Part shown: positions 1 through 64,000 of the stretch, in pieces
How positions within the stretch are numbered: position 1 is the first letter of the stretch
How the letters are laid out: each line of letters opens with the position of its first letter
Source: Nitrospirillum viridazoti CBAmc
GTDB taxonomy: Bacteria > Pseudomonadota > Alphaproteobacteria > Azospirillales > Azospirillaceae
Reading direction: 5' to 3'
Assembly (NCBI RefSeq): GCF_000730165.1
Contig: NZ_CP022110.1
Span: 2,487,501 to 2,551,500, forward strand
Length of the DNA stretch: 64,000 bases
Position numbers and translations under genes: made by a program
The notes under the pieces: model-generated
The model's input: only the letters and a program-made list of their open reading frames with translations
Told to the model about the DNA's origin: nothing
The model's database searches: none

Positions 1-6
1 CCCGCT

Positions 7-69
7 TCACAGGCTCTCACGTAGGCGCTGAAGGAAGGCGTCCGGTGGCGGCGATCCGCGGCATCGCAC
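7..69 (-). pseudogene. C-terminal remnant of an excisionase-like gene
   Basis: Read on the minus strand, these bases encode a tail ending PPDAFLQRLRESL before a stop at 7-9, with an in-frame stop just upstream at 70-72. The intact minus-strand gene at 930-1127 ends PPDTFLKRLHESV, so 9 of 13 residues match and the DNA is also recognisably similar. Only the C-terminal part survives, so this looks like a decayed duplicate. The low-GC two-gene cassette at 129-867 lies between the two copies. Confidence 0.4.
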
Positions 70-128
70 CTAGACGCCTCTCCTCCATACGCCTATATTC
101 GGTTGCGTCAGATCATCAGAGTGGGCTT

Positions 129-575
129 ATGTCGAGCATGGCTCAGTCTTCATCCAACACTGTTTTATCGCTGGCGCGCCAAAAATTTCTCTCAGGCGTG
201 GTAATAGCTGGGATTCCGATTGGACTTCAAATTGGAACTGCCGGCCTAATTTGGTCCGATCCCGCTTCATTTCCCAAATCAGATCAAGCATATTGCCATT
301 TATCATTTTGGTTTTTGCAGATAATACTACTATGCGTCGCTGTATGTGGAAATACGTTGGTGAATTTCAGCCTCAGATCGCGACCAAATTCTGTAAATAT
401 CACTATGGTACACGGCATGCAATTTTGGCTATTTATAATGATGCTGCCGGTTATTGCTTCGATGCTCAACTCTGACGTTCGGGCAATTTGGATTTTAATC
501 ATAGCGGTTGGGGCGGCAGCGGCCCTCTTCCTCTCTTATAAGATTGAGATTGAACTTGCCCTGGCGGGTGGCTGA
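129..575 (+). CDS. Low-GC multi-span membrane protein, unknown function
   Basis: About 148 residues from the ATG at 129. An earlier in-frame ATG at 45 would add a basic, shadow-like leader that overlaps the excisionase remnant, so 129 is preferred. Hydrophobic stretches suggest about four membrane spans: one after the short polar N-terminus, one around WFLQIILLCVAVCGN, one around FWLFIMMLPVIASML and one at IWILIIAVGAAAALFLS. Base composition is clearly more AT-rich than the phage genes to the right. The next gene starts one base after this stop, so the two are probably translated together. No family recognised. Position at the prophage end and composition suggest an accessory (moron) gene. 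Confidence 0.6.
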   Translation: MSSMAQSSSNTVLSLARQKFLSGVVIAGIPIGLQIGTAGLIWSDPASFPKSDQAYCHLSFWFLQIILLCVAVCGNTLVNFSLRSRPNSVNITMVHGMQFWLFIMMLPVIASMLNSDVRAIWILIIAVGAAAALFLSYKIEIELALAGG

Positions 576-576
576 A

Positions 577-867
577 ATGAAAATTATACGGGTAATTTTG
601 CTGTTAAATATCTTATTGCAGATGATAGAAACAATAACTCCAAGAATTATACCAGACTTTCTTGAGAATTTATCATTTTATTCTCATAACAGCATAGTCA
701 TATTTGGAATAATTACTGTCTTTGTGGTGGCGATTAGTGACATGAGCTTAGAAGCGAGGAAGATATCAAAACTGTTAATGAGAAAAGGCGAGAATAGTAT
801 ACTCGTTGGTGCATTCTCGATGGTAGACCGACTGATTGTTTCGTTAACACGCACTTCGCGTCGTTAG
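577..867 (+). CDS. Small low-GC membrane protein, unknown function
   Basis: About 96 residues from the ATG at 577, one base after the stop of the preceding membrane-protein gene. An upstream in-frame ATG at 508 lies deep inside that gene and is less likely. The N-terminus carries a hydrophobic helix after MKIIRV, and a second span lies around IVIFGIITVFVVAISD. The C-terminus is basic and polar. It shares the low GC of its neighbour and ends just before a strong inverted repeat that separates it from the convergent excisionase-like gene. The pair could be a two-component membrane system such as superinfection exclusion, but nothing in the sequence proves this. Confidence 0.55.
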   Translation: MKIIRVILLLNILLQMIETITPRIIPDFLENLSFYSHNSIVIFGIITVFVVAISDMSLEARKISKLLMRKGENSILVGAFSMVDRLIVSLTRTSRR

Positions 868-888
868 TTCATCTCTCAATGATGCGGC

Positions 889-922
889 GTGGGTGCAGAT
901 CCATTAACGTATCTGCACCCAC
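889..922. terminator. Bidirectional terminator-like hairpin
   Basis: Perfect 12-bp arms (889-900 and 911-922, starting GTGGGTGCAGAT) with a 10-nt loop. It lies between two convergent genes ending at 867 (plus) and 930 (minus), as expected for a shared terminator. Only a weak T-rich stretch follows. Confidence 0.6.
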
Positions 923-929
923 AATTACT

Positions 930-1127
930 TCAAACGCTCTCGTGCAAACGCTTAAGGAAGGTATCTGGCGGTGTCGTGATTAACCGCTTAGCGCCAACCT
1001 TCACTGAAGCTACCGCATTTTCGTTCACGAGCTGCTGGGTCTTGGTAGCGCCGAGGCCGACAGCCGCGCGCCACTCGCGCATGCTCCAGGCCAGTTTCGT
1101 GGGGGTGGCGGAGGTCTTGGTGCTCAT
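930..1127 (-). CDS. Excisionase-like HTH DNA-binding protein
   Basis: A 65-residue protein. The segment SMREWRAAVGLGATKTQQL followed by NENAVASVKVGAKRL has the pattern of Xis/AlpA-type winged helix-turn-helix proteins: a first helix, a recognition helix, then a basic hairpin (VGAKRLI). Such proteins bind phage attachment regions or promoters. It is the last gene of the leftward early operon and ends next to a terminator hairpin. A decayed copy of its C-terminus lies at the window's left edge. An alternative role is a small transcriptional regulator rather than a recombination directionality factor. Confidence 0.6.
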   Translation of the reverse strand: MSTKTSATPTKLAWSMREWRAAVGLGATKTQQLVNENAVASVKVGAKRLITTPPDTFLKRLHESV

Positions 1128-1142
1128 ATTGTCCTCGTTGCG

Positions 1143-1460
1143 TTACTGCCTTGGGTCGATGACGCGGGCCAAGTGCTTGGCGTAGACGGCATTAGCCTGC
1201 CAGTAGGCGGCTATGATTCCTTTTCGGGCCTTCCAGGCCTCTTCCGCCCTCGTGCGCGCCTGGACAGCCAGGTCGCGCAACAGGGCGCCGAGTACGCGGC
1301 GCTCTGACCTGGACAAGTCCAGGATTTGTCGGGCGGCGGGGAGCGCCAGAACGGGGTTCCTGACTTCCCGCCTGGCGCTACGCCCCCAGGCACCGCCGCC
1401 TGGTGGCTGGTGGGTAATCGTCTCCCCGATAAGGTCGGTGGCGACCGGTGCGCCGCTCAT
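1143..1460 (-). CDS. Hypothetical phage early protein
   Basis: About 105 residues from the ATG at 1460, which overlaps the stop of the PAPS-reductase-like gene in an ATGA junction and so decides the start. The N-terminus is Gly/Pro rich. The second half is helical and basic, with Arg/Ala-rich segments such as RSERRVLGALLRDLAVQARTR and a C-terminus rich in Ala, Lys and aromatic residues. No known family recognised. Its place between a PP-loop enzyme and an excisionase-like gene gives no firm functional clue. Confidence 0.6.
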   Translation of the reverse strand: MSGAPVATDLIGETITHQPPGGGAWGRSARREVRNPVLALPAARQILDLSRSERRVLGALLRDLAVQARTRAEEAWKARKGIIAAYWQANAVYAKHLARVIDPRQ

Positions 1461-2401
1461 TCGCACAGCCCATATGTGCTGGAGCACGACGGCGGCGCAG
1501 CGAACTTCAGCAGGTCGAACTGACGGCCGCCGAATGCCGTGCGGGACCACGCCACCATTGCGTCGATGTTGCAGTGGCGGAAGGCGTGTTCAGCGTCGTG
1601 CCCTTCCCCGTCAGCGTGGTGCAGCAGGGTGGAAAACCCCCGTTTGCTCGCCATGCCAACCAGCCGTTCCCACTCACGGATTTTGTCGATGTGATGTGGG
1701 TGGCGGCGGGAGGCGTTGTTGATCCCGTCCTTGCACTCATTGATGCAGAGGTAGCAGCCGACCCGAGAATGCCCCTGACTATAGAGCGGGTTCAGTTGGA
1801 CACCCCGGCTGAGAACGAAATCAACCGTCTGTTGTGCGGACCAGTCCACGATGGGGCGTTCAATCCACCAGCCTTCGGCGGCGCGCTCCCTCTCTGCCGC
1901 GTCCCTGCGGGCGTCACTTTCATCGCGGCGGACGCCCTGCCAGCTTTCCACGATCAGGCCCGCCGCCAAGAGGTCGAGCAAATACTTGTCCAGCGGCCGG
2001 CGCTTTAGTTCCTGAGTGCAGAACTGTGCCTTGCGGGACGGGAACCTCCCTTTCCATAGGCACAGGTCCAAGAAGGGGATGCCCGTGGGATGGAGAATGG
2101 AAAGGGCGCGCTCAACCACCTCGGCCGGGACGCCCTTGTTGGGCCATTGCTCCGCCACGTAGACCCGCTTTCGGGCGATGTCCGCGCTAAAGTCCGCCCG
2201 CACGGTGTCGATGCTGATATTCAACCGGCGCGGTAGGTAGTCCTGCACGTACTCCAAGGTTAGTTCGTGTTCGTTGCCCGTGTCCGCGAACACGAAGCGG
2301 CAACGGTCATGGCCATACCGGTCGAGGGCCAGCAGCGCGGTCGCGGTGCTGTCCTTACCGCCGGACACGGACACGATGGCGAGTGATGTGGTCGGGCTCA
2401 T
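1457..2401 (-). CDS. Phage PAPS-reductase-like PP-loop protein
   Basis: A 314-residue protein of the phosphoadenosine phosphosulfate reductase / adenine-nucleotide alpha-hydrolase family. The PP-loop SGGKDS lies at residues 13-18, followed by FADTGNEHELT, the usual second nucleotide-contact segment. A Cys-containing motif GCYLCINECKDG lies about three quarters along, as in other members that bind a metal or FeS cluster. The start at 2401 is set by an ATGA overlap with the upstream gene; the open frame extends further but reads like a shadow. Phage homologues are common. Their substrate is usually unknown, and roles in sulfur chemistry or nucleic-acid thiolation have been suggested. No other sulfur-assimilation or DNA phosphorothioation gene is nearby. 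Confidence 0.88.
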   Translation of the reverse strand: MSPTTSLAIVSVSGGKDSTATALLALDRYGHDRCRFVFADTGNEHELTLEYVQDYLPRRLNISIDTVRADFSADIARKRVYVAEQWPNKGVPAEVVERALSILHPTGIPFLDLCLWKGRFPSRKAQFCTQELKRRPLDKYLLDLLAAGLIVESWQGVRRDESDARRDAAERERAAEGWWIERPIVDWSAQQTVDFVLSRGVQLNPLYSQGHSRVGCYLCINECKDGINNASRRHPHHIDKIREWERLVGMASKRGFSTLLHHADGEGHDAEHAFRHCNIDAMVAWSRTAFGGRQFDLLKFAAPPSCSSTYGLCE

Positions 2402-2874
2402 GCGGCTCCCCCGGGTGCCTTCGCCAACTCGCTCATGAAGTGCCGGACCAAGGCGGCGGCCACCCGGAATTCGCGGGTGACGGTGCCGTGGCCGCCGGCC
2501 ACGGACCGGCTGATGTCGTGCCCGGTTTGCGACAGCATCGCGTCGTCGTGGGTAAGACGGCCGCCGGGGGTTTCGCCGACGGTGACAAGATCGTCCAGCC
2601 ACGCCGCCAGCATCGCCAAGTGGTTCGGCTGATAGGTGGTGCCGGGCTGGAGTATGGCCACTTTGCCCTGCCGAATGTTCGTTGCGACGACGTTGGAACT
2701 GAGCAGCCGGGACAGCAGCGCTTGCTTCTGGTGCAGCTGGGCAATGAGGGACAGAAGCACGGCGTCTTCTTCGGTCAGGTTGGCATCGGCCAGCGACAGG
2801 ATGAGCGTCTTCACGGCTGATGCCGCCGCCGGCGCGGCGTTGGGCTGGCCCTGGGGGCTGAACGTCATGGTCAT
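2398..2874 (-). CDS. Hypothetical phage early protein
   Basis: A 158-residue protein starting MTMTFSPQGQ at the ATG at 2874, which overlaps the stop of the MucR gene (ATGA). A Pro/Ala-rich leader precedes a helical core (residues about 20-90) and a C-terminal segment containing FRVAAALVRHFMSELAKA. No catalytic motif seen. It overlaps the next gene by four bases, so it is part of the translationally coupled leftward operon. Family not recognised. Confidence 0.65.
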   Translation of the reverse strand: MTMTFSPQGQPNAAPAAASAVKTLILSLADANLTEEDAVLLSLIAQLHQKQALLSRLLSSNVVATNIRQGKVAILQPGTTYQPNHLAMLAAWLDDLVTVGETPGGRLTHDDAMLSQTGHDISRSVAGGHGTVTREFRVAAALVRHFMSELAKAPGGAA

Positions 2875-3245
2875 TTCCCCCGCCGCGCCGGGCGCGCGCC
2901 CAAGCCCGCGCGCCTGGCCAGGGTGGAGCGGGTAGCGGAGTAGGCCGGGGCGGTCACGGGGTAGTTGTCGGGCAGGCCCCAGCGGGTTCGGTACTGATCC
3001 GGCGTCAGGCCGTGGGCGGCGGCCAGGTGGCCTTTGAGCATCTGCATGCGGCGCCCGCACTCCAGGCACACAATGTCTTCCGGGGTCACTGACTTGCGGA
3101 TAGCGATGGCGGGCACAGGCCCGGCCAGCGGCGTGGGCGCCGTGGGCGCGGCCTCCGCCGTGCGGGCGTGCAGCGCGCGGTGGATGTCGCGGATCAGGGC
3201 CGGCAGGGCGGTGGCGCTGACCGGCAGGGCGAGTTGCGCGCTCAT
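2871..3245 (-). CDS. MucR/Ros-family zinc-finger transcriptional regulator
   Basis: A 124-residue protein. Residues 51-110 match the MucR/Ros core: KSVTPEDIVCLECG, then MLKGHLAAAHGLTPDQYR and a segment resembling WGLPDNYPVTAPAYS. The Cys60, Cys63, His73 and His78 pattern is the prokaryotic C2H2 zinc site. MucR proteins bind AT-rich DNA and silence or activate genes in alphaproteobacteria. A phage copy could act on its own early promoters or on host surface-polysaccharide genes. It sits in a chain of four-base overlaps with the acyl-carrier-protein gene upstream and a hypothetical gene downstream. Confidence 0.88.
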   Translation of the reverse strand: MSAQLALPVSATALPALIRDIHRALHARTAEAAPTAPTPLAGPVPAIAIRKSVTPEDIVCLECGRRMQMLKGHLAAAHGLTPDQYRTRWGLPDNYPVTAPAYSATRSTLARRAGLGARPARRGK

Positions 3246-3508
3246 GCGGCGGTTCCTTGCGTGGCGGGCAGGCAGCGAGCGATGTAGTCGGCCAGGTCCT
3301 GCACGGTGGTGAAGTTGGTCCCGGTGATGGCGCCATCCGGGATGGGAAGGTTGAATTCGTCCTCCAGCAGCATGGTGATCTCGATCTCATCGAGGCTGTC
3401 GGCATGAAGGTCATCAGCGATGACGGTGGTGGGCCTCACCTCCCTGGCGTCGATGCCGAAGTGGGTCGCCAGGCCGCGCCGGATACGGTCGATGGTGGTG
3501 TCGGTCAT
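3242..3508 (-). CDS. Phage-encoded acyl carrier protein
   Basis: An 88-residue acidic protein whose centre reads ADDLHADSLDEIEITMLLED. This matches the phosphopantetheine attachment signature (DSL) of acyl carrier proteins; Ser38 would carry the prosthetic group. The following EFNLPIPDGA and TVQDLADYI segments also fit helices II to IV of AcpP-type carriers. The length is slightly over the usual 75-85 residues because of the C-terminal tail. No ketosynthase, acyltransferase or phosphopantetheinyl transferase lies nearby, so the host must load it. It overlaps both neighbours by four bases and is therefore an integral gene of the early operon. Confidence 0.88.
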   Translation of the reverse strand: MTDTTIDRIRRGLATHFGIDAREVRPTTVIADDLHADSLDEIEITMLLEDEFNLPIPDGAITGTNFTTVQDLADYIARCLPATQGTAA

Positions 3509-4293
3509 GCCGCCACCTCATCCGCCGGCGTGGTGGCGGGGGCCGGTAGCCAGTCCGGGATAGCCGGCGTGGCGTTCTGGTCGGGCGTGCCGCGCATGCC
3601 CATGAGGGCGCCGATGAAGTTGGGGTAGTAGGGCACGCGCAGGATGGCGATGCTGGCGTCCGGCGGCGTTCGGGTGGTGGCGGGGTAGTGGTGGATCATC
3701 AGGCCGAAGCCCGAGGTCCAGGCGTTGGGCGCGTCGGTGATGCGCCGGAAGTCCGCCAGCTTCGCGGGGTTCAGCTGGATCGGCTGGGGCGACGTGGCCG
3801 CGTCCGGGGTGGGGAATAGCTTGCGCCAGTCGGGCGCCTTCTTCGCCGTGACGATGGCGACGCCTTCTTCCTCTGTGGCGCACGCCAGGACGCCCCGGTG
3901 GTCTTCATCCTCGCTGCAATGCGTCACCATGGCGATGGCGGGCGGCTGGTTGCCCTCCCGGACGGTGATGATCAGCTTGTCCGGAACCATCCACGCCGGT
4001 GCCGACGGCGTGTAGACGGAGCCTTCGTCGAACAGTTCCGGCAGGGGCATGGTGGCGCAGTTGTCGATGATGTAGCGCGGCAGGCGGACCGACAGTGGCG
4101 CGGCGCAGATGGCGTCCGCGTCATGGAACATGCCCATGCTGTGCGCGTTACCCGCCACGATAAGGGCACCCTTCGCCGGATGCGGCTCGATGTAGAAGGC
4201 GGTCAGGTCATAGTCGGGCCGGGGGTTTGTCTCCGCCAGCAGCGGCGCCAGCATGTGGATGTACCGGGGGGTGAGGATGGTGTGGGTGCTCAT
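3505..4293 (-). CDS. Hypothetical protein, unknown fold
   Basis: A 262-residue protein starting MSTHTILTPRYIHMLAPLLA. It appears soluble, without signal peptide or membrane span. Alternating hydrophobic and polar stretches suggest beta-rich segments (GALIVAGNAHSMGMF; APLSVRLPRYIID). The C-terminal 30 residues are Pro/Ala-rich. The overall pattern is loosely reminiscent of clamp-like proteins, but I saw no diagnostic motif and would not assign this. It overlaps the acyl-carrier-protein gene by four bases and follows the lipoprotein gene by three bases, so it is co-transcribed. Confidence 0.65.
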   Translation of the reverse strand: MSTHTILTPRYIHMLAPLLAETNPRPDYDLTAFYIEPHPAKGALIVAGNAHSMGMFHDADAICAAPLSVRLPRYIIDNCATMPLPELFDEGSVYTPSAPAWMVPDKLIITVREGNQPPAIAMVTHCSEDEDHRGVLACATEEEGVAIVTAKKAPDWRKLFPTPDAATSPQPIQLNPAKLADFRRITDAPNAWTSGFGLMIHHYPATTRTPPDASIAILRVPYYPNFIGALMGMRGTPDQNATPAIPDWLPAPATTPADEVAA

Positions 4294-4296
4294 GGA

Positions 4297-4554
4297 TCAC
4301 CAATGGGTGTCGGGGGTGGCCGGGACGTCGGGGTGCTGGTGCTGTGGGCTGTGACAGCCCATCGGCCGGCCGTTGCCGTCGAGGCGGGGTGTCACCGCCA
4401 GGGCGCCGCCGCTGACCCTTTCCAGGTACTGACAGCCGGTTTCGACGTCGGTCAGCACCCGGGCCCAGCGTCCGGGGCCCGGGGTGTCGGCGGCGGCCTG
4501 GGGCTCACATCCGCTCAGCAGGGCCATGGCGGCGAGCGCGATGAAGGCCTTCAT
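4297..4554 (-). CDS. DUF6440-like phage lipoprotein
   Basis: An 85-residue protein from the ATG at 4554, which overlaps the upstream stop. Residues 1-16 form a lipoprotein signal, MKAFIALAAMALLSGC, with Cys16 as the lipidated residue. The mature part contains DVETGCQYLERV and GGALAVTPRLDGNGRPMGC. This resembles the DUF6440 pattern (TG-x-x-YL, then a Gly-rich stretch, TP-x-LD-x-x-G-x-P), a small domain frequent in phages. Export to the envelope makes a role in superinfection exclusion or envelope modification conceivable, but this is inference. Confidence 0.7.
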   Translation of the reverse strand: MKAFIALAAMALLSGCEPQAAADTPGPGRWARVLTDVETGCQYLERVSGGALAVTPRLDGNGRPMGCHSPQHQHPDVPATPDTHW

Positions 4555-5120
4555 GCCCCACCCCCGGCGGGCTGGACGGCGGGGTGGAATTCCCCTCGGC
4601 TGTAGACCATGGGCACGCTCTTGTTGGACCAGCACCACAGGTCCACCTCCGCACCGCGCTCACCGTTGGCGGCAAGCTCGAATTCCTCCGGGTACTCCTG
4701 CACCAAGGTGGTGGGGTCCTCGCAGAGGGAGTCGGGATCGTTCGTCAGGCACACCAGGGTGACGGCGCCCGGCACAGTCGGCACCTGTTCGCCATGGCTG
4801 GCGAGGGTCCATCGGCCGTCGCCGGCGACCAGGAGGGTGTCCGCGCCGAAGGAGTGGGTCCAACTGAACTTCACCACCATGCCATCGGTCAGGATGGTGA
4901 TGGCGGATGGGTCTTCGTCGGCCAGGCGCAGAAGGGCGCTGGGCAGGCCTTCGGGCGTATCCAGGTCGCCGTCCAGATCGTTGGGGATCAGTGCGCACCG
5001 GCCGTCCGGCAGTTGCACGATCCAGTCGGACGGTTGCCGAAGCGGGTCGGGGATCGTCTCGTCCAGATAGTCGGAGGGAAGCCACCGGACGTCGACGCCG
5101 GCGGGGGGCATGGCGCTCAT
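4551..5120 (-). CDS. Hypothetical acidic protein
   Basis: About 189 residues from the ATG at 5120, chosen because it overlaps the upstream XRE gene's stop in an ATGA junction. The protein is acidic, rich in Asp/Glu, Pro and Trp, with alternating beta-like segments (WIVQLPDGRCALIPNDLDG; GDGRWTLASHGEQVP). There is no signal peptide or membrane span and no recognised domain. The C-terminus ends in a Pro/Gly tail that overlaps the start of the lipoprotein gene by four bases. Confidence 0.6.
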   Translation of the reverse strand: MSAMPPAGVDVRWLPSDYLDETIPDPLRQPSDWIVQLPDGRCALIPNDLDGDLDTPEGLPSALLRLADEDPSAITILTDGMVVKFSWTHSFGADTLLVAGDGRWTLASHGEQVPTVPGAVTLVCLTNDPDSLCEDPTTLVQEYPEEFELAANGERGAEVDLWCWSNKSVPMVYSRGEFHPAVQPAGGGA

Positions 5121-5356
5121 GGGCGCGGTTCCTTTTTGGGCTTGGTGGGGCGGGGCTTCAAGACGAGGTCCATGTCCAGCGCCTCCGCCCACTTCACGAA
5201 GCGGGGTAGTTCCGGGAAGGTGTGGCCGCCTTCGATTAGCGACATGGCGGCCCGGGTTATGCCGATGCGTCGCGCCACCTCGGCCTGCGACAAGCCCAGC
5301 ACTTCGCGGCGGGCGCGCAGCTGGGCCATCAGGCGAAGAAGGGCGACGGCGGCCAT
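5117..5356 (-). CDS. Small XRE-family HTH regulator
   Basis: A 79-residue protein. LRARREVLGLSQAEVARRIG followed by ITRAAMSLIEGGHTFPELP is a standard XRE/Cro helix-turn-helix, with the recognition helix at TRAAMSLIE. A basic PKKEPRP tail follows. It lies four bases downstream of a second XRE gene and overlaps the next gene, so it belongs to the same leftward operon. It may be an antirepressor-type or Cro-like protein. Confidence 0.75.
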   Translation of the reverse strand: MAAVALLRLMAQLRARREVLGLSQAEVARRIGITRAAMSLIEGGHTFPELPRFVKWAEALDMDLVLKPRPTKPKKEPRP

Positions 5357-5360
5357 GGGA

Positions 5361-5768
5361 TCAGGCGGCCAGGTCGGTGGCGGTGCTGGTCACGGCGTTG
5401 GCGGAACGCAGCAGGGCCTTGCCGGCGTCCAGCATGTAGTCTTGCAGGTTGGGCGGCAGCTGGTTGTAGACGCGGGCAATCTCCAGCGATCCGCGGAACC
5501 GGTCGAAGCCGTCAGAGGGCGGCGTCGCCGTGTCAAAGCCATCCATGAAAAACGACACCGGGACGTCTAGGACGCGGGACAACTGCCACAGCATCGACGC
5601 GGAAACGCGGTTGGCGCCCTTCTCGTATTTCTGCACCTGTTGGAAGGCGACGCCGATGGCCTCGCCCATCTTTTCCTGGGACATGCCCATGAGGGTCCGG
5701 CGGATGCGGATGCGGCTGCCGATGTGCTGATCAAGGGCCAGGCTGGCCAGTTTCGTCTTACGGGTCAC
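5361..5768 (-). CDS. XRE-family transcriptional regulator
   Basis: A 135-residue protein. Residues 14-70 contain an HTH typical of a widespread alphaproteobacterial XRE group: IGSRIRIRRTLMGMSQEKMG, GVAFQQVQKYEKGANRVS, then SRVLDVPVSFFMDG. There is no S24 peptidase domain, so it is not a LexA/CI cleavable repressor. A 7-bp-arm palindrome lies 43 bp upstream of its start (5811-5827) and may be its own operator. The downstream XRE gene follows after four bases. Confidence 0.8.
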   Translation of the reverse strand: MTRKTKLASLALDQHIGSRIRIRRTLMGMSQEKMGEAIGVAFQQVQKYEKGANRVSASMLWQLSRVLDVPVSFFMDGFDTATPPSDGFDRFRGSLEIARVYNQLPPNLQDYMLDAGKALLRSANAVTSTATDLAA

Positions 5769-5810
5769 GGTGTCCTCTACGTTGAAAAAAGGGTGAGTTG
5801 GGGCGTTGGC

Positions 5811-5827
5811 GCCGAACGGTGTTCGGC
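5811..5827. promoter_or_regulatory. Operator-like inverted repeat upstream of XRE gene
   Basis: Perfect palindrome GCCGAAC-GGT-GTTCGGC in the 90-bp gap ahead of the XRE gene that starts at 5768. It is a plausible binding site for that regulator. It could also be a weak hairpin at the end of the upstream gene. Confidence 0.4.
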
Positions 5828-5858
5828 GGCCTGGTGAAATCGGACGGTGGTGTTGGGG

Positions 5859-6176
5859 TCAGTCGCCGGCCAGCTTGGCGGCCTTCACGCGGTCGGCGGC
5901 GGCCTTGTTGGCGGCCCGCCGTTCCCTGTCCTCGCGTGCCATCTGGCGCAGCAGGCGCGACAGCATCGTGAGGGCGCTTCCGCGCCTGTTGGCGATCCAG
6001 TCATAGGCGGCGTCGAAGATGGCTAGGCCGCGTTCCTTCCGGCGGGCGTTCCACGACTTGCGGCAGAAGTCGGAACAAAAGTTCTGGTCATGCCGGACGC
6101 GGGTATAATCGCCGCCGCACTCCAGGCATTCCGCCGGCGGCGCCTCCGGGCCCCGGTTGTGGCCGCGCTGGGTCAT
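5859..6176 (-). CDS. Small zinc-binding phage protein
   Basis: A 105-residue protein. Cys17-LE-Cys20 and, after a short loop, FCSDFCRKSWNARR (Cys34 and Cys38) form a probable four-Cys zinc site. A long basic helix follows (residues 50-105, many Arg/Lys/Ala), suggesting nucleic-acid binding. Its ATG at 6176 overlaps the stop of the upstream gene by four bases. No defined family beyond a phage zinc-finger-like protein. Confidence 0.65.
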   Translation of the reverse strand: MTQRGHNRGPEAPPAECLECGGDYTRVRHDQNFCSDFCRKSWNARRKERGLAIFDAAYDWIANRRGSALTMLSRLLRQMAREDRERRAANKAAADRVKAAKLAGD

Positions 6177-6775
6177 GCCGCGCCCCGCGCCCTGGCGGCC
6201 TCCCGCGCGCGTGTCGCTTCGATTTCCTGAAGCTGGCGGAAGCGCAGTTCGAAGGCCTCAGCTGCCACGGCGGGGTGAACAGCCGGCGTCAACTTCAGGG
6301 TGGAGGGCGGCCCCAGGTCGCTCGGCGGTTCGCCGTGGTACAGGTCGCGGAATTCCGTTGCCAGGGCGGCGCCCTGCGCTTCGGCCATGATGCGCTGGTC
6401 ATCAAGGCTAAGCGGCCAGTCCAGGCCGAAGCGCCGGCTGACGATGATGAGGAAGGGGGCGGCCAGAGCGTCGAACGGGTCGCTTCCGCCCGACCGGAAG
6501 GCCAGTTGCAGCACCGCCGCCCGCGTCGCCGGCGGGGTGTAGCCCAGGTAGGCGTCTGCGCAATGGGCCAGCATCGCAGGAAGGCGCAAGCGCTGCGGCA
6601 CGATCCGCGATAGCAGGACGGACCGCTGTGCCGTGCACCATCCGTTGAAGGGCGGGCGGCTGACCTGCGACAGGGCGTTGGCGAGGTGCCGAAGCGTGGC
6701 GGGCGCGTCCGAAAGCACGGGCGTCAGGATGCTGACGGCACCGCCGAAGGCGGGGCGGGCGGTTGGGGCGATCAC
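6173..6775 (-). CDS. Hypothetical phage early protein
   Basis: About 200 residues from a GTG at 6775 that overlaps the upstream TGA (GTGA junction); the open frame upstream of it reads as a shadow. The core looks alpha-helical: APATLRHLANALSQVS, then LRLPAMLAHCADAYLGYTPP, with an Arg/Ala-rich coiled C-terminus (RQLQEIEATRAREAARARG). The pattern of small helical blocks recalls phage accessory replication or antirepressor proteins, but no motif is diagnostic. Overlaps the zinc-binding gene downstream by four bases. Confidence 0.55.
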   Translation of the reverse strand: MIAPTARPAFGGAVSILTPVLSDAPATLRHLANALSQVSRPPFNGWCTAQRSVLLSRIVPQRLRLPAMLAHCADAYLGYTPPATRAAVLQLAFRSGGSDPFDALAAPFLIIVSRRFGLDWPLSLDDQRIMAEAQGAALATEFRDLYHGEPPSDLGPPSTLKLTPAVHPAVAAEAFELRFRQLQEIEATRAREAARARGAA

Positions 6776-6903
6776 GGCAGTTTCTCCAGCAGGATGATTG
6801 CGGCCGGAGCGATCAGCGTCACGATGGCGCCCCAACCCATCGGGGACAGGAAGCGCAGCGCGACAGTGTGGCGCCGAAGCCGGCGGCGGAGGCGGTGGGT
6901 CAT
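6772..6903 (-). CDS. Tiny membrane protein
   Basis: A 43-residue protein starting MTHRLRRRLRRHTVALRFLS at 6903, overlapping the upstream stop by four bases. The basic N-terminus is followed by one hydrophobic helix, WGAIVTLIAPAAIILLEKLP, so an inner-membrane peptide with its N-terminus in the cytoplasm is likely. Function unknown. Confidence 0.5.
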   Translation of the reverse strand: MTHRLRRRLRRHTVALRFLSPMGWGAIVTLIAPAAIILLEKLP

Positions 6904-7073
6904 GGCTGGCCGCCGGCGTTGGTGAGGGTGGCGAGGATGGCCACCACCAGGCACAGCAGCGACTGAAGGACGGCCCATCCGCTGGCCAGGTCCCAAGCGT
7001 TCGAACGCTTTGTCCCTAAGCTGCCTCTCAGGTGTGTGGGCTTCATGCTGAGATCGGTTGTCTTCGCGCTCAT
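6900..7073 (-). CDS. Small single-span membrane protein, first gene of leftward operon
   Basis: A 57-residue protein from the ATG at 7073, which has a GGAG ribosome-binding site seven bases ahead; a TTG at 7085 is the alternative. A polar N-terminus is followed by one membrane span, AVLQSLLCLVVAILATLTN. One of the nine 16-bp palindromes (6995-7010) lies inside the gene and encodes KRSNA in this frame. This appears to be the promoter-proximal gene of the leftward operon, which runs to 930. Confidence 0.55.
   Translation of the reverse strand: MSAKTTDLSMKPTHLRGSLGTKRSNAWDLASGWAVLQSLLCLVVAILATLTNAGGQP
6995..7010. repeat. 16-bp palindrome, copy 1
   Basis: Perfect AAGCGTTCGAACGCTT inside the small leftward membrane gene, about 60 bp from its start codon. 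This is the isolated copy; the other eight lie 5-7.6 kb to the right. Confidence 0.9.
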
Positions 7074-7107
7074 TCTGATCTCCAAATGCGAGTGCGATGC
7101 CCCTCAC

Positions 7108-7126
7108 AATTCCAATAACTGGAATT
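7108..7126. promoter_or_regulatory. Operator candidate in divergent early promoter region
   Basis: Perfect inverted repeat AATTCCA-ATAAC-TGGAATT between the leftward operon (start 7073) and the rightward XRE gene (start 7321). A second TTCCGGAA palindrome lies at 7152-7159 in an AT-rich stretch. Spacing and position fit operators controlling the divergent promoters. Confidence 0.5.
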
Positions 7127-7320
7127 ATGACGCAAGCGAAAAAAGCTCAATTTCCGGAATTTTTATCGCCCAGCGCGGGTAGGCGGCGGTGCCCACGGGG
7201 TGCCTTGGGGTTCCCGCTGGGCTCCTTGTCGCTTGATTTTTAATGAAATAATCCCAATAAGGATGTTACATCCTCATCAGGTCGTGGTCGGTGTTGGGCG
7301 CCGTCGCCATCATCGCGCGC

Positions 7321-7674
7321 ATGGCACAGCATGGTCGCAACAACATCAAAATCGAACGGGAACGGCGCGGCTTGACGCAGGAGGCCTTGGCCGCCCTGAC
7401 GCGCTGTGGGCCTTCGACCATTCAGAAGCTGGAGGCCGGTCGCATCCCGCTCACGCTGATCTGGATGCAGCGGATTGCCGCCGCGCTGGGCTGTACCGCC
7501 CGTGATCTAATCCCTGAAGAAGAGCCAACCGCCGTGCGTGTGGCGCGGCCCTACGCCGACAAGGCGCGTCTCATCGCAACTGTGCTTGAACATGGCGAAC
7601 TGCGCGCCGCTCTGGAAATTGTGAAGGGCTTGGAAGTCGAATTGGCGGCGGCGCTGTCCGGGGCAGACCAGTAG
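7321..7674 (+). CDS. XRE-family HTH regulator
   Basis: A 117-residue protein from the ATG at 7321. Residues 6-60 hold a canonical HTH: IKIERERRGLTQEALAALTR, then GPSTIQKLEAGRIP and a third block around QRIAAALGCTARDLIPE. The C-terminal half is helical, probably for dimerisation, without a peptidase domain. It is divergent from the leftward operon, with palindromes between them, and so is a candidate regulator of both. An upstream in-frame ATG at 7291 is possible but less well placed. Confidence 0.8.
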   Translation: MAQHGRNNIKIERERRGLTQEALAALTRCGPSTIQKLEAGRIPLTLIWMQRIAAALGCTARDLIPEEEPTAVRVARPYADKARLIATVLEHGELRAALEIVKGLEVELAAALSGADQ

Positions 7675-7973
7675 GGCGAGGTGCCGTTTCGCTGCGCGTC
7701 GAGTCGGAGTCTGCGCACATGGCGGCAGCACAATGATCAACTTCCTGTTAACGCCAGTTAAACGACGGCGAGCCTTCCTAATAGGATTGCCAGTGTGGCG
7801 AGTGGTCGCGTCAAGTGTGGTTTGACGAATACGCCCGGTTGCCTACGGACGTAGTTTTCTAGCCTTTCGAGGTGTCTTTTCGCTAGCAGACCTCCCGATT
7901 GGGCATATACCGTTCGCGGTCTGCGCGGTGCCACGAATGCGCCGTAGCTGGACCGTAGGGCAGTGGAGCCGTG

Positions 7974-8324
7974 ATGAGCGTTGAGGTTTTGTCGTTGAAG
8001 ACGCAGATTGCCGCGAATCTTCTGGGCGCCGTCCAAGTAAAGATCGGCGAAGCGCTCTATTGCGCTCAGGTCGTCTCAAATTGCACTGAAACCATAGTTG
8101 GAGCCGAATGCTCCCATCTGTTTTTCCCTGATGGCGACGTGCGTACTATAGGTGCTTCAATTGCTGTAAGTGGGACTATTAAGATTTTGTACCGAGGGTG
8201 CAGTTACGTGCTGTCGGCGCTCCTCCTGGAAGCGTGCCCTTACGCCCTTGTGTTGGGCAGTAAGGCTCAGGCGTCCTTGGCCATATCTGCAAGTCGCAAT
8301 CGGGCGGCAAGCAAATCTGCGTAG
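7974..8324 (+). CDS. Hypothetical protein (uncertain)
   Basis: About 116 residues from the ATG at 7974, preceded directly by a GTG at 7971. Amino-acid composition is normal, with beta-like stretches (GASIAVSGTIKILYRG; SYVLSALLLEACPYALVLG). Its 3' end overlaps the convergent repressor gene by 58 bp, which is unusual, and the last 20 residues read like a shadow. No family recognised. It might be a genuine accessory gene with a distal overlap. Confidence 0.4.
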   Translation: MSVEVLSLKTQIAANLLGAVQVKIGEALYCAQVVSNCTETIVGAECSHLFFPDGDVRTIGASIAVSGTIKILYRGCSYVLSALLLEACPYALVLGSKAQASLAISASRNRAASKSA

Positions 8325-8773
8325 ATCGCCGCCATGGCATAATGGCCCTTGCGGATAAGGTTCCCCATTTCCCGGTGCAGTTCTTGAAGGCCCGTGCTTT
8401 CGCTGACGGGTAGAACTGGCATGCCAAATACATGGGCCTGCGTGGCGCCCTCGGGGGCCTGGCCAGTATCTTCACCGTCCCCAAGTAACAGCCAGGCTGC
8501 CGATACATTTAACTTCGGGGCGAATCGCTGCGCCAACTCAGTATCAATGGTGCTGCGGCCAGCTTCATAGTGCGCATATGTTGTGTAAGGCATGCCAATG
8601 ACGTGCGCGAATTGCTTCGCGGTGTTGTACAGCCTAGCGCGCGCGGTCTTTAGCCTGCTCGCCGGCTCAGCCTTTGCAGCATCGAGATTGTCCTGGGTCA
8701 TGGCGACCATCTTATGCATGTCGACGCCATCGGCAACGATCTTGAATTCCGATTTTAAGAATTGTCTTGACAT
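8267..8773 (-). CDS. CI-like phage repressor (HTH, no peptidase domain)
   Basis: About 168 residues from the ATG at 8773. The N-terminal part is polar. The HTH lies around residues 45-85: LYNTAKQFAHVIGMPYTTYA, then HYEAGRSTIDTELAQRFAPK followed by LNVSAAWLLLGDGEDTG, the typical end of a CI/HTH_3 domain. The C-terminal 60 residues are helical and there is no S24 catalytic Ser-Lys pair. It is the last of three close leftward genes, opposite the rightward early operon that begins at 9290. This is the usual place of a lysogeny repressor. Alternative start at a downstream ATG (MTQDNLDAAK). Confidence 0.75.
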   Translation of the reverse strand: MSRQFLKSEFKIVADGVDMHKMVAMTQDNLDAAKAEPASRLKTARARLYNTAKQFAHVIGMPYTTYAHYEAGRSTIDTELAQRFAPKLNVSAAWLLLGDGEDTGQAPEGATQAHVFGMPVLPVSESTGLQELHREMGNLIRKGHYAMAAIYADLLAARLRLADMAKDA

Positions 8774-8784
8774 AGAAATTCCAT

Positions 8785-9006
8785 TTAACGAGATTTTCCA
8801 GCCATGAATATCTCGGCTGAAATCTCCGCTGCTTTCACGGCGCGCCTGACGCTCACTGTCGCTGACGGTGCGCGCCTGGGCGGCGGCGATGGTGGGGCGC
8901 GCACGATGTCGGACCATTCTTCGATATCGATGCGCGCCCCGATGACTTCCCCTGGCGCCCCGCCAATTGGCGTCGCCCCATCTTCCCCCACTTTTTCCGG
9001 CGGCAT
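8785..9006 (-). CDS. Small hypothetical protein upstream of repressor
   Basis: About 73 residues from the ATG at 9006, which follows the stop of the next upstream minus-strand frame by one base (TAGGATG). The sequence is Pro/Ala-rich, with a central acidic stretch (GARIDIEEWSDIVRAPP) and a helical end (VRRAVKAAEISAEIF). It ends 11 bp before the repressor start. Weakly supported: length and composition are compatible with a gene, but a competing plus-strand frame exists. Confidence 0.4.
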   Translation of the reverse strand: MPPEKVGEDGATPIGGAPGEVIGARIDIEEWSDIVRAPPSPPPRRAPSATVSVRRAVKAAEISAEIFMAGKSR

Positions 9007-9007
9007 C

Positions 9008-9196
9008 CTAGATGTGCGCGATGCGGGAGTCGAGGCGGGTCTGATCGCCATTTGCGGGCGTGCCGCTTGCGCTGTCCGGCCTGTGGCTGTCGTGCCTCGT
9101 GCGCGCCGCGTCGGCTATCGCCTGCGCGCGCAACACCAGCTGGGCCATGGGGTCGGCGGGCATCTGCCGCGCCAGGTCAGCGAGTTGGTCAATCAT
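9008..9196 (-). CDS. Small hypothetical protein, start of repressor operon
   Basis: About 62 residues from the ATG at 9196; an alternative ATG at 9295 would overlap the divergent gene's start. The N-terminal half is a regular helix (IDQLADLARQMPADPMAQL, then LRAQAIADAAR). It is tightly coupled to the downstream frame. Its position next to the divergent early promoter at about 9290 makes a small regulator possible. Confidence is low. Confidence 0.35.
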   Translation of the reverse strand: MIDQLADLARQMPADPMAQLVLRAQAIADAARTRHDSHRPDSASGTPANGDQTRLDSRIAHI

Positions 9197-9289
9197 CAGT
9201 TCGTCGTCATCAGGCAGGGTGCGGAAGCGGCCAGCACCCTGGCGGAACAGGGAATGGCCGCACCCCAACGCTACTAAGAGGCGTGCGCC

Positions 9290-10273
9290 ATGCATACGCG
9301 CCCGAACTATCAGGCCAGCCCCGGCGGCCTATCACTGGCCGAAGCGGGTGACCGTGCCGCGCGATATGTGCGCGGTCTGTGGCCCCGGGATACCGCCAAG
9401 CACCTCCAGCGCGAGTTGGGCATTAGCTCGGCCGGCGCCAACCGCATGATCGCCGGGCGGATGTCCAAGGACATGCTGGTCGCCGCCATCAGCGCGTGGG
9501 GTTGGCCCTTCATTGAATTCGTCTATGCCCCCGACGGTCGTGTTGACCGCGCGGGCATGGACTTCGCCTTGAACGCCGTTGCCGCCCAGGCGGAGGCGCT
9601 TGCTTCTGAATTGTCGGAGATGTCCCGTGCCCACCGTCCCTACCCCGCTGCGCACTCCCGAGGAACTGGAGCGCGAGGCGGATACCTTCCAGATGAATTT
9701 GACGCGGATGTCTGCCCAGATGACGGCGGAGATCAGGCGGGGCATGGACCTGCTGGCGCAGATGCGCGCGGCGGCGGACAGGGCGCGGCAGGCATCTTCA
9801 GCATCGCTCACGCCGCCGGCCGGGCTCTTGAACTGAACGAAGCGTTGCCGCTGGAGGGCGATGCGCTCGACCCCCGGCACGCCCTGGTGCTGGACGCCCA
9901 CCGCCAGTCCGGCGGGCGCATCAGCCCCGAACTGTTCGGGATGCTGGACGATCTGGGCGTCAACGGCCTGACCAGCATCTATGACCCGTCCGTCCGCGTC
10001 GTCAGCATCGGCGGCGGCATCGACTTCTGGGACCAATCGCGCCGCCAGGGTGTGGCGGGTCAGTCCCTGATGGCCCTGCCTGGACCCCGCGACTATCTGG
10101 CGGCGGCACACAACGCCCTGACCGATGCAGCGGGCGGTCCGCAGCACCACCGCATGCGGGTGGTGGCGGATGGCAACGTCGCCGTCTTCAGGCGCCTCGC
10201 CTTGGACTTCCCCGGCTCGGCCCTGCGGCTGGGCATCACCGTCGTGGAAAGCATTGAACATGCATCACTATGA
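9290..10273 (+). CDS. Large composite ORF: HTH-like N-terminus, PAS-like C-terminus
   Basis: A 327-codon open frame from the ATG at 9290, preceded by AAGAGGCG. Residues 1-110 look like a Cro-type DNA-binding protein: TAKHLQRELGISSAGANRMI resembles an HTH. Residues about 185-325 look like a second domain (LTSIYDPSVRVVSIGGGIDF, FRRLALDFPGSALRLGITVV), loosely PAS-like. The middle (residues 113-170, Gly/Asp/Ala-rich) reads like a shadow of the overlapping gene at 9627-9836. Either the long protein is real with a second gene nested inside, or two genes were joined by loss of a stop. First gene of the rightward early operon. Confidence 0.5.
   Translation: MHTRPNYQASPGGLSLAEAGDRAARYVRGLWPRDTAKHLQRELGISSAGANRMIAGRMSKDMLVAAISAWGWPFIEFVYAPDGRVDRAGMDFALNAVAAQAEALASELSEMSRAHRPYPAAHSRGTGARGGYLPDEFDADVCPDDGGDQAGHGPAGADARGGGQGAAGIFSIAHAAGRALELNEALPLEGDALDPRHALVLDAHRQSGGRISPELFGMLDDLGVNGLTSIYDPSVRVVSIGGGIDFWDQSRRQGVAGQSLMALPGPRDYLAAAHNALTDAAGGPQHHRMRVVADGNVAVFRRLALDFPGSALRLGITVVESIEHASL
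9627..9836 (+). CDS. Overlapping small helical protein
   Basis: About 69 residues from a GTG at 9627, with CGGAG upstream. The sequence has the composition of a real coiled protein: TPEELEREADTFQMNLTRMS, then AQMTAEIRRGMDLLAQMRAA. It lies completely within the longer frame at 9290-10273, but its amino acids are far more protein-like than those of the other frame here. It could be a small phage regulator similar in size to other early genes in the operon. Confidence 0.5.
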   Translation: MPTVPTPLRTPEELEREADTFQMNLTRMSAQMTAEIRRGMDLLAQMRAAADRARQASSASLTPPAGLLN

Positions 10274-10973
10274 CGCCCAGGCGGTGCAGCGTGCGGCCGT
10301 GGCGGCTGTCGCGGCTGCCAATCTGACTGTCGTGGTCGACAGCGACTTCGACGTGCTGGCGGCCTACAACAAGGCGGCGCCACCGTCCTGGTACCCCATC
10401 ATCCCGCTGTATGATCCCGAGCTTGATCCGCCGGACCCGGGCACCGCCCTGGTGGTGCGCGCGGTGGATGCGACGGGCGAGACGCGGGCCTGCATCGCCG
10501 CCCGCCTGCGCCATGTGCCCAACGGGCTGGGTGTGGCCATGGCCGACGGGACGTTCATGTTTGGCGCCAGCCCACCCCGGGAGTGTCAAGTGATGCTTGA
10601 CGCTGATGGGCTGGGCGGGATCGCGGGTTTCGTGGCCATCCCCGGCGGGATGTACGTGCACCCGGACGTTCGGCACCGCGACTTGGCCTATCATCTCTAC
10701 ACCGTCCTGGCGGCGGAGATGTATGGCCGGTGGCACCCGGATTGGGTGGTTGGCTTCGTGGCGCCCAAGCGCACCGTCATGCTGGGGTACGACGTGTACC
10801 GGATGCGGACGGCCCTGGGGTACATGACCGTGACGGACCCCCGGTGGCCCTACGGCGACGGGGCGAAGTTCGTCATCCTGGCGTGTAGCTTGGCCGACCT
10901 GCGCCGCCGCTATCTGCGCGTTGCGCCCGGGGTGGTGGATGAGCTTCCCGCGCTCGCCGTGGCGGCGGAGTGA
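10260..10973 (+). CDS. Putative GNAT-like phage protein
   Basis: A 237-residue protein from the ATG at 10260, overlapping the previous stop by 14 bp. The central block GIAGFVAIPGGMYVHPDVRH, then RDLAYHLYTVLAAEMYGRW, is reminiscent of the N-acyltransferase (GNAT) V-x-P-x-x-R/H-x-x-x-h-x-x-x-L arrangement. The segment before it is beta-rich. The classical Q/R-x-x-G-x-G/A motif A is not clear, so the assignment is tentative. It lies between the composite regulator ORF and the GcrA-like gene in the rightward early operon. Confidence 0.55.
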   Translation: MHHYDAQAVQRAAVAAVAAANLTVVVDSDFDVLAAYNKAAPPSWYPIIPLYDPELDPPDPGTALVVRAVDATGETRACIAARLRHVPNGLGVAMADGTFMFGASPPRECQVMLDADGLGGIAGFVAIPGGMYVHPDVRHRDLAYHLYTVLAAEMYGRWHPDWVVGFVAPKRTVMLGYDVYRMRTALGYMTVTDPRWPYGDGAKFVILACSLADLRRRYLRVAPGVVDELPALAVAAE

Positions 10974-10979
10974 CGCGCC

Positions 10980-11459
10980 ATGCCGGACGCCCTGATGCCG
11001 GCGGCGCTGCGGCAGCCGGACGGCCTGCGCAAGCGGGTGCTGGATGCTATCGTCGCCTCTATCGCGGCCGGTGACCGGTCGCCCCGGAACCTTGTGTTGG
11101 CCCAGGCGGCTTTCTGCGCCGAAACCACGGTCACCGAGGCCCTGCGCCGGCTGCGCAAGGCCCGGTTCCTGATCATCCATTACGATTGGGTCGACAGGCG
11201 CCAGGTCCGCACCTTTTATCTGCCCGGTGAGGGGGTGGAGGACACCGGCACTGTGGCGCGGCCTTCCATCCGCCGCGCGATCCTGCGCCACCGGGTGGAG
11301 GCGTCCCGCTTACCGGCCAGCCTGGGGTGTCAGTACCTGTTGGGCGAGCCGCGCGACCGCGAGTTCTGCGGCCAGCCCCGTCAGGGGCATAGCCCCTACT
11401 GCCCCGACCATCACGCCCGGTGCTATGTGCCGGCCCCGCCGCTGGACAAACTGCTGTGA
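10980..11459 (+). CDS. Winged-helix protein with GcrA-like C-terminal zinc motif
   Basis: A 159-residue protein. Residues 15-80 look like a winged-helix DNA-binding domain (FCAETTVTEALRRLRKARFL). The C-terminal 45 residues contain CQYLLGEPRDREFCGQP and SPYCPDHHARCYVP. The spacing of Cys117, Cys130, Cys141 and His144 and the wording resemble the conserved C-terminal motif of GcrA, the CcrM/GANTC-linked cell-cycle regulator of alphaproteobacteria. A phage protein combining both parts could divert host transcription. It is translationally coupled to the next gene by a GTGA overlap. Confidence 0.7.
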   Translation: MPDALMPAALRQPDGLRKRVLDAIVASIAAGDRSPRNLVLAQAAFCAETTVTEALRRLRKARFLIIHYDWVDRRQVRTFYLPGEGVEDTGTVARPSIRRAILRHRVEASRLPASLGCQYLLGEPRDREFCGQPRQGHSPYCPDHHARCYVPAPPLDKLL

Positions 11460-11761
11460 GGGTGCCCGCGCCGGAAGACCGGTTGATCGCCGCCGCGTGC
11501 CTGCACCTGGCGGGCGGGCGGCCCCAGCGGTTTCAGGAAGCCATTGATGCCGTGCCCCAGGGCCTGGGGCCGCTGGTGGACGACGTCCTGTCGGCGGCCC
11601 GGGCGGTGCTGGCGGACGACACGCGGGAAACCCGCGCCCGCCTGCGCAAGACGGTGGATGCCCTGTCGGAAGTGCTGGTCTGGCGGCGGGACATCGGGCG
11701 CCAGGCCCGAAAAGACAAGCTGCGGCACTTCACCGGGGCCGCCAAGCGGAGGAAGCGTTGA
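11456..11761 (+). CDS. Hypothetical early protein
   Basis: About 101 residues from a GTG at 11456 that overlaps the previous stop (GTGA). Helical: APEDRLIAAACLHLAGGRPQ, then AIDAVPQGLGPLVDDVLSAA, and a strongly basic C-terminus (RRDIGRQARKDKLRHFTG, RRKR). A basic tail suggests contact with nucleic acid. Its stop overlaps the next start (TGATG). No family recognised. Confidence 0.55.
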   Translation: MRVPAPEDRLIAAACLHLAGGRPQRFQEAIDAVPQGLGPLVDDVLSAARAVLADDTRETRARLRKTVDALSEVLVWRRDIGRQARKDKLRHFTGAAKRRKR

Positions 11762-12006
11762 TGTCGCGTGGTCCCCGTCCCCCTCGTTCCAACCTGGCGT
11801 TCGCCGCCAGCAGCCGCAGGCCCGTGGATGAGGTGAAGCGCGCCGGCTGGCGCGAAACCGGCACCCTGGCCGTCTCGGTGCATGACGCGCGCCTGAACGA
11901 CTTCGAGCGCCAGTTCCTGGTGAATGTCGGGGTGAAGCTGTATGGCGCGTCACCGGCGGTGAAGCGTTCGAACGCTTCATCCCCGGACGACTTGGCGGGC
12001 GTGTGA
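11761..12006 (+). CDS. Hypothetical early protein carrying palindrome copy 2
   Basis: An 81-residue protein from the ATG at 11761. It contains WRETGTLAVSVHDARLNDFE followed by RQFLVNVGVKLYG, a short mixed alpha/beta segment. The palindrome at 11962-11977 is read as KRSNA near the C-terminus. Coupled to the upstream gene by a TGATG overlap. Downstream lies copy 3 of the palindrome and then convergent genes, so this probably ends the first block of the rightward operon. Confidence 0.55.
   Translation: MSRGPRPPRSNLAFAASSRRPVDEVKRAGWRETGTLAVSVHDARLNDFERQFLVNVGVKLYGASPAVKRSNASSPDDLAGV
11962..11977. repeat. 16-bp palindrome, copy 2
   Basis: Perfect AAGCGTTCGAACGCTT, extended to 18 bp by flanking G and C. 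Lies in coding sequence, 66 bp before copy 3. Confidence 0.9.
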
Positions 12007-12027
12007 TGGCCCGAGCCGCTGGCATGG

Positions 12028-12043
12028 AAGTGTTCGAACGCTT
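12028..12043. repeat. 16-bp palindrome, copy 3
   Basis: AAGTGTTCGAACGCTT, one mismatch from the consensus, flanked by G and C. Intergenic, between convergent genes ending at 12006 and 12054. Its centre is exactly 480 bp before copy 4. Confidence 0.85.
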
Positions 12044-12053
12044 CCGGGGCGCG

Positions 12054-12380
12054 TCAGCCGCACCGCGCGCCTGCAGGAAGCCAAAACCATATCTGGTTCC
12101 AAGCCAGGTGGTGGTGCGCGAGCGACGTCAGCCAGCCAACCAGCGGCGCAAAGAGGGCCATACCCATCCCGTTAGGGATGTCCAGAAAAAGGGTGGCGTA
12201 TACCAAGGTGGGCAGGACGCCGAACAGGATGGCGGCGTGTTGGGGCTGGCCATAGGTGACCTGGGCCGAGCAGTGTTCACAGGCGGATGCGCCATAGGCC
12301 GACACCCCACCGCACCAGGGGCACAGGATATTGTCGGGTCGAACATAGCCCGGCTTCCGGTAGGCTGGTTCCATAAACAT
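12054..12380 (-). CDS. Zinc-ribbon membrane protein A
   Basis: A 108-residue protein. Cys20-PW-Cys23 and Cys34-EH-Cys37 form a zinc ribbon with ten residues between the pairs, followed by AQVTYGQ. The rest is hydrophobic, with two or three membrane spans (ILFGVLPTLVYATLFLDIP; LFAPLVGWLTSLAHHHLAW). It resembles the neighbouring gene at 12537-12857 in ribbon spacing, the YGQ motif and layout, though the sequences are far apart. Each is preceded by a copy of the 16-bp palindrome about 135 bp upstream. Function unknown; small ribbon-membrane proteins of this type occur as accessory genes. Confidence 0.65.
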   Translation of the reverse strand: MFMEPAYRKPGYVRPDNILCPWCGGVSAYGASACEHCSAQVTYGQPQHAAILFGVLPTLVYATLFLDIPNGMGMALFAPLVGWLTSLAHHHLAWNQIWFWLPAGARCG

Positions 12381-12507
12381 GGCGGCTGGTCCCTATGCGC
12401 TGTGTGGCTGCTGGGGACAGCAAAGCACCGTGTTCGGCCCTCCCGCCAGCCGCATTATCGTCAGCCGCGTGCACGAAAACGTCATCCCGCCGGCGACAGG
12501 GAAGCCG

Positions 12508-12523
12508 AAGCGTTCGAACGCTT
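12508..12523. repeat. 16-bp palindrome, copy 4
   Basis: Perfect consensus, palindromic over 20 bp (12506-12525). Intergenic, about 135 bp upstream of the zinc-ribbon gene that starts at 12380. Exactly 480 bp from copies 3 and 5. Confidence 0.9.
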
Positions 12524-12536
12524 CGAGGTTGCGGCG

Positions 12537-12857
12537 CTATTTGACAGGGATGAAGCGCACGCGGTCGATGGTCAGGTAGAGGTGGGCGGTTGCGACGACG
12601 AAGCCACTGGCTGCCACCAAGCCGGCCGCTACGTAGCATGCAATTTCATTGTGGAGGTTGATGCAGGACGTCTGGTGCAGCAGGAAGGTCAGGGCCGCAG
12701 CCCCTATCCAGCCGACCTTGAAGCACGTCATCGCTTCCTCATCGGACTGCCCATATTCGACGGGGGCGCGGCAGCCTCGGCAGAAACGTACGCCATAGCG
12801 GGATGTGGTCAGGCAGTTGGTGCAGTTGATCCAGCGGGAAAAGGGCGCGGTGCTCAT
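12537..12857 (-). CDS. Zinc-ribbon membrane protein B
   Basis: A 106-residue protein. Cys12-TN-Cys15 and Cys26-RG-Cys29, again with ten residues between the pairs, form a zinc ribbon followed by APVEYGQ. Two hydrophobic spans follow (VGWIGAAALTFLLHQTS; ACYVAAGLVAASGFVVATAH). It appears to be a diverged paralogue of the gene at 12054-12380 and lies in the same orientation. It is preceded by palindrome copy 5 about 138 bp upstream. Base composition is intermediate between the phage core and the low-GC accessory genes. Confidence 0.65.
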   Translation of the reverse strand: MSTAPFSRWINCTNCLTTSRYGVRFCRGCRAPVEYGQSDEEAMTCFKVGWIGAAALTFLLHQTSCINLHNEIACYVAAGLVAASGFVVATAHLYLTIDRVRFIPVK

Positions 12858-12987
12858 GGGCGGGCGATCCCTCGTGATGGTGTCCGGTACTCCCTGATTA
12901 AATACGTAGGCATTAAGGCTGCCTACCTGTGGTTTTTCCCAGGTGCGGCTTGGTTGGCATGCTCAACCGTTGGTCAAGGGCCTGAGA

Positions 12988-13003
12988 AAGCGTTCGAACG
13001 CTT
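12988..13003. repeat. 16-bp palindrome, copy 5
   Basis: Perfect consensus in the gap between the antitoxin gene and zinc-ribbon gene B, about 138 bp upstream of the latter's start. Exactly 480 bp after copy 4. Confidence 0.9.
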
Positions 13004-13058
13004 CGGCCTGGATTGGACAGCAAAAAGGGCGGGCCGGTTACCCGGTCCCGCCCTTTCC

Positions 13059-13358
13059 TCATGCTTTGGCGTGCCTAATTGTGAAGCTCAGGTTCAGTGC
13101 CTGCAATATCCGCAGGATCGTATCGAACCCGGTCTTGGTCTCTGGCGACAGCGCCTTGTACAGGGTTCCTCGCGGCATATCCGCGATCTGTGCCAATTCG
13201 GTCATGCCTTTTGCGCGTGCTACATCCTGAAGTGCGACACGAAACAGTTGCGGATCACCTTCTTCTATTGCGGCATTCAGAAATTCAGCAACATCTTCGT
13301 CAGTTTCCAGGAAATCAGCAGCGTCAAATTTTCTCCATTCGCTCGTGTTGTTGCTCAT
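13059..13358 (-). CDS. HigA-like antitoxin (addiction-module antidote)
   Basis: About 99 residues from the ATG at 13358 (MSNNTSEWRKFDAADFLE). The sequence follows the probable addiction-module antidote pattern: a short acidic lead, EDVAEFLNAAIEEGDPQLFR, then VARAKGMTELAQIADMPRG and TLYKALSPETKTGFDTI, which is the HTH. Such antitoxins bind the cognate HigB/RelE-type toxin and repress the operon. It follows the toxin gene on the same strand after about 180 bp, longer than usual. An alternative upstream start at 13409 would shorten this gap. Confidence 0.85.
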   Translation of the reverse strand: MSNNTSEWRKFDAADFLETDEDVAEFLNAAIEEGDPQLFRVALQDVARAKGMTELAQIADMPRGTLYKALSPETKTGFDTILRILQALNLSFTIRHAKA

Positions 13359-13535
13359 TACGGACACTCCATCTCTCATTTGTTCTGCGGGGATACCCAT
13401 TTTTTTCATACTGCTTTAATTAATATCCACTATCATTTTACTCTATCGACTTTGTTCATTGGTCATCCAAAAAGCTTTACTCACCGTATCTGGGGTGGGC
13501 GCCCTTGCCTGAACAGGGGCGCCCTCCGAGATTGG

Positions 13536-13862
13536 TCAACGCATGTCGTTGAAGCGGGCTCTTGCCACCGTGATGTCTCGACTTTGGGTCGATTTTTCGC
13601 CCCCACCGAGAATGATGTATGTCCGTTTTCCTTGCCGCCCATAGTACACGCGGTAGCCGGGTCCGGACATAATGCGCATCTCGCTGACGCCGTCGCCAAC
13701 GGGTTCGCAGTCGCCAAAATTTCCAAGACGGGCTCGGATGAGCCTGATGGAAATCCGTTGACGAGCTTGCTTATCCTTAAGCGTCCGAAGCCAGTCTTCA
13801 AAGGCCGGATGCATGATCAGCTCGTTTTCATCTTCTACCTCTTCCATGGTGGGCTTCCCCAT
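13536..13862 (-). CDS. HigB/RelE-type toxin (addiction-module killer)
   Basis: A 108-residue protein; the ATG at 13862 or at 13847 may be used. The core reads FEDWLRTLKDKQARQRISIR, then GNFGDCEPVGDGVSEMRI and GPGYRVYYGRQGKRTYIILG, the pattern of RelE-superfamily toxins of the HigB killer group. In this fold the basic residues and the final beta strands form the mRNA-cleaving ribosome-dependent site. The toxin precedes the antitoxin, as in higBA loci. A promoter with an overlapping inverted repeat lies at 13881-13910. Confidence 0.85.
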   Translation of the reverse strand: MGKPTMEEVEDENELIMHPAFEDWLRTLKDKQARQRISIRLIRARLGNFGDCEPVGDGVSEMRIMSGPGYRVYYGRQGKRTYIILGGGEKSTQSRDITVARARFNDMR

Positions 13863-13880
13863 CTAGTTGATGACGTAAGT

Positions 13881-13910
13881 CTTGTACACTGTAGTGGACA
13901 GTATTGTCAA
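13881..13910 (-). promoter_or_regulatory. Promoter with overlapping operator for toxin-antitoxin operon
   Basis: On the minus strand, TTGACA (13905-13910) is followed after 18 bases by TACAAG (13881-13886). The spacer contains the inverted repeat ACTGT-CCACT-ACAGT (13888-13902). This fits an autoregulated toxin-antitoxin promoter bound by the HTH antitoxin. Confidence 0.55.
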
Positions 13911-13987
13911 GACGGAACGTCAACCCCGGTTGACGCCTCCGGTCAAGCGCGCCCCTCGAGAAGTTTAGCGGGTAGGAAGGCCAGGCC

Positions 13988-14218
13988 ATGTCTCCGCCGC
14001 TGATGGATATGAGCCTGGAGGGCCTGGCCCTAGACATCCGCTCGACGCTGGCCGTGTGGGTGGCGGAGGGGCTGTCCTACGCCGAGATGTGCGCCGTGCT
14101 GGCGGTCCAGCCGCGCGCCGGCCTGGATACCATGGGGCACCTGGCCAGCGTAATGACGTGCGGTCTGTTGCTGGGTTCGAAGCGTTCGAACGCTCCGGGG
14201 CTGGTGCCAGATGGCTAA
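13988..14218 (+). CDS. Small hypothetical early protein with palindrome copy 6
   Basis: A 76-residue protein starting MSPPLMDMSLEGLALDIRST, with GTAGGAAGG upstream as a ribosome-binding site. Helical (VAEGLSYAEMCAVLAVQP), possibly a small DNA-binding or adaptor protein; SYAEMCAVL could be part of an HTH. The palindrome at 14180-14195 encodes KRSNA near the end. Resumes the rightward early operon after the leftward accessory block. Confidence 0.55.
   Translation: MSPPLMDMSLEGLALDIRSTLAVWVAEGLSYAEMCAVLAVQPRAGLDTMGHLASVMTCGLLLGSKRSNAPGLVPDG
14180..14195. repeat. 16-bp palindrome, copy 6
   Basis: AAGCGTTCGAACGCTC, one mismatch at the last base. Lies in the 3' part of a small early gene. Confidence 0.85.
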
Positions 14219-14441
14219 GGGCGCGGCCACCGGCAGGCCGCCACCCACCCTCCACCCGTGTGACGCGGTGGGCTGCTGGGAATGGGGTCCGTTCGGGCAG
14301 GGCGTATTCCTGCGCGGCGGCGGCGTCGCCCGCTGGTGGTGCCGCCGGCATCTGCCTGCGGACTATTGGGATCACCAGGTGGCGAAGGCCAAAGGGCCGG
14401 CCCCTGGGCACGGGCCGCTGGGCCAGGGGGCGTTGTTCTGA
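14211..14441 (+). CDS. Small zinc-binding early protein
   Basis: A 76-residue protein overlapping the previous gene by eight bases. It contains HPCDAVGCWEWGPFGQG and ARWWCRRHLPADYW. His/Cys pairs (CDAVGC, then WCRRH) make a compact zinc site likely. This arrangement is frequent in small phage proteins of unknown role that sit next to replication genes. Its stop overlaps the next start (TGATG). Confidence 0.6.
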   Translation: MAKGAATGRPPPTLHPCDAVGCWEWGPFGQGVFLRGGGVARWWCRRHLPADYWDHQVAKAKGPAPGHGPLGQGALF

Positions 14442-14665
14442 TGGCGGATGATCATGAGGTGTCCGGCACGCGGGCGCTGCTGACCTTGGCTGAGTGGATG
14501 GGGCTGGCGGCAAGCGTTCGAACGTTTCCGGTCGACCCGGGGAGCGTCCCCGTGTTCGCCCCAGCGCCCGAAGCGTTCGAACGCTTCGGTGGCGAGATGA
14601 ATTGGAAGGGGTGCCTGAAGCGTTCGAACGCTTCGGCGCGGCATGGCGAGGTGCGGGATGTCTAG
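14441..14665 (+). CDS. 74-residue protein containing three palindrome copies
   Basis: Starts at the ATG at 14441 (MADDHEVSGTRALLTLAEWM). Three of the nine 16-bp palindromes lie inside (14512, 14571, 14618). They are translated as ASVRTF, EAFERFG and LKRSNAS, so three different reading frames of the palindrome are used in one short gene. About a fifth of the protein is therefore dictated by the DNA repeat. The N-terminal helix RALLTLAEWMGLAA is the most protein-like part. It overlaps the replication gene by eight bases. Function unknown; it may mainly be a carrier of the sites. Confidence 0.5.
   Translation: MADDHEVSGTRALLTLAEWMGLAASVRTFPVDPGSVPVFAPAPEAFERFGGEMNWKGCLKRSNASARHGEVRDV
14512..14527. 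repeat. 16-bp palindrome, copy 7
   Basis: AAGCGTTCGAACGTTT, one mismatch in the right arm. Encodes SVRTF in the overlapping gene. 59 bp from copy 8. Confidence 0.85.
14571..14586. repeat. 16-bp palindrome, copy 8
   Basis: Perfect consensus, palindromic over 20 bp (14569-14588). Encodes EAFERF in the overlapping gene. 47 bp from copy 9. Confidence 0.9.
14618..14633. repeat. 16-bp palindrome, copy 9
   Basis: Perfect consensus, flanked by G and C. Encodes LKRSNAS in the overlapping gene. Last copy, 25 bp before the replication-protein gene begins. Confidence 0.9.
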
Positions 14666-15455
14666 GGCTGGGAAGCCGCTGGTGGTGAGTATGTGTCCGG
14701 CCCTGCTGCTGGCGGAGGCCGAGGATATGGACGCGGCCCTGGAATTGACCTTCCTGCGCCTGGTCCACCATTGCCTGGCGGCGGGGGGCGAGGTGCCGGA
14801 CCGCGACGACGCCCTAGCGCGGAAGACCAAGGCGGGCAACCGATGGAAGCGGCACAAGGCGGAGTTGATCGCACAGGGCTTGGTGGAGGTGGCGGGCGGT
14901 GTGCTGGCCATCACCCCGGGGCGGGGCGGGACGTCCCGTCAGCGCCCAAAACACCCCGGAAAACAGGGCGGAAAAGCCGGAGAAAACAGGCCGGAAAACG
15001 TCCCGGAAAAGTGGGCGGAAAACCCACCAGAAAACACCCCGGAAAAGTCCCCGGAAATCTCAGAGAAAAGTGGCCGGTTTTTTGAGGATAAGTCGTTGGA
15101 AGGAAAGGAAAAGATGGGGCAAAACAGTGCCGATTTGGCGGACGGAACCGCAGGGAAGTCCGATTTCCCCCCCTATGATCTTAATAACCCCCCCTTTAAT
15201 TCCCCAAAAATTCAAAAGGGGTTTAGCGGGGCAGATATCGCCCAATTGCGGCGCCGTGCCGACCTATTGGCCAGCGGAAGTGCGGCGGCAAAGTCGCAGG
15301 CTGCGCTGTGGCCGCCGGGCGAAATCGTGGCGATGGTCCAGGCTGGTTTCGTCGGCGCCGACGTGGTGCTGCGGCTGGGGTTCGACCTGCCGGCGGCCCT
15401 GGTGCCCGTGGCTGGCGGGGTTGGGCTTGGCAGGGGGGCTGCTGGCCATGGCTGA
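14658..15455 (+). CDS. Replication-initiator-like protein (DUF1376-like)
   Basis: About 265 residues from the ATG at 14658. Residues 15-95 resemble the DUF1376 / phage replication-protein winged-helix domain: ALELTFLRLVHHCLAAGGEV, then DALARKTKAGNRWKRHKAEL and GLVEVAGGVLAI. The middle (about residues 95-140) is a low-complexity linker rich in PEN/PEK repeats. The C-terminal part (IAQLRRRADLLASGSAAAKS) is helical. This layout parallels lambda O: DNA-binding N-terminus, origin repeats in the middle of the gene, helicase-contacting C-terminus. The assignment as the phage replication gene fits its place at the end of the early operon. Confidence 0.65.
   Translation: MSRAGKPLVVSMCPALLLAEAEDMDAALELTFLRLVHHCLAAGGEVPDRDDALARKTKAGNRWKRHKAELIAQGLVEVAGGVLAITPGRGGTSRQRPKHPGKQGGKAGENRPENVPEKWAENPPENTPEKSPEISEKSGRFFEDKSLEGKEKMGQNSADLADGTAGKSDFPPYDLNNPPFNSPKIQKGFSGADIAQLRRRADLLASGSAAAKSQAALWPPGEIVAMVQAGFVGADVVLRLGFDLPAALVPVAGGVGLGRGAAGHG
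14955..15075 (+). repeat. Iteron-like GGAAAA repeats, candidate origin
   Basis: About nine irregular copies of a CCGGAAAA/GCGGAAAA-type unit, spaced about 12-15 bp, inside the replication-protein gene. An unusually AT-rich stretch follows at 15178-15215. The repeats encode the PEN/PEK linker. By analogy with the lambda origin inside gene O this may be the phage origin; the spacing is irregular, so this is inference. Confidence 0.45.
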
Positions 15456-15666
15456 GTCCAGGAAGCCCGCGACCGGCGCGGATCGCCGCCGGCAGAGGCG
15501 TGACGACGCCATCGCCCAGAAGCCCTGCCCGACGTGTGGGGTGGCGGAGGGGCAGCGGTGCGTCGGTGGCCGTGGTCAGCAGCGGACCAGCATCCACCAG
15601 GGCCGATGGGCCAAGCCGCCCCGCCAGCCTGGGGTGGCCGTTGCTGGGCTTGGCAGGGGGGCCTGA
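15448..15666 (+). CDS. Small zinc-binding protein
   Basis: A 72-residue protein from the ATG at 15448, overlapping the previous stop. It is basic at the N-terminus (DRRRQRRDDAI), then QKPCPTCGVAEGQRCVGG and HQGRWAKPP. The C-P-x-C-x(3)-G-x-x-C-x(n)-H pattern is common in small phage zinc proteins. Its stop overlaps the next start (TGATG). Role unknown, probably nucleic-acid contact. Confidence 0.6.
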   Translation: MAESRKPATGADRRRQRRDDAIAQKPCPTCGVAEGQRCVGGRGQQRTSIHQGRWAKPPRQPGVAVAGLGRGA

Positions 15667-16310
15667 TGGTGACCGAAGTGCCGGAAATCGATATCGAGGC
15701 ACTGTTGGTCTGGGTCTACCAGCGCCAACGGGCGGACCTGGTGGTTGACCGTGGGGTTGGGCTCCACGAGCTGGAGCGCGAGGCGGCGGGCATCCCGGTG
15801 ACCCGCCGCACGGCGGACGGTACGGGCAGCAGCATCGCGGTGCTGGGCTGCCGGGTCGACAACAGCGGCACCCCGTCGGGCGTCCTACACCCCGATGCGG
15901 AGGCCGTCCACGACGCCGTGTGCCGGGCGCCGCGTCCGCTGTGGACGGGCTTGCTGATCGAGGTGGGACGGACGGGGGAGCGGCCGGATTGGCTGCCGGG
16001 CGCCCGGGTCGAGGAACAGGCCATCCTGCACCGGGGCAAGGTGGTGTTCGTGGTGGACGATGACGGCTGCATCGTCGGGCCCAAGGTGCGAACGGTCCTG
16101 GTCCGCGACGAAGTCGGCCCCGATGGGCGGGTGCGTCAAGTGACGCTTGACAGGTCCCCGGCCGCGCTGGAGTTGGGCCGCCGGGTCTACGCGGAATGGC
16201 GGGCCGCCTTGGCGTGGCTGGTCGACGAACTGGTGTCCCGCCAGCTGCTGGCCAGCCACCGGGTGACAGGGCCGGCGGCGCCGGACGAGCCGTGGGTGAG
16301 CGTGCTCTAG
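15666..16310 (+). CDS. Hypothetical protein, last gene of rightward early operon
   Basis: A 214-residue protein from the ATG at 15666. Soluble, with an acidic N-terminus (EVPEIDIEALLVWVYQRQRA), a beta-rich centre (GKVVFVVDDDGCIVGPKVRT) and a helical C-terminus (LELGRRVYAEWRAALAWLVD). It might be a late regulator or antitermination-like protein given its position before the late genes, but no motif supports this directly. It is followed by a hairpin and a convergent lipoprotein gene. Confidence 0.6.
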   Translation: MVTEVPEIDIEALLVWVYQRQRADLVVDRGVGLHELEREAAGIPVTRRTADGTGSSIAVLGCRVDNSGTPSGVLHPDAEAVHDAVCRAPRPLWTGLLIEVGRTGERPDWLPGARVEEQAILHRGKVVFVVDDDGCIVGPKVRTVLVRDEVGPDGRVRQVTLDRSPAALELGRRVYAEWRAALAWLVDELVSRQLLASHRVTGPAAPDEPWVSVL

Positions 16311-16338
16311 GAGGTGGGTATTGAAGTGCCTTGGAAGG

Positions 16339-16358
16339 TGAGGCCCGGGTGGGCCTCA
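16339..16358. terminator. Hairpin at end of rightward early operon
   Basis: TGAGGCCC-GGGT-GGGCCTCA with perfect 8-bp arms between convergent genes ending at 16310 and 16369. There is no clear U-run, so it is only a probable terminator. Confidence 0.45.
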
Positions 16359-16368
16359 GTTCCACATG

Positions 16369-17061
16369 CTATTTCACATTTGCTAGACCAGACCCGACGT
16401 TTACCTTTGTCGCATCTTGTCCGGCCTTAGAAATCGAAGTGAGCACGTTTAAATCAATCTGCGGAGGCCAGCAGTTGACAGCGTAACGACCGAGAATATA
16501 TTTTGCCTGCTCAATATTGTCTGGGTTTTCAGTGCTTTGAATTGCGGAACGGGCTATTGCCATAAAGTCGAATGTCATTTGGGCGGTCTGCTGCGGAGCT
16601 TGTTCATAAAGATAAATATCAGTTTCTATGTCTAAGTAACTATTGATTACACCATATGCCAAACCAACATATCCTATTGTTCTTACTGCATCCCTGGCTG
16701 CGGCCGTAAGAATAGCAACGGCAGTTGTTCCGGCGAGTGTGGTTTCTTTTTTCATTGCCTTTCGTTCTTTGTCTAAGCGTATCAATAGACCGAAATAATT
16801 TCTGCACGTCGCGTCGAGACGGTTCATGCTTCCCACCAATATTACTTGCCTATCGGCAACAGTAGTTGGCCATGGATTTTGCCCACTCATCTCATTAAGG
16901 ATGCCATTTACAGCCGACTCCACAGCATCTGGCTTGTGTTCTCCTGCCGCGCCATTTCTTAGGGTCGCCTGCTTTGCTTGGGATGATGCAAAGTTGAAAG
17001 CTGTGCAGCCGCTTAGCAAAAAGGTGCACACAATTACAGCGGCTATCCGTTTGCCCCACAT
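16369..17061 (-). CDS. Low-GC lipoprotein, unknown function (moron)
   Basis: About 230 residues from the ATG at 17061, which has GGAGG seven bases upstream; an ATG at 17073 is the alternative. A lipoprotein signal (KRIAAVIVCTFLLSGCTAF) ends in a lipobox Cys. The mature protein is largely helical, with a hydrophobic patch (TTLAGTTAVAILTAAARDA). AT-rich composition and orientation against the surrounding early and late operons mark it as an independently expressed accessory gene. No family recognised. Envelope location would suit a superinfection-exclusion factor, but this is inference. Confidence 0.65.
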   Translation of the reverse strand: MWGKRIAAVIVCTFLLSGCTAFNFASSQAKQATLRNGAAGEHKPDAVESAVNGILNEMSGQNPWPTTVADRQVILVGSMNRLDATCRNYFGLLIRLDKERKAMKKETTLAGTTAVAILTAAARDAVRTIGYVGLAYGVINSYLDIETDIYLYEQAPQQTAQMTFDFMAIARSAIQSTENPDNIEQAKYILGRYAVNCWPPQIDLNVLTSISKAGQDATKVNVGSGLANVK

Positions 17062-17073
17062 TCCCGCCTCCAT

Positions 17074-17614
17074 CGTAAAGGTATTTCTTTCGCACTATGA
17101 CTCCACTTTTTGGCAACAACACTATATCCAATAGATTATATTGGTTGTGCATCGTTCACGGGTGGAGTGACCGTCTGCCTGCTGCCGTTAGCTGTTGCGG
17201 GGCAAGTGAGCCATAAGAGGCTGCGTGGCGGTTTGGCCGAGCCAAATGCTCTCTCTGTGGCAAAGAAGCGAGGCGCAAAAAAAAATGTGCTTGCGCTTTT
17301 AGGGGGCCGTTTGCTTTGGTGCCCGAACGCTCGAAATCTGGACATCACGGCCCCGCTGCAATCGCAGTGCGGGCCGTTTCCATTTGGCCGGCCCTATCCA
17401 GTGTGGGGTCAGCGTGCCGGCCCGGGCGCCCGATAATCCGTAAGGCCTCCACCCGGTCAGCCGCCAAGTACAGATGCCGCCCAGGTCCCCAGGATATCCG
17501 GGGACCCTGGCGGCCAGGCGCTCTAGCACGGTGAATTCAGCCGTGTTGGTTTTCTAGTGCGACCGTTTCCGTGGTGGTGCAACGGCCTGCAACAGAGTGA
17601 AACGGTGAAACAGC
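17074..17614. other. Intergenic region ahead of late genes
   Basis: No convincing gene. The AT-rich left part probably holds the promoter of the leftward lipoprotein gene. The right part is GC-rich, contains the hairpin at 17347-17379 and leads into the terminase genes, so the late promoter is probably here. The left ORF fragments are short and have shadow-like composition. Confidence 0.5.
17347..17379 (+). terminator. Terminator-like hairpin before late operon
   Basis: ACGGCCC and GGGCCGT arms with an inner CGCTGC/GCAGTGC extension around AATC, followed by TTT. It sits about 240 bp before the terminase genes. It could be a terminator read through by a late antiterminator or the end of a small leader RNA. 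Confidence 0.45.
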
Positions 17615-18280
17615 ATGCAACAGGGCAGTGGGCGGCGCCTTCTGGGCGTCCGCGCGCTGGCTGCTGCCCTGAAGGAGATGGGGCAGCCGGTTTCGGCCAG
17701 CACCTTAAGCCGGGGATTGGCCCGGCGGCATTTCACGAACCACGGCACGGCGGCTCAGCCGCTGTTGGACCTGGACGAGGTGATCAACACCCGGGCCAAC
17801 CTGCTGGACCCCGACAAGCAACGGGCAGCCTTGATCGCACGCGGGGTTCTACCGCCGCCCACCGCCGCATCGGCTGATGACGATGACGATTTCTTGCCGT
17901 CGCCACGGCTGACCAGCACGGAAGGCAAGTTGGGTGTGGCCAGGCTCCGCAAGGCGGAGGCGGAGGCGGCCCAGGCTGAAATGGACCTGATGGAGCGCCA
18001 GCACGGTCTTGCGCCGACCAGGGACTTCAGCGACGCGGCCTTCACCCTGGGGGCTCTGGTCCGCGACAGCCTGGCGGCCCGTGTGTCGACGCTGGCCGCC
18101 GCCGTCGCCGGCAAGAATGACACCCGAGAAATCGCGCTGCTGATCAGCAGCGCCGACGACGCCCTCTTGACCGCCTTGGCGAGCCGCGCCGCCAAGATGG
18201 CCAAGAACCTGGCCACCGGGAAAGAGGCTGCGCCCCACGATGAGGGCGAGCCCGATGCACCTAACGACCCCGCTACGTAG
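17615..18280 (+). CDS. Terminase small subunit
   Basis: A 221-residue protein. The N-terminal RALAAALKEMGQPVSASTLS resembles the HTH of Nu1/DUF1441-type small terminases. A long helical central part (RLRKAEAEAAQAEMDLMERQ) and a C-terminal domain (RDSLAARVSTLAAAVAGKND) follow. It binds packaging sites on phage DNA and presents them to the large subunit, whose gene overlaps its 3' end by 41 bases. Confidence 0.8.
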   Translation: MQQGSGRRLLGVRALAAALKEMGQPVSASTLSRGLARRHFTNHGTAAQPLLDLDEVINTRANLLDPDKQRAALIARGVLPPPTAASADDDDDFLPSPRLTSTEGKLGVARLRKAEAEAAQAEMDLMERQHGLAPTRDFSDAAFTLGALVRDSLAARVSTLAAAVAGKNDTREIALLISSADDALLTALASRAAKMAKNLATGKEAAPHDEGEPDAPNDPAT

Positions 18281-20426
18281 TCACCTCCCTCACCTGGCAA
18301 ACGGCGTCGCCGCCGCCCTCGCTGGTTTCGGCCTGGGCGCCAAGCCCCCGATCCGCCGGACGGTCCCCGAGTGGGCCGCCAAGGTACGCATGGTGTCGGC
18401 GGAGTCAGGCAGTTCCTACGCGGACGGCAAGGACGTGCCGTACCTGCATGAGAACGCGCCCCACATGGTGGAGGTGATGGAGTGCCTGAGCCTCCAGCAC
18501 CCGTCGTTCGAAGTGACCATGATGGGATCGGCCCAGATCGCCAAGAGCGAGGCCGGCCTCAATCTGATCGGGTCCGTGATCGATGACGATCCGTCCCCCA
18601 TCCTGGTCCTGCTGCCGTCGCTGGATGAGCAGAAGAAGTACATCCGGCTGAAGCTCCAGCCGATGATTGAGGCGACCCCCTCCCTTCGGGACAAGGTGCG
18701 GTCGATGAAGTCGCGGGATGAGGATGGTTCCACCTCATCCATGAAGAAGTTCCGGGGCGGCTACGTCTTCGTGGCGACCGCCTCCAGTTCCAAAGCCCTC
18801 CAGATGGTCTCCTATCGGATCATCGTGGGCGAGGAGGTGACCGAATGGCCGCTGGACGTCGGCGGCCGCGGTGACCCCCAGGACCAGGCGATCCATCGTA
18901 CCAAGGCGTATCGGGAACGGCGGGGCGCCAAGTGCTATTGGCCCGCCACGCCCGGTGTTCTCGGGTCCTGCCGCATCACGGTGAAGTACGAACGCGGCGA
19001 CATGCGGCGCCGCTACGTTGCGTGCCCGCATTGCGGTGCCTGGCAGGTGCTAAAGTTTGAGAACTTGCGATGGGACCAGGAAACCGCCCCCTTCGGCGCG
19101 TACTTCCTGTGCGCGTCGGGGCACGGCTGCGTCATCACGCAAGCCGACAAAGACGAAATGATGTGGGGTGGCGTCTGGCTGAAGACGTATCCCGTGGCCG
19201 AAGACGATGACACCGGCGATGAAGCGCCCGGCCCCGTCGTCCTCCCCGACCAAATCGAGCGGTTCCGGCGCCGCCCCTCTCGCGGGCGGGAACCATCCTT
19301 CGCCATCTGGCAGGCCTACTCGATGTGGGTCAGCTGGGAGGCCACGGTCAAGGAATGGCTGGACGCGCGGGGCAACCCGGAAAAAGAGAAGGCGTTCAGC
19401 CAACAGGTGAAGGGCGAAGCCTGGGAAGAAAAGGGCGACGCCCCGCCGGCGGAAAAGCTGCTGGCCCTGCGGGAAGACTTCCCCAGCCAGAAGCTGCCGC
19501 CCGGTGCCCTGTTCATCACCGCCCATACCGACGTCCAGGGCTACGGCCTGAAGGGCGATGTCTACGCCTGGGGCGAGGGTATGGAGTGCTGGCGCATCGA
19601 TGGGTGGACCATCGAAGGCGACCCCGCCGACGACAGGGTGTGGGCCTTGCTCGCGGAGCGGGTCCGCCGCCGATACGAAGATTGCCATGGGCAGTGGTGG
19701 CAGATTGACGCCTTCGGGGTGGACAGCGGCTATCTCTCGCCCAGGGTCTACAAGTTCGCCCGCGACATGAAGCGCCAGGGCTACGAGCGGGTGTTCGCCA
19801 CCGATGGCATGCCCGGCCCCTCGCTACCGCCTATCGGCATGCCCACCAAGGTGCTGGTGAACTGGCGGGGCAAGCGCGAAGGCACCGTCCTTAAATGGCC
19901 TATCGGCACCTGGCCTATGAAGCTGGAGGTGTTCGGTGCGCTGAACCGTCTGTTACGCAGTTCGGAAAGCGCCATGGACCCGGACGGCAATCCCTGGCGC
20001 GGCCTGCCGCACTTCAACGGCGACGTCGACCTGACCTTCTTCAAGGAAGTCACGGCCGAATACCTGAAGGTTGGCGAGCGGGGCGGGAAGCCCTTCCGTG
20101 AGTGGATCAAGACGGGCGTGAACGACAGGTTGGACACCTTCGTCGGCGCCCGGGCCCTGGCGTCGCATGTGCTGAATGAAGCCGGCGCCGACAAGTCGAC
20201 CTGGGCGGCCCTAGCCGCCGCCCGAAAGCCCGCCGGCCCGCCGCAGGGCGACCTGTTGTCGGCCATCCCGCTCATGAATGTGCGGGTGGCCACCACGCCG
20301 TCGGCGCCGCCCCCAACCCAGGACGATCACCAGGCCCCGGACATCGCGCCCGAAGCTGCCGTCACGGCGGAGCTTCTGGCCCGGAAGCGCCGAGTGGTGC
20401 GCTCGTCCTTCGTCAAGAGAAGGTGA
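18240..20426 (+). CDS. Terminase large subunit (GpA family)
   Basis: A 728-residue GpA-type terminase: an N-terminal ATPase that drives packaging and a C-terminal nuclease. Residues about 55-110 contain MMGSAQIAKSEAGLN, the GpA version of the adenine/Walker A region; IIVGEEVTEWPLDVGGRGDP covers the Walker B area. A Cys-rich insert (YVACPHCGAWQVL) is typical of the family. The nuclease part begins near FITAHTDVQGYGLKGDVYAW. Either the ATG at 18240 or at 18255 may be used. Length is slightly above lambda GpA (641). Confidence 0.93.
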   Translation: MRASPMHLTTPLRSHLPHLANGVAAALAGFGLGAKPPIRRTVPEWAAKVRMVSAESGSSYADGKDVPYLHENAPHMVEVMECLSLQHPSFEVTMMGSAQIAKSEAGLNLIGSVIDDDPSPILVLLPSLDEQKKYIRLKLQPMIEATPSLRDKVRSMKSRDEDGSTSSMKKFRGGYVFVATASSSKALQMVSYRIIVGEEVTEWPLDVGGRGDPQDQAIHRTKAYRERRGAKCYWPATPGVLGSCRITVKYERGDMRRRYVACPHCGAWQVLKFENLRWDQETAPFGAYFLCASGHGCVITQADKDEMMWGGVWLKTYPVAEDDDTGDEAPGPVVLPDQIERFRRRPSRGREPSFAIWQAYSMWVSWEATVKEWLDARGNPEKEKAFSQQVKGEAWEEKGDAPPAEKLLALREDFPSQKLPPGALFITAHTDVQGYGLKGDVYAWGEGMECWRIDGWTIEGDPADDRVWALLAERVRRRYEDCHGQWWQIDAFGVDSGYLSPRVYKFARDMKRQGYERVFATDGMPGPSLPPIGMPTKVLVNWRGKREGTVLKWPIGTWPMKLEVFGALNRLLRSSESAMDPDGNPWRGLPHFNGDVDLTFFKEVTAEYLKVGERGGKPFREWIKTGVNDRLDTFVGARALASHVLNEAGADKSTWAALAAARKPAGPPQGDLLSAIPLMNVRVATTPSAPPPTQDDHQAPDIAPEAAVTAELLARKRRVVRSSFVKRR

Positions 20427-20433
20427 ACCGTCC

Positions 20434-20631
20434 ATGGCTTTCACGAAAGCCGACCTGGACGCGCTGAAGGCCGCCCGTGCCCAGGGCGTCCTACGCGTCC
20501 GCTTTGAAGGCCGCGAGGTCATTTACCGGTCCGATGCCGAAATGAAGGCCCTCCAGCGGGAGATGGAGGCGGAGGTTAACCCCCGGCCCCGGTTCAAGAC
20601 GGCGCTGGTCCTGTCCCGCCGGGGGTGGTAA
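20434..20631 (+). CDS. Head-tail joining protein gpW
   Basis: A 65-residue protein: MAFTKADLDALKAARAQGVL, then RVRFEGREVIYRSDAEMKAL. This matches the small gpW family that closes the portal channel and links head to tail in lambda. It sits between terminase and portal, the lambda order, and its stop overlaps the portal start. Confidence 0.9.
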   Translation: MAFTKADLDALKAARAQGVLRVRFEGREVIYRSDAEMKALQREMEAEVNPRPRFKTALVLSRRGW

Positions 20632-22166
20632 TGGCTGCCGCAACACGGGAAGGCCTGGGCGGCTGGGTCCGCCGGCGGGTCGGCGGATGGGCCCAGCGGG
20701 TCGGCCGCGCGCTCGCCTCCGCGTCCGATGACCCTTTCGTCTCCCCAGCAGGCCGGCCGGTCAACGCGCCCTATCGCACCACCGGCAACGGACCACGTTC
20801 ACGCAACTGGCGCACGGGCGGCTATGGCCCCAACGCGGCGCTGGACTACAGCTTGCCGGGCCTAGTTCGGCAGTCTCGGGAACTGATGCGGCAGAACCCG
20901 GACGCCGTGGTGGTGCAAAGCCGCCTGGTGTCCAACGTAGTCGGCGTCGGCATCATTCCGGAGCTTGCCGACCCCGTGGTGCGTGCCGTTTGGGTCGCCT
21001 GGACGGCGGTGTGCATGGTCGATGGGACCATGAGCCTGTACGGTGCGCAGGCCCTGGCCGTGGCGGCGGTGGTCGAGGCCGGGGAAGCCTTGGTCCGGTT
21101 CCGCGTGATTGATGACGGGCTGTCGCCGGTGCCGCTCCGCCTCCAGGTGCTGGAGGCCGAATATCTGGTCACCAGCAAGAACGAGGAAACGGCCGGCGGC
21201 GGCTACATCCGGCACGGCATCGAATTCGATGCCGAGGGCCGCCGTGTCGCCTACTGGCTGTATCCCTGCCACCCGGATGATGTGACGCCTGGTGGATACA
21301 ACAACACGCCCATCCGCGTCCCGGCTGGTGAAATCCTGCACATCTACCGGGCTAGGCGGCCGGGCCAGATACGGGGCGTTCCGTGGATCACCCCAATCCT
21401 GGACCTGCTGAAGGACTTGGCCGACTACAAAGACGCGGAACTGGTCCGAAAGAAGGTGGCCGCGCTCTATGCCGTCTTCGTGAAGCGGCCCTATCCCGAG
21501 GGGATGGATGCTGAACAGCTGGCCCGCGTGCTGGCGGCCGTCAAGACGGACGACGATGGGGCCGAAGGTGAGTTGGAACCAGGAACGATGTGGTTCCTGG
21601 ACCCCGGTGAGGAGGTGGAATTCAGCGAACCGGCCGACCTGGGCGGTCAGTACGCCGAATTCATGAAGCAACAGTACCGCAGCATCGCTGCGGCGGTCGG
21701 GTTGCTCTACGAGCAGGTCACGGGCGACTACGCCAACGGCAATGACAGGCTCTATCGGGCGGCCTTTAACGAGTTCCGCCGGAACATCCGCCAGATCCAG
21801 CACCACATGGTCATTTTCCAGATGTGCCGCCCAATCCTGGCGCGGTTCAGCCTGCTGGCGAAGCTCAAATCCGTGATCCCGGATGAGTTCGACGCTGCGG
21901 CGGTGCCGTGGGTGCCGGAGGCGTGGCCGTACATCAATCCCGTTCAGGACGTGGCAGCCAAGGTCGCGGCGATCCGCGCGGGCATCGACACCCGGTCGCG
22001 CGTGGCGGGCGAGAGCGGCCATAGCGCCGCAGACATCGATGAGGAGAACGCCCGCGACCAGAACCGGGCGACGGGCTTGGGCCTGGTCTACGACACAAAC
22101 GCCAAACAGGTGGACGACAAGGGCGCCAAACAGCCGGTCGATCCGCCGCAAGAGGAGGCAGCGTGA
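20631..22166 (+). CDS. Portal protein (lambda family)
   Basis: A 511-residue protein from the ATG at 20631 (TAATG overlap with gpW). It contains RNWRTGGYGPNAALDYSLPG, then RQSRELMRQNPDAVVVQSRL, and PGQIRGVPWITPILDLLKDL, all typical of lambda gpB portals, and FMKQQYRSIAAAVGLLYEQV near residue 350. It forms the dodecameric ring at one capsid vertex through which DNA enters. The stop overlaps the protease start. Confidence 0.93.
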   Translation: MAAATREGLGGWVRRRVGGWAQRVGRALASASDDPFVSPAGRPVNAPYRTTGNGPRSRNWRTGGYGPNAALDYSLPGLVRQSRELMRQNPDAVVVQSRLVSNVVGVGIIPELADPVVRAVWVAWTAVCMVDGTMSLYGAQALAVAAVVEAGEALVRFRVIDDGLSPVPLRLQVLEAEYLVTSKNEETAGGGYIRHGIEFDAEGRRVAYWLYPCHPDDVTPGGYNNTPIRVPAGEILHIYRARRPGQIRGVPWITPILDLLKDLADYKDAELVRKKVAALYAVFVKRPYPEGMDAEQLARVLAAVKTDDDGAEGELEPGTMWFLDPGEEVEFSEPADLGGQYAEFMKQQYRSIAAAVGLLYEQVTGDYANGNDRLYRAAFNEFRRNIRQIQHHMVIFQMCRPILARFSLLAKLKSVIPDEFDAAAVPWVPEAWPYINPVQDVAAKVAAIRAGIDTRSRVAGESGHSAADIDEENARDQNRATGLGLVYDTNAKQVDDKGAKQPVDPPQEEAA

Positions 22167-23677
22167 ACACGACGCTATGCGCGCGCCTGGCCGGCTCCAT
22201 CTCCGGCCAGGTGCTGGCGATGGAGCCCGAAGCCCTGCGCGTCGCCGCCAACGCCATCGGGCTGCGACTGGGTATTGAGGCCCGGCACGATGATGGCGAA
22301 GGCCGGTCGCCGTCCATCCTGGAGCGGACCCGGGCCGCCTATCGGCAGCGCCTGGCGATGATCGGCCCCACCGAAGCCGTCGAAGTCGGTGAAGGGGTCG
22401 GTGAATACGCGCTCACCGTCGACGGCGTGGCCATCGTGCCCGTGCTGGGCACGCTGGTGGCGCGGTGGGACTGGTTGGCGGCCTGGTGCGGCCTGACCAG
22501 CTATGACGCCCTGACCGCGACCATCGGTGCGGCCATTGATGACCCGCGCGTGCGCGGCATCATGCTGGACATCGACAGCCCGGGCGGTATCGCCGCCGGC
22601 ATGCTGGACTGTGCCGACCGCATCCGCGCGGCGTCTGAGGTGAAGCCGCTATGGGCGCACGCGAACGCCCTGGCCGCGTCCGCCGCCTGCGGCATCGGCA
22701 CGGCGCCGACGCGTCTTTCACTGCCGCGCATGGGCAACGTCGGCTCCGTCGGTGTGGTGAGCTTGCACGTTGACCAGTCCGCCGCCGATGAACAGCGCGG
22801 CCTGCGCTACACGGCCCTCTATTCGGGTGCCCAGAAAATCGACGGGTGGGGGCATGCGCCGCTGCCCGATGATGTGCGCGCCAGGTTTCAGGCGCGCCTC
22901 GACGCCAGCCGGCTGCAATTCGCCACGGCGGTTGCCGGCTATCGCGGCCTGGCAGTCGACACCGTCATGCAGACCGAGGCGGCCCTCCTCCAGGATTACG
23001 AGGCTGTGAACCTGGGGCTGGCCGACGCGGTGGAGAGCTTTGACGAAGCCCTGGCGGCACTGACCGCCAGCCTGTCCGCCGGCGGCAGCGCCGGCATAAC
23101 CCGACGCGGCCCGGCCGCGACCAGCCAAAAGGAAGTGACGATGGGCAAGACGCCCGATACGCGCCAGCACGCCTCCGCCGACGACGACAAGGATGAGTGC
23201 GAGGACGAAACCGAAGGCGGTGACCAGGAAGCCGGCACCGACGAAGATGGCGGCGATGGTGACGATGATGAAGACGCCGCCGAAGAAGATGAGAACGAGG
23301 GCGACGACGTGAAGGCCGCGCGCGGCGAAGCGGCGGCCATCGCCAAGGCCTGCGCCGCCGCTGGCAAGCCGCAGCTGGCCGCCGGCTTCATCTCCAAGGG
23401 CGTGCCGCTCGCCACCGTCAAGAAGCGCCTGGGGTCGCATGCCACGATCCGGAAGCTGGTGGCGGATGCCATGCTCGCCAACCCGAACATCAAGGCGACC
23501 GTCGCCGATGCCCTGATCGAGGCCGGCGCCAGCGTGGCGGAGGCCAAATCCGCCCTGTTCAACGCCATCGTCACCGGCCAGGCGCCCGCCATTCGTGGCG
23601 TTGCGCCGGAGAAGAAGCGCGCCGCGCTGGGCGGTATCGACACCCGCGCCGTCTACGGCGCCTACAACAAGCGCTGA
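22163..23677 (+). CDS. S49-family head maturation protease with C-terminal scaffold region
   Basis: A 504-residue protein. The first 300 residues are an SppA/S49-type serine protease: RGIMLDIDSPGGIAAGMLDC, then ANALAASAACGIGTAPTRLS (nucleophile Ser region) and NVGSVGVVSLHVDQSAADEQ. From about residue 325 the sequence becomes extremely acidic (Asp/Glu-rich, 323-380) and then helical (KACAAAGKPQLAAGFISKGV). This copies lambda gpC, whose C-terminus is the Nu3 scaffold. An internal ATG at 23141 with a good ribosome-binding site probably gives the free scaffold. Confidence 0.92.
   Translation: MNTTLCARLAGSISGQVLAMEPEALRVAANAIGLRLGIEARHDDGEGRSPSILERTRAAYRQRLAMIGPTEAVEVGEGVGEYALTVDGVAIVPVLGTLVARWDWLAAWCGLTSYDALTATIGAAIDDPRVRGIMLDIDSPGGIAAGMLDCADRIRAASEVKPLWAHANALAASAACGIGTAPTRLSLPRMGNVGSVGVVSLHVDQSAADEQRGLRYTALYSGAQKIDGWGHAPLPDDVRARFQARLDASRLQFATAVAGYRGLAVDTVMQTEAALLQDYEAVNLGLADAVESFDEALAALTASLSAGGSAGITRRGPAATSQKEVTMGKTPDTRQHASADDDKDECEDETEGGDQEAGTDEDGGDGDDDEDAAEEDENEGDDVKAARGEAAAIAKACAAAGKPQLAAGFISKGVPLATVKKRLGSHATIRKLVADAMLANPNIKATVADALIEAGASVAEAKSALFNAIVTGQAPAIRGVAPEKKRAALGGIDTRAVYGAYNKR
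23141..23677 (+). CDS. Nested capsid scaffold (Nu3-like) from internal start
   Basis: The in-frame ATG at 23141 within the protease gene is preceded by AAAAGGAAGTGACG, a strong Shine-Dalgarno match. It would yield 178 residues: the acidic segment plus the helical C-terminal part. In lambda, Nu3 is made from gene C in the same way and guides capsid assembly before proteolysis. Placement just before decoration protein D supports this reading. Confidence 0.65.
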   Translation: MGKTPDTRQHASADDDKDECEDETEGGDQEAGTDEDGGDGDDDEDAAEEDENEGDDVKAARGEAAAIAKACAAAGKPQLAAGFISKGVPLATVKKRLGSHATIRKLVADAMLANPNIKATVADALIEAGASVAEAKSALFNAIVTGQAPAIRGVAPEKKRAALGGIDTRAVYGAYNKR

Positions 23678-23692
23678 TAGGAGAAAAGCCAC

Positions 23693-24064
23693 ATGGGCGC
23701 CGTCTTCACCGAGGGCCTGAACACCGGGGAGTATCTGGTGTCTGAGGCCAACGGGAACCTTTCCCGCGACACCATCACGCTCGCGCAATCCGCCGCCCCC
23801 TATAGCGCCGGCCAGGTGCTGGCCTATGTCGCGGCCAGCGACCACTACGTCGCCTACGACGAAGCGGCCCAGGGCGATGCCGCTGTGGCCGCCGCCATCA
23901 ACTTCGCCCGCGTCAACGCCTCCGCCGGCGATGTGCGCGCCACGGCGCACACCAACTATGCCGAGATCAACAAGGCCGCCCTTGCCTGGGCGCCCGGCGT
24001 TACCTCGGCCGGCATGGCCGCCGCGTTCTCTTCTCTGCGCCAGCACGGCATCAAGGCCCGCTGA
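23693..24064 (+). CDS. Head decoration protein (gpD family)
   Basis: A 123-residue protein: FTEGLNTGEYLVSEANGNLS, then SAAPYSAGQVLAYVAASDHY. It matches the lambda gpD / HDPD family, which trimerises on the expanded capsid surface to stabilise it. Length is close to lambda gpD (110). The order protease-scaffold, D, E is that of lambda. Confidence 0.92.
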   Translation: MGAVFTEGLNTGEYLVSEANGNLSRDTITLAQSAAPYSAGQVLAYVAASDHYVAYDEAAQGDAAVAAAINFARVNASAGDVRATAHTNYAEINKAALAWAPGVTSAGMAAAFSSLRQHGIKAR

Positions 24065-24091
24065 CCGCGTCCAGATTAAGTAGGAGCTTTA

Positions 24092-25150
24092 ATGAGCGCC
24101 ATTTCCATGGACATCTTCAATGGTGACGCCTTCAAGGGCGTGACCATGACGAAGCACGTCAACGAAAATATCCCCTATGTTCCCGGCTTCCTCGGCGGCT
24201 TGGGCCTATTCCCCGCCGAGGGGATCAACACCATCGACGCCATGTTCGATGAAGAAGGCGGCCAGCTGACCCTGATCCCCGCCAGCCCGCGCGGCAGCCC
24301 GCCCAGCCAGGACCAGAACTCCAAGGCCAAGCGCCGCAGCCTTCCCACCGTGCGCCTGGCCCGGGAGGCGGTGATCACCGCCGATGAACTGGCTGGCGTC
24401 CTTGTGCCGGGTACGACCGACCAGCTGGAGACCGTGGAACGGCGCGTCTACAAGCGCGTCGAGGGGCCGTTGGGCCTGCGCGCCCAGCTTTCCTACACGA
24501 TGGAACACCTGTATCTGGGCGCCATCGACGGCCAGGTGATCGATGCCGACGGTGCCACCGTCCTCTATGACTTCTTCGATTTCTACAACGTCGCCCGGCC
24601 CGACACGCAGACCATCCAGTTCGGAACCTTTACCGGCGACGGCGGTCTGTTCAGCACCGCGATGCGCAAGCTGAAGCGGCAGATCATCAAGGAACTGAAT
24701 GGCTTCGTCCTTGCCGGCGCCTACCCCATCGCCCTTTGCGGTGATGATTTCTTCGATGCTGCCGTCGACAACCAGGAAGTGGTGAAGTCCCGCCAAGTCG
24801 GCAACGTGGGCAACGCCAAGGCCCCAACGGCCTTGTCCGAAGCGGCGGGCGCGTATTCCACCTACGACTACGGCGGTATCCTGTGGGTCAACTACCGTGG
24901 TTCGGACGACGGCAAGGTCAGCATCCCACAGGATGAAGCCCGCGTGTTCATGCACGGCGTTCCGGGGCTGTTTCAGTGCTATTTCGGCTATGCCGATACG
25001 CTGGAATTCGTCAACACCGAGGGCCTGCCGGTCTACATGCTCCAGAACGAGGAGCGTCAGACCAGCCGCGCCCGCGTGTTCGAAGTGCAGTCCAATCCCC
25101 TTCCGGCGTGCCTGCGCCCCAAGAGCTTGCTGCGCCTGAAGAAGGGCTGA
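24092..25150 (+). CDS. Major capsid protein (lambda gpE family)
   Basis: A 352-residue protein: NENIPYVPGFLGGLGLFPAE, then TVERRVYKRVEGPLGLRAQL, FYNVARPDTQTIQFGTFTGD and CYFGYADTLEFVNTEGLPVY. These are conserved blocks of the gpE major head protein (HK97 fold). Length matches lambda gpE (341). A GGAGC ribosome-binding site precedes the ATG. A strong terminator follows the gene. Confidence 0.94.
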   Translation: MSAISMDIFNGDAFKGVTMTKHVNENIPYVPGFLGGLGLFPAEGINTIDAMFDEEGGQLTLIPASPRGSPPSQDQNSKAKRRSLPTVRLAREAVITADELAGVLVPGTTDQLETVERRVYKRVEGPLGLRAQLSYTMEHLYLGAIDGQVIDADGATVLYDFFDFYNVARPDTQTIQFGTFTGDGGLFSTAMRKLKRQIIKELNGFVLAGAYPIALCGDDFFDAAVDNQEVVKSRQVGNVGNAKAPTALSEAAGAYSTYDYGGILWVNYRGSDDGKVSIPQDEARVFMHGVPGLFQCYFGYADTLEFVNTEGLPVYMLQNEERQTSRARVFEVQSNPLPACLRPKSLLRLKKG

Positions 25151-25172
25151 CCGCCCCCAACCATCCGGTCCT

Positions 25173-25218
25173 AGCCAAAGGCCCCGGTCGCTCGTGCGAC
25201 GCGGGGCCTTTGGCTTTT
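25173..25218 (+). terminator. Rho-independent terminator after capsid gene
   Basis: Perfect 13-bp arms (AGCCAAAGGCCCC at 25173-25185 with its complement at 25203-25215) followed by TTTT. It probably attenuates transcription between the highly expressed head genes and the tail genes. Confidence 0.85.
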
Positions 25219-25245
25219 ATGGGCCTGGTATCCCCGGGAAATACC

Positions 25246-25563
25246 ATGCGCTTCGACTTGCTGAACCGCGCTTGCGCCGTGACCTTCCGGGCGCCCGAGG
25301 GCGTCACCTATTCCCCCGACGGTGTCGCCCAGGCCGACCCGGTGGACGGTATATTTTCGGAACAGACGCCCGGCGGGCAGCTGGACGACTTGCGGTCCCC
25401 GCACAAGGGGCCGGTGATTGAACTGCCCGTCGCCCAGGTGCCCGCCCAGCCCCTGAACGGTGCTGTGGTGACGGTCGGCACCCGTCGCTTCACCGTCCAG
25501 CAGGCGGAAAAAGACCTGATCGCCGGCTTCTGGCGGACGGAACTGGTGGAGGATTTCGGCTGA
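25246..25563 (+). CDS. Head-tail joining protein (gpFII-like)
   Basis: A 105-residue protein from the ATG at 25246. Beta-rich, with VFT-type strands: CAVTFRAPEGVTYSPDGVAQ and VVTVGTRRFTVQQAEKDLIA. Size and position after the capsid gene fit the small lambda gpFII / ATP-binding sugar transporter-like head-tail connector group. Its stop overlaps the next start (TGATG). Confidence 0.7.
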   Translation: MRFDLLNRACAVTFRAPEGVTYSPDGVAQADPVDGIFSEQTPGGQLDDLRSPHKGPVIELPVAQVPAQPLNGAVVTVGTRRFTVQQAEKDLIAGFWRTELVEDFG

Positions 25564-26009
25564 TGGCCGGGGCTGTGACCGGCGGCGAGGTCATTGGCGC
25601 CGAAATTCGCGGCCTGTCCGGCTTGGCCATCGGCCGGCTGGGCGCCGCCCTGACCATGGCAGCGGAAGTCACGGCCGTCCGCATGCAGGCTAGCTTGCCG
25701 GAACGCTACCGCGATGCCGTGGAAGTCCGCGTCGACATCTCTGCCGACAGCGTCCACGCGGGCGTCTTTCTGACGGGGCGTGAGGCCCAGGCTTGGGCCG
25801 TCGGCGGCGAGGAAGTTATCAACGTCGCGGCCTACGTTCGTGAGGAAAGCTTAGTGTTCGGCCGGCCGGTCAGGCCCATCATCGAACATGTCAGCGCCTA
25901 CCAGCGTGCCGTCCAGCGGCCCGGGCACATCGACGTCGACGCCCTGGCGAACGATGGTGCCGCCACCATGCTGGCGGCTGTCGCCGCCGTGATGCAGGGG
26001 CTGACCTGA
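25563..26009 (+). CDS. Minor tail protein (gpZ / HK97 gp10-like)
   Basis: A 148-residue protein. LTMAAEVTAVRMQASLPERY, then VEVRVDISADSVHAGVFLTG, resemble the HK97 gp10 / lambda Z family that completes the tail top and contacts the head. It lies between the FII-like and tail-terminator-like genes, the usual place, and overlaps the next gene (TGATG). Confidence 0.65.
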   Translation: MAGAVTGGEVIGAEIRGLSGLAIGRLGAALTMAAEVTAVRMQASLPERYRDAVEVRVDISADSVHAGVFLTGREAQAWAVGGEEVINVAAYVREESLVFGRPVRPIIEHVSAYQRAVQRPGHIDVDALANDGAATMLAAVAAVMQGLT

Positions 26010-26443
26010 TGAGAAATGAAACTCTAGACGCCCTGCTGGGCTACCTCCGTCAAGATGCGGGCGTGCTGGCGCTGGTGAAGCCAACATCCATCATCGACAA
26101 GCTGCAGCTATGGACCAACGTGCCGGCGGATCAGAAGCCCATGATCATCGCCGTGGCCACCACCAGTACCCCTAAGACCGACTGGGGCAAGCCCGTCGTC
26201 TGGCACCTGGGTTTCATGCTGTACGTCTACACGCAGACGAACGCTGCCGACGGCAGTGCCCAACGCTTGCGTGACCAGGTAGTTGATGCGCTGGGCGAGG
26301 CGCTGAAGCCTGGGCCCTTCGGCGCGGTCCAGACGCTGTCCAGCCGCGTGTCCGCCTGCCTGCTTTCGGGCCCTGTCCTGACGGATGAGGGGGCCACCAA
26401 AGCGCATGGCGTCGCCTGGTTTCCCATCACCATTCGGCCCTAA
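26009..26443 (+). CDS. Tail terminator-like protein (gpU / DUF3168-like)
   Basis: A 144-residue protein. LLGYLRQDAGVLALVKPTSI, WHLGFMLYVYTQTNAADGSA and RLRDQVVDALGEALKPGPFG match the general pattern of tail terminators. These cap the growing tail tube and set its end, using a central beta sheet and two helices. Coupled to the preceding gene by a one-base overlap. Confidence 0.7.
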   Translation: MRNETLDALLGYLRQDAGVLALVKPTSIIDKLQLWTNVPADQKPMIIAVATTSTPKTDWGKPVVWHLGFMLYVYTQTNAADGSAQRLRDQVVDALGEALKPGPFGAVQTLSSRVSACLLSGPVLTDEGATKAHGVAWFPITIRP

Positions 26444-26469
26444 GCCGCCCCTCTACGAGGTGAGCATCC

Positions 26470-26706
26470 ATGTCCGACCCCGATGTCGCGGCCGACGCCG
26501 TGGACGTGGGCGCGGTGGAGGGTGGCGCTGCGCCGCCCGAAGCCGGCCCCACCGACCTTACGCCCGAGTCCGTGGCCACATTGCGCGCCTGGCGGGAGCG
26601 CTACTGCCGCGACTCCGCCCTCTCCCGTGACACCCCCGCCCTCAACCTCGTTTCCGCCTTGCTGCGCCAGGTGGAGGACGTCCTTTTGACTGTGGAAGGA
26701 GCTTAA
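26470..26706 (+). CDS. Small hypothetical tail-module protein
   Basis: A 78-residue protein. The N-terminus is acidic and low complexity. The second half is helical (TPESVATLRAWRERYCRDSA, then NLVSALLRQVEDVLLTVEGA). It lies two bases before the tail-tube gene and after the tail terminator. No family recognised; perhaps a tail-assembly accessory protein. Confidence 0.6.
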   Translation: MSDPDVAADAVDVGAVEGGAAPPEAGPTDLTPESVATLRAWRERYCRDSALSRDTPALNLVSALLRQVEDVLLTVEGA

Positions 26707-26708
26707 CG

Positions 26709-27455
26709 TTGGAATTCCATTTCGGTGCTGGCGATTTCTTCGCCGTGCCGCTGGGGCAGGCCAACCCGACCCCCGTGCACTTCTCCGCCCTGAGTGACTT
26801 TTCCATCGACATCAAGTTCGAAGAAAAGAAGCTGTACGGGCAGAATCAGTTCCCCATTGCCGTCCAGCGCGGCAAGGGCAGCATCGACGTCAAGGTGAAG
26901 AACAGCCTGGTGTCCGGTGCCATGGTGAATTCCCTGTTCCTGGGTACCACCAGCACTCCCGGCCAGCTGCTGACCGCCGTGAACGAAGGCGGCCAGCCGA
27001 CCGCGAACAGCTATACCGCTGCCAACGGCACCACCTTCAAGACGGACTTGGGTGTGGCCTATGCCAGCACCGCGATCCCGCTCCAGCGTGTCGCCGCCAA
27101 CCCCACGGCGGGCCAGTACACGGTGTCGGCGGCGGGTGTGTACACCTTCGCCGCCGGCGACGCTCAGGCGTCGGCGGGTGTCGTCGTCAGCTACACCTAT
27201 ACCGTGGCCGCCGGCGGCAGCACCGCCGCCATCACCAGCCAGGCCATGGGCACCGGTGTCCAGTTCATGGGCGTCTACACCACCGCGTCTGTGGTGGCGG
27301 GCGTGCAGAAGCGCTGCACCATTCAGCTGAACGTCTGTTCCTCCCCCGACCTGAAAATGGCGGCCAAGCAGGACGACTACATGGTCCCGGAATTCGGGGT
27401 GTCGGCCTACGCCGATGCCGCCGGCAATGTCGGCGTCGTGAGCTTCGCCGAATAA
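26709..27455 (+). CDS. Major tail tube protein
   Basis: A 248-residue protein from a TTG start at 26709 with AAGGAG upstream. Beta-rich: HFGAGDFFAVPLGQANPTPV and FSIDIKFEEKKLYGQNQFPI, then GTGVQFMGVYTTASVVAGVQ and VCSSPDLKMAAKQDDYMVPE. This pattern fits the large tail-tube proteins of alphaproteobacterial siphoviruses. Position before the G/GT chaperone pair and the tape measure is diagnostic. The TTG start is unusual for such an abundant protein. Confidence 0.8.
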   Translation: MEFHFGAGDFFAVPLGQANPTPVHFSALSDFSIDIKFEEKKLYGQNQFPIAVQRGKGSIDVKVKNSLVSGAMVNSLFLGTTSTPGQLLTAVNEGGQPTANSYTAANGTTFKTDLGVAYASTAIPLQRVAANPTAGQYTVSAAGVYTFAAGDAQASAGVVVSYTYTVAAGGSTAAITSQAMGTGVQFMGVYTTASVVAGVQKRCTIQLNVCSSPDLKMAAKQDDYMVPEFGVSAYADAAGNVGVVSFAE

Positions 27456-27487
27456 GACGCACCTCCTTTCGCTGATAGGTAAGATCG

Positions 27488-27808
27488 ATGTCCGACACCC
27501 CCGATACCGCCAACTCCATCACCTTCGGCGGCCAGACCTTCGCGTTCGAGGGGCTGACCCTCGACCAGTTGAAGGCCCTGGGTCCCGCCTTCCTGCGCCT
27601 CCGCCCGGAGTCCGCGCGGGACCTGGCCGCCGCCGCCAGCACGGACATCCTCCACGTCGCCTTGGTCGACGGCGGCCTGATGACGGAGGAACAGTTCAAG
27701 GCCGCCAAGACCAGCTATTCAGAGGTCGGCGCTGCTGTGGAGGCGCTGGCCCGCATCAGCGGCATGGTGCCCGTGGGGGAGCCGCCGGCCGCGACGGCGG
27801 CGACCTGA
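27488..27808 (+). CDS. Tail assembly chaperone G
   Basis: A 106-residue protein: NSITFGGQTFAFEGLTLDQL, then LRPESARDLAAAASTDILHV. It sits between tube and tape-measure genes, where tail assembly chaperones G and GT are found in long-tailed phages. Its stop at 27806 lies just after a run of five G residues (27775-27779) that could allow slippage into the -1 frame, which stays open to 28038. Confidence 0.8.
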   Translation: MSDTPDTANSITFGGQTFAFEGLTLDQLKALGPAFLRLRPESARDLAAAASTDILHVALVDGGLMTEEQFKAAKTSYSEVGAAVEALARISGMVPVGEPPAATAAT

Positions 27809-28038
27809 ACTGGGATGACCTGTACGCGACCATCTGCATTCGGACTGGCTGGACCTGGGATCAGGTCGGCCGGCTGACGGTTCGGCGGGTCGATGCGCTG
27901 TGCCGCGCCTGGCGAAAACAGGCCGGCCTTAAGGAGGAAGCCCCAGCCAAGGCGCGTGAACCCGATGAAGTATGGGTCACGGACGAAGCGGGCTTCGCCA
28001 CCTTCATGCGGCACTGGCAGGGCGCTGGGGGCCGCTAA
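27488..28038 (+). CDS. GT tail chaperone by predicted -1 frameshift
   Basis: Reading gene G in the -1 frame from the GTGGGGGAG stretch (27773-27781) avoids the stop at 27806. It continues for about 77 codons with normal protein composition: GDLNWDDLYATICIRTGWTW, then QVGRLTVRRVDALCRAWRKQ, ending at the TAA at 28036. In lambda, gpGT is made by such slippage and binds the tape-measure protein. The T part has no convincing start codon of its own, which supports the frameshift. The exact slip codon is inferred. Confidence 0.65.
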
Positions 28039-28109
28039 CTCTCCCGATCATACCGCTTCGCCCCGGTCCCCATGGGGCTGGGCGGGGCGGTGTCTTGCCA
28101 GGGTGCGCC

Positions 28110-31100
28110 ATGGGGAACACGTTAACCGTTAACATTAGGGCCGATTACTCGGATTTGCGGCCCGACCTGAACGAGGCGGCGGGCCTGGTCGAGGGCACCT
28201 CCGCCGATATGGACGGCGATGTCTCGCGCCTTTCCGCCAATATCGGCGGCTATGTGAACACGATGGGCGCTCACTTCGGGCGCCTGGGCGACCAGGCCAT
28301 CAGCGCTGGCCAGGTCATCCACAGCGACTTTTCCAGCCAAGTCTACGACGAGAGCATGTCGCGCCTGGCCGACTGGACGGTCGATACCGGCCAGTCCCTC
28401 ATTCACATGGGCGAGGACGCCGCGATTGCCGCCGGCGGCGTAGTGGCGGTGCGGTCGGCGGTTGCCGCTGTCGGCGCCGCCGCGCTGGAGGCTGCAGGCC
28501 CTGCCGCAGCCGTGGGTGTGGCATTGGTGGGCGTCTATGAAGCCGCCCGCTTGGTCATCTCCACCGCGTCCGGCATCGCCCAGTGGGCGTCTAACATGTC
28601 GGGTGCTGCGGAGGTGGCGCGGCTGTTCTCGGAGGAGGGAACGCGGGCGGCGGAGGCGCACCGTGCCTTGGCGCTCGAATTTGGTGGTGAGGCCGACAGC
28701 TTCACACGGGTCCAGCAGGTCGCCCAGGACTACCAGGTGACGCAGGACCAGGCGACCGCCGCCATCCGGCGAATGATCGAGGTGCTGGACCCGGCCAACA
28801 AGTCCACGGAAGCTGCCCGCCAGGTCTTGAAGGACTATGGCGTCACCAGCACAGAAGCGTCGGCCGCGTTGGATGAGTTCGCGCGGCGCCTGCGCGAAAC
28901 CCAGGACGGCACGGCCAAGACGCACGATGTGATGGCCGTGCTGGGGTCCGACGGCGTCGCCTGGTTGAAAGGTGTTGCCGACGGCGCCGGTCAAATCTCG
29001 CATGCCATGACCGATGCGGACCGCATCAGCGCCGCGACGGCCGCCAGCATCGAGGCCAGCAAGAACAAGATCGCCACGGCGCCCCACATCAGCTGGCTGG
29101 GGCAGTTGGGGGATTGGGCCGGCGGGGTTGTCGACCGTTTCAGCGAGATGTCCACCCGGAGCGAACAGTTCAAGGCTGAGCAAACGGCCGCGATGGCGGA
29201 AATCTCCACCGCTTGGCGGGAATGGCGCGGCGACGTCACCAGCACAGGCGATGCCATCAGCCGTGTAGGCCAAGGGCTGGGCGACTACTTCGCGGTGCTC
29301 ACGCAGGGGCTGCCGGAATTCCAGCAGTTCGTTGGTATCCAGAAGCCCGCCGTACCCGCTGCGGCCCAGGACAACCGGCCAGCGGCACCGCCCCATGAGG
29401 ATGCCGCCGGTGGCGCCGACGACGGCGACGATGATCCTGCGACCAATGACGGACAGGTGCTGTCCCAGCTGGAGCAACAGCTACAGCGCAAACTGCTGCT
29501 GAAAGAGAATTGGCTTCGGGAGGACCATGCCCTTGAAGTGTCCTTCTGGCAGCAGCGGCTTGCCGACGAACGGGCCGACGGGCTGGAGGAAAACAGCACC
29601 CTGATGGGGTTGCTGAACGACCGGCTAAATCAGGCGGAACGCGCCCAGGCGCGGTATCTTAAGAACCAAGCCGATGCCTCCGCTCGGCAGGCTGACCAGG
29701 ATGCCCGTGACGCCGAACGGGCGGCGGATGAACAGAGTTCCGCCCATTTGCGCGGATTGCAGATCGCCACCAATGCCGCCGTGCGGGGGTCGCAAGAGCG
29801 TATCCAGGCGGCCCAGGCGGAAGTGGACTTCGCCCGCGGCGCCTGGGGTGAGCTTTCGTCGCAGTACCGGGACGCGATGCAGCGCATGTCGGAGGCCGCC
29901 CGCGAGCGGGATCGGCAGGCGCAGGAGATCAGCCGTATTCGCGCCGACGCGGACCAGAAGATCAACGACCTGGGCCTCCAGGCGGAACGGTCACGGCTGG
30001 ATGCGGAGGTCGCGGCCGGGAAAATCTCCGAGGGCCAGAAGGCTGACCAGCTGCGCGACCTGACGGAGGGGGCGCAGATTGCAGCCCTCCAACGGCTCGA
30101 CTCCGAAATCTCCTCTCTCCAGCAGGGAACGAAGGCGTGGGAGGAGGCGACACAGCGCCGGCGGGTGCTGGTGGCGGAACAGCAGGTGGAGATGGAGCGC
30201 ATCTCGCTCCAGGCCGTCGAAGCTGACCGTCGGGCGGCGCAGCAGACGGCCCAGGCGTGGCAAGGCGCCTTCCAGCCGGCGTCCCGGGCTCTCGACAGCT
30301 GGGTACAGAACGCGGTCCGGGGTGGCCAGACCATCGGGCAAAGCGCGCTGTCGGCAGCGGGCACGATGGCGTCGTCCTACATCGGCTCCCTGCTGCGCAT
30401 GACCGCACAGTTGGGGGCCTTCGAGGTGGCCCAGGCGCTTGGCTGGACCCGCATGGCCAGCGGCATGCAGGCGGATATCCAGAAGGGAAGCCTGTCCTGG
30501 TTGCTGGGCGAACAGCAGAAGACGGCGGCGACCGCCGCTGGCACGTCAGCGCGGACGGCGGCGGCTTCGGCTGAAAACAGCACCTGGCTGGGGCGCGTGA
30601 TTGGGCAGGTGGCATCGTGGCTGGGGATTGAGACGTCCAAGACGTCGGCGACCACGGCAGCGACGGCGACCCGGGCGACCATTGACGAGGCTGACCAGGT
30701 GGCCCGGTCCACCACTGGCTACATCGCGGCGGTTGGCCAGATTGCCCAGCTGGCCCCCGTCGCGGCGGCTGGTGCATTCGCCGCGACCGCTGCCATTCCC
30801 ATCGTGGGTCCGGAGCTTGCGCCCGGCGCGGCGGCGGCGGCGGAAGGGGCGGTCATGTCCCTTGCCGCAACGGTGCCGGTGTTCTCCGCATCGGGTGGTT
30901 GGGGTGATGTCCCCCATGATGAAGCGCCGACCTTCCTGCATAAGCGGGAAATGGTCCTGCCCGCCTACCTGGCCAGCCCTTTGCGCGACCTTGTCACCGG
31001 CCGGGGCGGGTTCGCCCTTCCGGCTTCGTTCGCCACGTCGGTCAACGACAACGTCAGCGCCGCCGCCAGTGCCATGGGCGGCGGTCAGACCGTGGTGAAC

Positions 31101-31232
31101 CACAACGAAACCCACAACTGGTCCCTGAGTGCCCTGGACGGCAGGTCCACCCAAACGTGGCTGCGCAATGGTGGTGGTGACCAGATCGTGGCCCACGTCC
31201 AGAACAAGCGGCGGAATTTCGGAGCGTTATGA
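28110..31232 (+). CDS. Tail tape measure protein
   Basis: About 1040 residues from the ATG at 28110 (MGNTLTVNIRADYSDLRPDL). It is long and helical, with several hydrophobic segments around residues 120-180 and 750-920, and a charged coiled-coil centre (residues about 480-720, rich in Gln, Ala, Glu, Arg). This is the usual composition of tape measure proteins, which set tail length and assist DNA entry. The protein ends near the sequence GGDQIVAHVQNKRRNFGAL and overlaps the next gene by four bases. Confidence 0.92.
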   Translation: MGNTLTVNIRADYSDLRPDLNEAAGLVEGTSADMDGDVSRLSANIGGYVNTMGAHFGRLGDQAISAGQVIHSDFSSQVYDESMSRLADWTVDTGQSLIHMGEDAAIAAGGVVAVRSAVAAVGAAALEAAGPAAAVGVALVGVYEAARLVISTASGIAQWASNMSGAAEVARLFSEEGTRAAEAHRALALEFGGEADSFTRVQQVAQDYQVTQDQATAAIRRMIEVLDPANKSTEAARQVLKDYGVTSTEASAALDEFARRLRETQDGTAKTHDVMAVLGSDGVAWLKGVADGAGQISHAMTDADRISAATAASIEASKNKIATAPHISWLGQLGDWAGGVVDRFSEMSTRSEQFKAEQTAAMAEISTAWREWRGDVTSTGDAISRVGQGLGDYFAVLTQGLPEFQQFVGIQKPAVPAAAQDNRPAAPPHEDAAGGADDGDDDPATNDGQVLSQLEQQLQRKLLLKENWLREDHALEVSFWQQRLADERADGLEENSTLMGLLNDRLNQAERAQARYLKNQADASARQADQDARDAERAADEQSSAHLRGLQIATNAAVRGSQERIQAAQAEVDFARGAWGELSSQYRDAMQRMSEAARERDRQAQEISRIRADADQKINDLGLQAERSRLDAEVAAGKISEGQKADQLRDLTEGAQIAALQRLDSEISSLQQGTKAWEEATQRRRVLVAEQQVEMERISLQAVEADRRAAQQTAQAWQGAFQPASRALDSWVQNAVRGGQTIGQSALSAAGTMASSYIGSLLRMTAQLGAFEVAQALGWTRMASGMQADIQKGSLSWLLGEQQKTAATAAGTSARTAAASAENSTWLGRVIGQVASWLGIETSKTSATTAATATRATIDEADQVARSTTGYIAAVGQIAQLAPVAAAGAFAATAAIPIVGPELAPGAAAAAEGAVMSLAATVPVFSASGGWGDVPHDEAPTFLHKREMVLPAYLASPLRDLVTGRGGFALPASFATSVNDNVSAAASAMGGGQTVVNHNETHNWSLSALDGRSTQTWLRNGGGDQIVAHVQNKRRNFGAL

Positions 31233-31816
31233 CCCTGATTTACCCCAACCTCCCTGGGCGGGCCTATGAGGTGCAGAAGACGCCGACTTGGTCCACCCGC
31301 ATCCTCACCGCTGCATCGGGGCGCGAAACCCGGATGGCCATGTGGTCGGCCCCCAAGTGGGAATTCAGGCTGAAATACGAGGTTCTGCGGGATACGCCCA
31401 CGGAAAACGAACTCCAGATCCTCCTGGGCTTCTTCAACCAACAACAGGGGTCCTTTGGCTCTTTCCTGCTGATAGACCCCGACGACAACCAAGCCACCGG
31501 CCAAACCATCGCCGTGGGGGACGGTACCACCGCCAGCTTCACCCTGGTGCGAACCTTCGGCGGCTATGTTGAGCCGGTGGGCGCCGTCGTGGGTGGGTTG
31601 ACAATCTATGTCAACGGCGCCCGCCAGACCTCTGGCTACAGCGTCGCCGGCAATGCCCTGACCTTCAGCAGACCGCCGGCCAGCGGCGCCGTCATCAGCG
31701 CCGATTTCCAATACGCCTTCCTTGTCCGGTTTAAGGACGACGCGATCACCGCCGAGCGGTTTCTCCGTCAGATGTGGTCCGTGGGGGAGGTGAACCTCAT
31801 CACCGTCAGGGGATAG
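31229..31816 (+). CDS. DUF2460 distal tail protein (GTA gp12-like)
   Basis: A 195-residue protein: AMWSAPKWEFRLKYEVLRDT, then LLGFFNQQQGSFGSFLLIDP, and a C-terminal FKDDAITAERFLRQMWSVGE. These are the signature blocks of DUF2460 (TIGR02217), the baseplate hub protein shared by alphaproteobacterial phages and the Rhodobacter gene transfer agent. It overlaps the tape measure stop and begins the GTA-type tail-tip set. Confidence 0.92.
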   Translation: MTLIYPNLPGRAYEVQKTPTWSTRILTAASGRETRMAMWSAPKWEFRLKYEVLRDTPTENELQILLGFFNQQQGSFGSFLLIDPDDNQATGQTIAVGDGTTASFTLVRTFGGYVEPVGAVVGGLTIYVNGARQTSGYSVAGNALTFSRPPASGAVISADFQYAFLVRFKDDAITAERFLRQMWSVGEVNLITVRG

Positions 31817-31818
31817 CG

Positions 31819-32736
31819 ATGCGCTCCACCGACACCGCCTTCGTCCAATGGCTGCGGACCACGCCCAACCTGTGGTCAGCGGACTTGTTCACCGTCACCC
31901 TGACGGCCCAGGTCAGCAACCCCAGCGCGCCCACCGGCACAGTCTGGCGCTGGACCAACACCGACCGGCCCATCAGCTACGGCGGTGACACCTGGCTGGC
32001 CACCGGCCCCCGCGTCGCCCGCACCAGCTGGTCGGCTAAGGCCCAGCTGGAGGTGCCGCAGATGGAAGTCACTATTGACAGCGCCGCCAGTGAGCTGCTG
32101 GGCGACGTGCCGGTCAACGCCTTCGTCAACAATGGCGGCTTCGACGGCGCCCGCGTCCGGCTGGAACGGGCGTTGATGCCCAGCGCCAGCACCGCTGCCT
32201 TCGGCACCATCCTGCTGTTCGAGGGGCGCGTGTCCACCGCCCAGGCCGGCCGGGCCCGGGCCACGCTGACGGTCAAGGGCGACCTGGTGCTGCTGGATCA
32301 GCAGATGCCGCGCAACCTCTACCAGGCCAACTGTCTGCACACCCTGTACGACAGCGGCTGCACCCTGCTGCGCTCCCGCTATAGCTGGAGCAACAGCGTG
32401 GCGGCGGGCTCCATTGTCGGCACCATCGTGCCGGCGACGCCGCTGGCATCGCTGGCGCCCGACGGGGCCGGTGCCGCGGTCGATCCCCAGGCCTTCGTCC
32501 AGGGCGCCATCAGCTTCACCGGCGGCGTCAACGCCGGGGTGGTGCGGGCTATTAAGGTGGTCAGCGGCGGCAACATGGGGCTGGCCTATCCCCTGCCACA
32601 TGCGCCGGCCGTGGGGGACCCGTTCACCATCACCTATGGCTGCGACCATACCGCCGCCACCTGCAAGGCCCGGTTCAACAACCTGGCCAACCTCCGCGCC
32701 TTCCCCTACATCCCGGCCGCCGAAACCGCAGCCTGA
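31819..32736 (+). CDS. DUF2163 tail-tip protein (GTA gp13-like)
   Basis: A 305-residue protein from the ATG at 31819. TDRPISYGGDTWLATGPRVA, FEGRVSTAQAGRARATLTVK and CLHTLYDSGCTLLRSRYSWS belong to DUF2163 / phage BR0599 proteins. The conserved Cys residues, including GCDHTAATCKARFNNLANLR near the end, may bind an iron-sulfur or metal centre, as reported for this tail-tip group. It follows the DUF2460 gene after two bases. Confidence 0.92.
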   Translation: MRSTDTAFVQWLRTTPNLWSADLFTVTLTAQVSNPSAPTGTVWRWTNTDRPISYGGDTWLATGPRVARTSWSAKAQLEVPQMEVTIDSAASELLGDVPVNAFVNNGGFDGARVRLERALMPSASTAAFGTILLFEGRVSTAQAGRARATLTVKGDLVLLDQQMPRNLYQANCLHTLYDSGCTLLRSRYSWSNSVAAGSIVGTIVPATPLASLAPDGAGAAVDPQAFVQGAISFTGGVNAGVVRAIKVVSGGNMGLAYPLPHAPAVGDPFTITYGCDHTAATCKARFNNLANLRAFPYIPAAETAA

Positions 32737-32751
32737 TCCCATTTCCCGGAG

Positions 32752-33222
32752 ATGACCATGACCGACGACGCAAGCCGCGTCGCTGCGGAGGTGGCCGCGC
32801 GCGCCTCGGTCGCGGCGGAGGCCCTGACCTGGGTGGGCACGCCCTATCATCAGCTGGCCGACGTGAGGGGGGCCGGCGTCGATTGCTCCATGCTGCTGGT
32901 GCGCGTGTTCGTGGACACCGGCGTGCTGCCGCCCTTCGACCCGCGCCCCTATCCGCCCGACTGGCATTTGCACCGCTCCGATGAGCGCTATGTGGCTTGG
33001 ACCCAACGCTTCGGCCGGCCCTTCGACCCGGCGGAGCGGGCGCCCCAGGCGGGTGACGTGGTGCTGGCCCGCTTCGGGCGATGCTTCAGCCATGGCGCCG
33101 TCATGACCGGCCGCTTCGAGCTGGTCCACGCCTATGCCCGCGACGGCCGTTGCGTGGTGGGCGACCTGCGCCAGCTGCCTTTTCTCGACCGTCCCTTGAT
33201 CTTCTACAGCCTGTGGGGTTGA
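32752..33222 (+). CDS. NlpC/P60 tail-tip peptidase (GTA gp14-like)
   Basis: A 156-residue protein. The catalytic Cys45 lies in GAGVDCSMLLV; His114 (RCFSHGAV) or the later His126 (LVHAYA) supplies the base. This is the NlpC/P60 family of cell-wall peptidases found in phage tail tips (lambda gpK, GTA gp14), which open the peptidoglycan during DNA injection. Either ATG at 32752 or 32758 is possible. It sits between DUF2163 and the large host-interaction protein. Confidence 0.9.
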   Translation: MTMTDDASRVAAEVAARASVAAEALTWVGTPYHQLADVRGAGVDCSMLLVRVFVDTGVLPPFDPRPYPPDWHLHRSDERYVAWTQRFGRPFDPAERAPQAGDVVLARFGRCFSHGAVMTGRFELVHAYARDGRCVVGDLRQLPFLDRPLIFYSLWG

Positions 33223-33226
33223 TGCC

Positions 33227-36200
33227 ATGTCCGGCCTATTCGGCGGCGGCAAGACCAATGCCGACACCAAGCCCAGTTACACCGGCCTTCAGGTGCAGAC
33301 CAGCGCCGCCGGCCTTCCCATTCCCTTGCTGTGGGGCACCCAGCGCGCCGCCCCCAACCTGTTCTGGAACGATGGCTTCACCTCCAAGGCCGTGGCCAGC
33401 GACACCGGTGGTGGCAAGGGTGGCGGGGCGCAGTCCACCACCCAGGTCTACAGCTGCGCCGTGGCCATGGGCCTGTGTGAGGGCGTGGTCAACACCATCG
33501 GCCGCGTGTGGGCGGACAAGACCGACACCAGCCTGGCCAAGCTCAACCTGACCCTGTTCACCGGCGCCGACGGCCAGACGCCCTTTACCGCGCTGTACGC
33601 CGCCAAGCCGGATCAGGCACTGGCCTATCCCCACACCGCCTATGTCGCCTCGCCGTCCTACGACCTGGGCAGCAGCGCCAGCCTGCCCAACCATAATTTC
33701 GAGGTGCAGTCGAACGCCGTGCCCCGCACCGGTCCCAGCGCCTTCGACGCCAACCCCGCCGACATCCTGGTCGATTTCCTGACCAATGAGCGCTATGGCG
33801 TGGGCCTGCCAGCCGACAGCATCGGTGACCTCACCGCGTGGCGCAGCTACTGCGCCGCCGCCGGATTTCTGATGTCGCCCCTGTTGGCGCAGCAGGAGGC
33901 TGCCAGCGACATCGTCAACCGCTGGGCCCAGCTGACCAACACCCTGATCTATTGGTCCGGCGACCAGGTGCGGGCGCTGCCGCTGGGCGACCAGCCGCTG
34001 ACCGGCAACGGCGTGACCTTCACGCCCGACCTGACGCCCGTCTATGACCTGACCGATGACGACTTCATCGCCGGTTCAGGCGATGACCCGGTGACGCTCA
34101 GCCGCTCCGACCCGGCCGACGCCACCAACACCGCCAAGCTGGAGTTCAAGGACCGCGACAACTCCTATCAAACTGCCGTGGCGGAGGTGCGCGACCTAGC
34201 GGCCATCGACGCCTACGGCCTGCGCACCGGTGATCCCGTGCAGGCGCATGAGATCTGCAACGCCACCACCGCGTCGGCCATCGCCACCCTGATCCTTCAG
34301 CGCCAGCTCTACGTCCGCAACACCTACCAGTTCAAACTGGCCTGGACCTTCGCCCTGTTGGAGCCGGGCGACATCGTCACCCTGACCGACGCCGCCCTCG
34401 GCCTGGCCAAGTTCCCCGTCCGCATCATTCAGATCGATGAGGATGAGGAGGGCTTGCTGACCTTCACGGCGGAGGAGTTGCCGGCCGGCATCGGCACGGC
34501 CACGCTGTACCCCACGCCGGTAACCAGCAACACGCCACTGAACACCGGCGTGGATCCGGGTGACCTGGCCGACCCCGTGATCTTCGAACCATCACCCGGC
34601 CTCTCCGGCGGCGTGCAACAGGTGTGGATCGGCGCCTGCGGCCTGTCGCCCAACTGGGGTGGCTGTTCCGTCTGGGTGTCGGCCGACGATCTGACCTATC
34701 AACGGGTGGGCCAGATCACGGCGCCGGCACGGCTGGGGACGCTGAGCCAGGCCCTGACGGCGGGGGCGGCGGACGCCTATATCAGCCTGGCCACCAATCG
34801 CCTGAAGCTGGCTGGCGGCAGTACCGACGATGCCGCTGCCGGGCGCACGCTCAGCCTGGTGGGGGCGGAGATGCTGGCCTACGGCCCGGCCACGCTGACG
34901 GGCAGCGCCGCATACCATCTCGCTGACCTGAACCGTGGCCTTTATGGCACCGGGGCTGTCGACCATCCGGCGGGCACGCCCTTCCTGCGGTTGGACGAGG
35001 CCGTCTTCAAGTACGACCTGCCCGCCGCCTATATCGGGCAGACGCTGTACATCAAGCTGACCAGCTTCAACATCTTCCAGGCGGCGGAACGCAGCCTGGC
35101 GGAGGTGGAGGCCTACCTCTACAGCTCGGTTGGGGCGGTGGGCGCGCTGCCGGCGCCCACGGGCCTGACCCTGGCGGTGGAGAACGCCGTGCTGGCCGAC
35201 GGCACGGTGCAACTGGGCATCCGCGCCCGCTGGACACCAGCCGACGCTGGCATGGCGACCGACACCGTTTTGCGCTGGGGCGTGGCGGGCAGCGGCGGGG
35301 TCACCGACTGGCAGCAGGTCAAGGTACCGGCCGGGTCGACCGACACCCTGCTGATGCCCGTGACGCAGGCGGTGACCTACACGGTGCAGGCGGCCAGTGC
35401 CATCGGCACCGACGTGCGCTCCGCCTGGGGCCCCGCCGTCAGCATCGAGGTGGGCGGTGTGCTGGGCGGCGCCAGCATCACGCACTTGGAGCTGTATGGC
35501 CAGGGCCTGGATACCGAGTTCGTGGGGCGGGACATCCACCTGGTGTGGCAAGGCAACTTCCCCGCTACGAGCGCCAGCCTGGGCAACCAGCCCTATGGTG
35601 CCGGCTCCGGTTACGTGAACCCGTATTTCCAGGCCTACGCCGTCACGGTCATAGAGCCCGACAGCGGCGCGGTTTTGCGCACCGACCTGGTGACCGTCGA
35701 GGAGTACTATTACTCCTTCGAGATGAACGCGAAGGACGCTGGCGGTCCGCATCGCCGCCTGACCTTCAGCATAACCATCCGCGACAAGCTGGGGGGCGAG
35801 AGCAAGGCCGCCACCCTCACGGTCAACAACCCCGTGCCGGCGCAGGTGCAGTTGACGGCACTCCCCACCACCGGCAGCACCCTGTTCGGCTTCATCGCCC
35901 CCACGGGCGCGGACGCGCTGGACTTCGCCGGGGTCAATGTCTGGGTAGGGGCCAGCGCGACCGTCGACACCAGTGGCCAGCCTGCCGCCAGCGGCGGCAC
36001 CGCGCCCCTGGTGGTGGCCGGCCTGACGGCGGGGCAGACCTATTACGCCGTGTGCCAAACCTTCGACACCTTCGGCACGGCCGGCTGCCCCATCAGCGCG
36101 CCCTTGCAGTTCCTGGTGCCCTATGTGACGTCGGCCCAGATCGCCGCCAACACCATCGGCAAGGACAAGCTGGTGACGGACCTGGTGAACACGCTGGGCC

Positions 36201-38206
36201 TGGTCACCGGCGGCACCGACGTGGCCGGCAGCGTCGCGGCCCAGGTGGCGGCCGAGGCGGCGGCCCGTGCCCAGGCCATCCAGCTGGAAGCGGCCACGCG
36301 GGCGCAGTCCATCCTGGACAGTGCCAACCAACTCCAGGCGCACATCGACACCGTCAGCCAGGCGCAGCAGACCACCTCCAACAGCCTGGCGACCACCACC
36401 ACCACCCTGACGGCGGCGATCAACGGTAACGCCTCGGCCATTCAGGCGGAGCAGACGGCCCGCGCCAGCGGTGACAGCGCCAACGCGACGGCCATAATCA
36501 CCCTGGCCAGCGAGGTGCACAGCCCGACCACCGGCCTGGCGGCAGCCTTCACCGCCATCAGCAACGAGGCCAGCACCCGCGCCACCGCCGACAGCGCCAA
36601 CGCCAGTGCCACCAGCGCCCTGGCCGCCCAGGTGAACGACAGCAGCACCGGCTTGGCGAAGACGCGGGCGGACCTGGTCGCCGAACAGACCACCCGGGCC
36701 AACGCCGATAGCGCCCTGTCGACGTCGCTCACCAGCCTGACGGCCTATGTCGGGCCCAACCCCAACCTGTGTCCCGACATTGGGAGTTGGACGCTGGGCG
36801 CCATGGCGGCTGTGACGGAGGCCGTTGCCGGCTTGATCGGCTACTTGGCCAACCCATCGGGGGTGGTGGCCGCCAGCAGCCCACCCATGCCCAGCACGCC
36901 TGGCGCGACTTACACCATCACCGGCGACAGCCATATGATCCTGAACGCGGGCGGGGCTGGGCAGGTCTACTTCGACCTGGTTTTCAAGGACGCGGCCGGT
37001 AACGTCCTGCTGGACGGTCCGCAAAAACCCATCGGCACCAGTCACGGCCTGGGCGCGCCCGGCACGCGTGCGGCCCATGCCGTCACCGCCACGGCGCCCG
37101 GCGGCACCACCCAGATGGTGGCCCGGTTCGTGGCCGAAGGCCTGAGCAACTGCACGGCCGTCGCCTTCCGGCAGGTGAAGGTGGAAGGCGGCGCCGTCGC
37201 CACGGTCTACACCCAAGAGGGCCAAGCGCTGGCCACGTCCGCCGCCATCCAGACGGAGCAAACGGCCCGGGCGAATGCGGACAGCGCCCTGTCGGCCTCC
37301 ATCACCACCCTGTCCACGACGGTGAACGGCAACACCGCGTCAATCTCCACCCTACAGTCCAGTGTCAACGGTCTGAGTGCCCAATGGGTGCTCAAGACCG
37401 ACGTCAACGGCTATGTGGCTGGGATCGGGCTGGCCAACAGCGGCGACAGCAGCACTTTCGTCATCCGCGCCGACACCCTGGCCCTGGTGCCGCCCAACAG
37501 CAAGACGACGCAGTCTCCGTTCTTCGTCACCAACGGCCAGGTGGTGATCAACAACGCCTTCATCCAGAACCTGTCGGCCAACGTCCTGACCAGCGGCACC
37601 ATCGGCGCCGGCATCGTCTATGCCGGGAGCATCAGCGCCAACCAGATCACTGGTGGCGAGATTGTTTCCCAGGACATCCGCGTCTGGAGGGGAAAAGGGA
37701 ATGGCGGTTACATTGACATCCATGGCGATCTAGGCGGCCCGTCCATCAACATCAGTGCCGACGGCAAGTCGGATCGCGTGCAGCTCGGATACCGGGGCGG
37801 CGATTACGGCCTGTGGACGTGGGACGCTGCCGGCAACCAGAAGATCATCGCCGGCGCGCCGGGCGATCCGGCCGCCTTCAGCATAAGCTCCAACCCAATA
37901 ACCGGTGACGGCAACGAATATCAGGTCGTGTCGTTCCAATTCACGCTGCTTACGACCGTTGCGGTGCTGATCACCGCCAATTGGCAGCAAGGTTACAGCG
38001 GCTCTACGACATGGGGCGCACGGCTGCGCCTGGATACCGTGGATCTGATCGCCCGCGGTGGCTCCGTCACTCTGGACACGCCCGCCTATTCGTACGTCGC
38101 CACCCTGGGGGCGGGCACGCATACCGTCTCGCTTTACTGGACCGGTGGTGGCGCCGCGATTTCCGGATCCAACTTCAGCCTAGCGGTATGGCCGCATTAT
38201 CGATGA
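33227..38206 (+). CDS. Large tail tip / host-specificity protein (GTA gp15 / J-like)
   Basis: A 1659-residue protein. The N-terminus (MSGLFGGGKTNADTKPSYTG, then LPIPLLWGTQRAAPNLFWND) is the GTA gp15-type tail-hub start. Residues about 480-900 hold beta-sandwich or fibronectin-like segments. Residues 960-1380 carry coiled-coil repeats built on QTEQTARANADSA, seen at least three times. The C-terminus is a receptor-binding-type beta region ending in GSNFSLAVWPHYR. It anchors the fibres and contacts the cell surface. Overlaps the next gene by four bases (ATGA). Confidence 0.9.
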   Translation: MSGLFGGGKTNADTKPSYTGLQVQTSAAGLPIPLLWGTQRAAPNLFWNDGFTSKAVASDTGGGKGGGAQSTTQVYSCAVAMGLCEGVVNTIGRVWADKTDTSLAKLNLTLFTGADGQTPFTALYAAKPDQALAYPHTAYVASPSYDLGSSASLPNHNFEVQSNAVPRTGPSAFDANPADILVDFLTNERYGVGLPADSIGDLTAWRSYCAAAGFLMSPLLAQQEAASDIVNRWAQLTNTLIYWSGDQVRALPLGDQPLTGNGVTFTPDLTPVYDLTDDDFIAGSGDDPVTLSRSDPADATNTAKLEFKDRDNSYQTAVAEVRDLAAIDAYGLRTGDPVQAHEICNATTASAIATLILQRQLYVRNTYQFKLAWTFALLEPGDIVTLTDAALGLAKFPVRIIQIDEDEEGLLTFTAEELPAGIGTATLYPTPVTSNTPLNTGVDPGDLADPVIFEPSPGLSGGVQQVWIGACGLSPNWGGCSVWVSADDLTYQRVGQITAPARLGTLSQALTAGAADAYISLATNRLKLAGGSTDDAAAGRTLSLVGAEMLAYGPATLTGSAAYHLADLNRGLYGTGAVDHPAGTPFLRLDEAVFKYDLPAAYIGQTLYIKLTSFNIFQAAERSLAEVEAYLYSSVGAVGALPAPTGLTLAVENAVLADGTVQLGIRARWTPADAGMATDTVLRWGVAGSGGVTDWQQVKVPAGSTDTLLMPVTQAVTYTVQAASAIGTDVRSAWGPAVSIEVGGVLGGASITHLELYGQGLDTEFVGRDIHLVWQGNFPATSASLGNQPYGAGSGYVNPYFQAYAVTVIEPDSGAVLRTDLVTVEEYYYSFEMNAKDAGGPHRRLTFSITIRDKLGGESKAATLTVNNPVPAQVQLTALPTTGSTLFGFIAPTGADALDFAGVNVWVGASATVDTSGQPAASGGTAPLVVAGLTAGQTYYAVCQTFDTFGTAGCPISAPLQFLVPYVTSAQIAANTIGKDKLVTDLVNTLGLVTGGTDVAGSVAAQVAAEAAARAQAIQLEAATRAQSILDSANQLQAHIDTVSQAQQTTSNSLATTTTTLTAAINGNASAIQAEQTARASGDSANATAIITLASEVHSPTTGLAAAFTAISNEASTRATADSANASATSALAAQVNDSSTGLAKTRADLVAEQTTRANADSALSTSLTSLTAYVGPNPNLCPDIGSWTLGAMAAVTEAVAGLIGYLANPSGVVAASSPPMPSTPGATYTITGDSHMILNAGGAGQVYFDLVFKDAAGNVLLDGPQKPIGTSHGLGAPGTRAAHAVTATAPGGTTQMVARFVAEGLSNCTAVAFRQVKVEGGAVATVYTQEGQALATSAAIQTEQTARANADSALSASITTLSTTVNGNTASISTLQSSVNGLSAQWVLKTDVNGYVAGIGLANSGDSSTFVIRADTLALVPPNSKTTQSPFFVTNGQVVINNAFIQNLSANVLTSGTIGAGIVYAGSISANQITGGEIVSQDIRVWRGKGNGGYIDIHGDLGGPSINISADGKSDRVQLGYRGGDYGLWTWDAAGNQKIIAGAPGDPAAFSISSNPITGDGNEYQVVSFQFTLLTTVAVLITANWQQGYSGSTTWGARLRLDTVDLIARGGSVTLDTPAYSYVATLGAGTHTVSLYWTGGGAAISGSNFSLAVWPHYR

Positions 38207-38619
38207 AGAGACTGCTGATTTATGAAGCCGCGACCGGGCGCATCCGTTGGGAGGTGCAGGGCGGAGATGAACACCCTCTGTTCGATCCGGATGACCCGTC
38301 TTACGCCGGCTTGGCGGCTATTTCCTTGGCGCAAGACGTGGCCGTCAACGCGGCCGTCCACGAGGTCCGCGACGGCGTCTTGGTCGAGATAGATGCCGAC
38401 CGTCTTCGCGCCGCCGCCGCGGCTACTACCTTTCGCACCTTACGGGAGGAGCGGTTCAGGCGCTTGAGCTTCAGTGACGTTGCTGTGCTGCCCGACCGAT
38501 GGGCCGCCATGAGCGACGCGCAGCGGGCCGCCTGGACAGCCTACCGCCAGGCGCTGCGCGACCTGCCCGCCAACACCACCGACCCCACCGCGCCGGCGTG
38601 GCCGGTGCCGCCTAGCTGA
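38203..38619 (+). CDS. Tail fibre accessory protein
   Basis: A 138-residue protein from the ATG at 38203: LIYEAATGRIRWEVQGGDEH, then FRTLREERFRRLSFSDVAVL, and a C-terminal AWTAYRQALRDLPANTTDPT. The last segment (YRQALRDLP) is the hallmark of phage tail-fibre assembly / DUF4376-like proteins that pair with receptor-binding proteins. It is coupled to the large host-interaction gene. Confidence 0.75.
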   Translation: MKRLLIYEAATGRIRWEVQGGDEHPLFDPDDPSYAGLAAISLAQDVAVNAAVHEVRDGVLVEIDADRLRAAAAATTFRTLREERFRRLSFSDVAVLPDRWAAMSDAQRAAWTAYRQALRDLPANTTDPTAPAWPVPPS

Positions 38620-38828
38620 GGCCGCCATGACCCAATACACCAACGGCACCATCACGATCACCAACGGCAGCGCCACGGTCACCGGCACGGGCACGGCCTG
38701 GCTGGCCAACCTGTCCCCCGGCGCGCTGCTGACCGTAAGCGAGGACGATCCCGTGGGCGTCGTCGTCGCCGTGACGGCGGACGGCAGTCTGACGCTGGAG
38801 ACGCCCTGGCCCGGCGCGTCCTACACCA

Positions 38829-38849
38829 ACACGGCCTATGAGGCCGTGC
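38829..38849. repeat. Left copy of 21-bp IS target duplication
   Basis: The 21 bases before the IS are identical to 40416-40436. The core CACGGCC-TATGA-GGCCGTG is itself an inverted repeat, the type of site favoured by IS1182-family elements. Confidence 0.95.
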
Positions 38850-38861
38850 CAGACTGCTGAC

Positions 38862-38889
38862 AAAGCCCTCGCCTATGGCGGGGGCTTTT
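38862..38889 (+). terminator. Terminator hairpin at left IS end
   Basis: AAAGCCC-T-CGCC-TAT-GGCG-G-GGGCTTT followed by T. It would stop late-operon transcription entering the IS, protecting the transposase from read-through. Confidence 0.7.
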
Positions 38890-38903
38890 GATTCAATGTC
38901 TTT

Positions 38904-40361
38904 ATGCTGAAGCCGCCGACGCCCTCACAGACGGAACTGGAGATGGTGACGATCACGTCGCTGGTTCCGTCGGACCACCTGCTGCGGAAGATCGACGCAG
39001 CGCTGGACTTCACCTTCATCCGGGATCGGGTGGCGCACCTTTATTGCCCAGACAACGGGCGTCCAGCACTGGACCCGGTGGTTTTGTTCAAGACGCTGTT
39101 CATCGGCTATCTGTTCGGCATCCGCTCGGAGCGTCAGCTGATGCGGGAAGTTGAAGTGAACGTTGCGTACCGCTGGTTCCTGGGGCTTCGGCTGACGGAC
39201 AAGGTGGCGGACGCCTCGACCTTGAGCCAGAACCGGCGTCGTCGGTTCCGGGACAGCACGGTCTATCAGGACATCTTCGATGAGATCGTGCTTCAGGCGG
39301 TGCGGGCTGGGCTGGTTGACGGGATGGTGCTGTACACGGACAGCACGCACCTGAAGGCCAACGCCAACAAGAACAAGTACGACCTGGCGATGGCGGCGAA
39401 GTCGCGGGCAGACTATCTGGACGCGCTGGACCAGGCGATCGACGCGGATCGGGCGGCGCACGGCAAGGGGCCGCTGAAGGCGAAGGAGCGGGAGCCGGAG
39501 GTCAAGGAGACCAAGATCAGCCGTACCGATCCGGATGCCGGCTACATGGTGCGGGACGGCAAACCCAAGGGCTTCTTCTACCTGGACCATCGGACGGTGG
39601 ACAGCCGCCACGCCATCATCACCGACAGCTTCGTGACGCCTGGCAACGTGCATGACAGCATTCCCTACCTGGCCCGGTTGGACCGGCAGCGGCAACGCTT
39701 CGATCTGGATGTGCGGTACGTCGGGCTGGACGCGGGTTACTCCACCGCCGGCATCGCCAAGGGCCTGGAGGACAGGGGCATCGAGGGCGTGATCGGCTAC
39801 AGCCGGCCCACCCATCGCCAAGGGTATCTACGCAAGCGGGACTTCAAGTACGACCGGGAGGTTGATGTCTACCGCTGCCCTGAAGGCCAGGAGTTGCGCT
39901 ACGCCACCACCAACCGGGAAGGCTACCGCGAGTACAAGAGCGACCCGGCCCTCTGCCGCACATGCCCTTTGCTGGCCTCCTGCACCAGCAGCGCCAACCA
40001 TACCAAGGTCGTCACCCGCCATGTCTGGCAGGACGCCAAGGACCACATCCACGAGAACCGCCAGACACCCTGGGGCAAGAAGGTCTATGCCAGGCGCAAG
40101 GAGACGGTCGAGCGCAGCTTTGCCGACGCCAAGCAGCTTCATGGCCACCGCTACGCCCGCCTGCGTGGCCTCGCCAAGGTCACCGAACAGTGCCTGCTTG
40201 CCGCCGCTGCCCAGAACATCAAGAAGATTGCAACCATCCTGGCCCGCTGGCGTGGGACAGACGGCCTCGGACCTAACCGCAAGCGCTTCATCCACGCGCT
40301 CAACTGCTTAATCAGCGAACTCCTGGCCGCCTTCCGCCTCTTCCACCCTGCTGCCATCTGA
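38904..40361 (+). CDS. IS1182-family transposase
   Basis: A 485-residue transposase. The N-terminal domain (LVPSDHLLRKIDAALDFTFI, LFGIRSERQLMREVEVNVAY) is typical of the IS1182 group. The DDE core includes VLYTDSTHLKANANKNKYDL (first Asp), DVRYVGLDAGYSTAGIAKGL (second Asp) and the late Glu in KETVERSFADAKQLHGHRYA. A Cys cluster (CPEGQEL, CRTCPLLASC) lies between them. Length is in the family range and no frameshift is seen, so the enzyme should be functional. Confidence 0.95.
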   Translation: MLKPPTPSQTELEMVTITSLVPSDHLLRKIDAALDFTFIRDRVAHLYCPDNGRPALDPVVLFKTLFIGYLFGIRSERQLMREVEVNVAYRWFLGLRLTDKVADASTLSQNRRRRFRDSTVYQDIFDEIVLQAVRAGLVDGMVLYTDSTHLKANANKNKYDLAMAAKSRADYLDALDQAIDADRAAHGKGPLKAKEREPEVKETKISRTDPDAGYMVRDGKPKGFFYLDHRTVDSRHAIITDSFVTPGNVHDSIPYLARLDRQRQRFDLDVRYVGLDAGYSTAGIAKGLEDRGIEGVIGYSRPTHRQGYLRKRDFKYDREVDVYRCPEGQELRYATTNREGYREYKSDPALCRTCPLLASCTSSANHTKVVTRHVWQDAKDHIHENRQTPWGKKVYARRKETVERSFADAKQLHGHRYARLRGLAKVTEQCLLAAAAQNIKKIATILARWRGTDGLGPNRKRFIHALNCLISELLAAFRLFHPAAI

Positions 40362-40376
40362 AAACCGCACAAAACC

Positions 40377-40403
40377 AAACCCCGCCGAAAATCGACGGGG
40401 TTT
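40377..40403 (+). terminator. Terminator hairpin at right IS end
   Basis: Perfect 8-bp arms AAACCCCG and CGGGGTTT around an AT-rich loop, just after the transposase stop. It closes the transposase transcript and would be polar on the downstream fibre genes. Confidence 0.7.
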
Positions 40404-40415
40404 GTCAGCAGTCTG

Positions 40416-40436
40416 ACACGGCCTATGAGGCCGTGC
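40416..40436. repeat. Right copy of 21-bp IS target duplication
   Basis: Identical to 38829-38849, directly after the right terminal inverted repeat. The tail-fibre reading frame continues from here. Confidence 0.95.
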
Positions 40437-40768
40437 GGGACTTCGACCCCTCCACCGGGGCGCCCTTGCTGTCGCACGGCCTGCGCAACACCAACGTGGT
40501 GGTGAACCGCGCCATCCTGGCGCTGGGCAAGCAGACGGCCACGGCGGTGAACGCCTACGTCAATGTCCAGTTGGCTCAGGCCGCCGCCGCCACGGCGACC
40601 ACTCAGGCCGGTGTCGCGGCGACCCAGGCCACGGCTGCCGCCGGCAGCGCCGCCGCTGCCCAATCCACCGCCGACAGCATCGACGGGTTGCTGGTGAGCA
40701 TGGCCACCGCCTTCGCCGACAGCCAGACCCGCTACGTCACCGCCATCGCCTTCAAGTAAGGGGCCCAC

Positions 40769-43669
40769 ATGACCGATCTCGCCACCCAAGTCGCCGGTCT
40801 CACCACGTCGGTCAACGCGCTGACCAGCGCTGTGAACGTGGCCAAGGCCACGCTGGACGCCTCCGTCAGTGCCGCCAGCACCAGCGCCACCACGGCCCAG
40901 GCGGCCGTGACCACCGCCGCGTCGTCGGCCACCACCGCCCAGGCCGCCCAGGCGGCGGCCGTGGCGGTCAGCGGGCTCAGCAACCTCAACGGCTTCCTGG
41001 GCCAGATCCAGGCCGGCGCCCCCCAGGCCGTGTTCTGGTACGACACGACGCGTGACAGCGACGGCGGCGCCTGGCGCAAGCGCTGCACCTGGCAGAGTTG
41101 GGCGACCGAGGCCGCCAGCAGCACCCGGGGCAGCCGGGCGGGCTTTCCCGCCCAGGCGCTGATCGTCGTGCAGGGCAGCACCATGACGATCTATGACGCC
41201 GACCAGGCGACGCCGGCCATGTGGATGGTGTTCAACCTCGGTATCTATCTTCACGGCTATGGCGCCGTCACCAGCGTCACCGCGCGGGACGGCTGCGTCT
41301 ACCGCAGTGACAACACCGGCACGGATGGCGATGTCTACACCCTCGACTTCATCCGTGATGACAGTTGGGGTGTACATAGCGCCTATAAATTCCGTCCGTC
41401 CAACCCCCGCATTGTTGACCGCAATTCGGCTGCTACGTCCGCCGCTCAAATCGGCCCCGCCATCGGAGCATCGCAATGCAACAGCGTTGCTGTGACCGTG
41501 GTGCCGGGCGCTCCCATCGACCGCACCAATGGCCTCCCGAAACCTACAGTCGTGGTGGCCACCACGGCCGGCATCAGCGTCATCCACCCCAGTGGCCAGG
41601 TGGCCAATATCACCGCGGGCAGTGGATATCTTGCCTGCGCCATCATCGACGGACAGCGCCTGGCGGCCATCCTGGCGGCGAATAGCACCATCGTGGACTA
41701 TGGTCCCATCCCCTATGCGAACGTCGCCCGGTCCGCCTGGCTGCAGTACTCGGCGGGCACGCCGTCCGGCGGCGGAGCCATTCAACGGCCGGAGACGACC
41801 GGTATAGGTGGTGTCATTGACGGTGGGCTGCGCAACCTCGGTGCGCTCTGGCGGTACCACGAGGACCCGGTAAATCCAGCGGCTGGCATGCTGGCGATGA
41901 TCACCGCCAGCGGCGGCCCCTACGCCGGCGGCGGCGCGTTCAATACGGGGTGGATGGTGGGTGATTGCCGCCTGGCGCTGTCGTCGACCAGCACCGCCAG
42001 CGTGGTGGCGAGCGGCGAGTTGGTCACCAACGGCACCTTCGCGTCGACTTCCGGTTGGACCGCCTATCAGGGCGCGACGTTGGCTGCGGCCAACAACACC
42101 CTGACCATCACCAATGGCGCGGCATCGAATGGAATTGCATACCAAGTCATCGCCACGGTTGCCGGCCAGACATACCTGGTGACGGTGGACGGCGTCGGGG
42201 GAACCTCGACCGTGGCCATCGTCAGTGCGGGGTCGGCCGTCAACAGCAACGACCTGGGGCAAGTTGTGGCCACCTCCTTGGCCGCCGGGATTACGCTGCA
42301 ATTCACCGCCAAGACCACCACCAGCTATGTCAACCTGGTCTGCGACAACGTCTCGGGCCACACCGTCTCGTTCAAGGTTTGTAGCGTGCAGCTTGCCGAA
42401 CCCGACCGCAGCGCGAAGGCCATTGGCCTTCGGGTGGTGGGCACGCTGACCAAGGCGCTGGTGGCGACCACGGCCGACCTATCGGCCATCGGTGGGTTCG
42501 GCACGGGCAATTACCTGATACAGCCCTACAACCCGGCGCTGGATTTCGGCACCGGTGATTTCATGGTCGCGTTCTGGTGCCAACTCACCGGTGCGCCATC
42601 GTACGCTTTGCTGAACCGCTGGCCGGCCAGCGGGTATACGACAGGGGGATGGAATGTGGGGTTCGCTTCCGGTGCACCCACCTTCAATGTCGCGGGGGGG
42701 CCGACAGCAGCAGCGTCCAATCCCATTCCGGCCGCTGCGTGGACACAGGTCATCGCAGTGCGCCGGGGCGCCACCCTTGAACTCTGGGTCAACGGCGTCA
42801 AGGTCGCGACAGCGGTCAATAACCAGACAGTCACCAACACTTCGGCGCTGCTGTCAGTGGGGGCAAACCCGGACGGTAGTAACACATCGGGTGGCGCCAG
42901 CGTTGCCCTGCTGCGCATCAGCGCCACGGCGCCCACGCCTGAACAGATCGCCCGTATGTACGCGGACGAACGGCCCCTGTTTCAGCCGGGTGCCAAGTGT
43001 GTGCTGGGCGGCACCTCCGCCGCCGTCCAGGGCCTGGTGCATGATCCCGATACCGGCGCGCTCTATGCCGCCAAGGGCGATGGCACGTCGGTGTTCCAGG
43101 GGTTGGTCCGCACGGCACACCTGACTGGCCTGGCCACCACCGGCAACAGCGACAACCATACTGCCGTCGCCGCGCGCCAGGGCGGCTACGTCATCGCCAC
43201 GGCCAACCAGGCTGTGGCCAGCCAGCCGGCCATCACCTTCCGCGACCGTATCCTGGCGGACCGGGTGCCGGTGGCGCCCATCGACCCCAACCGCGTGGCC
43301 TTCTCCGCCGTCGCCACCACCGACGCCACGCCCACGGTGATCGCCCGCCTGCCGGTGGCCGAGGGCGATGAGCTGCAGCTGTTCGTCGATGTCGAGGCCA
43401 CTGAGTACGGTGCCACGCCGACCGAGCGCATGGGATATCAGCGCCGGGCCCGTGTCTACCGCCTGCCCAACGGCAACGTTACGGTGGCGGCCGTCCAGGC
43501 ACTGGGCACCGACTATGAGAGCGCCACCACCACCTGTGACGTGACCGTGGTGGCCGACACCGTCTCTCAGACGGTCTGTGTCCAGGCCACCGGGGTGGCC
43601 GCCAAGCGCCTGGTCTGGTCCACCCTGGCGCAAGTCAACCGCTGCGGCGCCACCCGCTATGCCGCCTGA
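40769..43669 (+). CDS. Large tail fibre with lectin-like domain
   Basis: A 966-residue protein. The first 70 residues form an Ala/Thr/Ser coiled region (SVNALTSAVNVAKATLDASV). Residues 90-240 and 240-330 are beta-rich. Residues about 420-540 resemble a carbohydrate-binding beta-sandwich (GELVTNGTFASTSGWTAYQG). Residues 570-740 resemble a LamG/concanavalin-type lectin fold (LDFGTGDFMVAFWCQLTGAP, LELWVNGVKVATAVNNQTVT, ALLRISATAPTPEQIARMYA). This architecture suits a receptor-binding fibre that recognises surface glycans. It lies downstream of the IS-disrupted fibre gene, so its expression may be reduced by polarity. Confidence 0.85.
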   Translation: MTDLATQVAGLTTSVNALTSAVNVAKATLDASVSAASTSATTAQAAVTTAASSATTAQAAQAAAVAVSGLSNLNGFLGQIQAGAPQAVFWYDTTRDSDGGAWRKRCTWQSWATEAASSTRGSRAGFPAQALIVVQGSTMTIYDADQATPAMWMVFNLGIYLHGYGAVTSVTARDGCVYRSDNTGTDGDVYTLDFIRDDSWGVHSAYKFRPSNPRIVDRNSAATSAAQIGPAIGASQCNSVAVTVVPGAPIDRTNGLPKPTVVVATTAGISVIHPSGQVANITAGSGYLACAIIDGQRLAAILAANSTIVDYGPIPYANVARSAWLQYSAGTPSGGGAIQRPETTGIGGVIDGGLRNLGALWRYHEDPVNPAAGMLAMITASGGPYAGGGAFNTGWMVGDCRLALSSTSTASVVASGELVTNGTFASTSGWTAYQGATLAAANNTLTITNGAASNGIAYQVIATVAGQTYLVTVDGVGGTSTVAIVSAGSAVNSNDLGQVVATSLAAGITLQFTAKTTTSYVNLVCDNVSGHTVSFKVCSVQLAEPDRSAKAIGLRVVGTLTKALVATTADLSAIGGFGTGNYLIQPYNPALDFGTGDFMVAFWCQLTGAPSYALLNRWPASGYTTGGWNVGFASGAPTFNVAGGPTAAASNPIPAAAWTQVIAVRRGATLELWVNGVKVATAVNNQTVTNTSALLSVGANPDGSNTSGGASVALLRISATAPTPEQIARMYADERPLFQPGAKCVLGGTSAAVQGLVHDPDTGALYAAKGDGTSVFQGLVRTAHLTGLATTGNSDNHTAVAARQGGYVIATANQAVASQPAITFRDRILADRVPVAPIDPNRVAFSAVATTDATPTVIARLPVAEGDELQLFVDVEATEYGATPTERMGYQRRARVYRLPNGNVTVAAVQALGTDYESATTTCDVTVVADTVSQTVCVQATGVAAKRLVWSTLAQVNRCGATRYAA

Positions 43670-43683
43670 AGGAGGGGCCATCC

Positions 43684-44478
43684 ATGATCCGTGCGACTGA
43701 CATGACCGATGCCTACAAGGGCGGCGGCCTGGTGCGCCGTTGGTGCCTGGCGCAGGGGCGGCCTCGCTGCGCCGACCATCCGGTGGACGTCGCCACCGGG
43801 CCGCTGGCGGACATCGCCGGCCAACTGGCCATCAACCGGGCTGTCCGTACCTTGCAGGCGCAGGTCGACGCCTATGATGACGCGGTCCTGCTGGCCAGCC
43901 AGCCGGAGCCGGACGCCACCGTGCCGCTGTTCGATGACGCCGGCGCCATGGCGGGCGACCAGCCCAACCCGGCCCATGCCGCCTGGGTTGCCGCCGGCGC
44001 GCTGGTGGCCAACGCCCCGGCCGAGCTGCTGCACCTGATCCGTACCCGGGATGACGCCCTGGAGAGGGAGCCGGCCACCGGCCTGCCGTCCGAGGCGCCG
44101 TTCGAGCTGGAGCCGCCGGCGCCCCCGGCCTTCGATCCCACCACCCAGACGGTCGACCTGGTTGCGGGCGCCTGGTCCGAAGCCCGGCCTCTGACGGCGG
44201 AGGAGGCCGCCACCTGGCGGGCGCTGATGCTGATCCGCTGGCCTCGCGTCATGACGCCCCGCGACGCCATCGTGACCCTGCTGACCCCGGCCGAGTGGCT
44301 GGCCATCTCCACCAGCACCGACCCTGAGGTGCGCGCCACGCGGCAGGCCGCCTTGGGCGCCAACTCCGTGGACCTGGACAACCCCGCCACGGCGGCGGCG
44401 CTGACGGTGTTTGAACAAGCAGGCCTGCTGTCGGCGGAGCGCGTCGCGGCAGTACTGGCCGGGCAACGCGTCACCTGA
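43684..44478 (+). CDS. Hypothetical tail-associated protein
   Basis: A 264-residue protein. The N-terminus contains RRWCLAQGRPRCADHPVDVA. A helical middle (LAINRAVRTLQAQVDAYDDA), a Pro-rich linker and a C-terminal helical domain (LTPAEWLAISTSTDPEVRAT) follow. It ends the fibre block just before a strong terminator. The position suggests a fibre chaperone or accessory protein, but no family is recognised. Confidence 0.65.
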   Translation: MIRATDMTDAYKGGGLVRRWCLAQGRPRCADHPVDVATGPLADIAGQLAINRAVRTLQAQVDAYDDAVLLASQPEPDATVPLFDDAGAMAGDQPNPAHAAWVAAGALVANAPAELLHLIRTRDDALEREPATGLPSEAPFELEPPAPPAFDPTTQTVDLVAGAWSEARPLTAEEAATWRALMLIRWPRVMTPRDAIVTLLTPAEWLAISTSTDPEVRATRQAALGANSVDLDNPATAAALTVFEQAGLLSAERVAAVLAGQRVT

Positions 44479-44510
44479 CACCGGCAACAGCACCACGTTG
44501 GACTTTATCC

Positions 44511-44534
44511 GCCCGCCATCCGGCGGGCTTTTTT
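44511..44534 (+). terminator. Rho-independent terminator after tail genes
   Basis: GCCCGCC-ATCC-GGCGGGC with 7-bp arms followed by six T residues. It closes the tail operon ahead of the lysis block. Confidence 0.85.
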
Positions 44535-44558
44535 GTGCCTGAACGAAACGGAGTTCTG

Positions 44559-44951
44559 ATGGAAGTTAACTCGGGGGAGGTTTCCCCCTTGGGTATCGCC
44601 GCGATTTTGGCGGCGGCCCTTGGTGTGGCGGTGCGCGCGCTCTCGCGCGGCCGTCGCCGGCGGCGGGAAGACGATGATGGCGAAGTCCGTGACGGGCTGT
44701 CGGAACGGGTCGCTGTCCTCTCGTCCCGTCTGGATCGCGCTGAACAGGACATCGCCAACGATAAACAGGGGCGCGCGGCGTTTGCCGCGACCCAAGGCGA
44801 CCTGAAGGCCGTTGGGGTCCAGCTGGACAACCTGGCCAACCAGGTGGAGGCGGTCGGCGGGAAGCTGGACCGCCACGGTGCCAACCTGACCCGCGCCCAC
44901 GAACGTATCGATGACCTCCACCGCTTGGTGGCGGAGCGGGGTGCGGCATGA
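44559..44951 (+). CDS. Membrane-anchored coiled-coil protein of lysis block
   Basis: About 130 residues from the ATG at 44559, with CGGAG upstream; a GTG at 44535 is less likely. One membrane span (LGIAAILAAALGVAVRAL) is followed by a very basic patch (SRGRRRRRED) and a long coiled coil (SERVAVLSSRLDRAEQDIAN, LDNLANQVEAVGGKLDRHGA). The layout, near endolysin and holin, suits a spanin-like or holin-accessory protein. Overlaps the next gene by four bases. Confidence 0.65.
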   Translation: MEVNSGEVSPLGIAAILAAALGVAVRALSRGRRRRREDDDGEVRDGLSERVAVLSSRLDRAEQDIANDKQGRAAFAATQGDLKAVGVQLDNLANQVEAVGGKLDRHGANLTRAHERIDDLHRLVAERGAA

Positions 44952-45142
44952 CCGCCGTCGATACCGGCGCGTACGCGCTCGTCACCGGATGCCGCCTGCG
45001 GCCGGAACGGAGCAAGGGCGGCACGTTCCTGATCACCGACACCATCACCGGCAAGGCGCTGGAGATGGACCACGCCACGTTCCTCAGCCTGGCCACCGAC
45101 ATGATGACGATGGCCACCGAAACCCACCATCCGGAGCGATAA
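44948..45142 (+). CDS. Small hypothetical protein in lysis block
   Basis: A 64-residue soluble protein (VTGCRLRPERSKGGTFLITD, then KALEMDHATFLSLATDMMTM). It overlaps the coiled-coil gene by four bases and ends three bases before the endolysin gene. No family recognised; coupling suggests a structural or regulatory partner of the lysis proteins. Confidence 0.55.
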   Translation: MTAVDTGAYALVTGCRLRPERSKGGTFLITDTITGKALEMDHATFLSLATDMMTMATETHHPER

Positions 45143-45145
45143 TCG

Positions 45146-45628
45146 ATGACCTCGTTTGACGATGCGTTCGAGGCCCTGATGGGCAACGAAGGCAAGTATT
45201 CCTTTAACCCCGCCGACCCTGGTGGGGAAACGATGTGGGGCATCACCGCCCGCGTGGCGCGGGCGCATGGCTACACCGGCGCCATGAAAGACCTGCCGCG
45301 AGACACGGCCAAGGCTATCGCCAAGGTGGAGTATTGGGACCGCGTGCGCGGGGACGAACTGCCCGTGACCATCGCGTTCCAGGTGTTCGACGCCTGTTAC
45401 AATGGCGGCCATCCCGTGGAGTGGTTGCAGCAGGCTGCCGGCGTCAAGGTTGATGGGGTGTTGGGCCCGGTGACCCTGGCCGCAGTTCGTGCCCTATCCC
45501 CCATCACCATCGTCGCCCGCTTCGACGCCTACCGCCTCAACTACCTGGCGGACCTGGGCACCTGGCCCAGCTTCGGCCGGGGCTGGGCCCACCGAATCGC
45601 CAACAACCTGCTGAAGGCTGCCGCCTGA
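45146..45628 (+). CDS. Endolysin, glycoside hydrolase family 108
   Basis: A 160-residue protein. FEALMGNEGKYSFNPADPGG, then ETMWGITARVARAHGYTGAM, is the GH108 N-terminal signature, with Glu15 as the catalytic acid. QVFDACYNGGHPVEWLQQAA and DGVLGPVTLAAVRALSP continue the family's C-terminal half, with the peptidoglycan-binding-like end. It cleaves peptidoglycan glycan strands at the end of infection. No signal peptide is present, so it depends on the holin encoded next, whose start overlaps its stop. Confidence 0.93.
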   Translation: MTSFDDAFEALMGNEGKYSFNPADPGGETMWGITARVARAHGYTGAMKDLPRDTAKAIAKVEYWDRVRGDELPVTIAFQVFDACYNGGHPVEWLQQAAGVKVDGVLGPVTLAAVRALSPITIVARFDAYRLNYLADLGTWPSFGRGWAHRIANNLLKAAA

Positions 45629-46212
45629 TGTCTACACTGTCCGATATCTTGGGCGATATCGCCCCGACCATCTCCGCTATCCTGGGCACTGTCGGCGGTC
45701 CTGTTGGGGCCTTGGCCGGCAAGGCGCTGGAGGCGACGTCCTCCGCCATCCTGGGCCATCCTGGCGGTACCGAAGACGACATCAAGGCTGCGGTCAGCGC
45801 CGGCCTGTCGGGTGACACCATTGCCGCCTTGCAGCGCGCCGACGCCGACCTGAAAATCCAGCTGTCCAAGGCCCAGGTTGACCTGGGCCAGCAGCGGGTT
45901 CAGAACGCGAGCGACGTCAACAAGACGATGCAGACGGAGGCGGCGGCGGAACACTGGCCCACCTATACCTGGCGCCCGGCCATCGGCCTGGTGTTCGCGG
46001 GCAACCTCGCCTTGATCTCAATCACCGTGTTCGCCGCCTACGTGGCGGTCATGTTCGGTGCGAGCAAGGCGGACATTCTGGACAAGCTCCCGGCGATGAT
46101 TGGCGCCATGTCGGCGCTGAACGGCACGGCGCTCCCTATTCTGGGTGTCGCTTCGTGGTATCGAGGTGTGATGCAGGCTAACCCGAACATCCCCACGGTG
46201 AACCGGGGTTGA
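45628..46212 (+). CDS. Holin of 3TM family (PF11351-type)
   Basis: A 194-residue protein: SDILGDIAPTISAILGTVGG at the start, AALQRADADLKIQLSKAQVD in the middle, then WPTYTWRPAIGLVFAGNLAL and further hydrophobic segments to residue 185. This is the pattern of the 3TM holin family, first described for gene-transfer-agent release in alphaproteobacteria. It forms membrane lesions that release the endolysin. Overlaps the endolysin stop (TGATG). Confidence 0.9.
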   Translation: MSTLSDILGDIAPTISAILGTVGGPVGALAGKALEATSSAILGHPGGTEDDIKAAVSAGLSGDTIAALQRADADLKIQLSKAQVDLGQQRVQNASDVNKTMQTEAAAEHWPTYTWRPAIGLVFAGNLALISITVFAAYVAVMFGASKADILDKLPAMIGAMSALNGTALPILGVASWYRGVMQANPNIPTVNRG

Positions 46213-46493
46213 TACTACTCCTCCGTACTCACCCACGGCCTTGGGTGGACCCGAAAAAGGGGGGGGGCTCGCCCTCCTTGACGTCAATTGGGCCCTCCTA
46301 TGCACGTTCAGCCGATCGTCCTAAGGATTGCCGAAGCTTTGTAACTCCAGCTTCCTCGGTCAGGGTCGGGCCGACCTATTGCCACTTCATACCTAGCATG
46401 GGCCGATGAAATACCACCGGCCCTTGCTAGGCAATTTGGATCTGCAAAGAGTATCGCAGCTTCAGAAGAAGTGCCGTATTTGCTCTGACGCGC
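46213..46493. other. Late-operon end, no gene seen
   Basis: A weak hairpin CACCCA-cggcct-TGGGTG at 46230-46247 may end the late transcript; a run of nine G follows nearby. The remainder has no convincing frame. It leads to a convergent low-GC gene. Confidence 0.4.
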
Positions 46494-46997
46494 TTACTTC
46501 AAGAGGTCGGCAGTTTGTTCTATTTCACCAGTAATAGAAGGAATTTCCGACGCGCCCGCTGCGCTGTCTAGGCCTTCGTCAGATATTGAGAAATACACCT
46601 CACCGATATCTCCTCCAATGTATTTGTCGGAGCCGGTCTCTAAGCTTTGGCTTGATTGGAATGATCCGACATTTAGATCAATGGTGACAAATTTTGGGAG
46701 ATTATCCTCGCAAATCGTTTTGATCAGTATTATGCCATTCACATCTTGCTTTCCATCTTGGGAAACTGTTACAGGAATACTTATTCTGTCCTTGGTCGCA
46801 TCAGTCCATACGCCAGAATCAACCTCAAATTGAATAGATCCGACGCCAGAAACAGGTGGTATTGTTATTTTCTTCGCCAGACTCCAAGGCTTATCTCCGC
46901 TAACGCTTGCGTTTGTGTGATCTGCAACGGTTTCATCAACAGTTATTGTGGAATTTTTCGTAGTATTATTGATGACAATCAACCCTGTAATTTCCAT
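46494..46997 (-). CDS. Low-GC hypothetical protein (moron)
   Basis: A 167-residue protein, soluble and beta-rich: VINNTTKNSTITVDETVADH, then SIQFEVDSGVWTDATKDRIS, and an acidic C-terminus (GEVYFSISDEGLDSAAGASE). No signal peptide. It lies on the strand opposite to the late operon and has much lower GC than the structural genes, so it was acquired separately and is likely expressed in the lysogen. No family recognised. Confidence 0.6.
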   Translation of the reverse strand: MEITGLIVINNTTKNSTITVDETVADHTNASVSGDKPWSLAKKITIPPVSGVGSIQFEVDSGVWTDATKDRISIPVTVSQDGKQDVNGIILIKTICEDNLPKFVTIDLNVGSFQSSQSLETGSDKYIGGDIGEVYFSISDEGLDSAAGASEIPSITGEIEQTADLLK

Positions 46998-48205
46998 CTC
47001 GCTTCCCCTTTTAGATATTGCGAATTAACGGCCAATATATGTCAGAATTTATTCGTGATACATGGCAGGCCGAAGGCAAGTGTTGTATATTTTTCTCTTT
47101 AAAGGAGCAAGAAAAATTAGAAATCACCTTATAAACGGAAATGATTGACCAGGGCGGGGTAGTGGGGAGCGCCATCGCGTGTGCTGTTGCCAATGAGCTG
47201 GCAAGCAAGGGATTTGGCCGCGTCGGGCGAGGCTCCCAAAGGGGGGCGCCTCAGGATGGCGGGCCCGCCACGGGGTTGGATCCCACCGATGTGTGCTTCG
47301 GCTATGTGGTGGGCATGGCGGCTGATGCCCTGGCAAAGAGGTTTTGGGTTCCTTCAGCTCCCACTCAATGATGTAGACCAAGCTACAATCTCAGGCCGGG
47401 GGCGATGATACCGGTGGTGAGGCTCAGCCCAGGTGGGGCGAGGTCGCTGGACTTGCCCCGCCGGGGGTCGTCCCGGTCCGTGCCGAGTCGGTCGACTGGG
47501 CGCCCCAGCCCACGCTGGCCCGGGATGAGGGCGTATTCAGTTCTCCAATATTCGGTGTGGCTATCCGCCGCCGGCGATGCTTGGTCCCGGCGACCGCCCA
47601 TTCTGTGCTGAAGGCGCGCCCTGGGGGGCACAGCAACGCCGTACGCGGTCGCGCTTTCCGATAGCGAGCCCATGGCCTTAGCGGGTCTATGGGAGGATTG
47701 GCAGGACCGCCGCACCGGACACTGGACTAATCCGTGGCCATCATGACTATGAGGGCGAACAGCTTACTGGCGTCGCTTTGCGGCCGCATGCCGGTAATTC
47801 TAACCTCCCCGTATTGGGCGCGCTGGCTTGGGGGGAGGGGCCTAGCGATGAAGGCGCCGTCCGCGATTTAGTGCGTCCGTTCCCGCAGGACCGCGTTCGC
47901 GCCTGGCAGGTTAGGCCGGAACTATGTTCGGGGCGGATCAAGAGGGGGTGTTGACCCCGGTGGGACCGGAGATTGCATCCCCGTATATCCCCGTTTGAAT
48001 GGGGATAGGCTGTTCTGAACTGCTGTGAGGCCTGATCAAATCAGGTACAGTGAATGAACGAACGTGGAATACAACCCAGGGCACAGTCTTCGGGAGGCAG
48101 GGGCTAAAAAGAGAGATGGACCCGACTCGGGCACTTGGCGGTGATCGCCCGGAGGTAAGCACCACGCCCTACCTTCATTCTTACGATGTCCGATATAAAA
48201 TTACG
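46998..48205. other. 1.2-kb gene-poor region
   Basis: No open frame here has convincing length, composition or start signal on either strand. GC is mixed. There are small hairpins, for example TATCCCC-GTTTGAAT-GGGGATA around 47982-48004. The stretch may hold decayed genes, promoters of the flanking leftward gene at 46997, or an untranslated RNA. Confidence 0.5.
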
Positions 48206-48892
48206 CTAATAGTCCTTCATCTTATTATCCATCTCCAGAGAACCTATAGTTAAAAATTTAACAAAGTCCCCATCCTTGTACACTCTATATAAAAAATGGT
48301 TGCGGTGATTTTGCCCATAAATGTCCTTATAGTATATAAATCCATAAATATACACCGTTGACGTTAAATTATAGGCCATTTCAAGTTTCTGCATTTCAAA
48401 CGGCACCATGAATCCGCGAGTCATTTCTTCTTGTGATTGGAAAATTTCACCAACATACTGTTTTTGATTCAGCTTTTCCTGAGATTCAACGAATGATTCC
48501 ACCTCAGGAATATCAAGAACGTTACCAGGATAAGTCGATTGTATATTATAGCTAACAATTACTGATGAGGCCAACGTCTGGCCGTAATTGTGGACATAAA
48601 ATTCTATCCTATTCTGTCTTTCGGCAGAATTATCCGGTTTTGAGTTTCTAAACTTGCAAGAAGCACAATAAATATCAAAAATATCATTTGGTCCGCTTTT
48701 TGATATAGGTCCTAGATATGCCCTCGTCGCCTCCCGCGCCTGTTCCCGTGCCACATATATTTGGCCACCCGCAAATAGAGCGCTAAACCCAGTAAACACT
48801 GCACTAGCTATGGTCGCCACCAAAACGAAATTTGACGATGTGAAAATTCTCTTAGGCAACGCACCATTGTCAGATGACTGAGCAGTATCCAC
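48206..48892 (-). CDS. Low-GC membrane-anchored protein (moron)
   Basis: A 228-residue protein. Residues about 20-45 form one membrane span (LVATIASAVFTGFSALFAGG) after a short cytoplasmic N-terminus. The helix REQAREATRAYLGPISK follows, and then a soluble domain with a Cys-x2-Cys (YCASCKFRN) and beta segments (IEFYVHNYGQTLASSVIVSY). This layout is common in poorly characterised bacterial accessory proteins. AT-rich composition, leftward orientation and place next to the integrase suggest a lysogenic-conversion or exclusion gene. No defined family. Confidence 0.65.
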   Translation of the reverse strand: MDTAQSSDNGALPKRIFTSSNFVLVATIASAVFTGFSALFAGGQIYVAREQAREATRAYLGPISKSGPNDIFDIYCASCKFRNSKPDNSAERQNRIEFYVHNYGQTLASSVIVSYNIQSTYPGNVLDIPEVESFVESQEKLNQKQYVGEIFQSQEEMTRGFMVPFEMQKLEMAYNLTSTVYIYGFIYYKDIYGQNHRNHFLYRVYKDGDFVKFLTIGSLEMDNKMKDY

Positions 48893-49025
48893 CTACCCCT
48901 CCCCCGCTACATCACGCCTTAATGTTCAGGTAAACGTCCGGAAAGGGCGTTGCGAAACCCAATGCCGTAGACATTGCCCTGCTCGCGGACATTGCGCCAG
49001 TGGCATGATTACAATAGCGGCGTTG

Positions 49026-50269
49026 TCATTCTGCTGCGCATTTGGTCTGATCAATAATTGAGTCGGGGCGACTGAGACAGAAGGATGCCCAATCCTCCAT
49101 GAGGGCGCGTCGTTTGTCGAATAGATCGCCGCGCTGATAGGCCGCGACGGTCTTGTCCTTCTGTGTATGGGCCAAGGCGGCTTCCGCAACGTCAAAGGCG
49201 TGGGTAGTTTTCTCAGCTGCCCATGTGCGGAACGTTGCCCTGAAGCCGTGTGGCGTCGCCCCGTCATATCCCGCCGTTCGCTTCAGCACCATGCGCATGG
49301 CCATGTTGCTGAGCGGTTGGCCCGCCTTCTGTCCCGGAAAAATGAACTCCCCGGTCCGCAAGCTCGCCAGCTTGCGTAGCAACGCCAACGCCGGCTCCGT
49401 CAGGGGTACGCGGTGTTCCGCGCCTGCCTTCATTCGTGCGGCCGGCACTGTCCAGCTGCGGTCGGTCAAGTCGATCTCTGACCAGGTGGCGTGCAGGACT
49501 TCGCTAGTCCGGGTCGCGGTGAGCACGGCGAGTTCCAGCGCCCGGGCGCCCAGGCCGTCGTGTACCTGCAAGCGAGGGAAGAATTCTGGCATGCTGTCGT
49601 AGTGGACAGCCGCGTGATGTCCCCTCTTCCGCACCTGGTTGTACGCCGGTAAGACCATCTCGAGATGACCTGACCAGCGTGCAGGGTTCTCCCCATCTCG
49701 AAGACCCAGGACGCGGGCCGCGTCCAGCGTCCGCTCCAGCCGGCCCCTGAGTCGGGCGGCGGTTTCCGTTATCTCGTACCAGATGGGGCGCAGGATCTTC
49801 AGGATGTGGTCCGTGGTGACTTCTGCCGGTCGCAGTTCCCCAATGACCGGAAAGGCGTACCGCTCCAAGGTGGAATGCCATTGCGCAACGTGAACTGGGT
49901 TCTTCCAGGTCGGGGCCATGGACCTAATGTAGTCATCTGCGACTTGTTTAAACGTTATGGCTGGCAGCTCCGATTTCGTCGTGTGGGTTTCGGCGTCTCG
50001 GTGGTCCAGTGGGTCGATGTTGTCCGCTAGCAGTTCGCGGGCGGCATCCGCCTTTGCGCGAGCTGCTGCCAGCCCCACAACCGCGCGACGCGCCCCAGTC
50101 CCATTTCCCGCCGGCGCCCCTGAAGCTGATACCGAAAGATCCAGGACTTCGTGCCTGTCTCGGTGATGCGAAGGTACAGCCCGTCCCCGTCCGGATGCAT
50201 GCCGGGTGTGTTCAGGCTGGCGACCGTGCGGGCTGACAGTTTGGCCATAGATTTCATGCTCTTAGGCAT
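49026..50269 (-). pseudogene. Tyrosine integrase, frameshifted near N-terminus
   Basis: The first part (50269 leftward: KLSARTVASLNTPGMHPDGD, WIFRYQLQGRRREMGLG) is the DUF4102 arm-binding domain of P4-type integrases. It runs out of frame near 50085. The rest continues in another frame from about 50078: AAARAKADAARELLADNIDP, the core-binding domain (ITFKQVADDYIRSM) and the catalytic domain, with Arg in TATRTSEVL, HGFRATFRTWA and the Tyr in TVAAYQRGD. Removal of one CG from a CGCG run would join the parts as GRVAVVGLAAARA. Either a real inactivating mutation or a sequencing error. Confidence 0.85.
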
Positions 50270-50274
50270 CAAAG

Positions 50275-50325
50275 TGGTGGGCTGGTGAAGGTGGGCTAGG
50301 CCAGCCCACCTTCACCAGCCCACCA
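50275..50325. repeat. Perfect 23-bp inverted repeat between integrase and tRNA
   Basis: Arms 50275-50297 and 50303-50325 are exact complements with a 5-nt loop AGGCC. Each arm contains GGTGGGCT twice, separated by GGTGAA. It ends a few bases before the integrase start codon, so the transcript would begin with a very stable hairpin. It may regulate integrase translation or bind recombination proteins. Confidence 0.75.
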
Positions 50326-50439
50326 TCTGACACCGAATTGAGACAGTCAACGGCGATGCGCAGCGGCGCGCCTGCCCCTGCCTTTTTGGCAGAAATCCTG
50401 AGTTTCTCGGTGTGCCGCGACGTGGCGCGACGTGGGGGG

Positions 50440-50529
50440 TGGCGGAGAGGGTGGGATTCGAACCCACGGAACCATCGCTGGTTCAACGGTTTTCGAGACC
50501 GCCCCGTTCGACCGCTCCGGCACCTCTCC
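50440..50529 (-). tRNA. tRNA-Ser(CGA)
   Basis: Read leftward, the sequence starts GGAGAGGTGCCGGAGCGGTC and has a long variable arm as in class II tRNAs. The anticodon loop CTCGAAA gives anticodon CGA. GGTTCGAATCC forms the T-loop and CCTCTCC-G pairs the acceptor, with CCA encoded at 50440-50442. Its 3' end borders the prophage and is the probable integration site. Confidence 0.95.
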
Positions 50530-50650
50530 GTATCCATTCCCGTGTCCGGCCCCCGTTTTGCTGTCGAACGGGAAAGGGGCCGGCTGGCGAAGCGGCGCGG
50601 AACGTAGCGGAAGCGGATGGCCAGCGCAAGCGCTATATGTGCGAAAAGTT

Positions 50651-51559
50651 TCAGGCGCGGCGGGGCTTCCAGCTGGCAATGACGGCGCCGGCGATGATGA
50701 GCAGGCAGGAGGCAGCCACCACGCCGCTGGGCTGGGCCCGGCCGGCCAGGATCAACAGCAGGGTGGACAGAAGCGGTGTGGCGTAGCTGAGCGCACCCAG
50801 GGTGTGGATGTCGCCCTTCTTCATGCCGATGTCCCATACGAAGAAGGCCGCCCCAACGGGGCCCAGACCCATCAGCGTCAGCAAGGTCCATTGCCCGGCG
50901 TCGGGCGCCACCGTCGCCTCCAGTCCCCAATGGCAGAGGGCCGACAGCGCCGCGGTGGCCAGGCAGAAGAAGGCCACGGCGTCGGTGGGCACGGCGCCCA
51001 GCAGGCGCGACAGGGTGGAATAGGCACCCCAGGTGACGGCGGCGCCGGCGGCGGCCAGGAAGCCCGGCAGATAGGCGGGGTCGATGGCGATGCCCCGGCC
51101 GCCGGTCACCAGCAGGCTGGTGCCCGCCAGCCCGACCAGGGCGCCCAGCACCTGGCGGCGGCCCAGGCGCTCCCCCGGCAGCAGCCCGGCGAACAGCACG
51201 ATCAACAGGGGCCACAGATAGTTGATGAGGTTGGCCTCCGCCGCCGGCGCCGACTTCAGCGCCAGGAAGTACAGGAAGTGATAGCCGAACAGTCCCCCCA
51301 CCCCCAGCAGCCAGGCGACAGGGGGCTGGCGCAACGCCGACCAGGGTGACCGGCCGCGCGCCGCCATCCACACGATGCCGACCAGGCCAGCCACGGCGAA
51401 GGCCACCGCCTCGATCTCGAACGGCGGGATGGGGCCGGTCAGCGTGGTCAGCAGCGCCAGGGTGGACCACAGCAGGATGGCGCTGGCACCGATGAGGGTG
51501 GCCCGCCGGGCGGTCATGCCGCCCACCGCCGCCTTGTCGTTCCCAACCGCGCTGTCCAT
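50651..51559 (-). CDS. DMT-superfamily exporter, YddG-like
   Basis: About 302 residues from the ATG at 51559; an ATG at 51517 (MTARRATLIGASAILLWSTL) is also possible and matches the family start better. There are ten hydrophobic segments, in two EamA repeats. The start resembles YddG, an aromatic amino-acid exporter, more than other EamA proteins. Located in the inner membrane. The NUDIX gene lies six bases upstream, so the two are probably co-transcribed. Substrate not determinable here. Confidence 0.85.
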   Translation of the reverse strand: MDSAVGNDKAAVGGMTARRATLIGASAILLWSTLALLTTLTGPIPPFEIEAVAFAVAGLVGIVWMAARGRSPWSALRQPPVAWLLGVGGLFGYHFLYFLALKSAPAAEANLINYLWPLLIVLFAGLLPGERLGRRQVLGALVGLAGTSLLVTGGRGIAIDPAYLPGFLAAAGAAVTWGAYSTLSRLLGAVPTDAVAFFCLATAALSALCHWGLEATVAPDAGQWTLLTLMGLGPVGAAFFVWDIGMKKGDIHTLGALSYATPLLSTLLLILAGRAQPSGVVAASCLLIIAGAVIASWKPRRA

Positions 51560-51564
51560 GCCTG

Positions 51565-52056
51565 TTACCCCGGTCCGGCGGCGGCCCGCGCCGCCCAACC
51601 CAGATCCACCACCGCCTTGATCGAGGGCCAGGTCACCAGCCGCTCGCAAGCCGCCCGGTCGGCCCACAGCGCCGCCGCCGCGTCATCACCTGCCTGGGGC
51701 TCCCCGCCCGCGTATTCCGCCATGATTTCCACGATGGTGAAGTGGAAGCGCACGCGGGGCTCCACCTCCGGCCCGGCACCCTGGGGACGCGGATCGCGGG
51801 TGATGCCGTCCACCGCCGTCAGCACGGTGTAGGGCCGGCAGGCGATGGCGGTTTCCTCCCGCACCTCGCGCGCCGCCGTCTGGAACAGGGTTTCGCCCAA
51901 TTCCTGGCTGCCGCCCGGCAGGCACCATTCCCCGGCCAGGGGCGCCTTGGCCCGTCGGATCAGCAGCAACTGGCCCCCCTTCCACACCAGCACGCCAACG
52001 CCCACGCGGGGCTGGTCGGGATAAAGATGCGGTGAGGCGGACGGCTGGTCGGACAT
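51565..52056 (-). CDS. NUDIX hydrolase
   Basis: A 163-residue protein. The Nudix box GGSQELGETLFQTAAREVRE followed by ETAI matches GX5EX7REUXEEXGU except for Ala at the last Gly. VGVGVLVWKGGQLLLIRRAK and CLPGGSQ precede it as usual. Such enzymes hydrolyse nucleoside diphosphates linked to other groups, with a metal held by the box glutamates. It is followed after six bases by the exporter gene. Substrate unknown. Confidence 0.92.
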   Translation of the reverse strand: MSDQPSASPHLYPDQPRVGVGVLVWKGGQLLLIRRAKAPLAGEWCLPGGSQELGETLFQTAAREVREETAIACRPYTVLTAVDGITRDPRPQGAGPEVEPRVRFHFTIVEIMAEYAGGEPQAGDDAAAALWADRAACERLVTWPSIKAVVDLGWAARAAAGPG

Positions 52057-52074
52057 GCGGCATCCATGACAAAA

Positions 52075-52098
52075 GGCGGGCCCGTCACCGGACCCGCC
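52075..52098 (-). terminator. Terminator of pha operon
   Basis: Read leftward, GGCGGGTCCG-GTGA-CGGGCCCGCC followed by TTTT. It lies between phaB (ending 52256) and the NUDIX gene (starting 52056). Confidence 0.75.
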
Positions 52099-52255
52099 CC
52101 TGTCATACCTTAAGACATGCGCCTCAGGCTAATGCCTCACCACTCGCCCCCCCAGGCTGCAACTGCAGCTGCCGGAGCGTTTTGGGGGGTGCCGCGACTG
52201 AAACGCGCGGATCAGCAAAGGCCACGGATGTGGCCGCCCGGCGCCTGAAGGACCC

Positions 52256-52981
52256 TTAATACATGTGCTGTCCGCCGTTGATGGACAGCGTGGAGCCAGT
52301 AATGAAGCCGGCGTCGTCCGCCACCAGGAACAGCACGCCGCGGGCGATCTCCTCCGCCTTGCCCAGGCGACCGACGGGAATCTTGGCGACGATCTTCTCC
52401 AGCACGTTGGGCGGCACGGCGCGAACCATGTCGGTGTCGATGTAGCCCGGGGCGATGGCGTTGACCGTCACGCCCTTGCCCGCCCCTTCCTGCGCCATGG
52501 CCTTGGTGAAGCCATGGATGCCGGACTTGGCGGCGGCGTAGTTCACCTGGCCGTACTGGCCGGCCTGGCCGTTGATCGAGCCGATGTTGACGATACGGCC
52601 GAAGCCGCGCGCCCGCATGCCGTCGATGGCCACGCGGCAGGTGTTGAAGCAGGAGGCGAGGTTGGTCTGGATGACCTCGTTCCACTGCTCGAAATCCATG
52701 CGGTGCAGCACGCCGTCGCGGGTGATGCCGGCGTTGTTGACGATGATCTCGATCGGGCCCAGCTCATGCTCGATCTTGGTCATGCCGTGCCGCACATCCT
52801 CGAAGCTGGCCACGTCGAAGCGATAGGCGGGAATGCCCGTCCGCTCCGTGAACTCGCGCGCCTTCTGCTCGTTGCCGCCGTAGTTGGCCGCAACCTTGTA
52901 GCCGGCGTCCCTCAGCGCCACCGAGATGGCTTCACCGATGCCGCGGGTACCACCCGTCACCAATGCAACACGCGCTGTCAT
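52256..52981 (-). CDS. phaB: Acetoacetyl-CoA reductase
   Basis: A 241-residue SDR enzyme of polyhydroxybutyrate synthesis: reduction of acetoacetyl-CoA to (R)-3-hydroxybutyryl-CoA with NADPH. VTGGTRGIGEAISVALRDAG is the cofactor-binding glycine motif and NNAGITRDG is the structural NNAG motif. INGQAGQYGQVNYAAAKSGI contains the catalytic Tyr-x3-Lys, and the ending LSINGGQHMY is typical of PhaB. It lies downstream of phaA on the same strand, with a hairpin in the gap. Cytoplasmic. Confidence 0.95.
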   Translation of the reverse strand: MTARVALVTGGTRGIGEAISVALRDAGYKVAANYGGNEQKAREFTERTGIPAYRFDVASFEDVRHGMTKIEHELGPIEIIVNNAGITRDGVLHRMDFEQWNEVIQTNLASCFNTCRVAIDGMRARGFGRIVNIGSINGQAGQYGQVNYAAAKSGIHGFTKAMAQEGAGKGVTVNAIAPGYIDTDMVRAVPPNVLEKIVAKIPVGRLGKAEEIARGVLFLVADDAGFITGSTLSINGGQHMY

Positions 52982-53119
52982 CTAATCCTCCCCTTTATCA
53001 CGAGTCAGAATACGACCATGGAGCGTCACGCTTCAGGAGGATCGGCATACGCCCGGCATCCCGGCCCCCCACCCCGGACCGGCGCGATCATTCCACGCCA
53101 ACCCCAGGTAAACCCTAGA

Positions 53120-53160
53120 TGGTTGCGCGGCCGGAAAGATCGTTTCCGGCCGCGCAACCA
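53120..53160. terminator. Strong hairpin between phaA and phaB
   Basis: Perfect 18-bp arms (53120-53137 and 53143-53160) with a 5-nt loop, directly after the phaA stop and about 140 bp before phaB. No U-run follows. It could stabilise or process the mRNA, or act as a partial terminator. Confidence 0.6.
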
Positions 53161-53166
53161 CATCAT

Positions 53167-54342
53167 TCAGTCGCGGGCCACGCACATGGCGATGCCCATG
53201 CCGCCGCCGATGCAGAGCGTGACCAGGCCCTTCTTGGCGTCACGCTTCTGCATCTCATGCAGCAAGGTCACCAGCACACGGGCGCCCGAGGCACCGATGG
53301 GGTGACCAAGGGCGATGGCGCCGCCGTTGACGTTCACCTTGTCGTCGGGCCAGCCCATGTCCTTGTTCACGGCGCAGGCCTGCGCGGCGAAGGCCTCGTT
53401 GGCCTCCACCAGGTCCAGGTCGGCCACGGTCCAGCCGGCGCGCTGCAGCGCCAGCTTGCTGGCCGGGATGGGGCCCGTGCCCATGATGGACGGGTCGACG
53501 CCGGCGGTGGCCCAGGAAACGATGCGGGCCAGCGGCTTCAAACCGCGCTTGGCTGCGTTTTCGGCCGTCATCAGCACCAGCGCCGCGGCGCCGTCGTTGA
53601 TGCCCGAGGCGTTGCCGGCGGTAACGGTGCCGTCCTTGGCGAAGGCTGGGCGCAGCTTGGCCAGCGTCTCGGCCGTGGTGCCGGCCTTGGGGTATTCGTC
53701 AGCCTCGACCACCACGTCGCCCTTGCGGCCGGGCACGGTGACGGGGACGATCTCATCCTTGAAGCGGCCGGCCTTCTGCGCGGCCTCGGCCTTCTGCTGG
53801 CTGCCGGCGGCAAAGGCGTCCTGGGCATCGCGGGAGATTTCCCACTTCTTGGCCACGTTCTCGGCCGTCGTGCCCATGTGGTAGTTGTTGAAGGCGTCCC
53901 ACAGGCCGTCCTTGATCATGGTGTCCACCATGCTGGCGTCACCCATCTTGGTGCCGTTGCGCAGGTGGATGGCGTGGGGGGCCTGGCTCATGCTTTCCAT
54001 GCCGCCGGCCACCACCACCTCGGCCTCGCCCAGGCGGATGGCCTGAAAACCCTGGGCCACGGCACGCAGGCCGGACCCGCAGACCTGGTCCAGGGTGTAG
54101 GCCGTGCGCTCCACCGGCACGCCGGCGGCGACGGACACTTGGCGGGCGCTGTTCTGGCCGGTGGCGGCCTTCAGCACATGGCCCAGCACGACCTCGGACA
54201 CCTCGGCGGCGTCGACATGGGCGCGGCGCAGGGCCTCGGTGACGGCCACGGTGCCAAGAGCGACAGCCGACAGGCTGCTGAGCGCACCGTTGAAGCTGCC
54301 GATGGGCGTGCGCGCGGCGCCGGCGATGACCACTTCGACCAT
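53167..54342 (-). CDS. phaA: Acetyl-CoA acetyltransferase (beta-ketothiolase)
   Basis: A 391-residue thiolase that condenses two acetyl-CoA to acetoacetyl-CoA. The acyl-accepting Cys88 lies in [31 protein letters not shown] carries the His of the active site and [11 protein letters not shown] the second Cys. Length equals that of typical PhaA/AtoB enzymes. It is the first gene of the leftward phaA-phaB pair. The synthase phaC is not in the window. Confidence 0.96.
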
Positions 54343-54733
54343 GATGTTCCTCTCTTCCCGAACGATTTCATGCCCCGTCTATCATAGGGCGGCCCGCCCC
54401 ACCGGCGCCCCTGTCAAGGTTAACGGGGCCGGCGGGAAAGGCGGTGGAAATTCCGGTGGGGGCGGCCTTTCGCCATCCCCCGCCCCTACTCTTGGCCATT
54501 TACCAATCCGGGCGCAAGCATGCTCGCCAGCCGCCGCACCACCAAAGCGCGAAACACCCTTGCGTAAGGTTGCGCCCTTACGTCGAAACTTAACTTGCGC
54601 CTGCGGACGCCGCCCTGATTCGGATCAAACGCCGCACACGTCCTGCCCCCTGTGACGTCGCGCACTCGGCATTCGGGACGAAGCCGCTATATTGAGTGCT
54701 CGCTCACTCTTTATTCTCATCTCGGTGGTTCCC
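54343..54733. other. Divergent promoter region of phaA and tetR
   Basis: No gene. It contains an inverted repeat CGTAAGG-TTGCGC-CCTTACG (54563-54582) and three TTGCGT/TTGCGC copies nearby, possible sites for a pha regulator. Close to the TetR gene is a palindromic motif described separately. Confidence 0.5.
54692..54709. promoter_or_regulatory. TetR operator candidate 1
   Basis: TTGAGTGCTCGCTCACTC, an inverted-repeat-like site 25 bp before the TetR start. It shares the TGAGTG and GCTCA half-sites with the element at 55352-55369, so autoregulation is likely. Confidence 0.6.
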
Positions 54734-55303
54734 ATGGCCCGGCCCAAAAGCGAAGAGAAGCGCGACGCCATCCTGGCGGCGGCGGTGCGGGTTGTCGCCG
54801 ACCAGGGCTTGGGCGCGCCCACCGCCCGCATCGCCAGCCTGGCCGGCGTGGCGGAGGGCACGCTGTTCACCTATTTCGCCACCAAGGATCTGCTGCTGAA
54901 CCAGTTGTACCTGGCGCTGAAGGCGGAATTGCGCGACGCCATGATGACCGCCTATCCCGCCGGCGGCCCGTTGCGTGACCGGGTGCGCCACATCTGGGAC
55001 CGCTATGTCGACTGGGGCGTGCGCGACCCGGCCAAGCGGCGCGCCATGGCCCAGCTGATCGTGTCGGACCGCCTGACGCCCGAGACGCGAGCACTGGGCA
55101 GCGAGGGGTTCGCCCGCATCGACGGCGTGGTGCGGGAGGGCGTGGCCCAAGGCCTGATGCGGGACCAGCCGCCCGACTTCGTGGCCGCCATCCTGACCTC
55201 GCTGGCAGAAACCACCATGGATTTCATCCTGCGCCAGCCGGACAGCGCCGAGCGTTACCGCGCCGCCGGTTTCGACGCCCTCTGGAACGCCCTCAGCCGC
55301 TGA
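54734..55303 (+). CDS. TetR-family transcriptional regulator
   Basis: A 189-residue protein from the ATG at 54734; the upstream ATG at 54692 would overlap the operator. The N-terminal HTH is clear: KRDAILAAAVRVVADQGLGA, PTARIASLAGVAEGTLFTYF and ATKDLLLNQLY. The C-terminal ligand domain is helical (LIVSDRLTPETRALGSEGFA). Matching palindromes before this gene and before the SDR gene 95 bp downstream point to control of both. Ligand unknown. Confidence 0.92.
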   Translation: MARPKSEEKRDAILAAAVRVVADQGLGAPTARIASLAGVAEGTLFTYFATKDLLLNQLYLALKAELRDAMMTAYPAGGPLRDRVRHIWDRYVDWGVRDPAKRRAMAQLIVSDRLTPETRALGSEGFARIDGVVREGVAQGLMRDQPPDFVAAILTSLAETTMDFILRQPDSAERYRAAGFDALWNALSR

Positions 55304-55351
55304 CGGCCGAGGCGCAGTCACCTGGCCTACGCCCGTTTTTCGCCTGATAAA

Positions 55352-55369
55352 TGAGTGATTGATCGCTCA
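55352..55369. promoter_or_regulatory. TetR operator candidate 2, before SDR gene
   Basis: TGAGTGATTGATCGCTCA, arms match at 7 of 8 positions. It lies 29 bp before the SDR start and resembles the element in front of tetR. Confidence 0.65.
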
Positions 55370-55397
55370 ATTCATTACCCTCAACGGAGTCGTCATC

Positions 55398-56306
55398 ATG
55401 AGCAACACTTCCAAAGTCTGGCTGGTCACCGGCAGCGCCGCCGGGCTGGGCCGCGATATCGCCGAGGCCGTGCTGGCCGCCGGCCACCGCCTGGTGGCTA
55501 CCGCCCGCCAGCCGGAGCGGCTGGCCGACCTGCACGCCCGGTATGGCGACCAAGTGCGCACCCTGGCGCTGGACGTGACCGACGCGGCTGCCGCCCGCGC
55601 CGCCGTGGCCCTGGCGGTGGAGGCCTTCGGCCGCCTGGACGTGGTGGTGAACAATGCCGGCTATGCCGACGTCGCCCCGTTCGAGCAGATGGACCTGGAG
55701 GTCTTCCGTGCCCAGATCGACACCAACCTGATGGGCGTGGCGAACGTCACCCATGCTGCCCTGCCGGTGATGCGGGCCCAGCGGTCCGGCCACATCCTGC
55801 AGGTGTCCTCCGTCGGCGGGCGGCTGGGCCGGCCGGGGCTCAGCGCCTACCAGGCGGCCAAATGGGCCGTGGGGGGCCTGACAGAGGTGCTGGCGGGCGA
55901 AGTCAACCCATTGGGCATCCAGATCTGCGCCCTGGAGCCCGGCGGCATGCGCACGGGCTGGGGCACCCGCTCGCTGCGCGACACGCCGGCCGTCATGCCG
56001 GACTACCAGGCCTCGGTCGGCGCGCTGGTGGAGATGTTCAAACCCTATATCGGCAATGAGGCCGGCGACCCGGCCAAAATCGCCCAGTTGATCCTGCGCC
56101 TCGCCGACCATCCTACCCTGCCCCCGCATCTGCTGCTGGGCAGCGACGCCCTGCACTATTTCGGCCTGGCCGACGGCGAGCGCGCGGCCCAGCTGGCGGC
56201 GTGGGAGGCTGTCAGCCGCTCCACCGACGTGGCCTATGACCGCCCCGTCCCCGCCCTGCCGGAGACGGCACCCCAGGCGGTGCTCACGCCGCCCACCCGC
56301 TCGTAA
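55398..56306 (+). CDS. Short-chain dehydrogenase/reductase
   Basis: A 302-residue SDR from the ATG at 55398. WLVTGSAAGLGRDIAEAVLA is the cofactor motif, VVNNAGYADVAPFE the NNAG motif, and SSVGGRLGRPGLSAYQAAKW holds the Ser and the Tyr-x3-Lys. Longer than classical 250-residue enzymes, with an extended C-terminus. Arg in LVATARQPERL after the second strand suggests NADP(H). Probably repressed by the adjacent TetR protein; the substrate, perhaps a reactive carbonyl, is unknown. Confidence 0.9.
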   Translation: MSNTSKVWLVTGSAAGLGRDIAEAVLAAGHRLVATARQPERLADLHARYGDQVRTLALDVTDAAAARAAVALAVEAFGRLDVVVNNAGYADVAPFEQMDLEVFRAQIDTNLMGVANVTHAALPVMRAQRSGHILQVSSVGGRLGRPGLSAYQAAKWAVGGLTEVLAGEVNPLGIQICALEPGGMRTGWGTRSLRDTPAVMPDYQASVGALVEMFKPYIGNEAGDPAKIAQLILRLADHPTLPPHLLLGSDALHYFGLADGERAAQLAAWEAVSRSTDVAYDRPVPALPETAPQAVLTPPTRS

Positions 56307-56317
56307 GGACGCACGTC

Positions 56318-56998
56318 ATGAAGGTCATCCTGTTCGGGGCGACCGGCATGGTGGGCCAGGGGGTCATGCGGGAATGCCTGCACGACCCCCGGGTCACCCA
56401 AGTCCTGGCCGTGGGCCGCACCGCCACCGGCCTCACCCATCCCAAACTATCGGAATTGACCCTTCCCGCCATGGCCGATCCGGGTATGACGGACTGGGAA
56501 ACGCTGGACGGGCTGCTGGCCGGCTATGACGCCTGCTTCTTCTGCCTAGGCGTCTCCTCATCCGGCATGACCGAGGACGCCTACACCCGCATCACCCACG
56601 GCCTGACGCTGGAGGTGGCGCGCACCCTGGCCCGCCTGAACCCGGGCATGACCTTCATCTACGTCTCCGGTTCCGGCACGGACGGGACGGAGCGGGGGCG
56701 CACCATGTGGGCAAGGGTCAAGGGCCGGACGGAAAACGATTTGCGGCGCCTGCCCTTCAAGGCGGTGTACCTGTTCCGTCCCGGCCTGATCCCGCCCCTG
56801 CATGGCGCCCGGTCCAAGACCAGCGTCTATCGCCTGTTCTACACACTGACGGCGCCGCTGCTGCCCCTGGCCCGCCGCCTGTTCCCCAATCAGGTGCTGA
56901 CCACGGTGGAGATCGGCCAGGCCATGCTGAACGCCGCCGAGCGAGGGGCACCCCAGGCGGTGCTGGAGACGGCGGATATTCGCAGGGTGGTCGCTTAA
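56318..56998 (+). CDS. NAD(P)-binding Rossmann protein (epimerase-like)
   Basis: A 226-residue protein. It starts with KVILFGATGMVGQGVMRECL, the nucleotide-binding motif of atypical SDRs of the NAD(P)H-binding / epimerase-like group. FIYVSGSGTDGTERGRTMWA contains the Ser region, but the Tyr-x3-Lys is replaced by WARVKGRTE, so classical SDR catalysis is doubtful. It follows the SDR gene after 11 bases and is likely in the same TetR-controlled unit. It overlaps the convergent cupin stop by four bases. Confidence 0.85.
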   Translation: MKVILFGATGMVGQGVMRECLHDPRVTQVLAVGRTATGLTHPKLSELTLPAMADPGMTDWETLDGLLAGYDACFFCLGVSSSGMTEDAYTRITHGLTLEVARTLARLNPGMTFIYVSGSGTDGTERGRTMWARVKGRTENDLRRLPFKAVYLFRPGLIPPLHGARSKTSVYRLFYTLTAPLLPLARRLFPNQVLTTVEIGQAMLNAAERGAPQAVLETADIRRVVA

Positions 56999-57363
56999 AT
57001 CCACACGTCGTTCAGCGCCGTGCGCTCACCCGTGCCGGCGTCGCCAGTATTGACCACGCCGCGCGGTTCGATCAGCAGCAGCTTCACCTCCGCCTCGGCC
57101 GAGGGCTTGTGCTCCACGCCCTTGGGCACCACCGCCATCTCACCAGGGCCCAGGGTGATGGCGCCGTCGCGAAAGTCCAGGCGCAGCGTTCCCTCCAGCA
57201 CGATGAAGGTCTCATCCGTGTCGGCATGGGCATGCCAGAGGAAGTCGCCCTCAAGGCGCGACAGCTTGAACTGATAGTCGTTCATTTCCGCCACCACCTT
57301 GGGCTGCCATTGCTCGGTGAACAGGGCGAACTTTTCGGCGAAGCGGATGGGGCTGGGCGGCAT
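56995..57363 (-). CDS. Cupin-domain protein
   Basis: About 122 residues from the ATG at 57363 (PPSPIRFAEKFALFTEQWQP). Cupin motif 1 is WHAHADTDETFIVLEGTLRL (His-His-Glu metal ligands), and motif 2 includes GEMAVVPKGVEHKP with the final His. Small single-domain cupins of this type bind a divalent metal and act as isomerases, dioxygenases or sensors. Ends convergent with the Rossmann gene. Function not assignable. Confidence 0.88.
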   Translation of the reverse strand: MPPSPIRFAEKFALFTEQWQPKVVAEMNDYQFKLSRLEGDFLWHAHADTDETFIVLEGTLRLDFRDGAITLGPGEMAVVPKGVEHKPSAEAEVKLLLIEPRGVVNTGDAGTGERTALNDVWI

Positions 57364-57467
57364 GACGGTCTCCGGGTTGGCAAGACCCGCACCATGCGGG
57401 CCCGTCCACCGGCCGGTATTGGACGTTCGTGCGCGGTGGACGCGAACGAGGAAGGCCAAAATGAAAA

Positions 57468-57493
57468 CCCCGCCCACCGGTAGGTGGACGGGG
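57468..57493 (-). terminator. Terminator of typA
   Basis: Read leftward, an 11-bp stem CCCCGTCCACC/GGTGGGCGGGG (one G-U pair) followed by TTTT. It lies 33 bp after the typA stop. Confidence 0.85.
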
Positions 57494-57525
57494 CTTCGAA
57501 CTGATCAAACCGGAAGGGCCAGCGA

Positions 57526-59346
57526 TCAGCCGGCTTCGGCCTGCTTCTGGGCGCGCTTGCGGTCAGTCGGGTCCAGCAGGCGCTTGCGCAGGCGGATGGA
57601 CTTCGGCGTCACTTCAACCAGTTCCTCGTCCTCGATGTAGGCCAGGGCCTTTTCCAGGGACATGTCCATCGGCGTGGTCAGGCGCACGGCCTCGTCCTTG
57701 CCGGCGGCGCGGATGTTGGTCAGCTGCTTGCCCTTCAAGACGTTCACTTCCAGGTCGTTGCCACGGCTGTGCTCGCCGATGATCATGCCCTGGTACACCT
57801 TGGCGCCCGGCTCGATCATCATGGGACCGCGGTCCTCCAGGTTCCACAGGGCGTAGGCCACGGCCTCACCCTCACCGTTGGAGATCAGCACGCCGTTGCG
57901 GCGGCCCTGGATGGGGCCCTTGTACGGGGCGTAACCATGGTACAGGCGGTTCATCAGGCCGGTGCCGCGGGTGTCGGTCAGGAACTCGCTCTGGTAACCG
58001 ATCAGGCCGCGCGACGGCACGTGGAACACCAGGCGGACCTTGCCGGCGCCGGACGGACGCATCTCCAGCATGTCGCCCTTGCGCTCGGAGATTTTCTGCA
58101 CGACGACGCCCGAGAATTCCTCGTCCACATCGACCACGACTTCCTCGATCGGCTCCATGCGCTGGCCGTTCTCATCCGTCTTCAGCAGCACGCGGGGACG
58201 GGAGATCGACAGCTCATAGCCTTCGCGGCGCATGTTCTCGATCAGGATGCCCAGCTGCAGTTCGCCACGGCCGGCCACCTCGAACGCGTCGGCGTTCTCG
58301 GTCTCGCGCACCCGCAGGGCGACGTTGCCCTCGGCCTCGCGCATCAGGCGGTCGCGGATCATGCGGCTGGTGACCTTGTCGCCTTCGCGGCCGGCCAGCG
58401 GGCTGTCATTGACGCTGAAGGTCATGGCCAGGGTCGGCGGGTCGATGGGCTGGGCGGCCAGCGGCTCGGACACCAGCGGCTCGCAGATGGTGTCGGCCAC
58501 GGTGGTCTTGGTCAGGCCGGCGATGGCGACGATGTCACCCGCCTGCGCCTCTTCCACGCCCACGCGCTCCAGCCCGCGGAAAGCCAGCAGCTTGGAGATG
58601 CGGCCCTGCTCGATCAGCTTGCCGTCAGCGGTCAGGGCCTTGATGGCCATGTTGGCGCGGGCGACACCGGTCTGGATGCGGCCCGTCAGCAGGCGGCCCA
58701 GGTAGGGGTTGGCTTCCAGCGTGGTGGCAAGCATGGTGAAGGGAGCGTCGACGTCCACCTTGGGCGCCGGCACGTGGCGCAGCACCAGCTCGAACAGCGG
58801 GCGCATGTCCTCACGCGGGGCGTCCAGGCTCTCCGCCGCCCAGCCGTTGCGGCCCGAGGCGAACAGGGTCGGGAAGTCCAGCTGCTCGTCGCTGGCGTCC
58901 AGCGCCGCGAACAGGTCGAACACCTCGCTGTGCACTTCGTCCGGACGGGCGTCGGAACGGTCGACCTTGTTGATGACGACGATGGGCTTCAGGCCCAGCT
59001 TCAGCGACTTGCCCAGCACGAACTTGGTCTGCGGCAGCGGGCCCTCGGCGGCGTCGCACAGCAGGATGACGCCGTCGACCATGCTCAGGATACGCTCCAC
59101 CTCGCCGCCGAAGTCGGCGTGGCCGGGGGTGTCGACGATGTTGATGCGGGTGCCTTCCCACAGGACGCTGGTGCACTTCGCCAGGATGGTGATGCCGCGC
59201 TCACGCTCCAGGTCGTTGCTGTCCATGGCGCGCTCGGCGACCTGCTGGTTGTCGCGGAAAGCGCCCGACTGGCGCAGCAGCACGTCAACCAAGGTGGTCT
59301 TGCCATGGTCGACGTGCGCGATGATGGCGATGTTACGCATATCCAT
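57526..59346 (-). CDS. typA: Translational GTPase TypA/BipA
   Basis: A 606-residue ribosome-binding GTPase. G1 is AHVDHGKTTLVD near the start; ERERGITILAKCTSV covers switch I, DTPGHADFGGEVERI is G3, and NKVDRSDARP is G4. The C-terminal specific domain includes GRGELQLGILIENMRREGYE and the ending RLRKRLLDPTDRKRAQ. Length fits the family. It aids ribosome assembly and stress adaptation, for example at low temperature. Transcribed alone, with its own terminator. Confidence 0.97.
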   Translation of the reverse strand: MDMRNIAIIAHVDHGKTTLVDVLLRQSGAFRDNQQVAERAMDSNDLERERGITILAKCTSVLWEGTRINIVDTPGHADFGGEVERILSMVDGVILLCDAAEGPLPQTKFVLGKSLKLGLKPIVVINKVDRSDARPDEVHSEVFDLFAALDASDEQLDFPTLFASGRNGWAAESLDAPREDMRPLFELVLRHVPAPKVDVDAPFTMLATTLEANPYLGRLLTGRIQTGVARANMAIKALTADGKLIEQGRISKLLAFRGLERVGVEEAQAGDIVAIAGLTKTTVADTICEPLVSEPLAAQPIDPPTLAMTFSVNDSPLAGREGDKVTSRMIRDRLMREAEGNVALRVRETENADAFEVAGRGELQLGILIENMRREGYELSISRPRVLLKTDENGQRMEPIEEVVVDVDEEFSGVVVQKISERKGDMLEMRPSGAGKVRLVFHVPSRGLIGYQSEFLTDTRGTGLMNRLYHGYAPYKGPIQGRRNGVLISNGEGEAVAYALWNLEDRGPMMIEPGAKVYQGMIIGEHSRGNDLEVNVLKGKQLTNIRAAGKDEAVRLTTPMDMSLEKALAYIEDEELVEVTPKSIRLRKRLLDPTDRKRAQKQAEAG

Positions 59347-59608
59347 TGGACGCTAATCCCGCGAAGCTTGGGGCCCGGTCCAAAAACGCGACGTGCGCCT
59401 GGCGATGGCCCAAAAACAAAAGCCCGCCCCCTGACGCATCGGCGCCGGGACCGGGTTTCACGCAGCGGAATATAGCTATTGGCAGGGTCGGGAGAAAGGC
59501 CCGCCGAAGGGGGTTGGACGCAAGAGGGGGTTACGAGTACCGCAAGGCAGACTATAAATTCGCCACGATCTTGTTGGTTAAGCTCATGTCCGCCGGCCCT
59601 TTTCCTCA

Positions 59609-61933
59609 ATGGGAGCACCCGGGCCGGCCCCCGTGCCGTCACAAAGACTTAACGCTGCCCGCCAGCGGATGGGTCGAAAAACAAGGAGGCAAAACCCCGC
59701 CCGGGCGCCACGCCCCGGCCCGTCATCCGCCTGGCCCCAAAGCCCGCCCGACCACCCGCAGCCGTTGGAGCCCGCGTCGCCCTTCGCCGCCCCCCGCCTT
59801 CAGCACCGAGCGCCGGTCCGCCCGATCGCCTTGGCGCTGCTCCCCTCCCTGACCCTGGCCCTGCCCCTGGTGTGCTGGTCGGCGCAGGGCTTAGCCCAAG
59901 GTGCGCCCGCGGCCCAGGCCCAGCCGGCGCCGTCCCCCGCCGCGCCGTCGTCCAAGCCGGACGACGCGGCCGGCAAGGACGCGCCCAAGGATGGCGGTCC
60001 CAAAGGCGCCGCCACCCAGACCGCCGGTACGCCCACCGCCGATACGCCCGCGGACTCGTCCGATGATGCGGACACACCCGGCGCCGTGCTGGCGCGCAAG
60101 GCGGAGCAGGCGCCCGACGCCGCCCCCGCCGGCCAGCCGGACGCGGAGCCGCCGCCGGCGACCTACACCGTGGATTTCCATCCGGCCCCGGGCGTTGAGG
60201 CCGATGACGGCCTGATGGACGTGCTGCGCAGCGCCTCTTCCCTCATCACCCTGCAGAACGACCCGCCGTCGTCGCTGCTGGGCCTGGAGAAGCGCATCGA
60301 CAACGATTACGACAAGCTGGCGGCCGCGTTGCGCTCCGAAGGTTATTTCGACGGCAGCGTCATGGTGAAGGTGGACGCCGACGCCAAACCGGTGGCTGTG
60401 GTCATCGAGGTGACGCCGCGCCAGCGCTACACCATCTCCAAGATCACCCTGACCCAGACCGATGGCTCCCCGCCCCCCGGCGGCCCGCTGGACCTGGGCA
60501 AGCTGCACCTGAAGCCGGGCGATCCCGCCCGGGGGCCGGCCATCCGCGACGCGGAGGCGGCCGTGACGCCCCTGATGGCGACGCGCGGCTACGCCCGCGC
60601 CAAGGTGGGACAGCGCGACCTGGCGGTGGACGTGCAGGCCCACACCATGGCCGTGGCCTTCACCCTGGATCCGGGGCCGCTGGTGCGCTTCGGCCCCACC
60701 ACCTTCACCGGGCTGGGCCGCCTGGACCCCGAGGTCGCCTATGGCCGCCTGCCGTGGAAGCCGGGCGACGTGTACGACCCGGCCAAGGTCGATACCGCCC
60801 GCAACAAGCTGACGGACCTGGGCGTCTTCTCCCAGGTGCGGGTGGTTCTGGACGACGTGCCGGGCACGGTGCAGCCGGACGGGTCGCGCGAGGTTCCCAT
60901 GCTGGGCCAGATGGAGGAGCGGGACCGCCACTTCGTCAACACCGGCCTGACCTACGGCACCACCGATGGGGCGGCCGCCACCGCCACCTGGGGCGACCGC
61001 AACTTCTTGGGCGGCGCGGAGGCGCTGACCGTCACCGGGTCCGTCGGCGGCATCGCCCGCAAGAAGTTCCGCGATTCCGACGGGTTGGACTACAGCCTGG
61101 GCACCACCCTGAAGAAGCCCGACTTCCTGGAAACCGACACCACCTTGAACCTGTCGGCTCTGGCGGTGTCGGAGCATCCGGAAGCCTACTCGCGCGACGC
61201 CCTGACGCTGGGCGCCATCGTCACCCACCCGCTGACGCCTCATCTGACGGCCGGCGCCGGCGTGACGCTGGAGCAATCCTCCATCCGGCAGGACCTGACG
61301 GGCAACGGCGTGTTGACCACCACCGACAACACCCTGGTGGGCGTGCCGGTGACGCTGAACTTCGACAACACCGACAACCTTTTGAACCCCACGCAGGGTT
61401 ATCGCTGGAACACCGGCCTCATCCCCTATTTCAGCCCCTTCGGCGACAGCGGCACCTTCGTCATCGGCAAGGCGGGCGGCAGCGGCTATTGGGCGCTGGA
61501 CGACGCCAAGGCCTATGTCTTCGCGGCGCGGGTGAACCTGGGCGCCGTCTTCGGCGGCTCGCTGGCCCTGGTGCCGGCCGACAAGCGCTTCTTCGCCGGC
61601 GGCGGCGGCTCGGTTCGCGGCTACGCCTACCAGAAGGTCGGCCCGCTGGACGTCAACAACGACCCCACCGGCGGCCGGTCGCTGATCGAAACCAGCGCCG
61701 AGCTGCGCATCCGCCTGACCGATACCATCGGCCTGGTGCCCTTCATCGACGGCGGCAACGTCTTCGAATCCGCCTATCCGGACCTGAGCCAGGGCATGCG
61801 CTGGGGCGCCGGCCTGGGCGTGCGCTATTTCACCTCTTTCGGTCCCTTGCGCCTGGACGTGGGCGTGCCGCTGGATCGCCGCAGCGGCGACAGCATGTGG
61901 CAGCTGTACGTCAGCATCGGCCAGTCCTTCTGA
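59609..61933 (+). CDS. tamA: Outer-membrane assembly factor TamA
   Basis: About 774 residues from 59609; an ATG at 59669 is the alternative, and neither has a clear ribosome-binding site. A hydrophobic signal (ALALLPSLTLALPLVCWSAQ) is followed by a Pro/Ala-rich linker. POTRA-like domains lie at residues about 185-430 (RIDNDYDKLAAALRSEGYFD; YTISKITL). A BamA-type 16-strand barrel follows, with VRGYAYQK (the VRGF-like loop) and a terminal Phe. It works with TamB, encoded directly downstream. The long N-terminal extension is unusual. Confidence 0.9.
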   Translation: MGAPGPAPVPSQRLNAARQRMGRKTRRQNPARAPRPGPSSAWPQSPPDHPQPLEPASPFAAPRLQHRAPVRPIALALLPSLTLALPLVCWSAQGLAQGAPAAQAQPAPSPAAPSSKPDDAAGKDAPKDGGPKGAATQTAGTPTADTPADSSDDADTPGAVLARKAEQAPDAAPAGQPDAEPPPATYTVDFHPAPGVEADDGLMDVLRSASSLITLQNDPPSSLLGLEKRIDNDYDKLAAALRSEGYFDGSVMVKVDADAKPVAVVIEVTPRQRYTISKITLTQTDGSPPPGGPLDLGKLHLKPGDPARGPAIRDAEAAVTPLMATRGYARAKVGQRDLAVDVQAHTMAVAFTLDPGPLVRFGPTTFTGLGRLDPEVAYGRLPWKPGDVYDPAKVDTARNKLTDLGVFSQVRVVLDDVPGTVQPDGSREVPMLGQMEERDRHFVNTGLTYGTTDGAAATATWGDRNFLGGAEALTVTGSVGGIARKKFRDSDGLDYSLGTTLKKPDFLETDTTLNLSALAVSEHPEAYSRDALTLGAIVTHPLTPHLTAGAGVTLEQSSIRQDLTGNGVLTTTDNTLVGVPVTLNFDNTDNLLNPTQGYRWNTGLIPYFSPFGDSGTFVIGKAGGSGYWALDDAKAYVFAARVNLGAVFGGSLALVPADKRFFAGGGGSVRGYAYQKVGPLDVNNDPTGGRSLIETSAELRIRLTDTIGLVPFIDGGNVFESAYPDLSQGMRWGAGLGVRYFTSFGPLRLDVGVPLDRRSGDSMWQLYVSIGQSF

Positions 61934-61944
61934 CGGAACCCGGC

Positions 61945-64000
61945 ATGTCCAACACCCCCTCACCGCCCGGTCCCGCCCCCGCCCCGCCGCCCCCGCACCG
62001 TTCCTGGGGACGGCGCCTGCTGGCGGCCGGCCATGTCGCCGCTTTCGCCATCCTGGGCATCGTCGCCGGCCTGGCCGCCGCGGTGGGCATATGCCTGTGG
62101 TGGATGGACACGGGCTCCGGCCGCGCCTTCGCCACCCGCCAGGCGGAGGCCAATGTGCTGGGCCTGAAGGTGGAGGGACTGTCGGGCCTGCCCTTCCACC
62201 CCCGGGTGGCACGCGCCACCCTGGTGGATTTGATCACGGGCAAGCCCTGGCTGCTGGTGGAGGACGCGGCGCTGGACTGGCGGCTGCTGCCCCTGGCCCA
62301 CCGCGAACTGGCCGTGGATGCGCTCAGCGCCCGGCGCATCTGGGTGGCCCAGCCGGCCCCGTCGCTGGAGCCGCCGGACGGCACGGTCAAGGACGACGCC
62401 AATCCCCTGACCCTGCCCTTCAGCATCACCGTGGCCCGCCTGGACCTGCCGCGCATCGAGCTGGCGCCCAGCCTGGCCGGCGGCCAGGGGGCGGCGCTGT
62501 CCACCAGCGGCACGGTGCGGCTGGGCCCCAACCTGGACGGCGACAGCCGCCTGACCCTGACCCAGCTGGACGGCGGGGCCGCCCATGGCGAGCTGACCGC
62601 CCGCTTCACCGCGCCCGGCCTGACCAGCCACGGCAGCCTGACCCTGGAGCTGCGGGGGCAGGAGGAGGCGGGCGGCCTGGTGGCCCGCCTGGCTGGCCAC
62701 CCTGAACTGGGCCCGCTGACCCTGGACCTGACGGGCAGCGGGCCGCTGGACCAGTTCCAGGCGCACCTGGACCTGAAGGAGACGCCGCAGGCGGCCAAGG
62801 CCGCCGATGGCGCCACCGTCACCCCGCGCACCGTGGCCCTGGTGGCCGACGTGGGCCTGGCCCGGCCCAAGGGCAAGGCCAAGCGCGTCACCCTGGACCT
62901 GAAGGCCGCCCCCGGCCGCCTGCTGCCCGACAATCTGGCCTGGATGGCGGGCGACGCCGCCACCCTGCAGACGGCCGCCACCCTGGCCGATGACGGCACC
63001 ATCACCCTGGAAAGCCTGGATTTGGCCGCCGCCTTCGGTCGCGTCACGGCCAAGGGCAGCCTGAAGGACAAGGACGGCGACCTGACCCTGCGGCTGGTGC
63101 CGGCGGCACCGGAGGCCCTGTCCCCCGCCGTGCCCGGCCTGGCGCTGGGCAAGCTGGACGCCGTGCTGCACACCACCGACCCGGCGGCGGGCAAGGCCGG
63201 CGCCAAGAAGCAACGTGTCGTAACCGCCGACCTGACGGTGGAGGAACTGGGCTACAACGATGCCCATGTGCGCCACCTGACCGCCACCACCAAGCTGCAG
63301 GAGGATGGCACCCGCCTGCTGCTGGACCTGACGTCCAAGCTGCAGGGCCTGGATGCGCCCGGGCTGCCCCCGGCCCTGACCGACCATGCCGACCTGGCCC
63401 TGACCGGTGCGCTGGACCGCGCCAGCGGCAACATCCAGGTGGACAAGCTGGACCTCACGGGCGGTATCGGGCATCTGACCGGCAGCGGCAGCGCCCTGGC
63501 CTGGGGCCGCCAGGCCAAGGGCAGCCTGAAGCTGGCCGATGGCGAGCTGGCCACACTGATGGCCCTGGCCAATGTGGGCGGCACCGGCGGCAAGGAACCA
63601 CCCAGCGCGAAGCCGGCGCCAGAGGACATCATCACCGGCCACGTGGCGGCGACGGTGGAGGGCACGATGGCCGACGGCGTGGCCGAGGGCACGCTGTCGG
63701 TGCAGGCGACCGACCTGCGCACCGGCCAGCCGACGGAGGACGCGCTGCTGGCCGGCCGGGCGGAGATCAGCGGCAAGGTCCGCGCCACCCTGGACGGCAA
63801 GGACGTGGCGGTCACCCCGCTGACCGTGCGCACCGGCGCCGTCGACCTGGCGGGCAACGTCACGCTGAAGGACAACACCCTGACGGCCGACCTGAAGGGC
63901 AGCGGCCAGGTGGTGGGCAACCCGGCCAGCGTGGCCGCCCACGTGGTCAAGACGGGCCCCCGCCTGACCGTGCGCGACCTGGCCGCGGCATTGGGCCCGA
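61945..64000 (+). CDS. tamB: TamB translocation/assembly module (5' part)
   Basis: The frame opens at the ATG at 61945, 11 bases after the tamA stop, and continues to the window edge without a stop (over 685 codons). After a Pro-rich start comes a membrane anchor (HVAAFAILGIVAGLAAAVGI), then long beta-repeat sequence: GLKVEGLSGLPFHPRVARAT, LPFSITVARLDLPRIELAPS. This is typical of TamB, an AsmA-like bridging protein that spans the periplasm and delivers lipids or substrates to the outer membrane. Partial, cut by the window end. Confidence 0.9.
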   Translation, partial: MSNTPSPPGPAPAPPPPHRSWGRRLLAAGHVAAFAILGIVAGLAAAVGICLWWMDTGSGRAFATRQAEANVLGLKVEGLSGLPFHPRVARATLVDLITGKPWLLVEDAALDWRLLPLAHRELAVDALSARRIWVAQPAPSLEPPDGTVKDDANPLTLPFSITVARLDLPRIELAPSLAGGQGAALSTSGTVRLGPNLDGDSRLTLTQLDGGAAHGELTARFTAPGLTSHGSLTLELRGQEEAGGLVARLAGHPELGPLTLDLTGSGPLDQFQAHLDLKETPQAAKAADGATVTPRTVALVADVGLARPKGKAKRVTLDLKAAPGRLLPDNLAWMAGDAATLQTAATLADDGTITLESLDLAAAFGRVTAKGSLKDKDGDLTLRLVPAAPEALSPAVPGLALGKLDAVLHTTDPAAGKAGAKKQRVVTADLTVEELGYNDAHVRHLTATTKLQEDGTRLLLDLTSKLQGLDAPGLPPALTDHADLALTGALDRASGNIQVDKLDLTGGIGHLTGSGSALAWGRQAKGSLKLADGELATLMALANVGGTGGKEPPSAKPAPEDIITGHVAATVEGTMADGVAEGTLSVQATDLRTGQPTEDALLAGRAEISGKVRATLDGKDVAVTPLTVRTGAVDLAGNVTLKDNTLTADLKGSGQVVGNPASVAAHVVKTGPRLTVRDLAAALGP

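Follow-up and report, generated by a model that had tools for sequence, protein, structure and literature searches.

How a prophage comes to carry many near-identical palindromes among its early genes, and which protein would recognize them, is the question raised by the locus described here. Within the window, i.e. the whole 64-kb stretch of DNA that was analyzed, a sequence-only reading had placed nine copies of a 16-bp palindrome, perfect or with one mismatch, in the early region of a prophage lying dormant in a soil bacterium. All nine coordinates proved exact, with six perfect copies and three carrying one mismatch (Table 1).

Copies of the palindrome and their gene context

No tenth copy was found in the 64-kb window when up to four mismatches were allowed, and the span of the copies is limited to positions 6995-14633 of the prophage early region. 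At up to three mismatches, the chance expectation is 0.23 copies per 64 kb versus the nine found, and nine copies were reached in 0 of 100 shuffles, which excludes chance or base composition as an explanation. When the 7.38-Mb genome was searched at up to one mismatch, the only matches were the nine of the window, and two further ones appeared at two mismatches. A host regulon is thereby excluded, and the claim that the copies are confined to the prophage is upheld. Neither of the two refuting conditions set by the sequence-only reading was borne out: the motif is not equally frequent across the host chromosome or in the 82 genomes of the family, and a related prophage, that of Azospirillum sp. 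B4 (genome G063), does conserve it. The copies are clustered, with a gap CV of 1.6. The palindrome is perfect including its centre, the conserved unit extends weakly to 18 bp, G-AAGCGTTCGAACGCTT-C, with the outer base agreeing in 21 of 30 half-sites, and the central GTTCGAAC is unchanged in all 15 sites of the window (nine) and of the B4 prophage (six). Such an invariant centre is better suited to a protein dimer on DNA than to an RNA loop.

The gene context of each copy is given in Table 1. According to the hand-curated gene set, seven of these 15 sites are intergenic, a figure to be read as a count and not as an enrichment statistic. Copy 3 would fall inside an alternative + strand ORF starting at 12003. 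The small gene 14441-14668, of 75 amino acids, holds three copies, each in another reading frame, which argues for selection on the DNA rather than on the protein. A scan for sigma-70-like promoters, which may not suit this host, detected none, 1.9 being expected from shuffles.

Table 1. Palindrome copies and neighbouring features of the prophage early region (positions in the window)
Feature	Position	Strand	Context
Copy 1, perfect	6995-7010		Inside 6900-7046 (-), first small gene of the left operon
Copy 2, perfect	11962-11977		Close to the 3' end of gene 11761-12006
Copy 3, C4T	12028-12043		Intergenic, 10 bp beyond the stop of opposite-strand gene 12054-12380
Copy 4, perfect	12508-12523		Intergenic, 13 bp beyond the stop of opposite-strand gene 12537-12857
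Copy 5, perfect	12988-13003		Intergenic, 55 bp beyond the stop of the toxin-antitoxin pair on the opposite strand
Copy 6, T16C	14180-14195		Close to the 3' end of gene 13988-14218
Copy 7, C14T	14512-14527		In small gene 14441-14668, first of three frames
Copy 8, perfect	14571-14586		In small gene 14441-14668, second of three frames
Copy 9, perfect	14618-14633		In small gene 14441-14668, third of three frames
Inverted repeat, 27 bp, one mismatch	7104-7130		TCACAATTCCA-ataac-TGGAATTATGA; candidate operator (immunity/early), located between the left operon and the XRE gene
Small XRE regulator	7291-7674	+	Homologues in G062 and G063
XRE repressor-like protein	8267-8773	-	Homologue in G062
Candidate binder: HTH-like N-terminal helices, weakly PAS-like C-terminus (low-confidence model)	9290-10273	+	Close to where the right operon begins; homologous protein in the G063 prophage
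Lesser candidate: sub-threshold GntR-type HTH and GcrA-like Cys/His matches	10980-11459	+	Homologue in the G063 prophage
Opposite-strand cargo gene: paired CxxC (Zn-ribbon-like, by eye), hydrophobic stretches	12054-12380	-	Flanked by copies 3 and 4
Opposite-strand cargo gene: layout similar to 12054-12380 (by eye)	12537-12857	-	Flanked by copies 4 and 5
Opposite-strand toxin-antitoxin pair	13059-13862	-	RelE/ParE-type toxin 13536-13862, HI1420-type antitoxin 13059-13409

The 16-mer and a sister motif in related genomes

The exact 16-mer occurs in three of the 82 family genomes, namely the genome of the window itself (six copies), G063 (five) and G061 (one). The six copies present in G063 at up to one mismatch are spread over two contigs, from which alone the B4 prophage is known; six more two-mismatch matches are scattered singly on other contigs, as in other members of the genus. 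This prophage is divergent from that of the window (the terminases are 63% identical and the proteins about 30-63%), and its copies occupy corresponding regions at different positions. Among viral contigs, the exact 16-mer was retrieved in 18 stretches, with several copies only in the records of the window's own phage and of B4. The 18-mer was retrieved from the genome collection in 68 stretches, of which up to 8 kb of DNA each was examined, and two exact copies were present only in Azospirillum sp. B4; L096 displays one exact and one two-mismatch copy. Among the sequences searched, the 16-mer is common to only two phages. Proteins 10260-10973 and 9290-10273, compared to the viral contigs, matched the window's own record alone.

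The prophage of G062, whose terminase groups with that of the window prophage, carries a different dispersed palindrome, GCGAACG-N-CGTTCGC, with 10 of the 12 genome-wide matches (up to one mismatch) located inside the prophage. The arrangement thus recurs with changed specificity. G062, G081 and G027 C37 have this motif in common and were under-called in a survey of 48 regions, each being included in the control pool of the others; G062 and G081 had been under-called in the same way in a previous survey. The short stretches L220, L227, L230 and L238 (four of the 25 upstream stretches) were omitted from this survey, as well as from the later palindrome survey, the only one that detected the motif of G081 and G027 C37; that of G062 had emerged from separate scans. 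Rank in the palindrome-finding script is not by itself a proof, since two artefacts ranked level with true sites. One is a signal of G034, rich in CTCGAG, which looks like codon composition; the other is a signal in a host stretch of G012, which lies within one very long repeat-rich ORF. A suspected palindrome of G432, GCGAGCGCTCGC, was also discarded, as it is scattered genome-wide with one of its seven exact copies in the stretch.

In G062 and G081, a ParB-family protein is encoded by the same element as the motif. This association was followed in 50 virus records picked because they contain GCGAACG-N-CGTTCGC (16 with several copies in the DNA examined and 34 others), where an orphan ParB-like match was obtained in 19 of 23 records with at least three copies versus 0 of 20 with one copy. 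The records were selected mainly by length, 17 kb or more, and the qualifying record of L336 was missed; 80 stretches were examined among at least 120 reported. In several records of this type the motif is evenly spaced. Sc-Yong805-1, VarioGold and Aval each gave one remote ParB-like match, and no comparable palindrome was detected in these three (best log10 p of -6.7 to -6.8, which is chance level elsewhere).

Explanations for the dispersed copies

The nine copies are best explained, with a probability of about 0.6 judging from sequence, as dispersed double-stranded DNA sites for a dimeric phage-encoded protein that would silence, road-block or coat the early region. Such a DNA-binding protein would occupy many sites across the early operons and around the opposite-strand cargo genes, and its occupancy may silence or road-block early transcription; alternatively, the occupied sites may nucleate a coat on the early region in the lysogen. 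Since the copies do not lie at recognizable promoters, a regulatory effect is something that we only infer. The best remaining candidate binder would be the product of 9290-10273, followed by the XRE protein 7291-7674 or the product of 10980-11459, these three being favored because they are of HTH type and have a homologue in the B4 prophage. The structure model of 9290-10273 is poor (mean pLDDT of 51.5) with weak PDB matches (best E of 0.029), and the HTH regions of the candidates common to both phages are only partly conserved.

We consider it unlikely that the immunity repressor (8267-8773 or 7291-7674) uses the copies instead, be it as L5-type stoperators or as classical operators. The prophage does encode XRE repressors, and the 16-mer falls within the length of typical XRE operators, which are palindromes of 15-17 bp. 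In G062, one copy of its own motif (19801-19815) lies upstream of its XRE gene, with its end about 20 bp from the likely ATG (an assumed start). The recognition-helix pattern ST-x-Q-[KR] is common to the XRE proteins of the window and G063 and absent in G062; it is also a common consensus of such helices. However, neither 7011-11961, which comprises the genes for the repressors together with the beginning of the right operon, nor L036 2035-8011, which comprises the G063 regulator genes, contains any copy. Other palindromes occupy these regulator regions, namely the inverted repeat 7104-7130 in the window and the operator-like repeats at L036 6028, 7457 and 7489, which are distinct from the 16-mer and differ among themselves by up to 4 of 17 positions. 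Sites located at regulator genes or divergent early promoters, as expected of a CI/Cro operator, were thus not observed. In addition, the sites are symmetric and not oriented with transcription, unlike stoperators, and G062 possesses homologues of both XRE proteins yet uses another dispersed palindrome. The proposal of dispersed operator-like sites holds in part: the sites are real, confined to the prophage and kept in a related one, but their symmetry and their absence from the immunity region set them apart from L5-type stoperators of the immunity repressor, a reading rejected in view of the empty 7011-11961 and the different local palindromes. The same two observations speak against the suggested repressor 8267-8773, and a canonical repressor working from its promoter operator is probably not the binder.

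The remaining explanations have still lower odds. That a ParB-family clamp loads at the 16-mer in the manner of parS is suggested by the co-occurrence of the sister motif with orphan ParB-like proteins and by the grouping of the terminases, and the partition option of the sequence-only reading does find its counterpart in the sister prophages. For the window prophage, however, it is improbable: ParB_N gave no match there or in the two G063 contigs, tblastn with the G062 ParB returned nothing below an E of 0.1, and a ParB profile matched none of the window ORFs, searches that a very divergent homologue might escape. ParB was rejected as the binder in this phage on these grounds, and the clustering of the copies contrasts with the even spacing of the sister motif in several records. 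The same profile matched only the small XRE protein in L036 (5.5e-6), probably via its N-terminal HTH. A ParB_N gene is present on G063 C497, in surroundings that look like a non-phage island. Comparably low is the probability that the 16-mer is a boundary or recombination sequence around cargo cassettes, devoid of any binding role. Cluster O phages gain or lose genes between their repeats (PMC4351075), copies 12028, 12508 and 12988 border opposite-strand cargo genes, and five intergenic copies follow a stop codon at distances of 10, 13, 13, 13 and 17 bp. Copies 14349 and 15060 of L035 enclose a two-gene cassette, which we take to be BrnT/BrnA-like and which gave no match in an NCBIfam search. 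Recombination homology alone requires no palindrome, however, and several intragenic copies have no adjoining cassette. An RNA hairpin acting as terminator, antitermination or stability element is very improbable. The 18-mer does fold into a 7-bp stem of -8 kcal/mol, and a G-U pair is still possible after two of the three different one-letter changes, but no loop letter varies among the 15 sites and some sites lie within coding sequence. A terminator is rejected, as the 11 terminator-like hits obtained in 6700-15200 include no palindrome site.

The preferred reading of dispersed sites for a phage-encoded protein could tentatively be extended to the clade. Its prophages might tag their own DNA with dispersed palindromes onto which a coating or silencing protein is loaded, a process that would depend neither on the immunity repressor nor on partition. 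The sister site, often evenly spaced every few kb genome-wide, would load an orphan ParB-like CTPase clamp, and the window and B4 prophages would use an early-region variant with another site and another loader.

Comparison with known dispersed sites

The window sites resemble the phiC31 CIRs, the P1 c1 operators and the RK2 KorB operators, which are dispersed phage or plasmid operators, several of them palindromic; those operators differ in that their binders are known. As described for cluster A stoperators, temperate-phage sites can be numerous and dispersed, with motifs differing between relatives; those sites, to which the immunity repressor binds, are however asymmetric and in most cases point in the direction of transcription (PMC6550527), whereas the window sites are symmetric and missing from the immunity region. 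The SPBRE of SPbeta, a 15-bp repeat, was likewise detected by computation, long before MrpR was identified as the protein that binds it; SPBRE is reported in promoter regions and its binder shows the fold of a tyrosine recombinase (PMC10516654), while the window copies are not at recognizable promoters.

By analogy, the repeats of cluster O (Corndog) mycobacteriophages are the closest in kind to the window sites. Corndog is described as carrying 34 copies genome-wide of a 17-bp repeat, TGTTCGGNNNCCGAACA, with a 3-bp spacer, and a ParB-like gp90 is noted; the function of the cluster O repeats is given there as unknown, with binding sites for a dimeric protein being suggested (PMC4351075). As in cluster O, the window sites are dyad-symmetric, present in many near-identical copies, often intergenic or near gene ends, absent elsewhere in the host genome and devoid of a clear promoter link. 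Unlike Corndog, the window displays nine copies of another sequence, without spacer and in the early region only, and the searches of its prophage returned no ParB homologue. A survey of orphan ParB proteins from phages and prophages is available, in which no cognate site was noticed and whose main text contains 'palindrom' 0 times (PMC12704722). Dispersed phage palindromes are a little-understood class of sites, made testable by the link between the sister motif and a ParB-like gene. A related phage, that of the window, retains the strategy of dispersed sites; its site has another sequence, and no ParB gene was detected in it. The association of palindrome and orphan ParB joins two puzzles (PMC4351075, PMC12704722), both of which can now be tested.

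Specificity and form of the dispersed palindrome

Scanning of the window with AAGCGTTCGAACGCTT (the 16-mer) recovered nine copies, six of them perfect and the others each with a single mismatch, exactly where the sequence-only reading had placed them. The chance expectation at up to three mismatches is 0.23 in the window, and no tenth match appears there at up to four. The proposed confinement to the prophage was confirmed as well: throughout the 7.38-Mb genome (four contigs) the nine window copies are the only matches with at most one mismatch, leaving none in the host chromosome outside the prophage, and two additional matches carry two mismatches each. The exact 16-mer occurs in 3/82 genomes of the family (an order-level search took in the identical 82), namely six times in the host, five in Azospirillum sp. 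B4 (G063) and once in G061. When the genus was examined (seven genomes), two-mismatch matches formed a low background of single, scattered sites, six of which lie in G063. An 18-mer scan of the genome collection returned 68 stretches, and copies were counted in up to 8 kb of DNA from each; two exact copies were present in Azospirillum sp. B4 only, and one stretch (L096) holds one exact and one two-mismatch copy. The 16-mer is a real, conserved and prophage-specific dispersed palindrome. A palindrome-finding script ranked the early region of the window second and G063 fourth of 48 regions. Such ranks need inspection, since the first- and third-ranked regions were artefacts (the codon composition of G034 and a repeat-rich ORF in G012 host DNA).

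On sequence comparison, contigs C390 and C697 of G063 harbour a prophage related to that of the window, with protein identities of 63% for the terminase, 37% for the portal, 46% for the 9290-10273 protein and 54% for the 10260-10973 protein. The six 16-mer copies counted in this related prophage are distributed over the two contigs (Table). As read from gene order, the copy-bearing regions appear to correspond in both prophages: the left operon start, the cargo region and the DNA just ahead of gene 14643-15455. Exact positions differ; one copy lies near the 3' end of the small gene 13988-14218 in the window versus near the 5' end of an L035 gene that resembles it by eye.

The central GTTCGAAC is constant across all 15 sites, the four changed letters all fall at outer positions, and flanking G/C lengthen the aligned palindrome weakly to 18 bp. 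Gene 14441-14668 holds three copies, each in another reading frame, and it is therefore the DNA, not the peptide, that is conserved. With a hand-curated gene set, 7/15 sites are intergenic; copy 12028 is intergenic in this set but lies within an alternative ORF. Five of the seven are located 10, 13, 13, 13 and 17 bp beyond a stop codon. In 6700-15200, none of 11 terminator-like matches coincides with a copy and no sigma-70-like promoter was found.

Copies also border opposite-strand cargo genes. At the cargo block, two consecutive inter-copy intervals measure exactly 480 bp each. The L035 cassette, which we take by eye to be BrnT/BrnA-like, gave no match in an NCBIfam search. Elsewhere in the prophage, a PAPS-reductase-like phage gene (phrog_424) is present at 1457-2602, near the left end, and a tyrosine integrase gene at 49026-50078, past the structural genes and probably near the right end.

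Coordinates of the dispersed sites and associated features
Feature	Location	Strand	Remarks
16-mer copies	G063 C390 (L035): 14300, 14349, 15060
16-mer copies	G063 C697 (L036): 2019, 8012, 8742
Opposite-strand cargo block	Window 12054-13862		RelE/ParE-type toxin-antitoxin pair plus two short genes that have CxxC motifs (Zn-ribbon-like) and hydrophobic stretches; copies at the borders
Two-gene opposite-strand cassette	L035 14413-15046		Between copies 14349 and 15060
631-aa ParB-like protein	L179 7275-9170	-	G062 left operon; ParB_N above curated cut-off, N-terminal HTH match sub-threshold
Sister motif, dispersed	G062 C5:12952-58424 (L179, L183, L190) and viral loci L260-L339		Several copies per record in many phages

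Separation from the probable immunity operator

The sequence-only reading had considered the repressor-like XRE protein (8267-8773) as a possible binder of the 16-mer. This was not borne out, and the 16-mer was rejected as immunity operator: no copy is present in 7011-11961, the span of the two XRE genes and the right operon start, where its place is taken by an inverted repeat of 27 bp (7104-7130, one mismatch). In the corresponding region of G063 (L036), the regulator genes are flanked on both sides by sequences resembling GGCAATATACTGCGATA (6028, 7457, 7489), which differ mutually by 3 to 4 of 17 positions. The sister prophage genome G062 has homologues of the XRE proteins 7291-7674 (38%) and 8267-8773 (32%), yet another dispersed palindrome. 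Because the regulator region lacks the 16-mer, other palindromes occur there and the G062 motif differs, the dispersed palindrome is an element distinct from the probable immunity operator. We infer that the window repeat and the three L036 sequences are operators. These operator-like sequences differ between two prophages with a common 16-mer.

The sister motif and a ParB-like protein

The G062 palindrome, GCGAACG-N-CGTTCGC (sister motif), has 12 matches genome-wide at up to one mismatch, 10 of them in the prophage region C5:15862-58424; the reversed control pattern has 7. The motif alignment comprises 12 G062 sites with two mismatches allowed, and one site lies within the terminase gene. The 631-aa protein of the left operon, with a KorB-like second HTH by our own reading, has homologues in L277, L312, L330, L333, L280 and G081. 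A virus-contig scan returned at least 120 stretches with the motif; several copies were present in 18/80 examined (16 records), and tblastn with the G062 ParB matched 6/18 of these versus 0/62 others.

Fifty virus records, chosen for carrying the motif, were scanned whole with the motif and a ParB alignment (A7). The profile matched 19/23 records with at least three copies versus 2/27 with fewer (Fisher 5e-8), and 0/20 single-copy records. Upon removal of records below 20 kb and the four alignment-source records, the proportions are 15/18 versus 1/21. Four records with at least three copies have no A7 match (G475, G487, G496, G503) and may be fragments; the match of G488 spans profile positions 12-102 only, chiefly its N-terminal HTH portion, and could be something other than a ParB; G506 has two ParB matches and just two copies. 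In a motif-blind sample from the family (26 stretches, each preceding a terminase gene), a strong ParB homologue was found in two (G081 and G027 C37), the only ones with motif copies at up to one mismatch; G057 has a weak ParB match (E 0.001) and no copy. Spacing was evaluated for the seven multi-copy sets with complete positions among the matches listed. Copies are spread more evenly than at random in G466 (P 0.0007), G501 (0.0002), G462 (0.0022) and G496 (0.026), the last having no ParB match; G495 is borderline (0.07), and G467 (0.92) and G062 (0.11) show no such evenness. The sister motif is associated with an orphan ParB-like protein, and this result is the stronger general lead.

Candidate binder and known systems

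No ParB_N domain match was found near the window, tblastn with the G062 ParB gave nothing below E 0.1 in it, and the ParB profile had no match there; in L036 the profile matched only the small XRE protein (5.5e-6). As no such ParB was detected in the window, the sister-phage result cannot simply be carried over. Several genes have homologues in both the window and the G063 contigs but none detected in the prophage of G062, among them 9290-10273, 10260-10973, 10980-11459, 14643-15455 and 15534-16310. By its presence in both prophages, the 9290-10273 protein would be the best candidate binder; in its low-confidence structure model the N-terminal helices are HTH-like, and the C-terminal domain bears a weak resemblance to PAS folds. 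Protein 10980-11459 has a C-terminal Cys/His segment, conserved in the G063 prophage, with weak, below-cut-off similarity to GcrA.

The 16-mer is predicted to be the dimer-binding site of a putative binder, with silencing or coating as its probable role. Known systems further include the phiC31 CIRs, the P1 operators and the KorB operators; a literature search on the phiC31 repeats returned no relevant paper among those listed. PMC4351075 mentions dispersed palindromes and ParB separately, in phages; beyond these mentions, no paper linking the two in phages was found in the open-access literature searched. PMC6550527, PMC10516654 and PMC12704722 also served for comparison. The nearest in kind to the 16-mer are the cluster O repeats.
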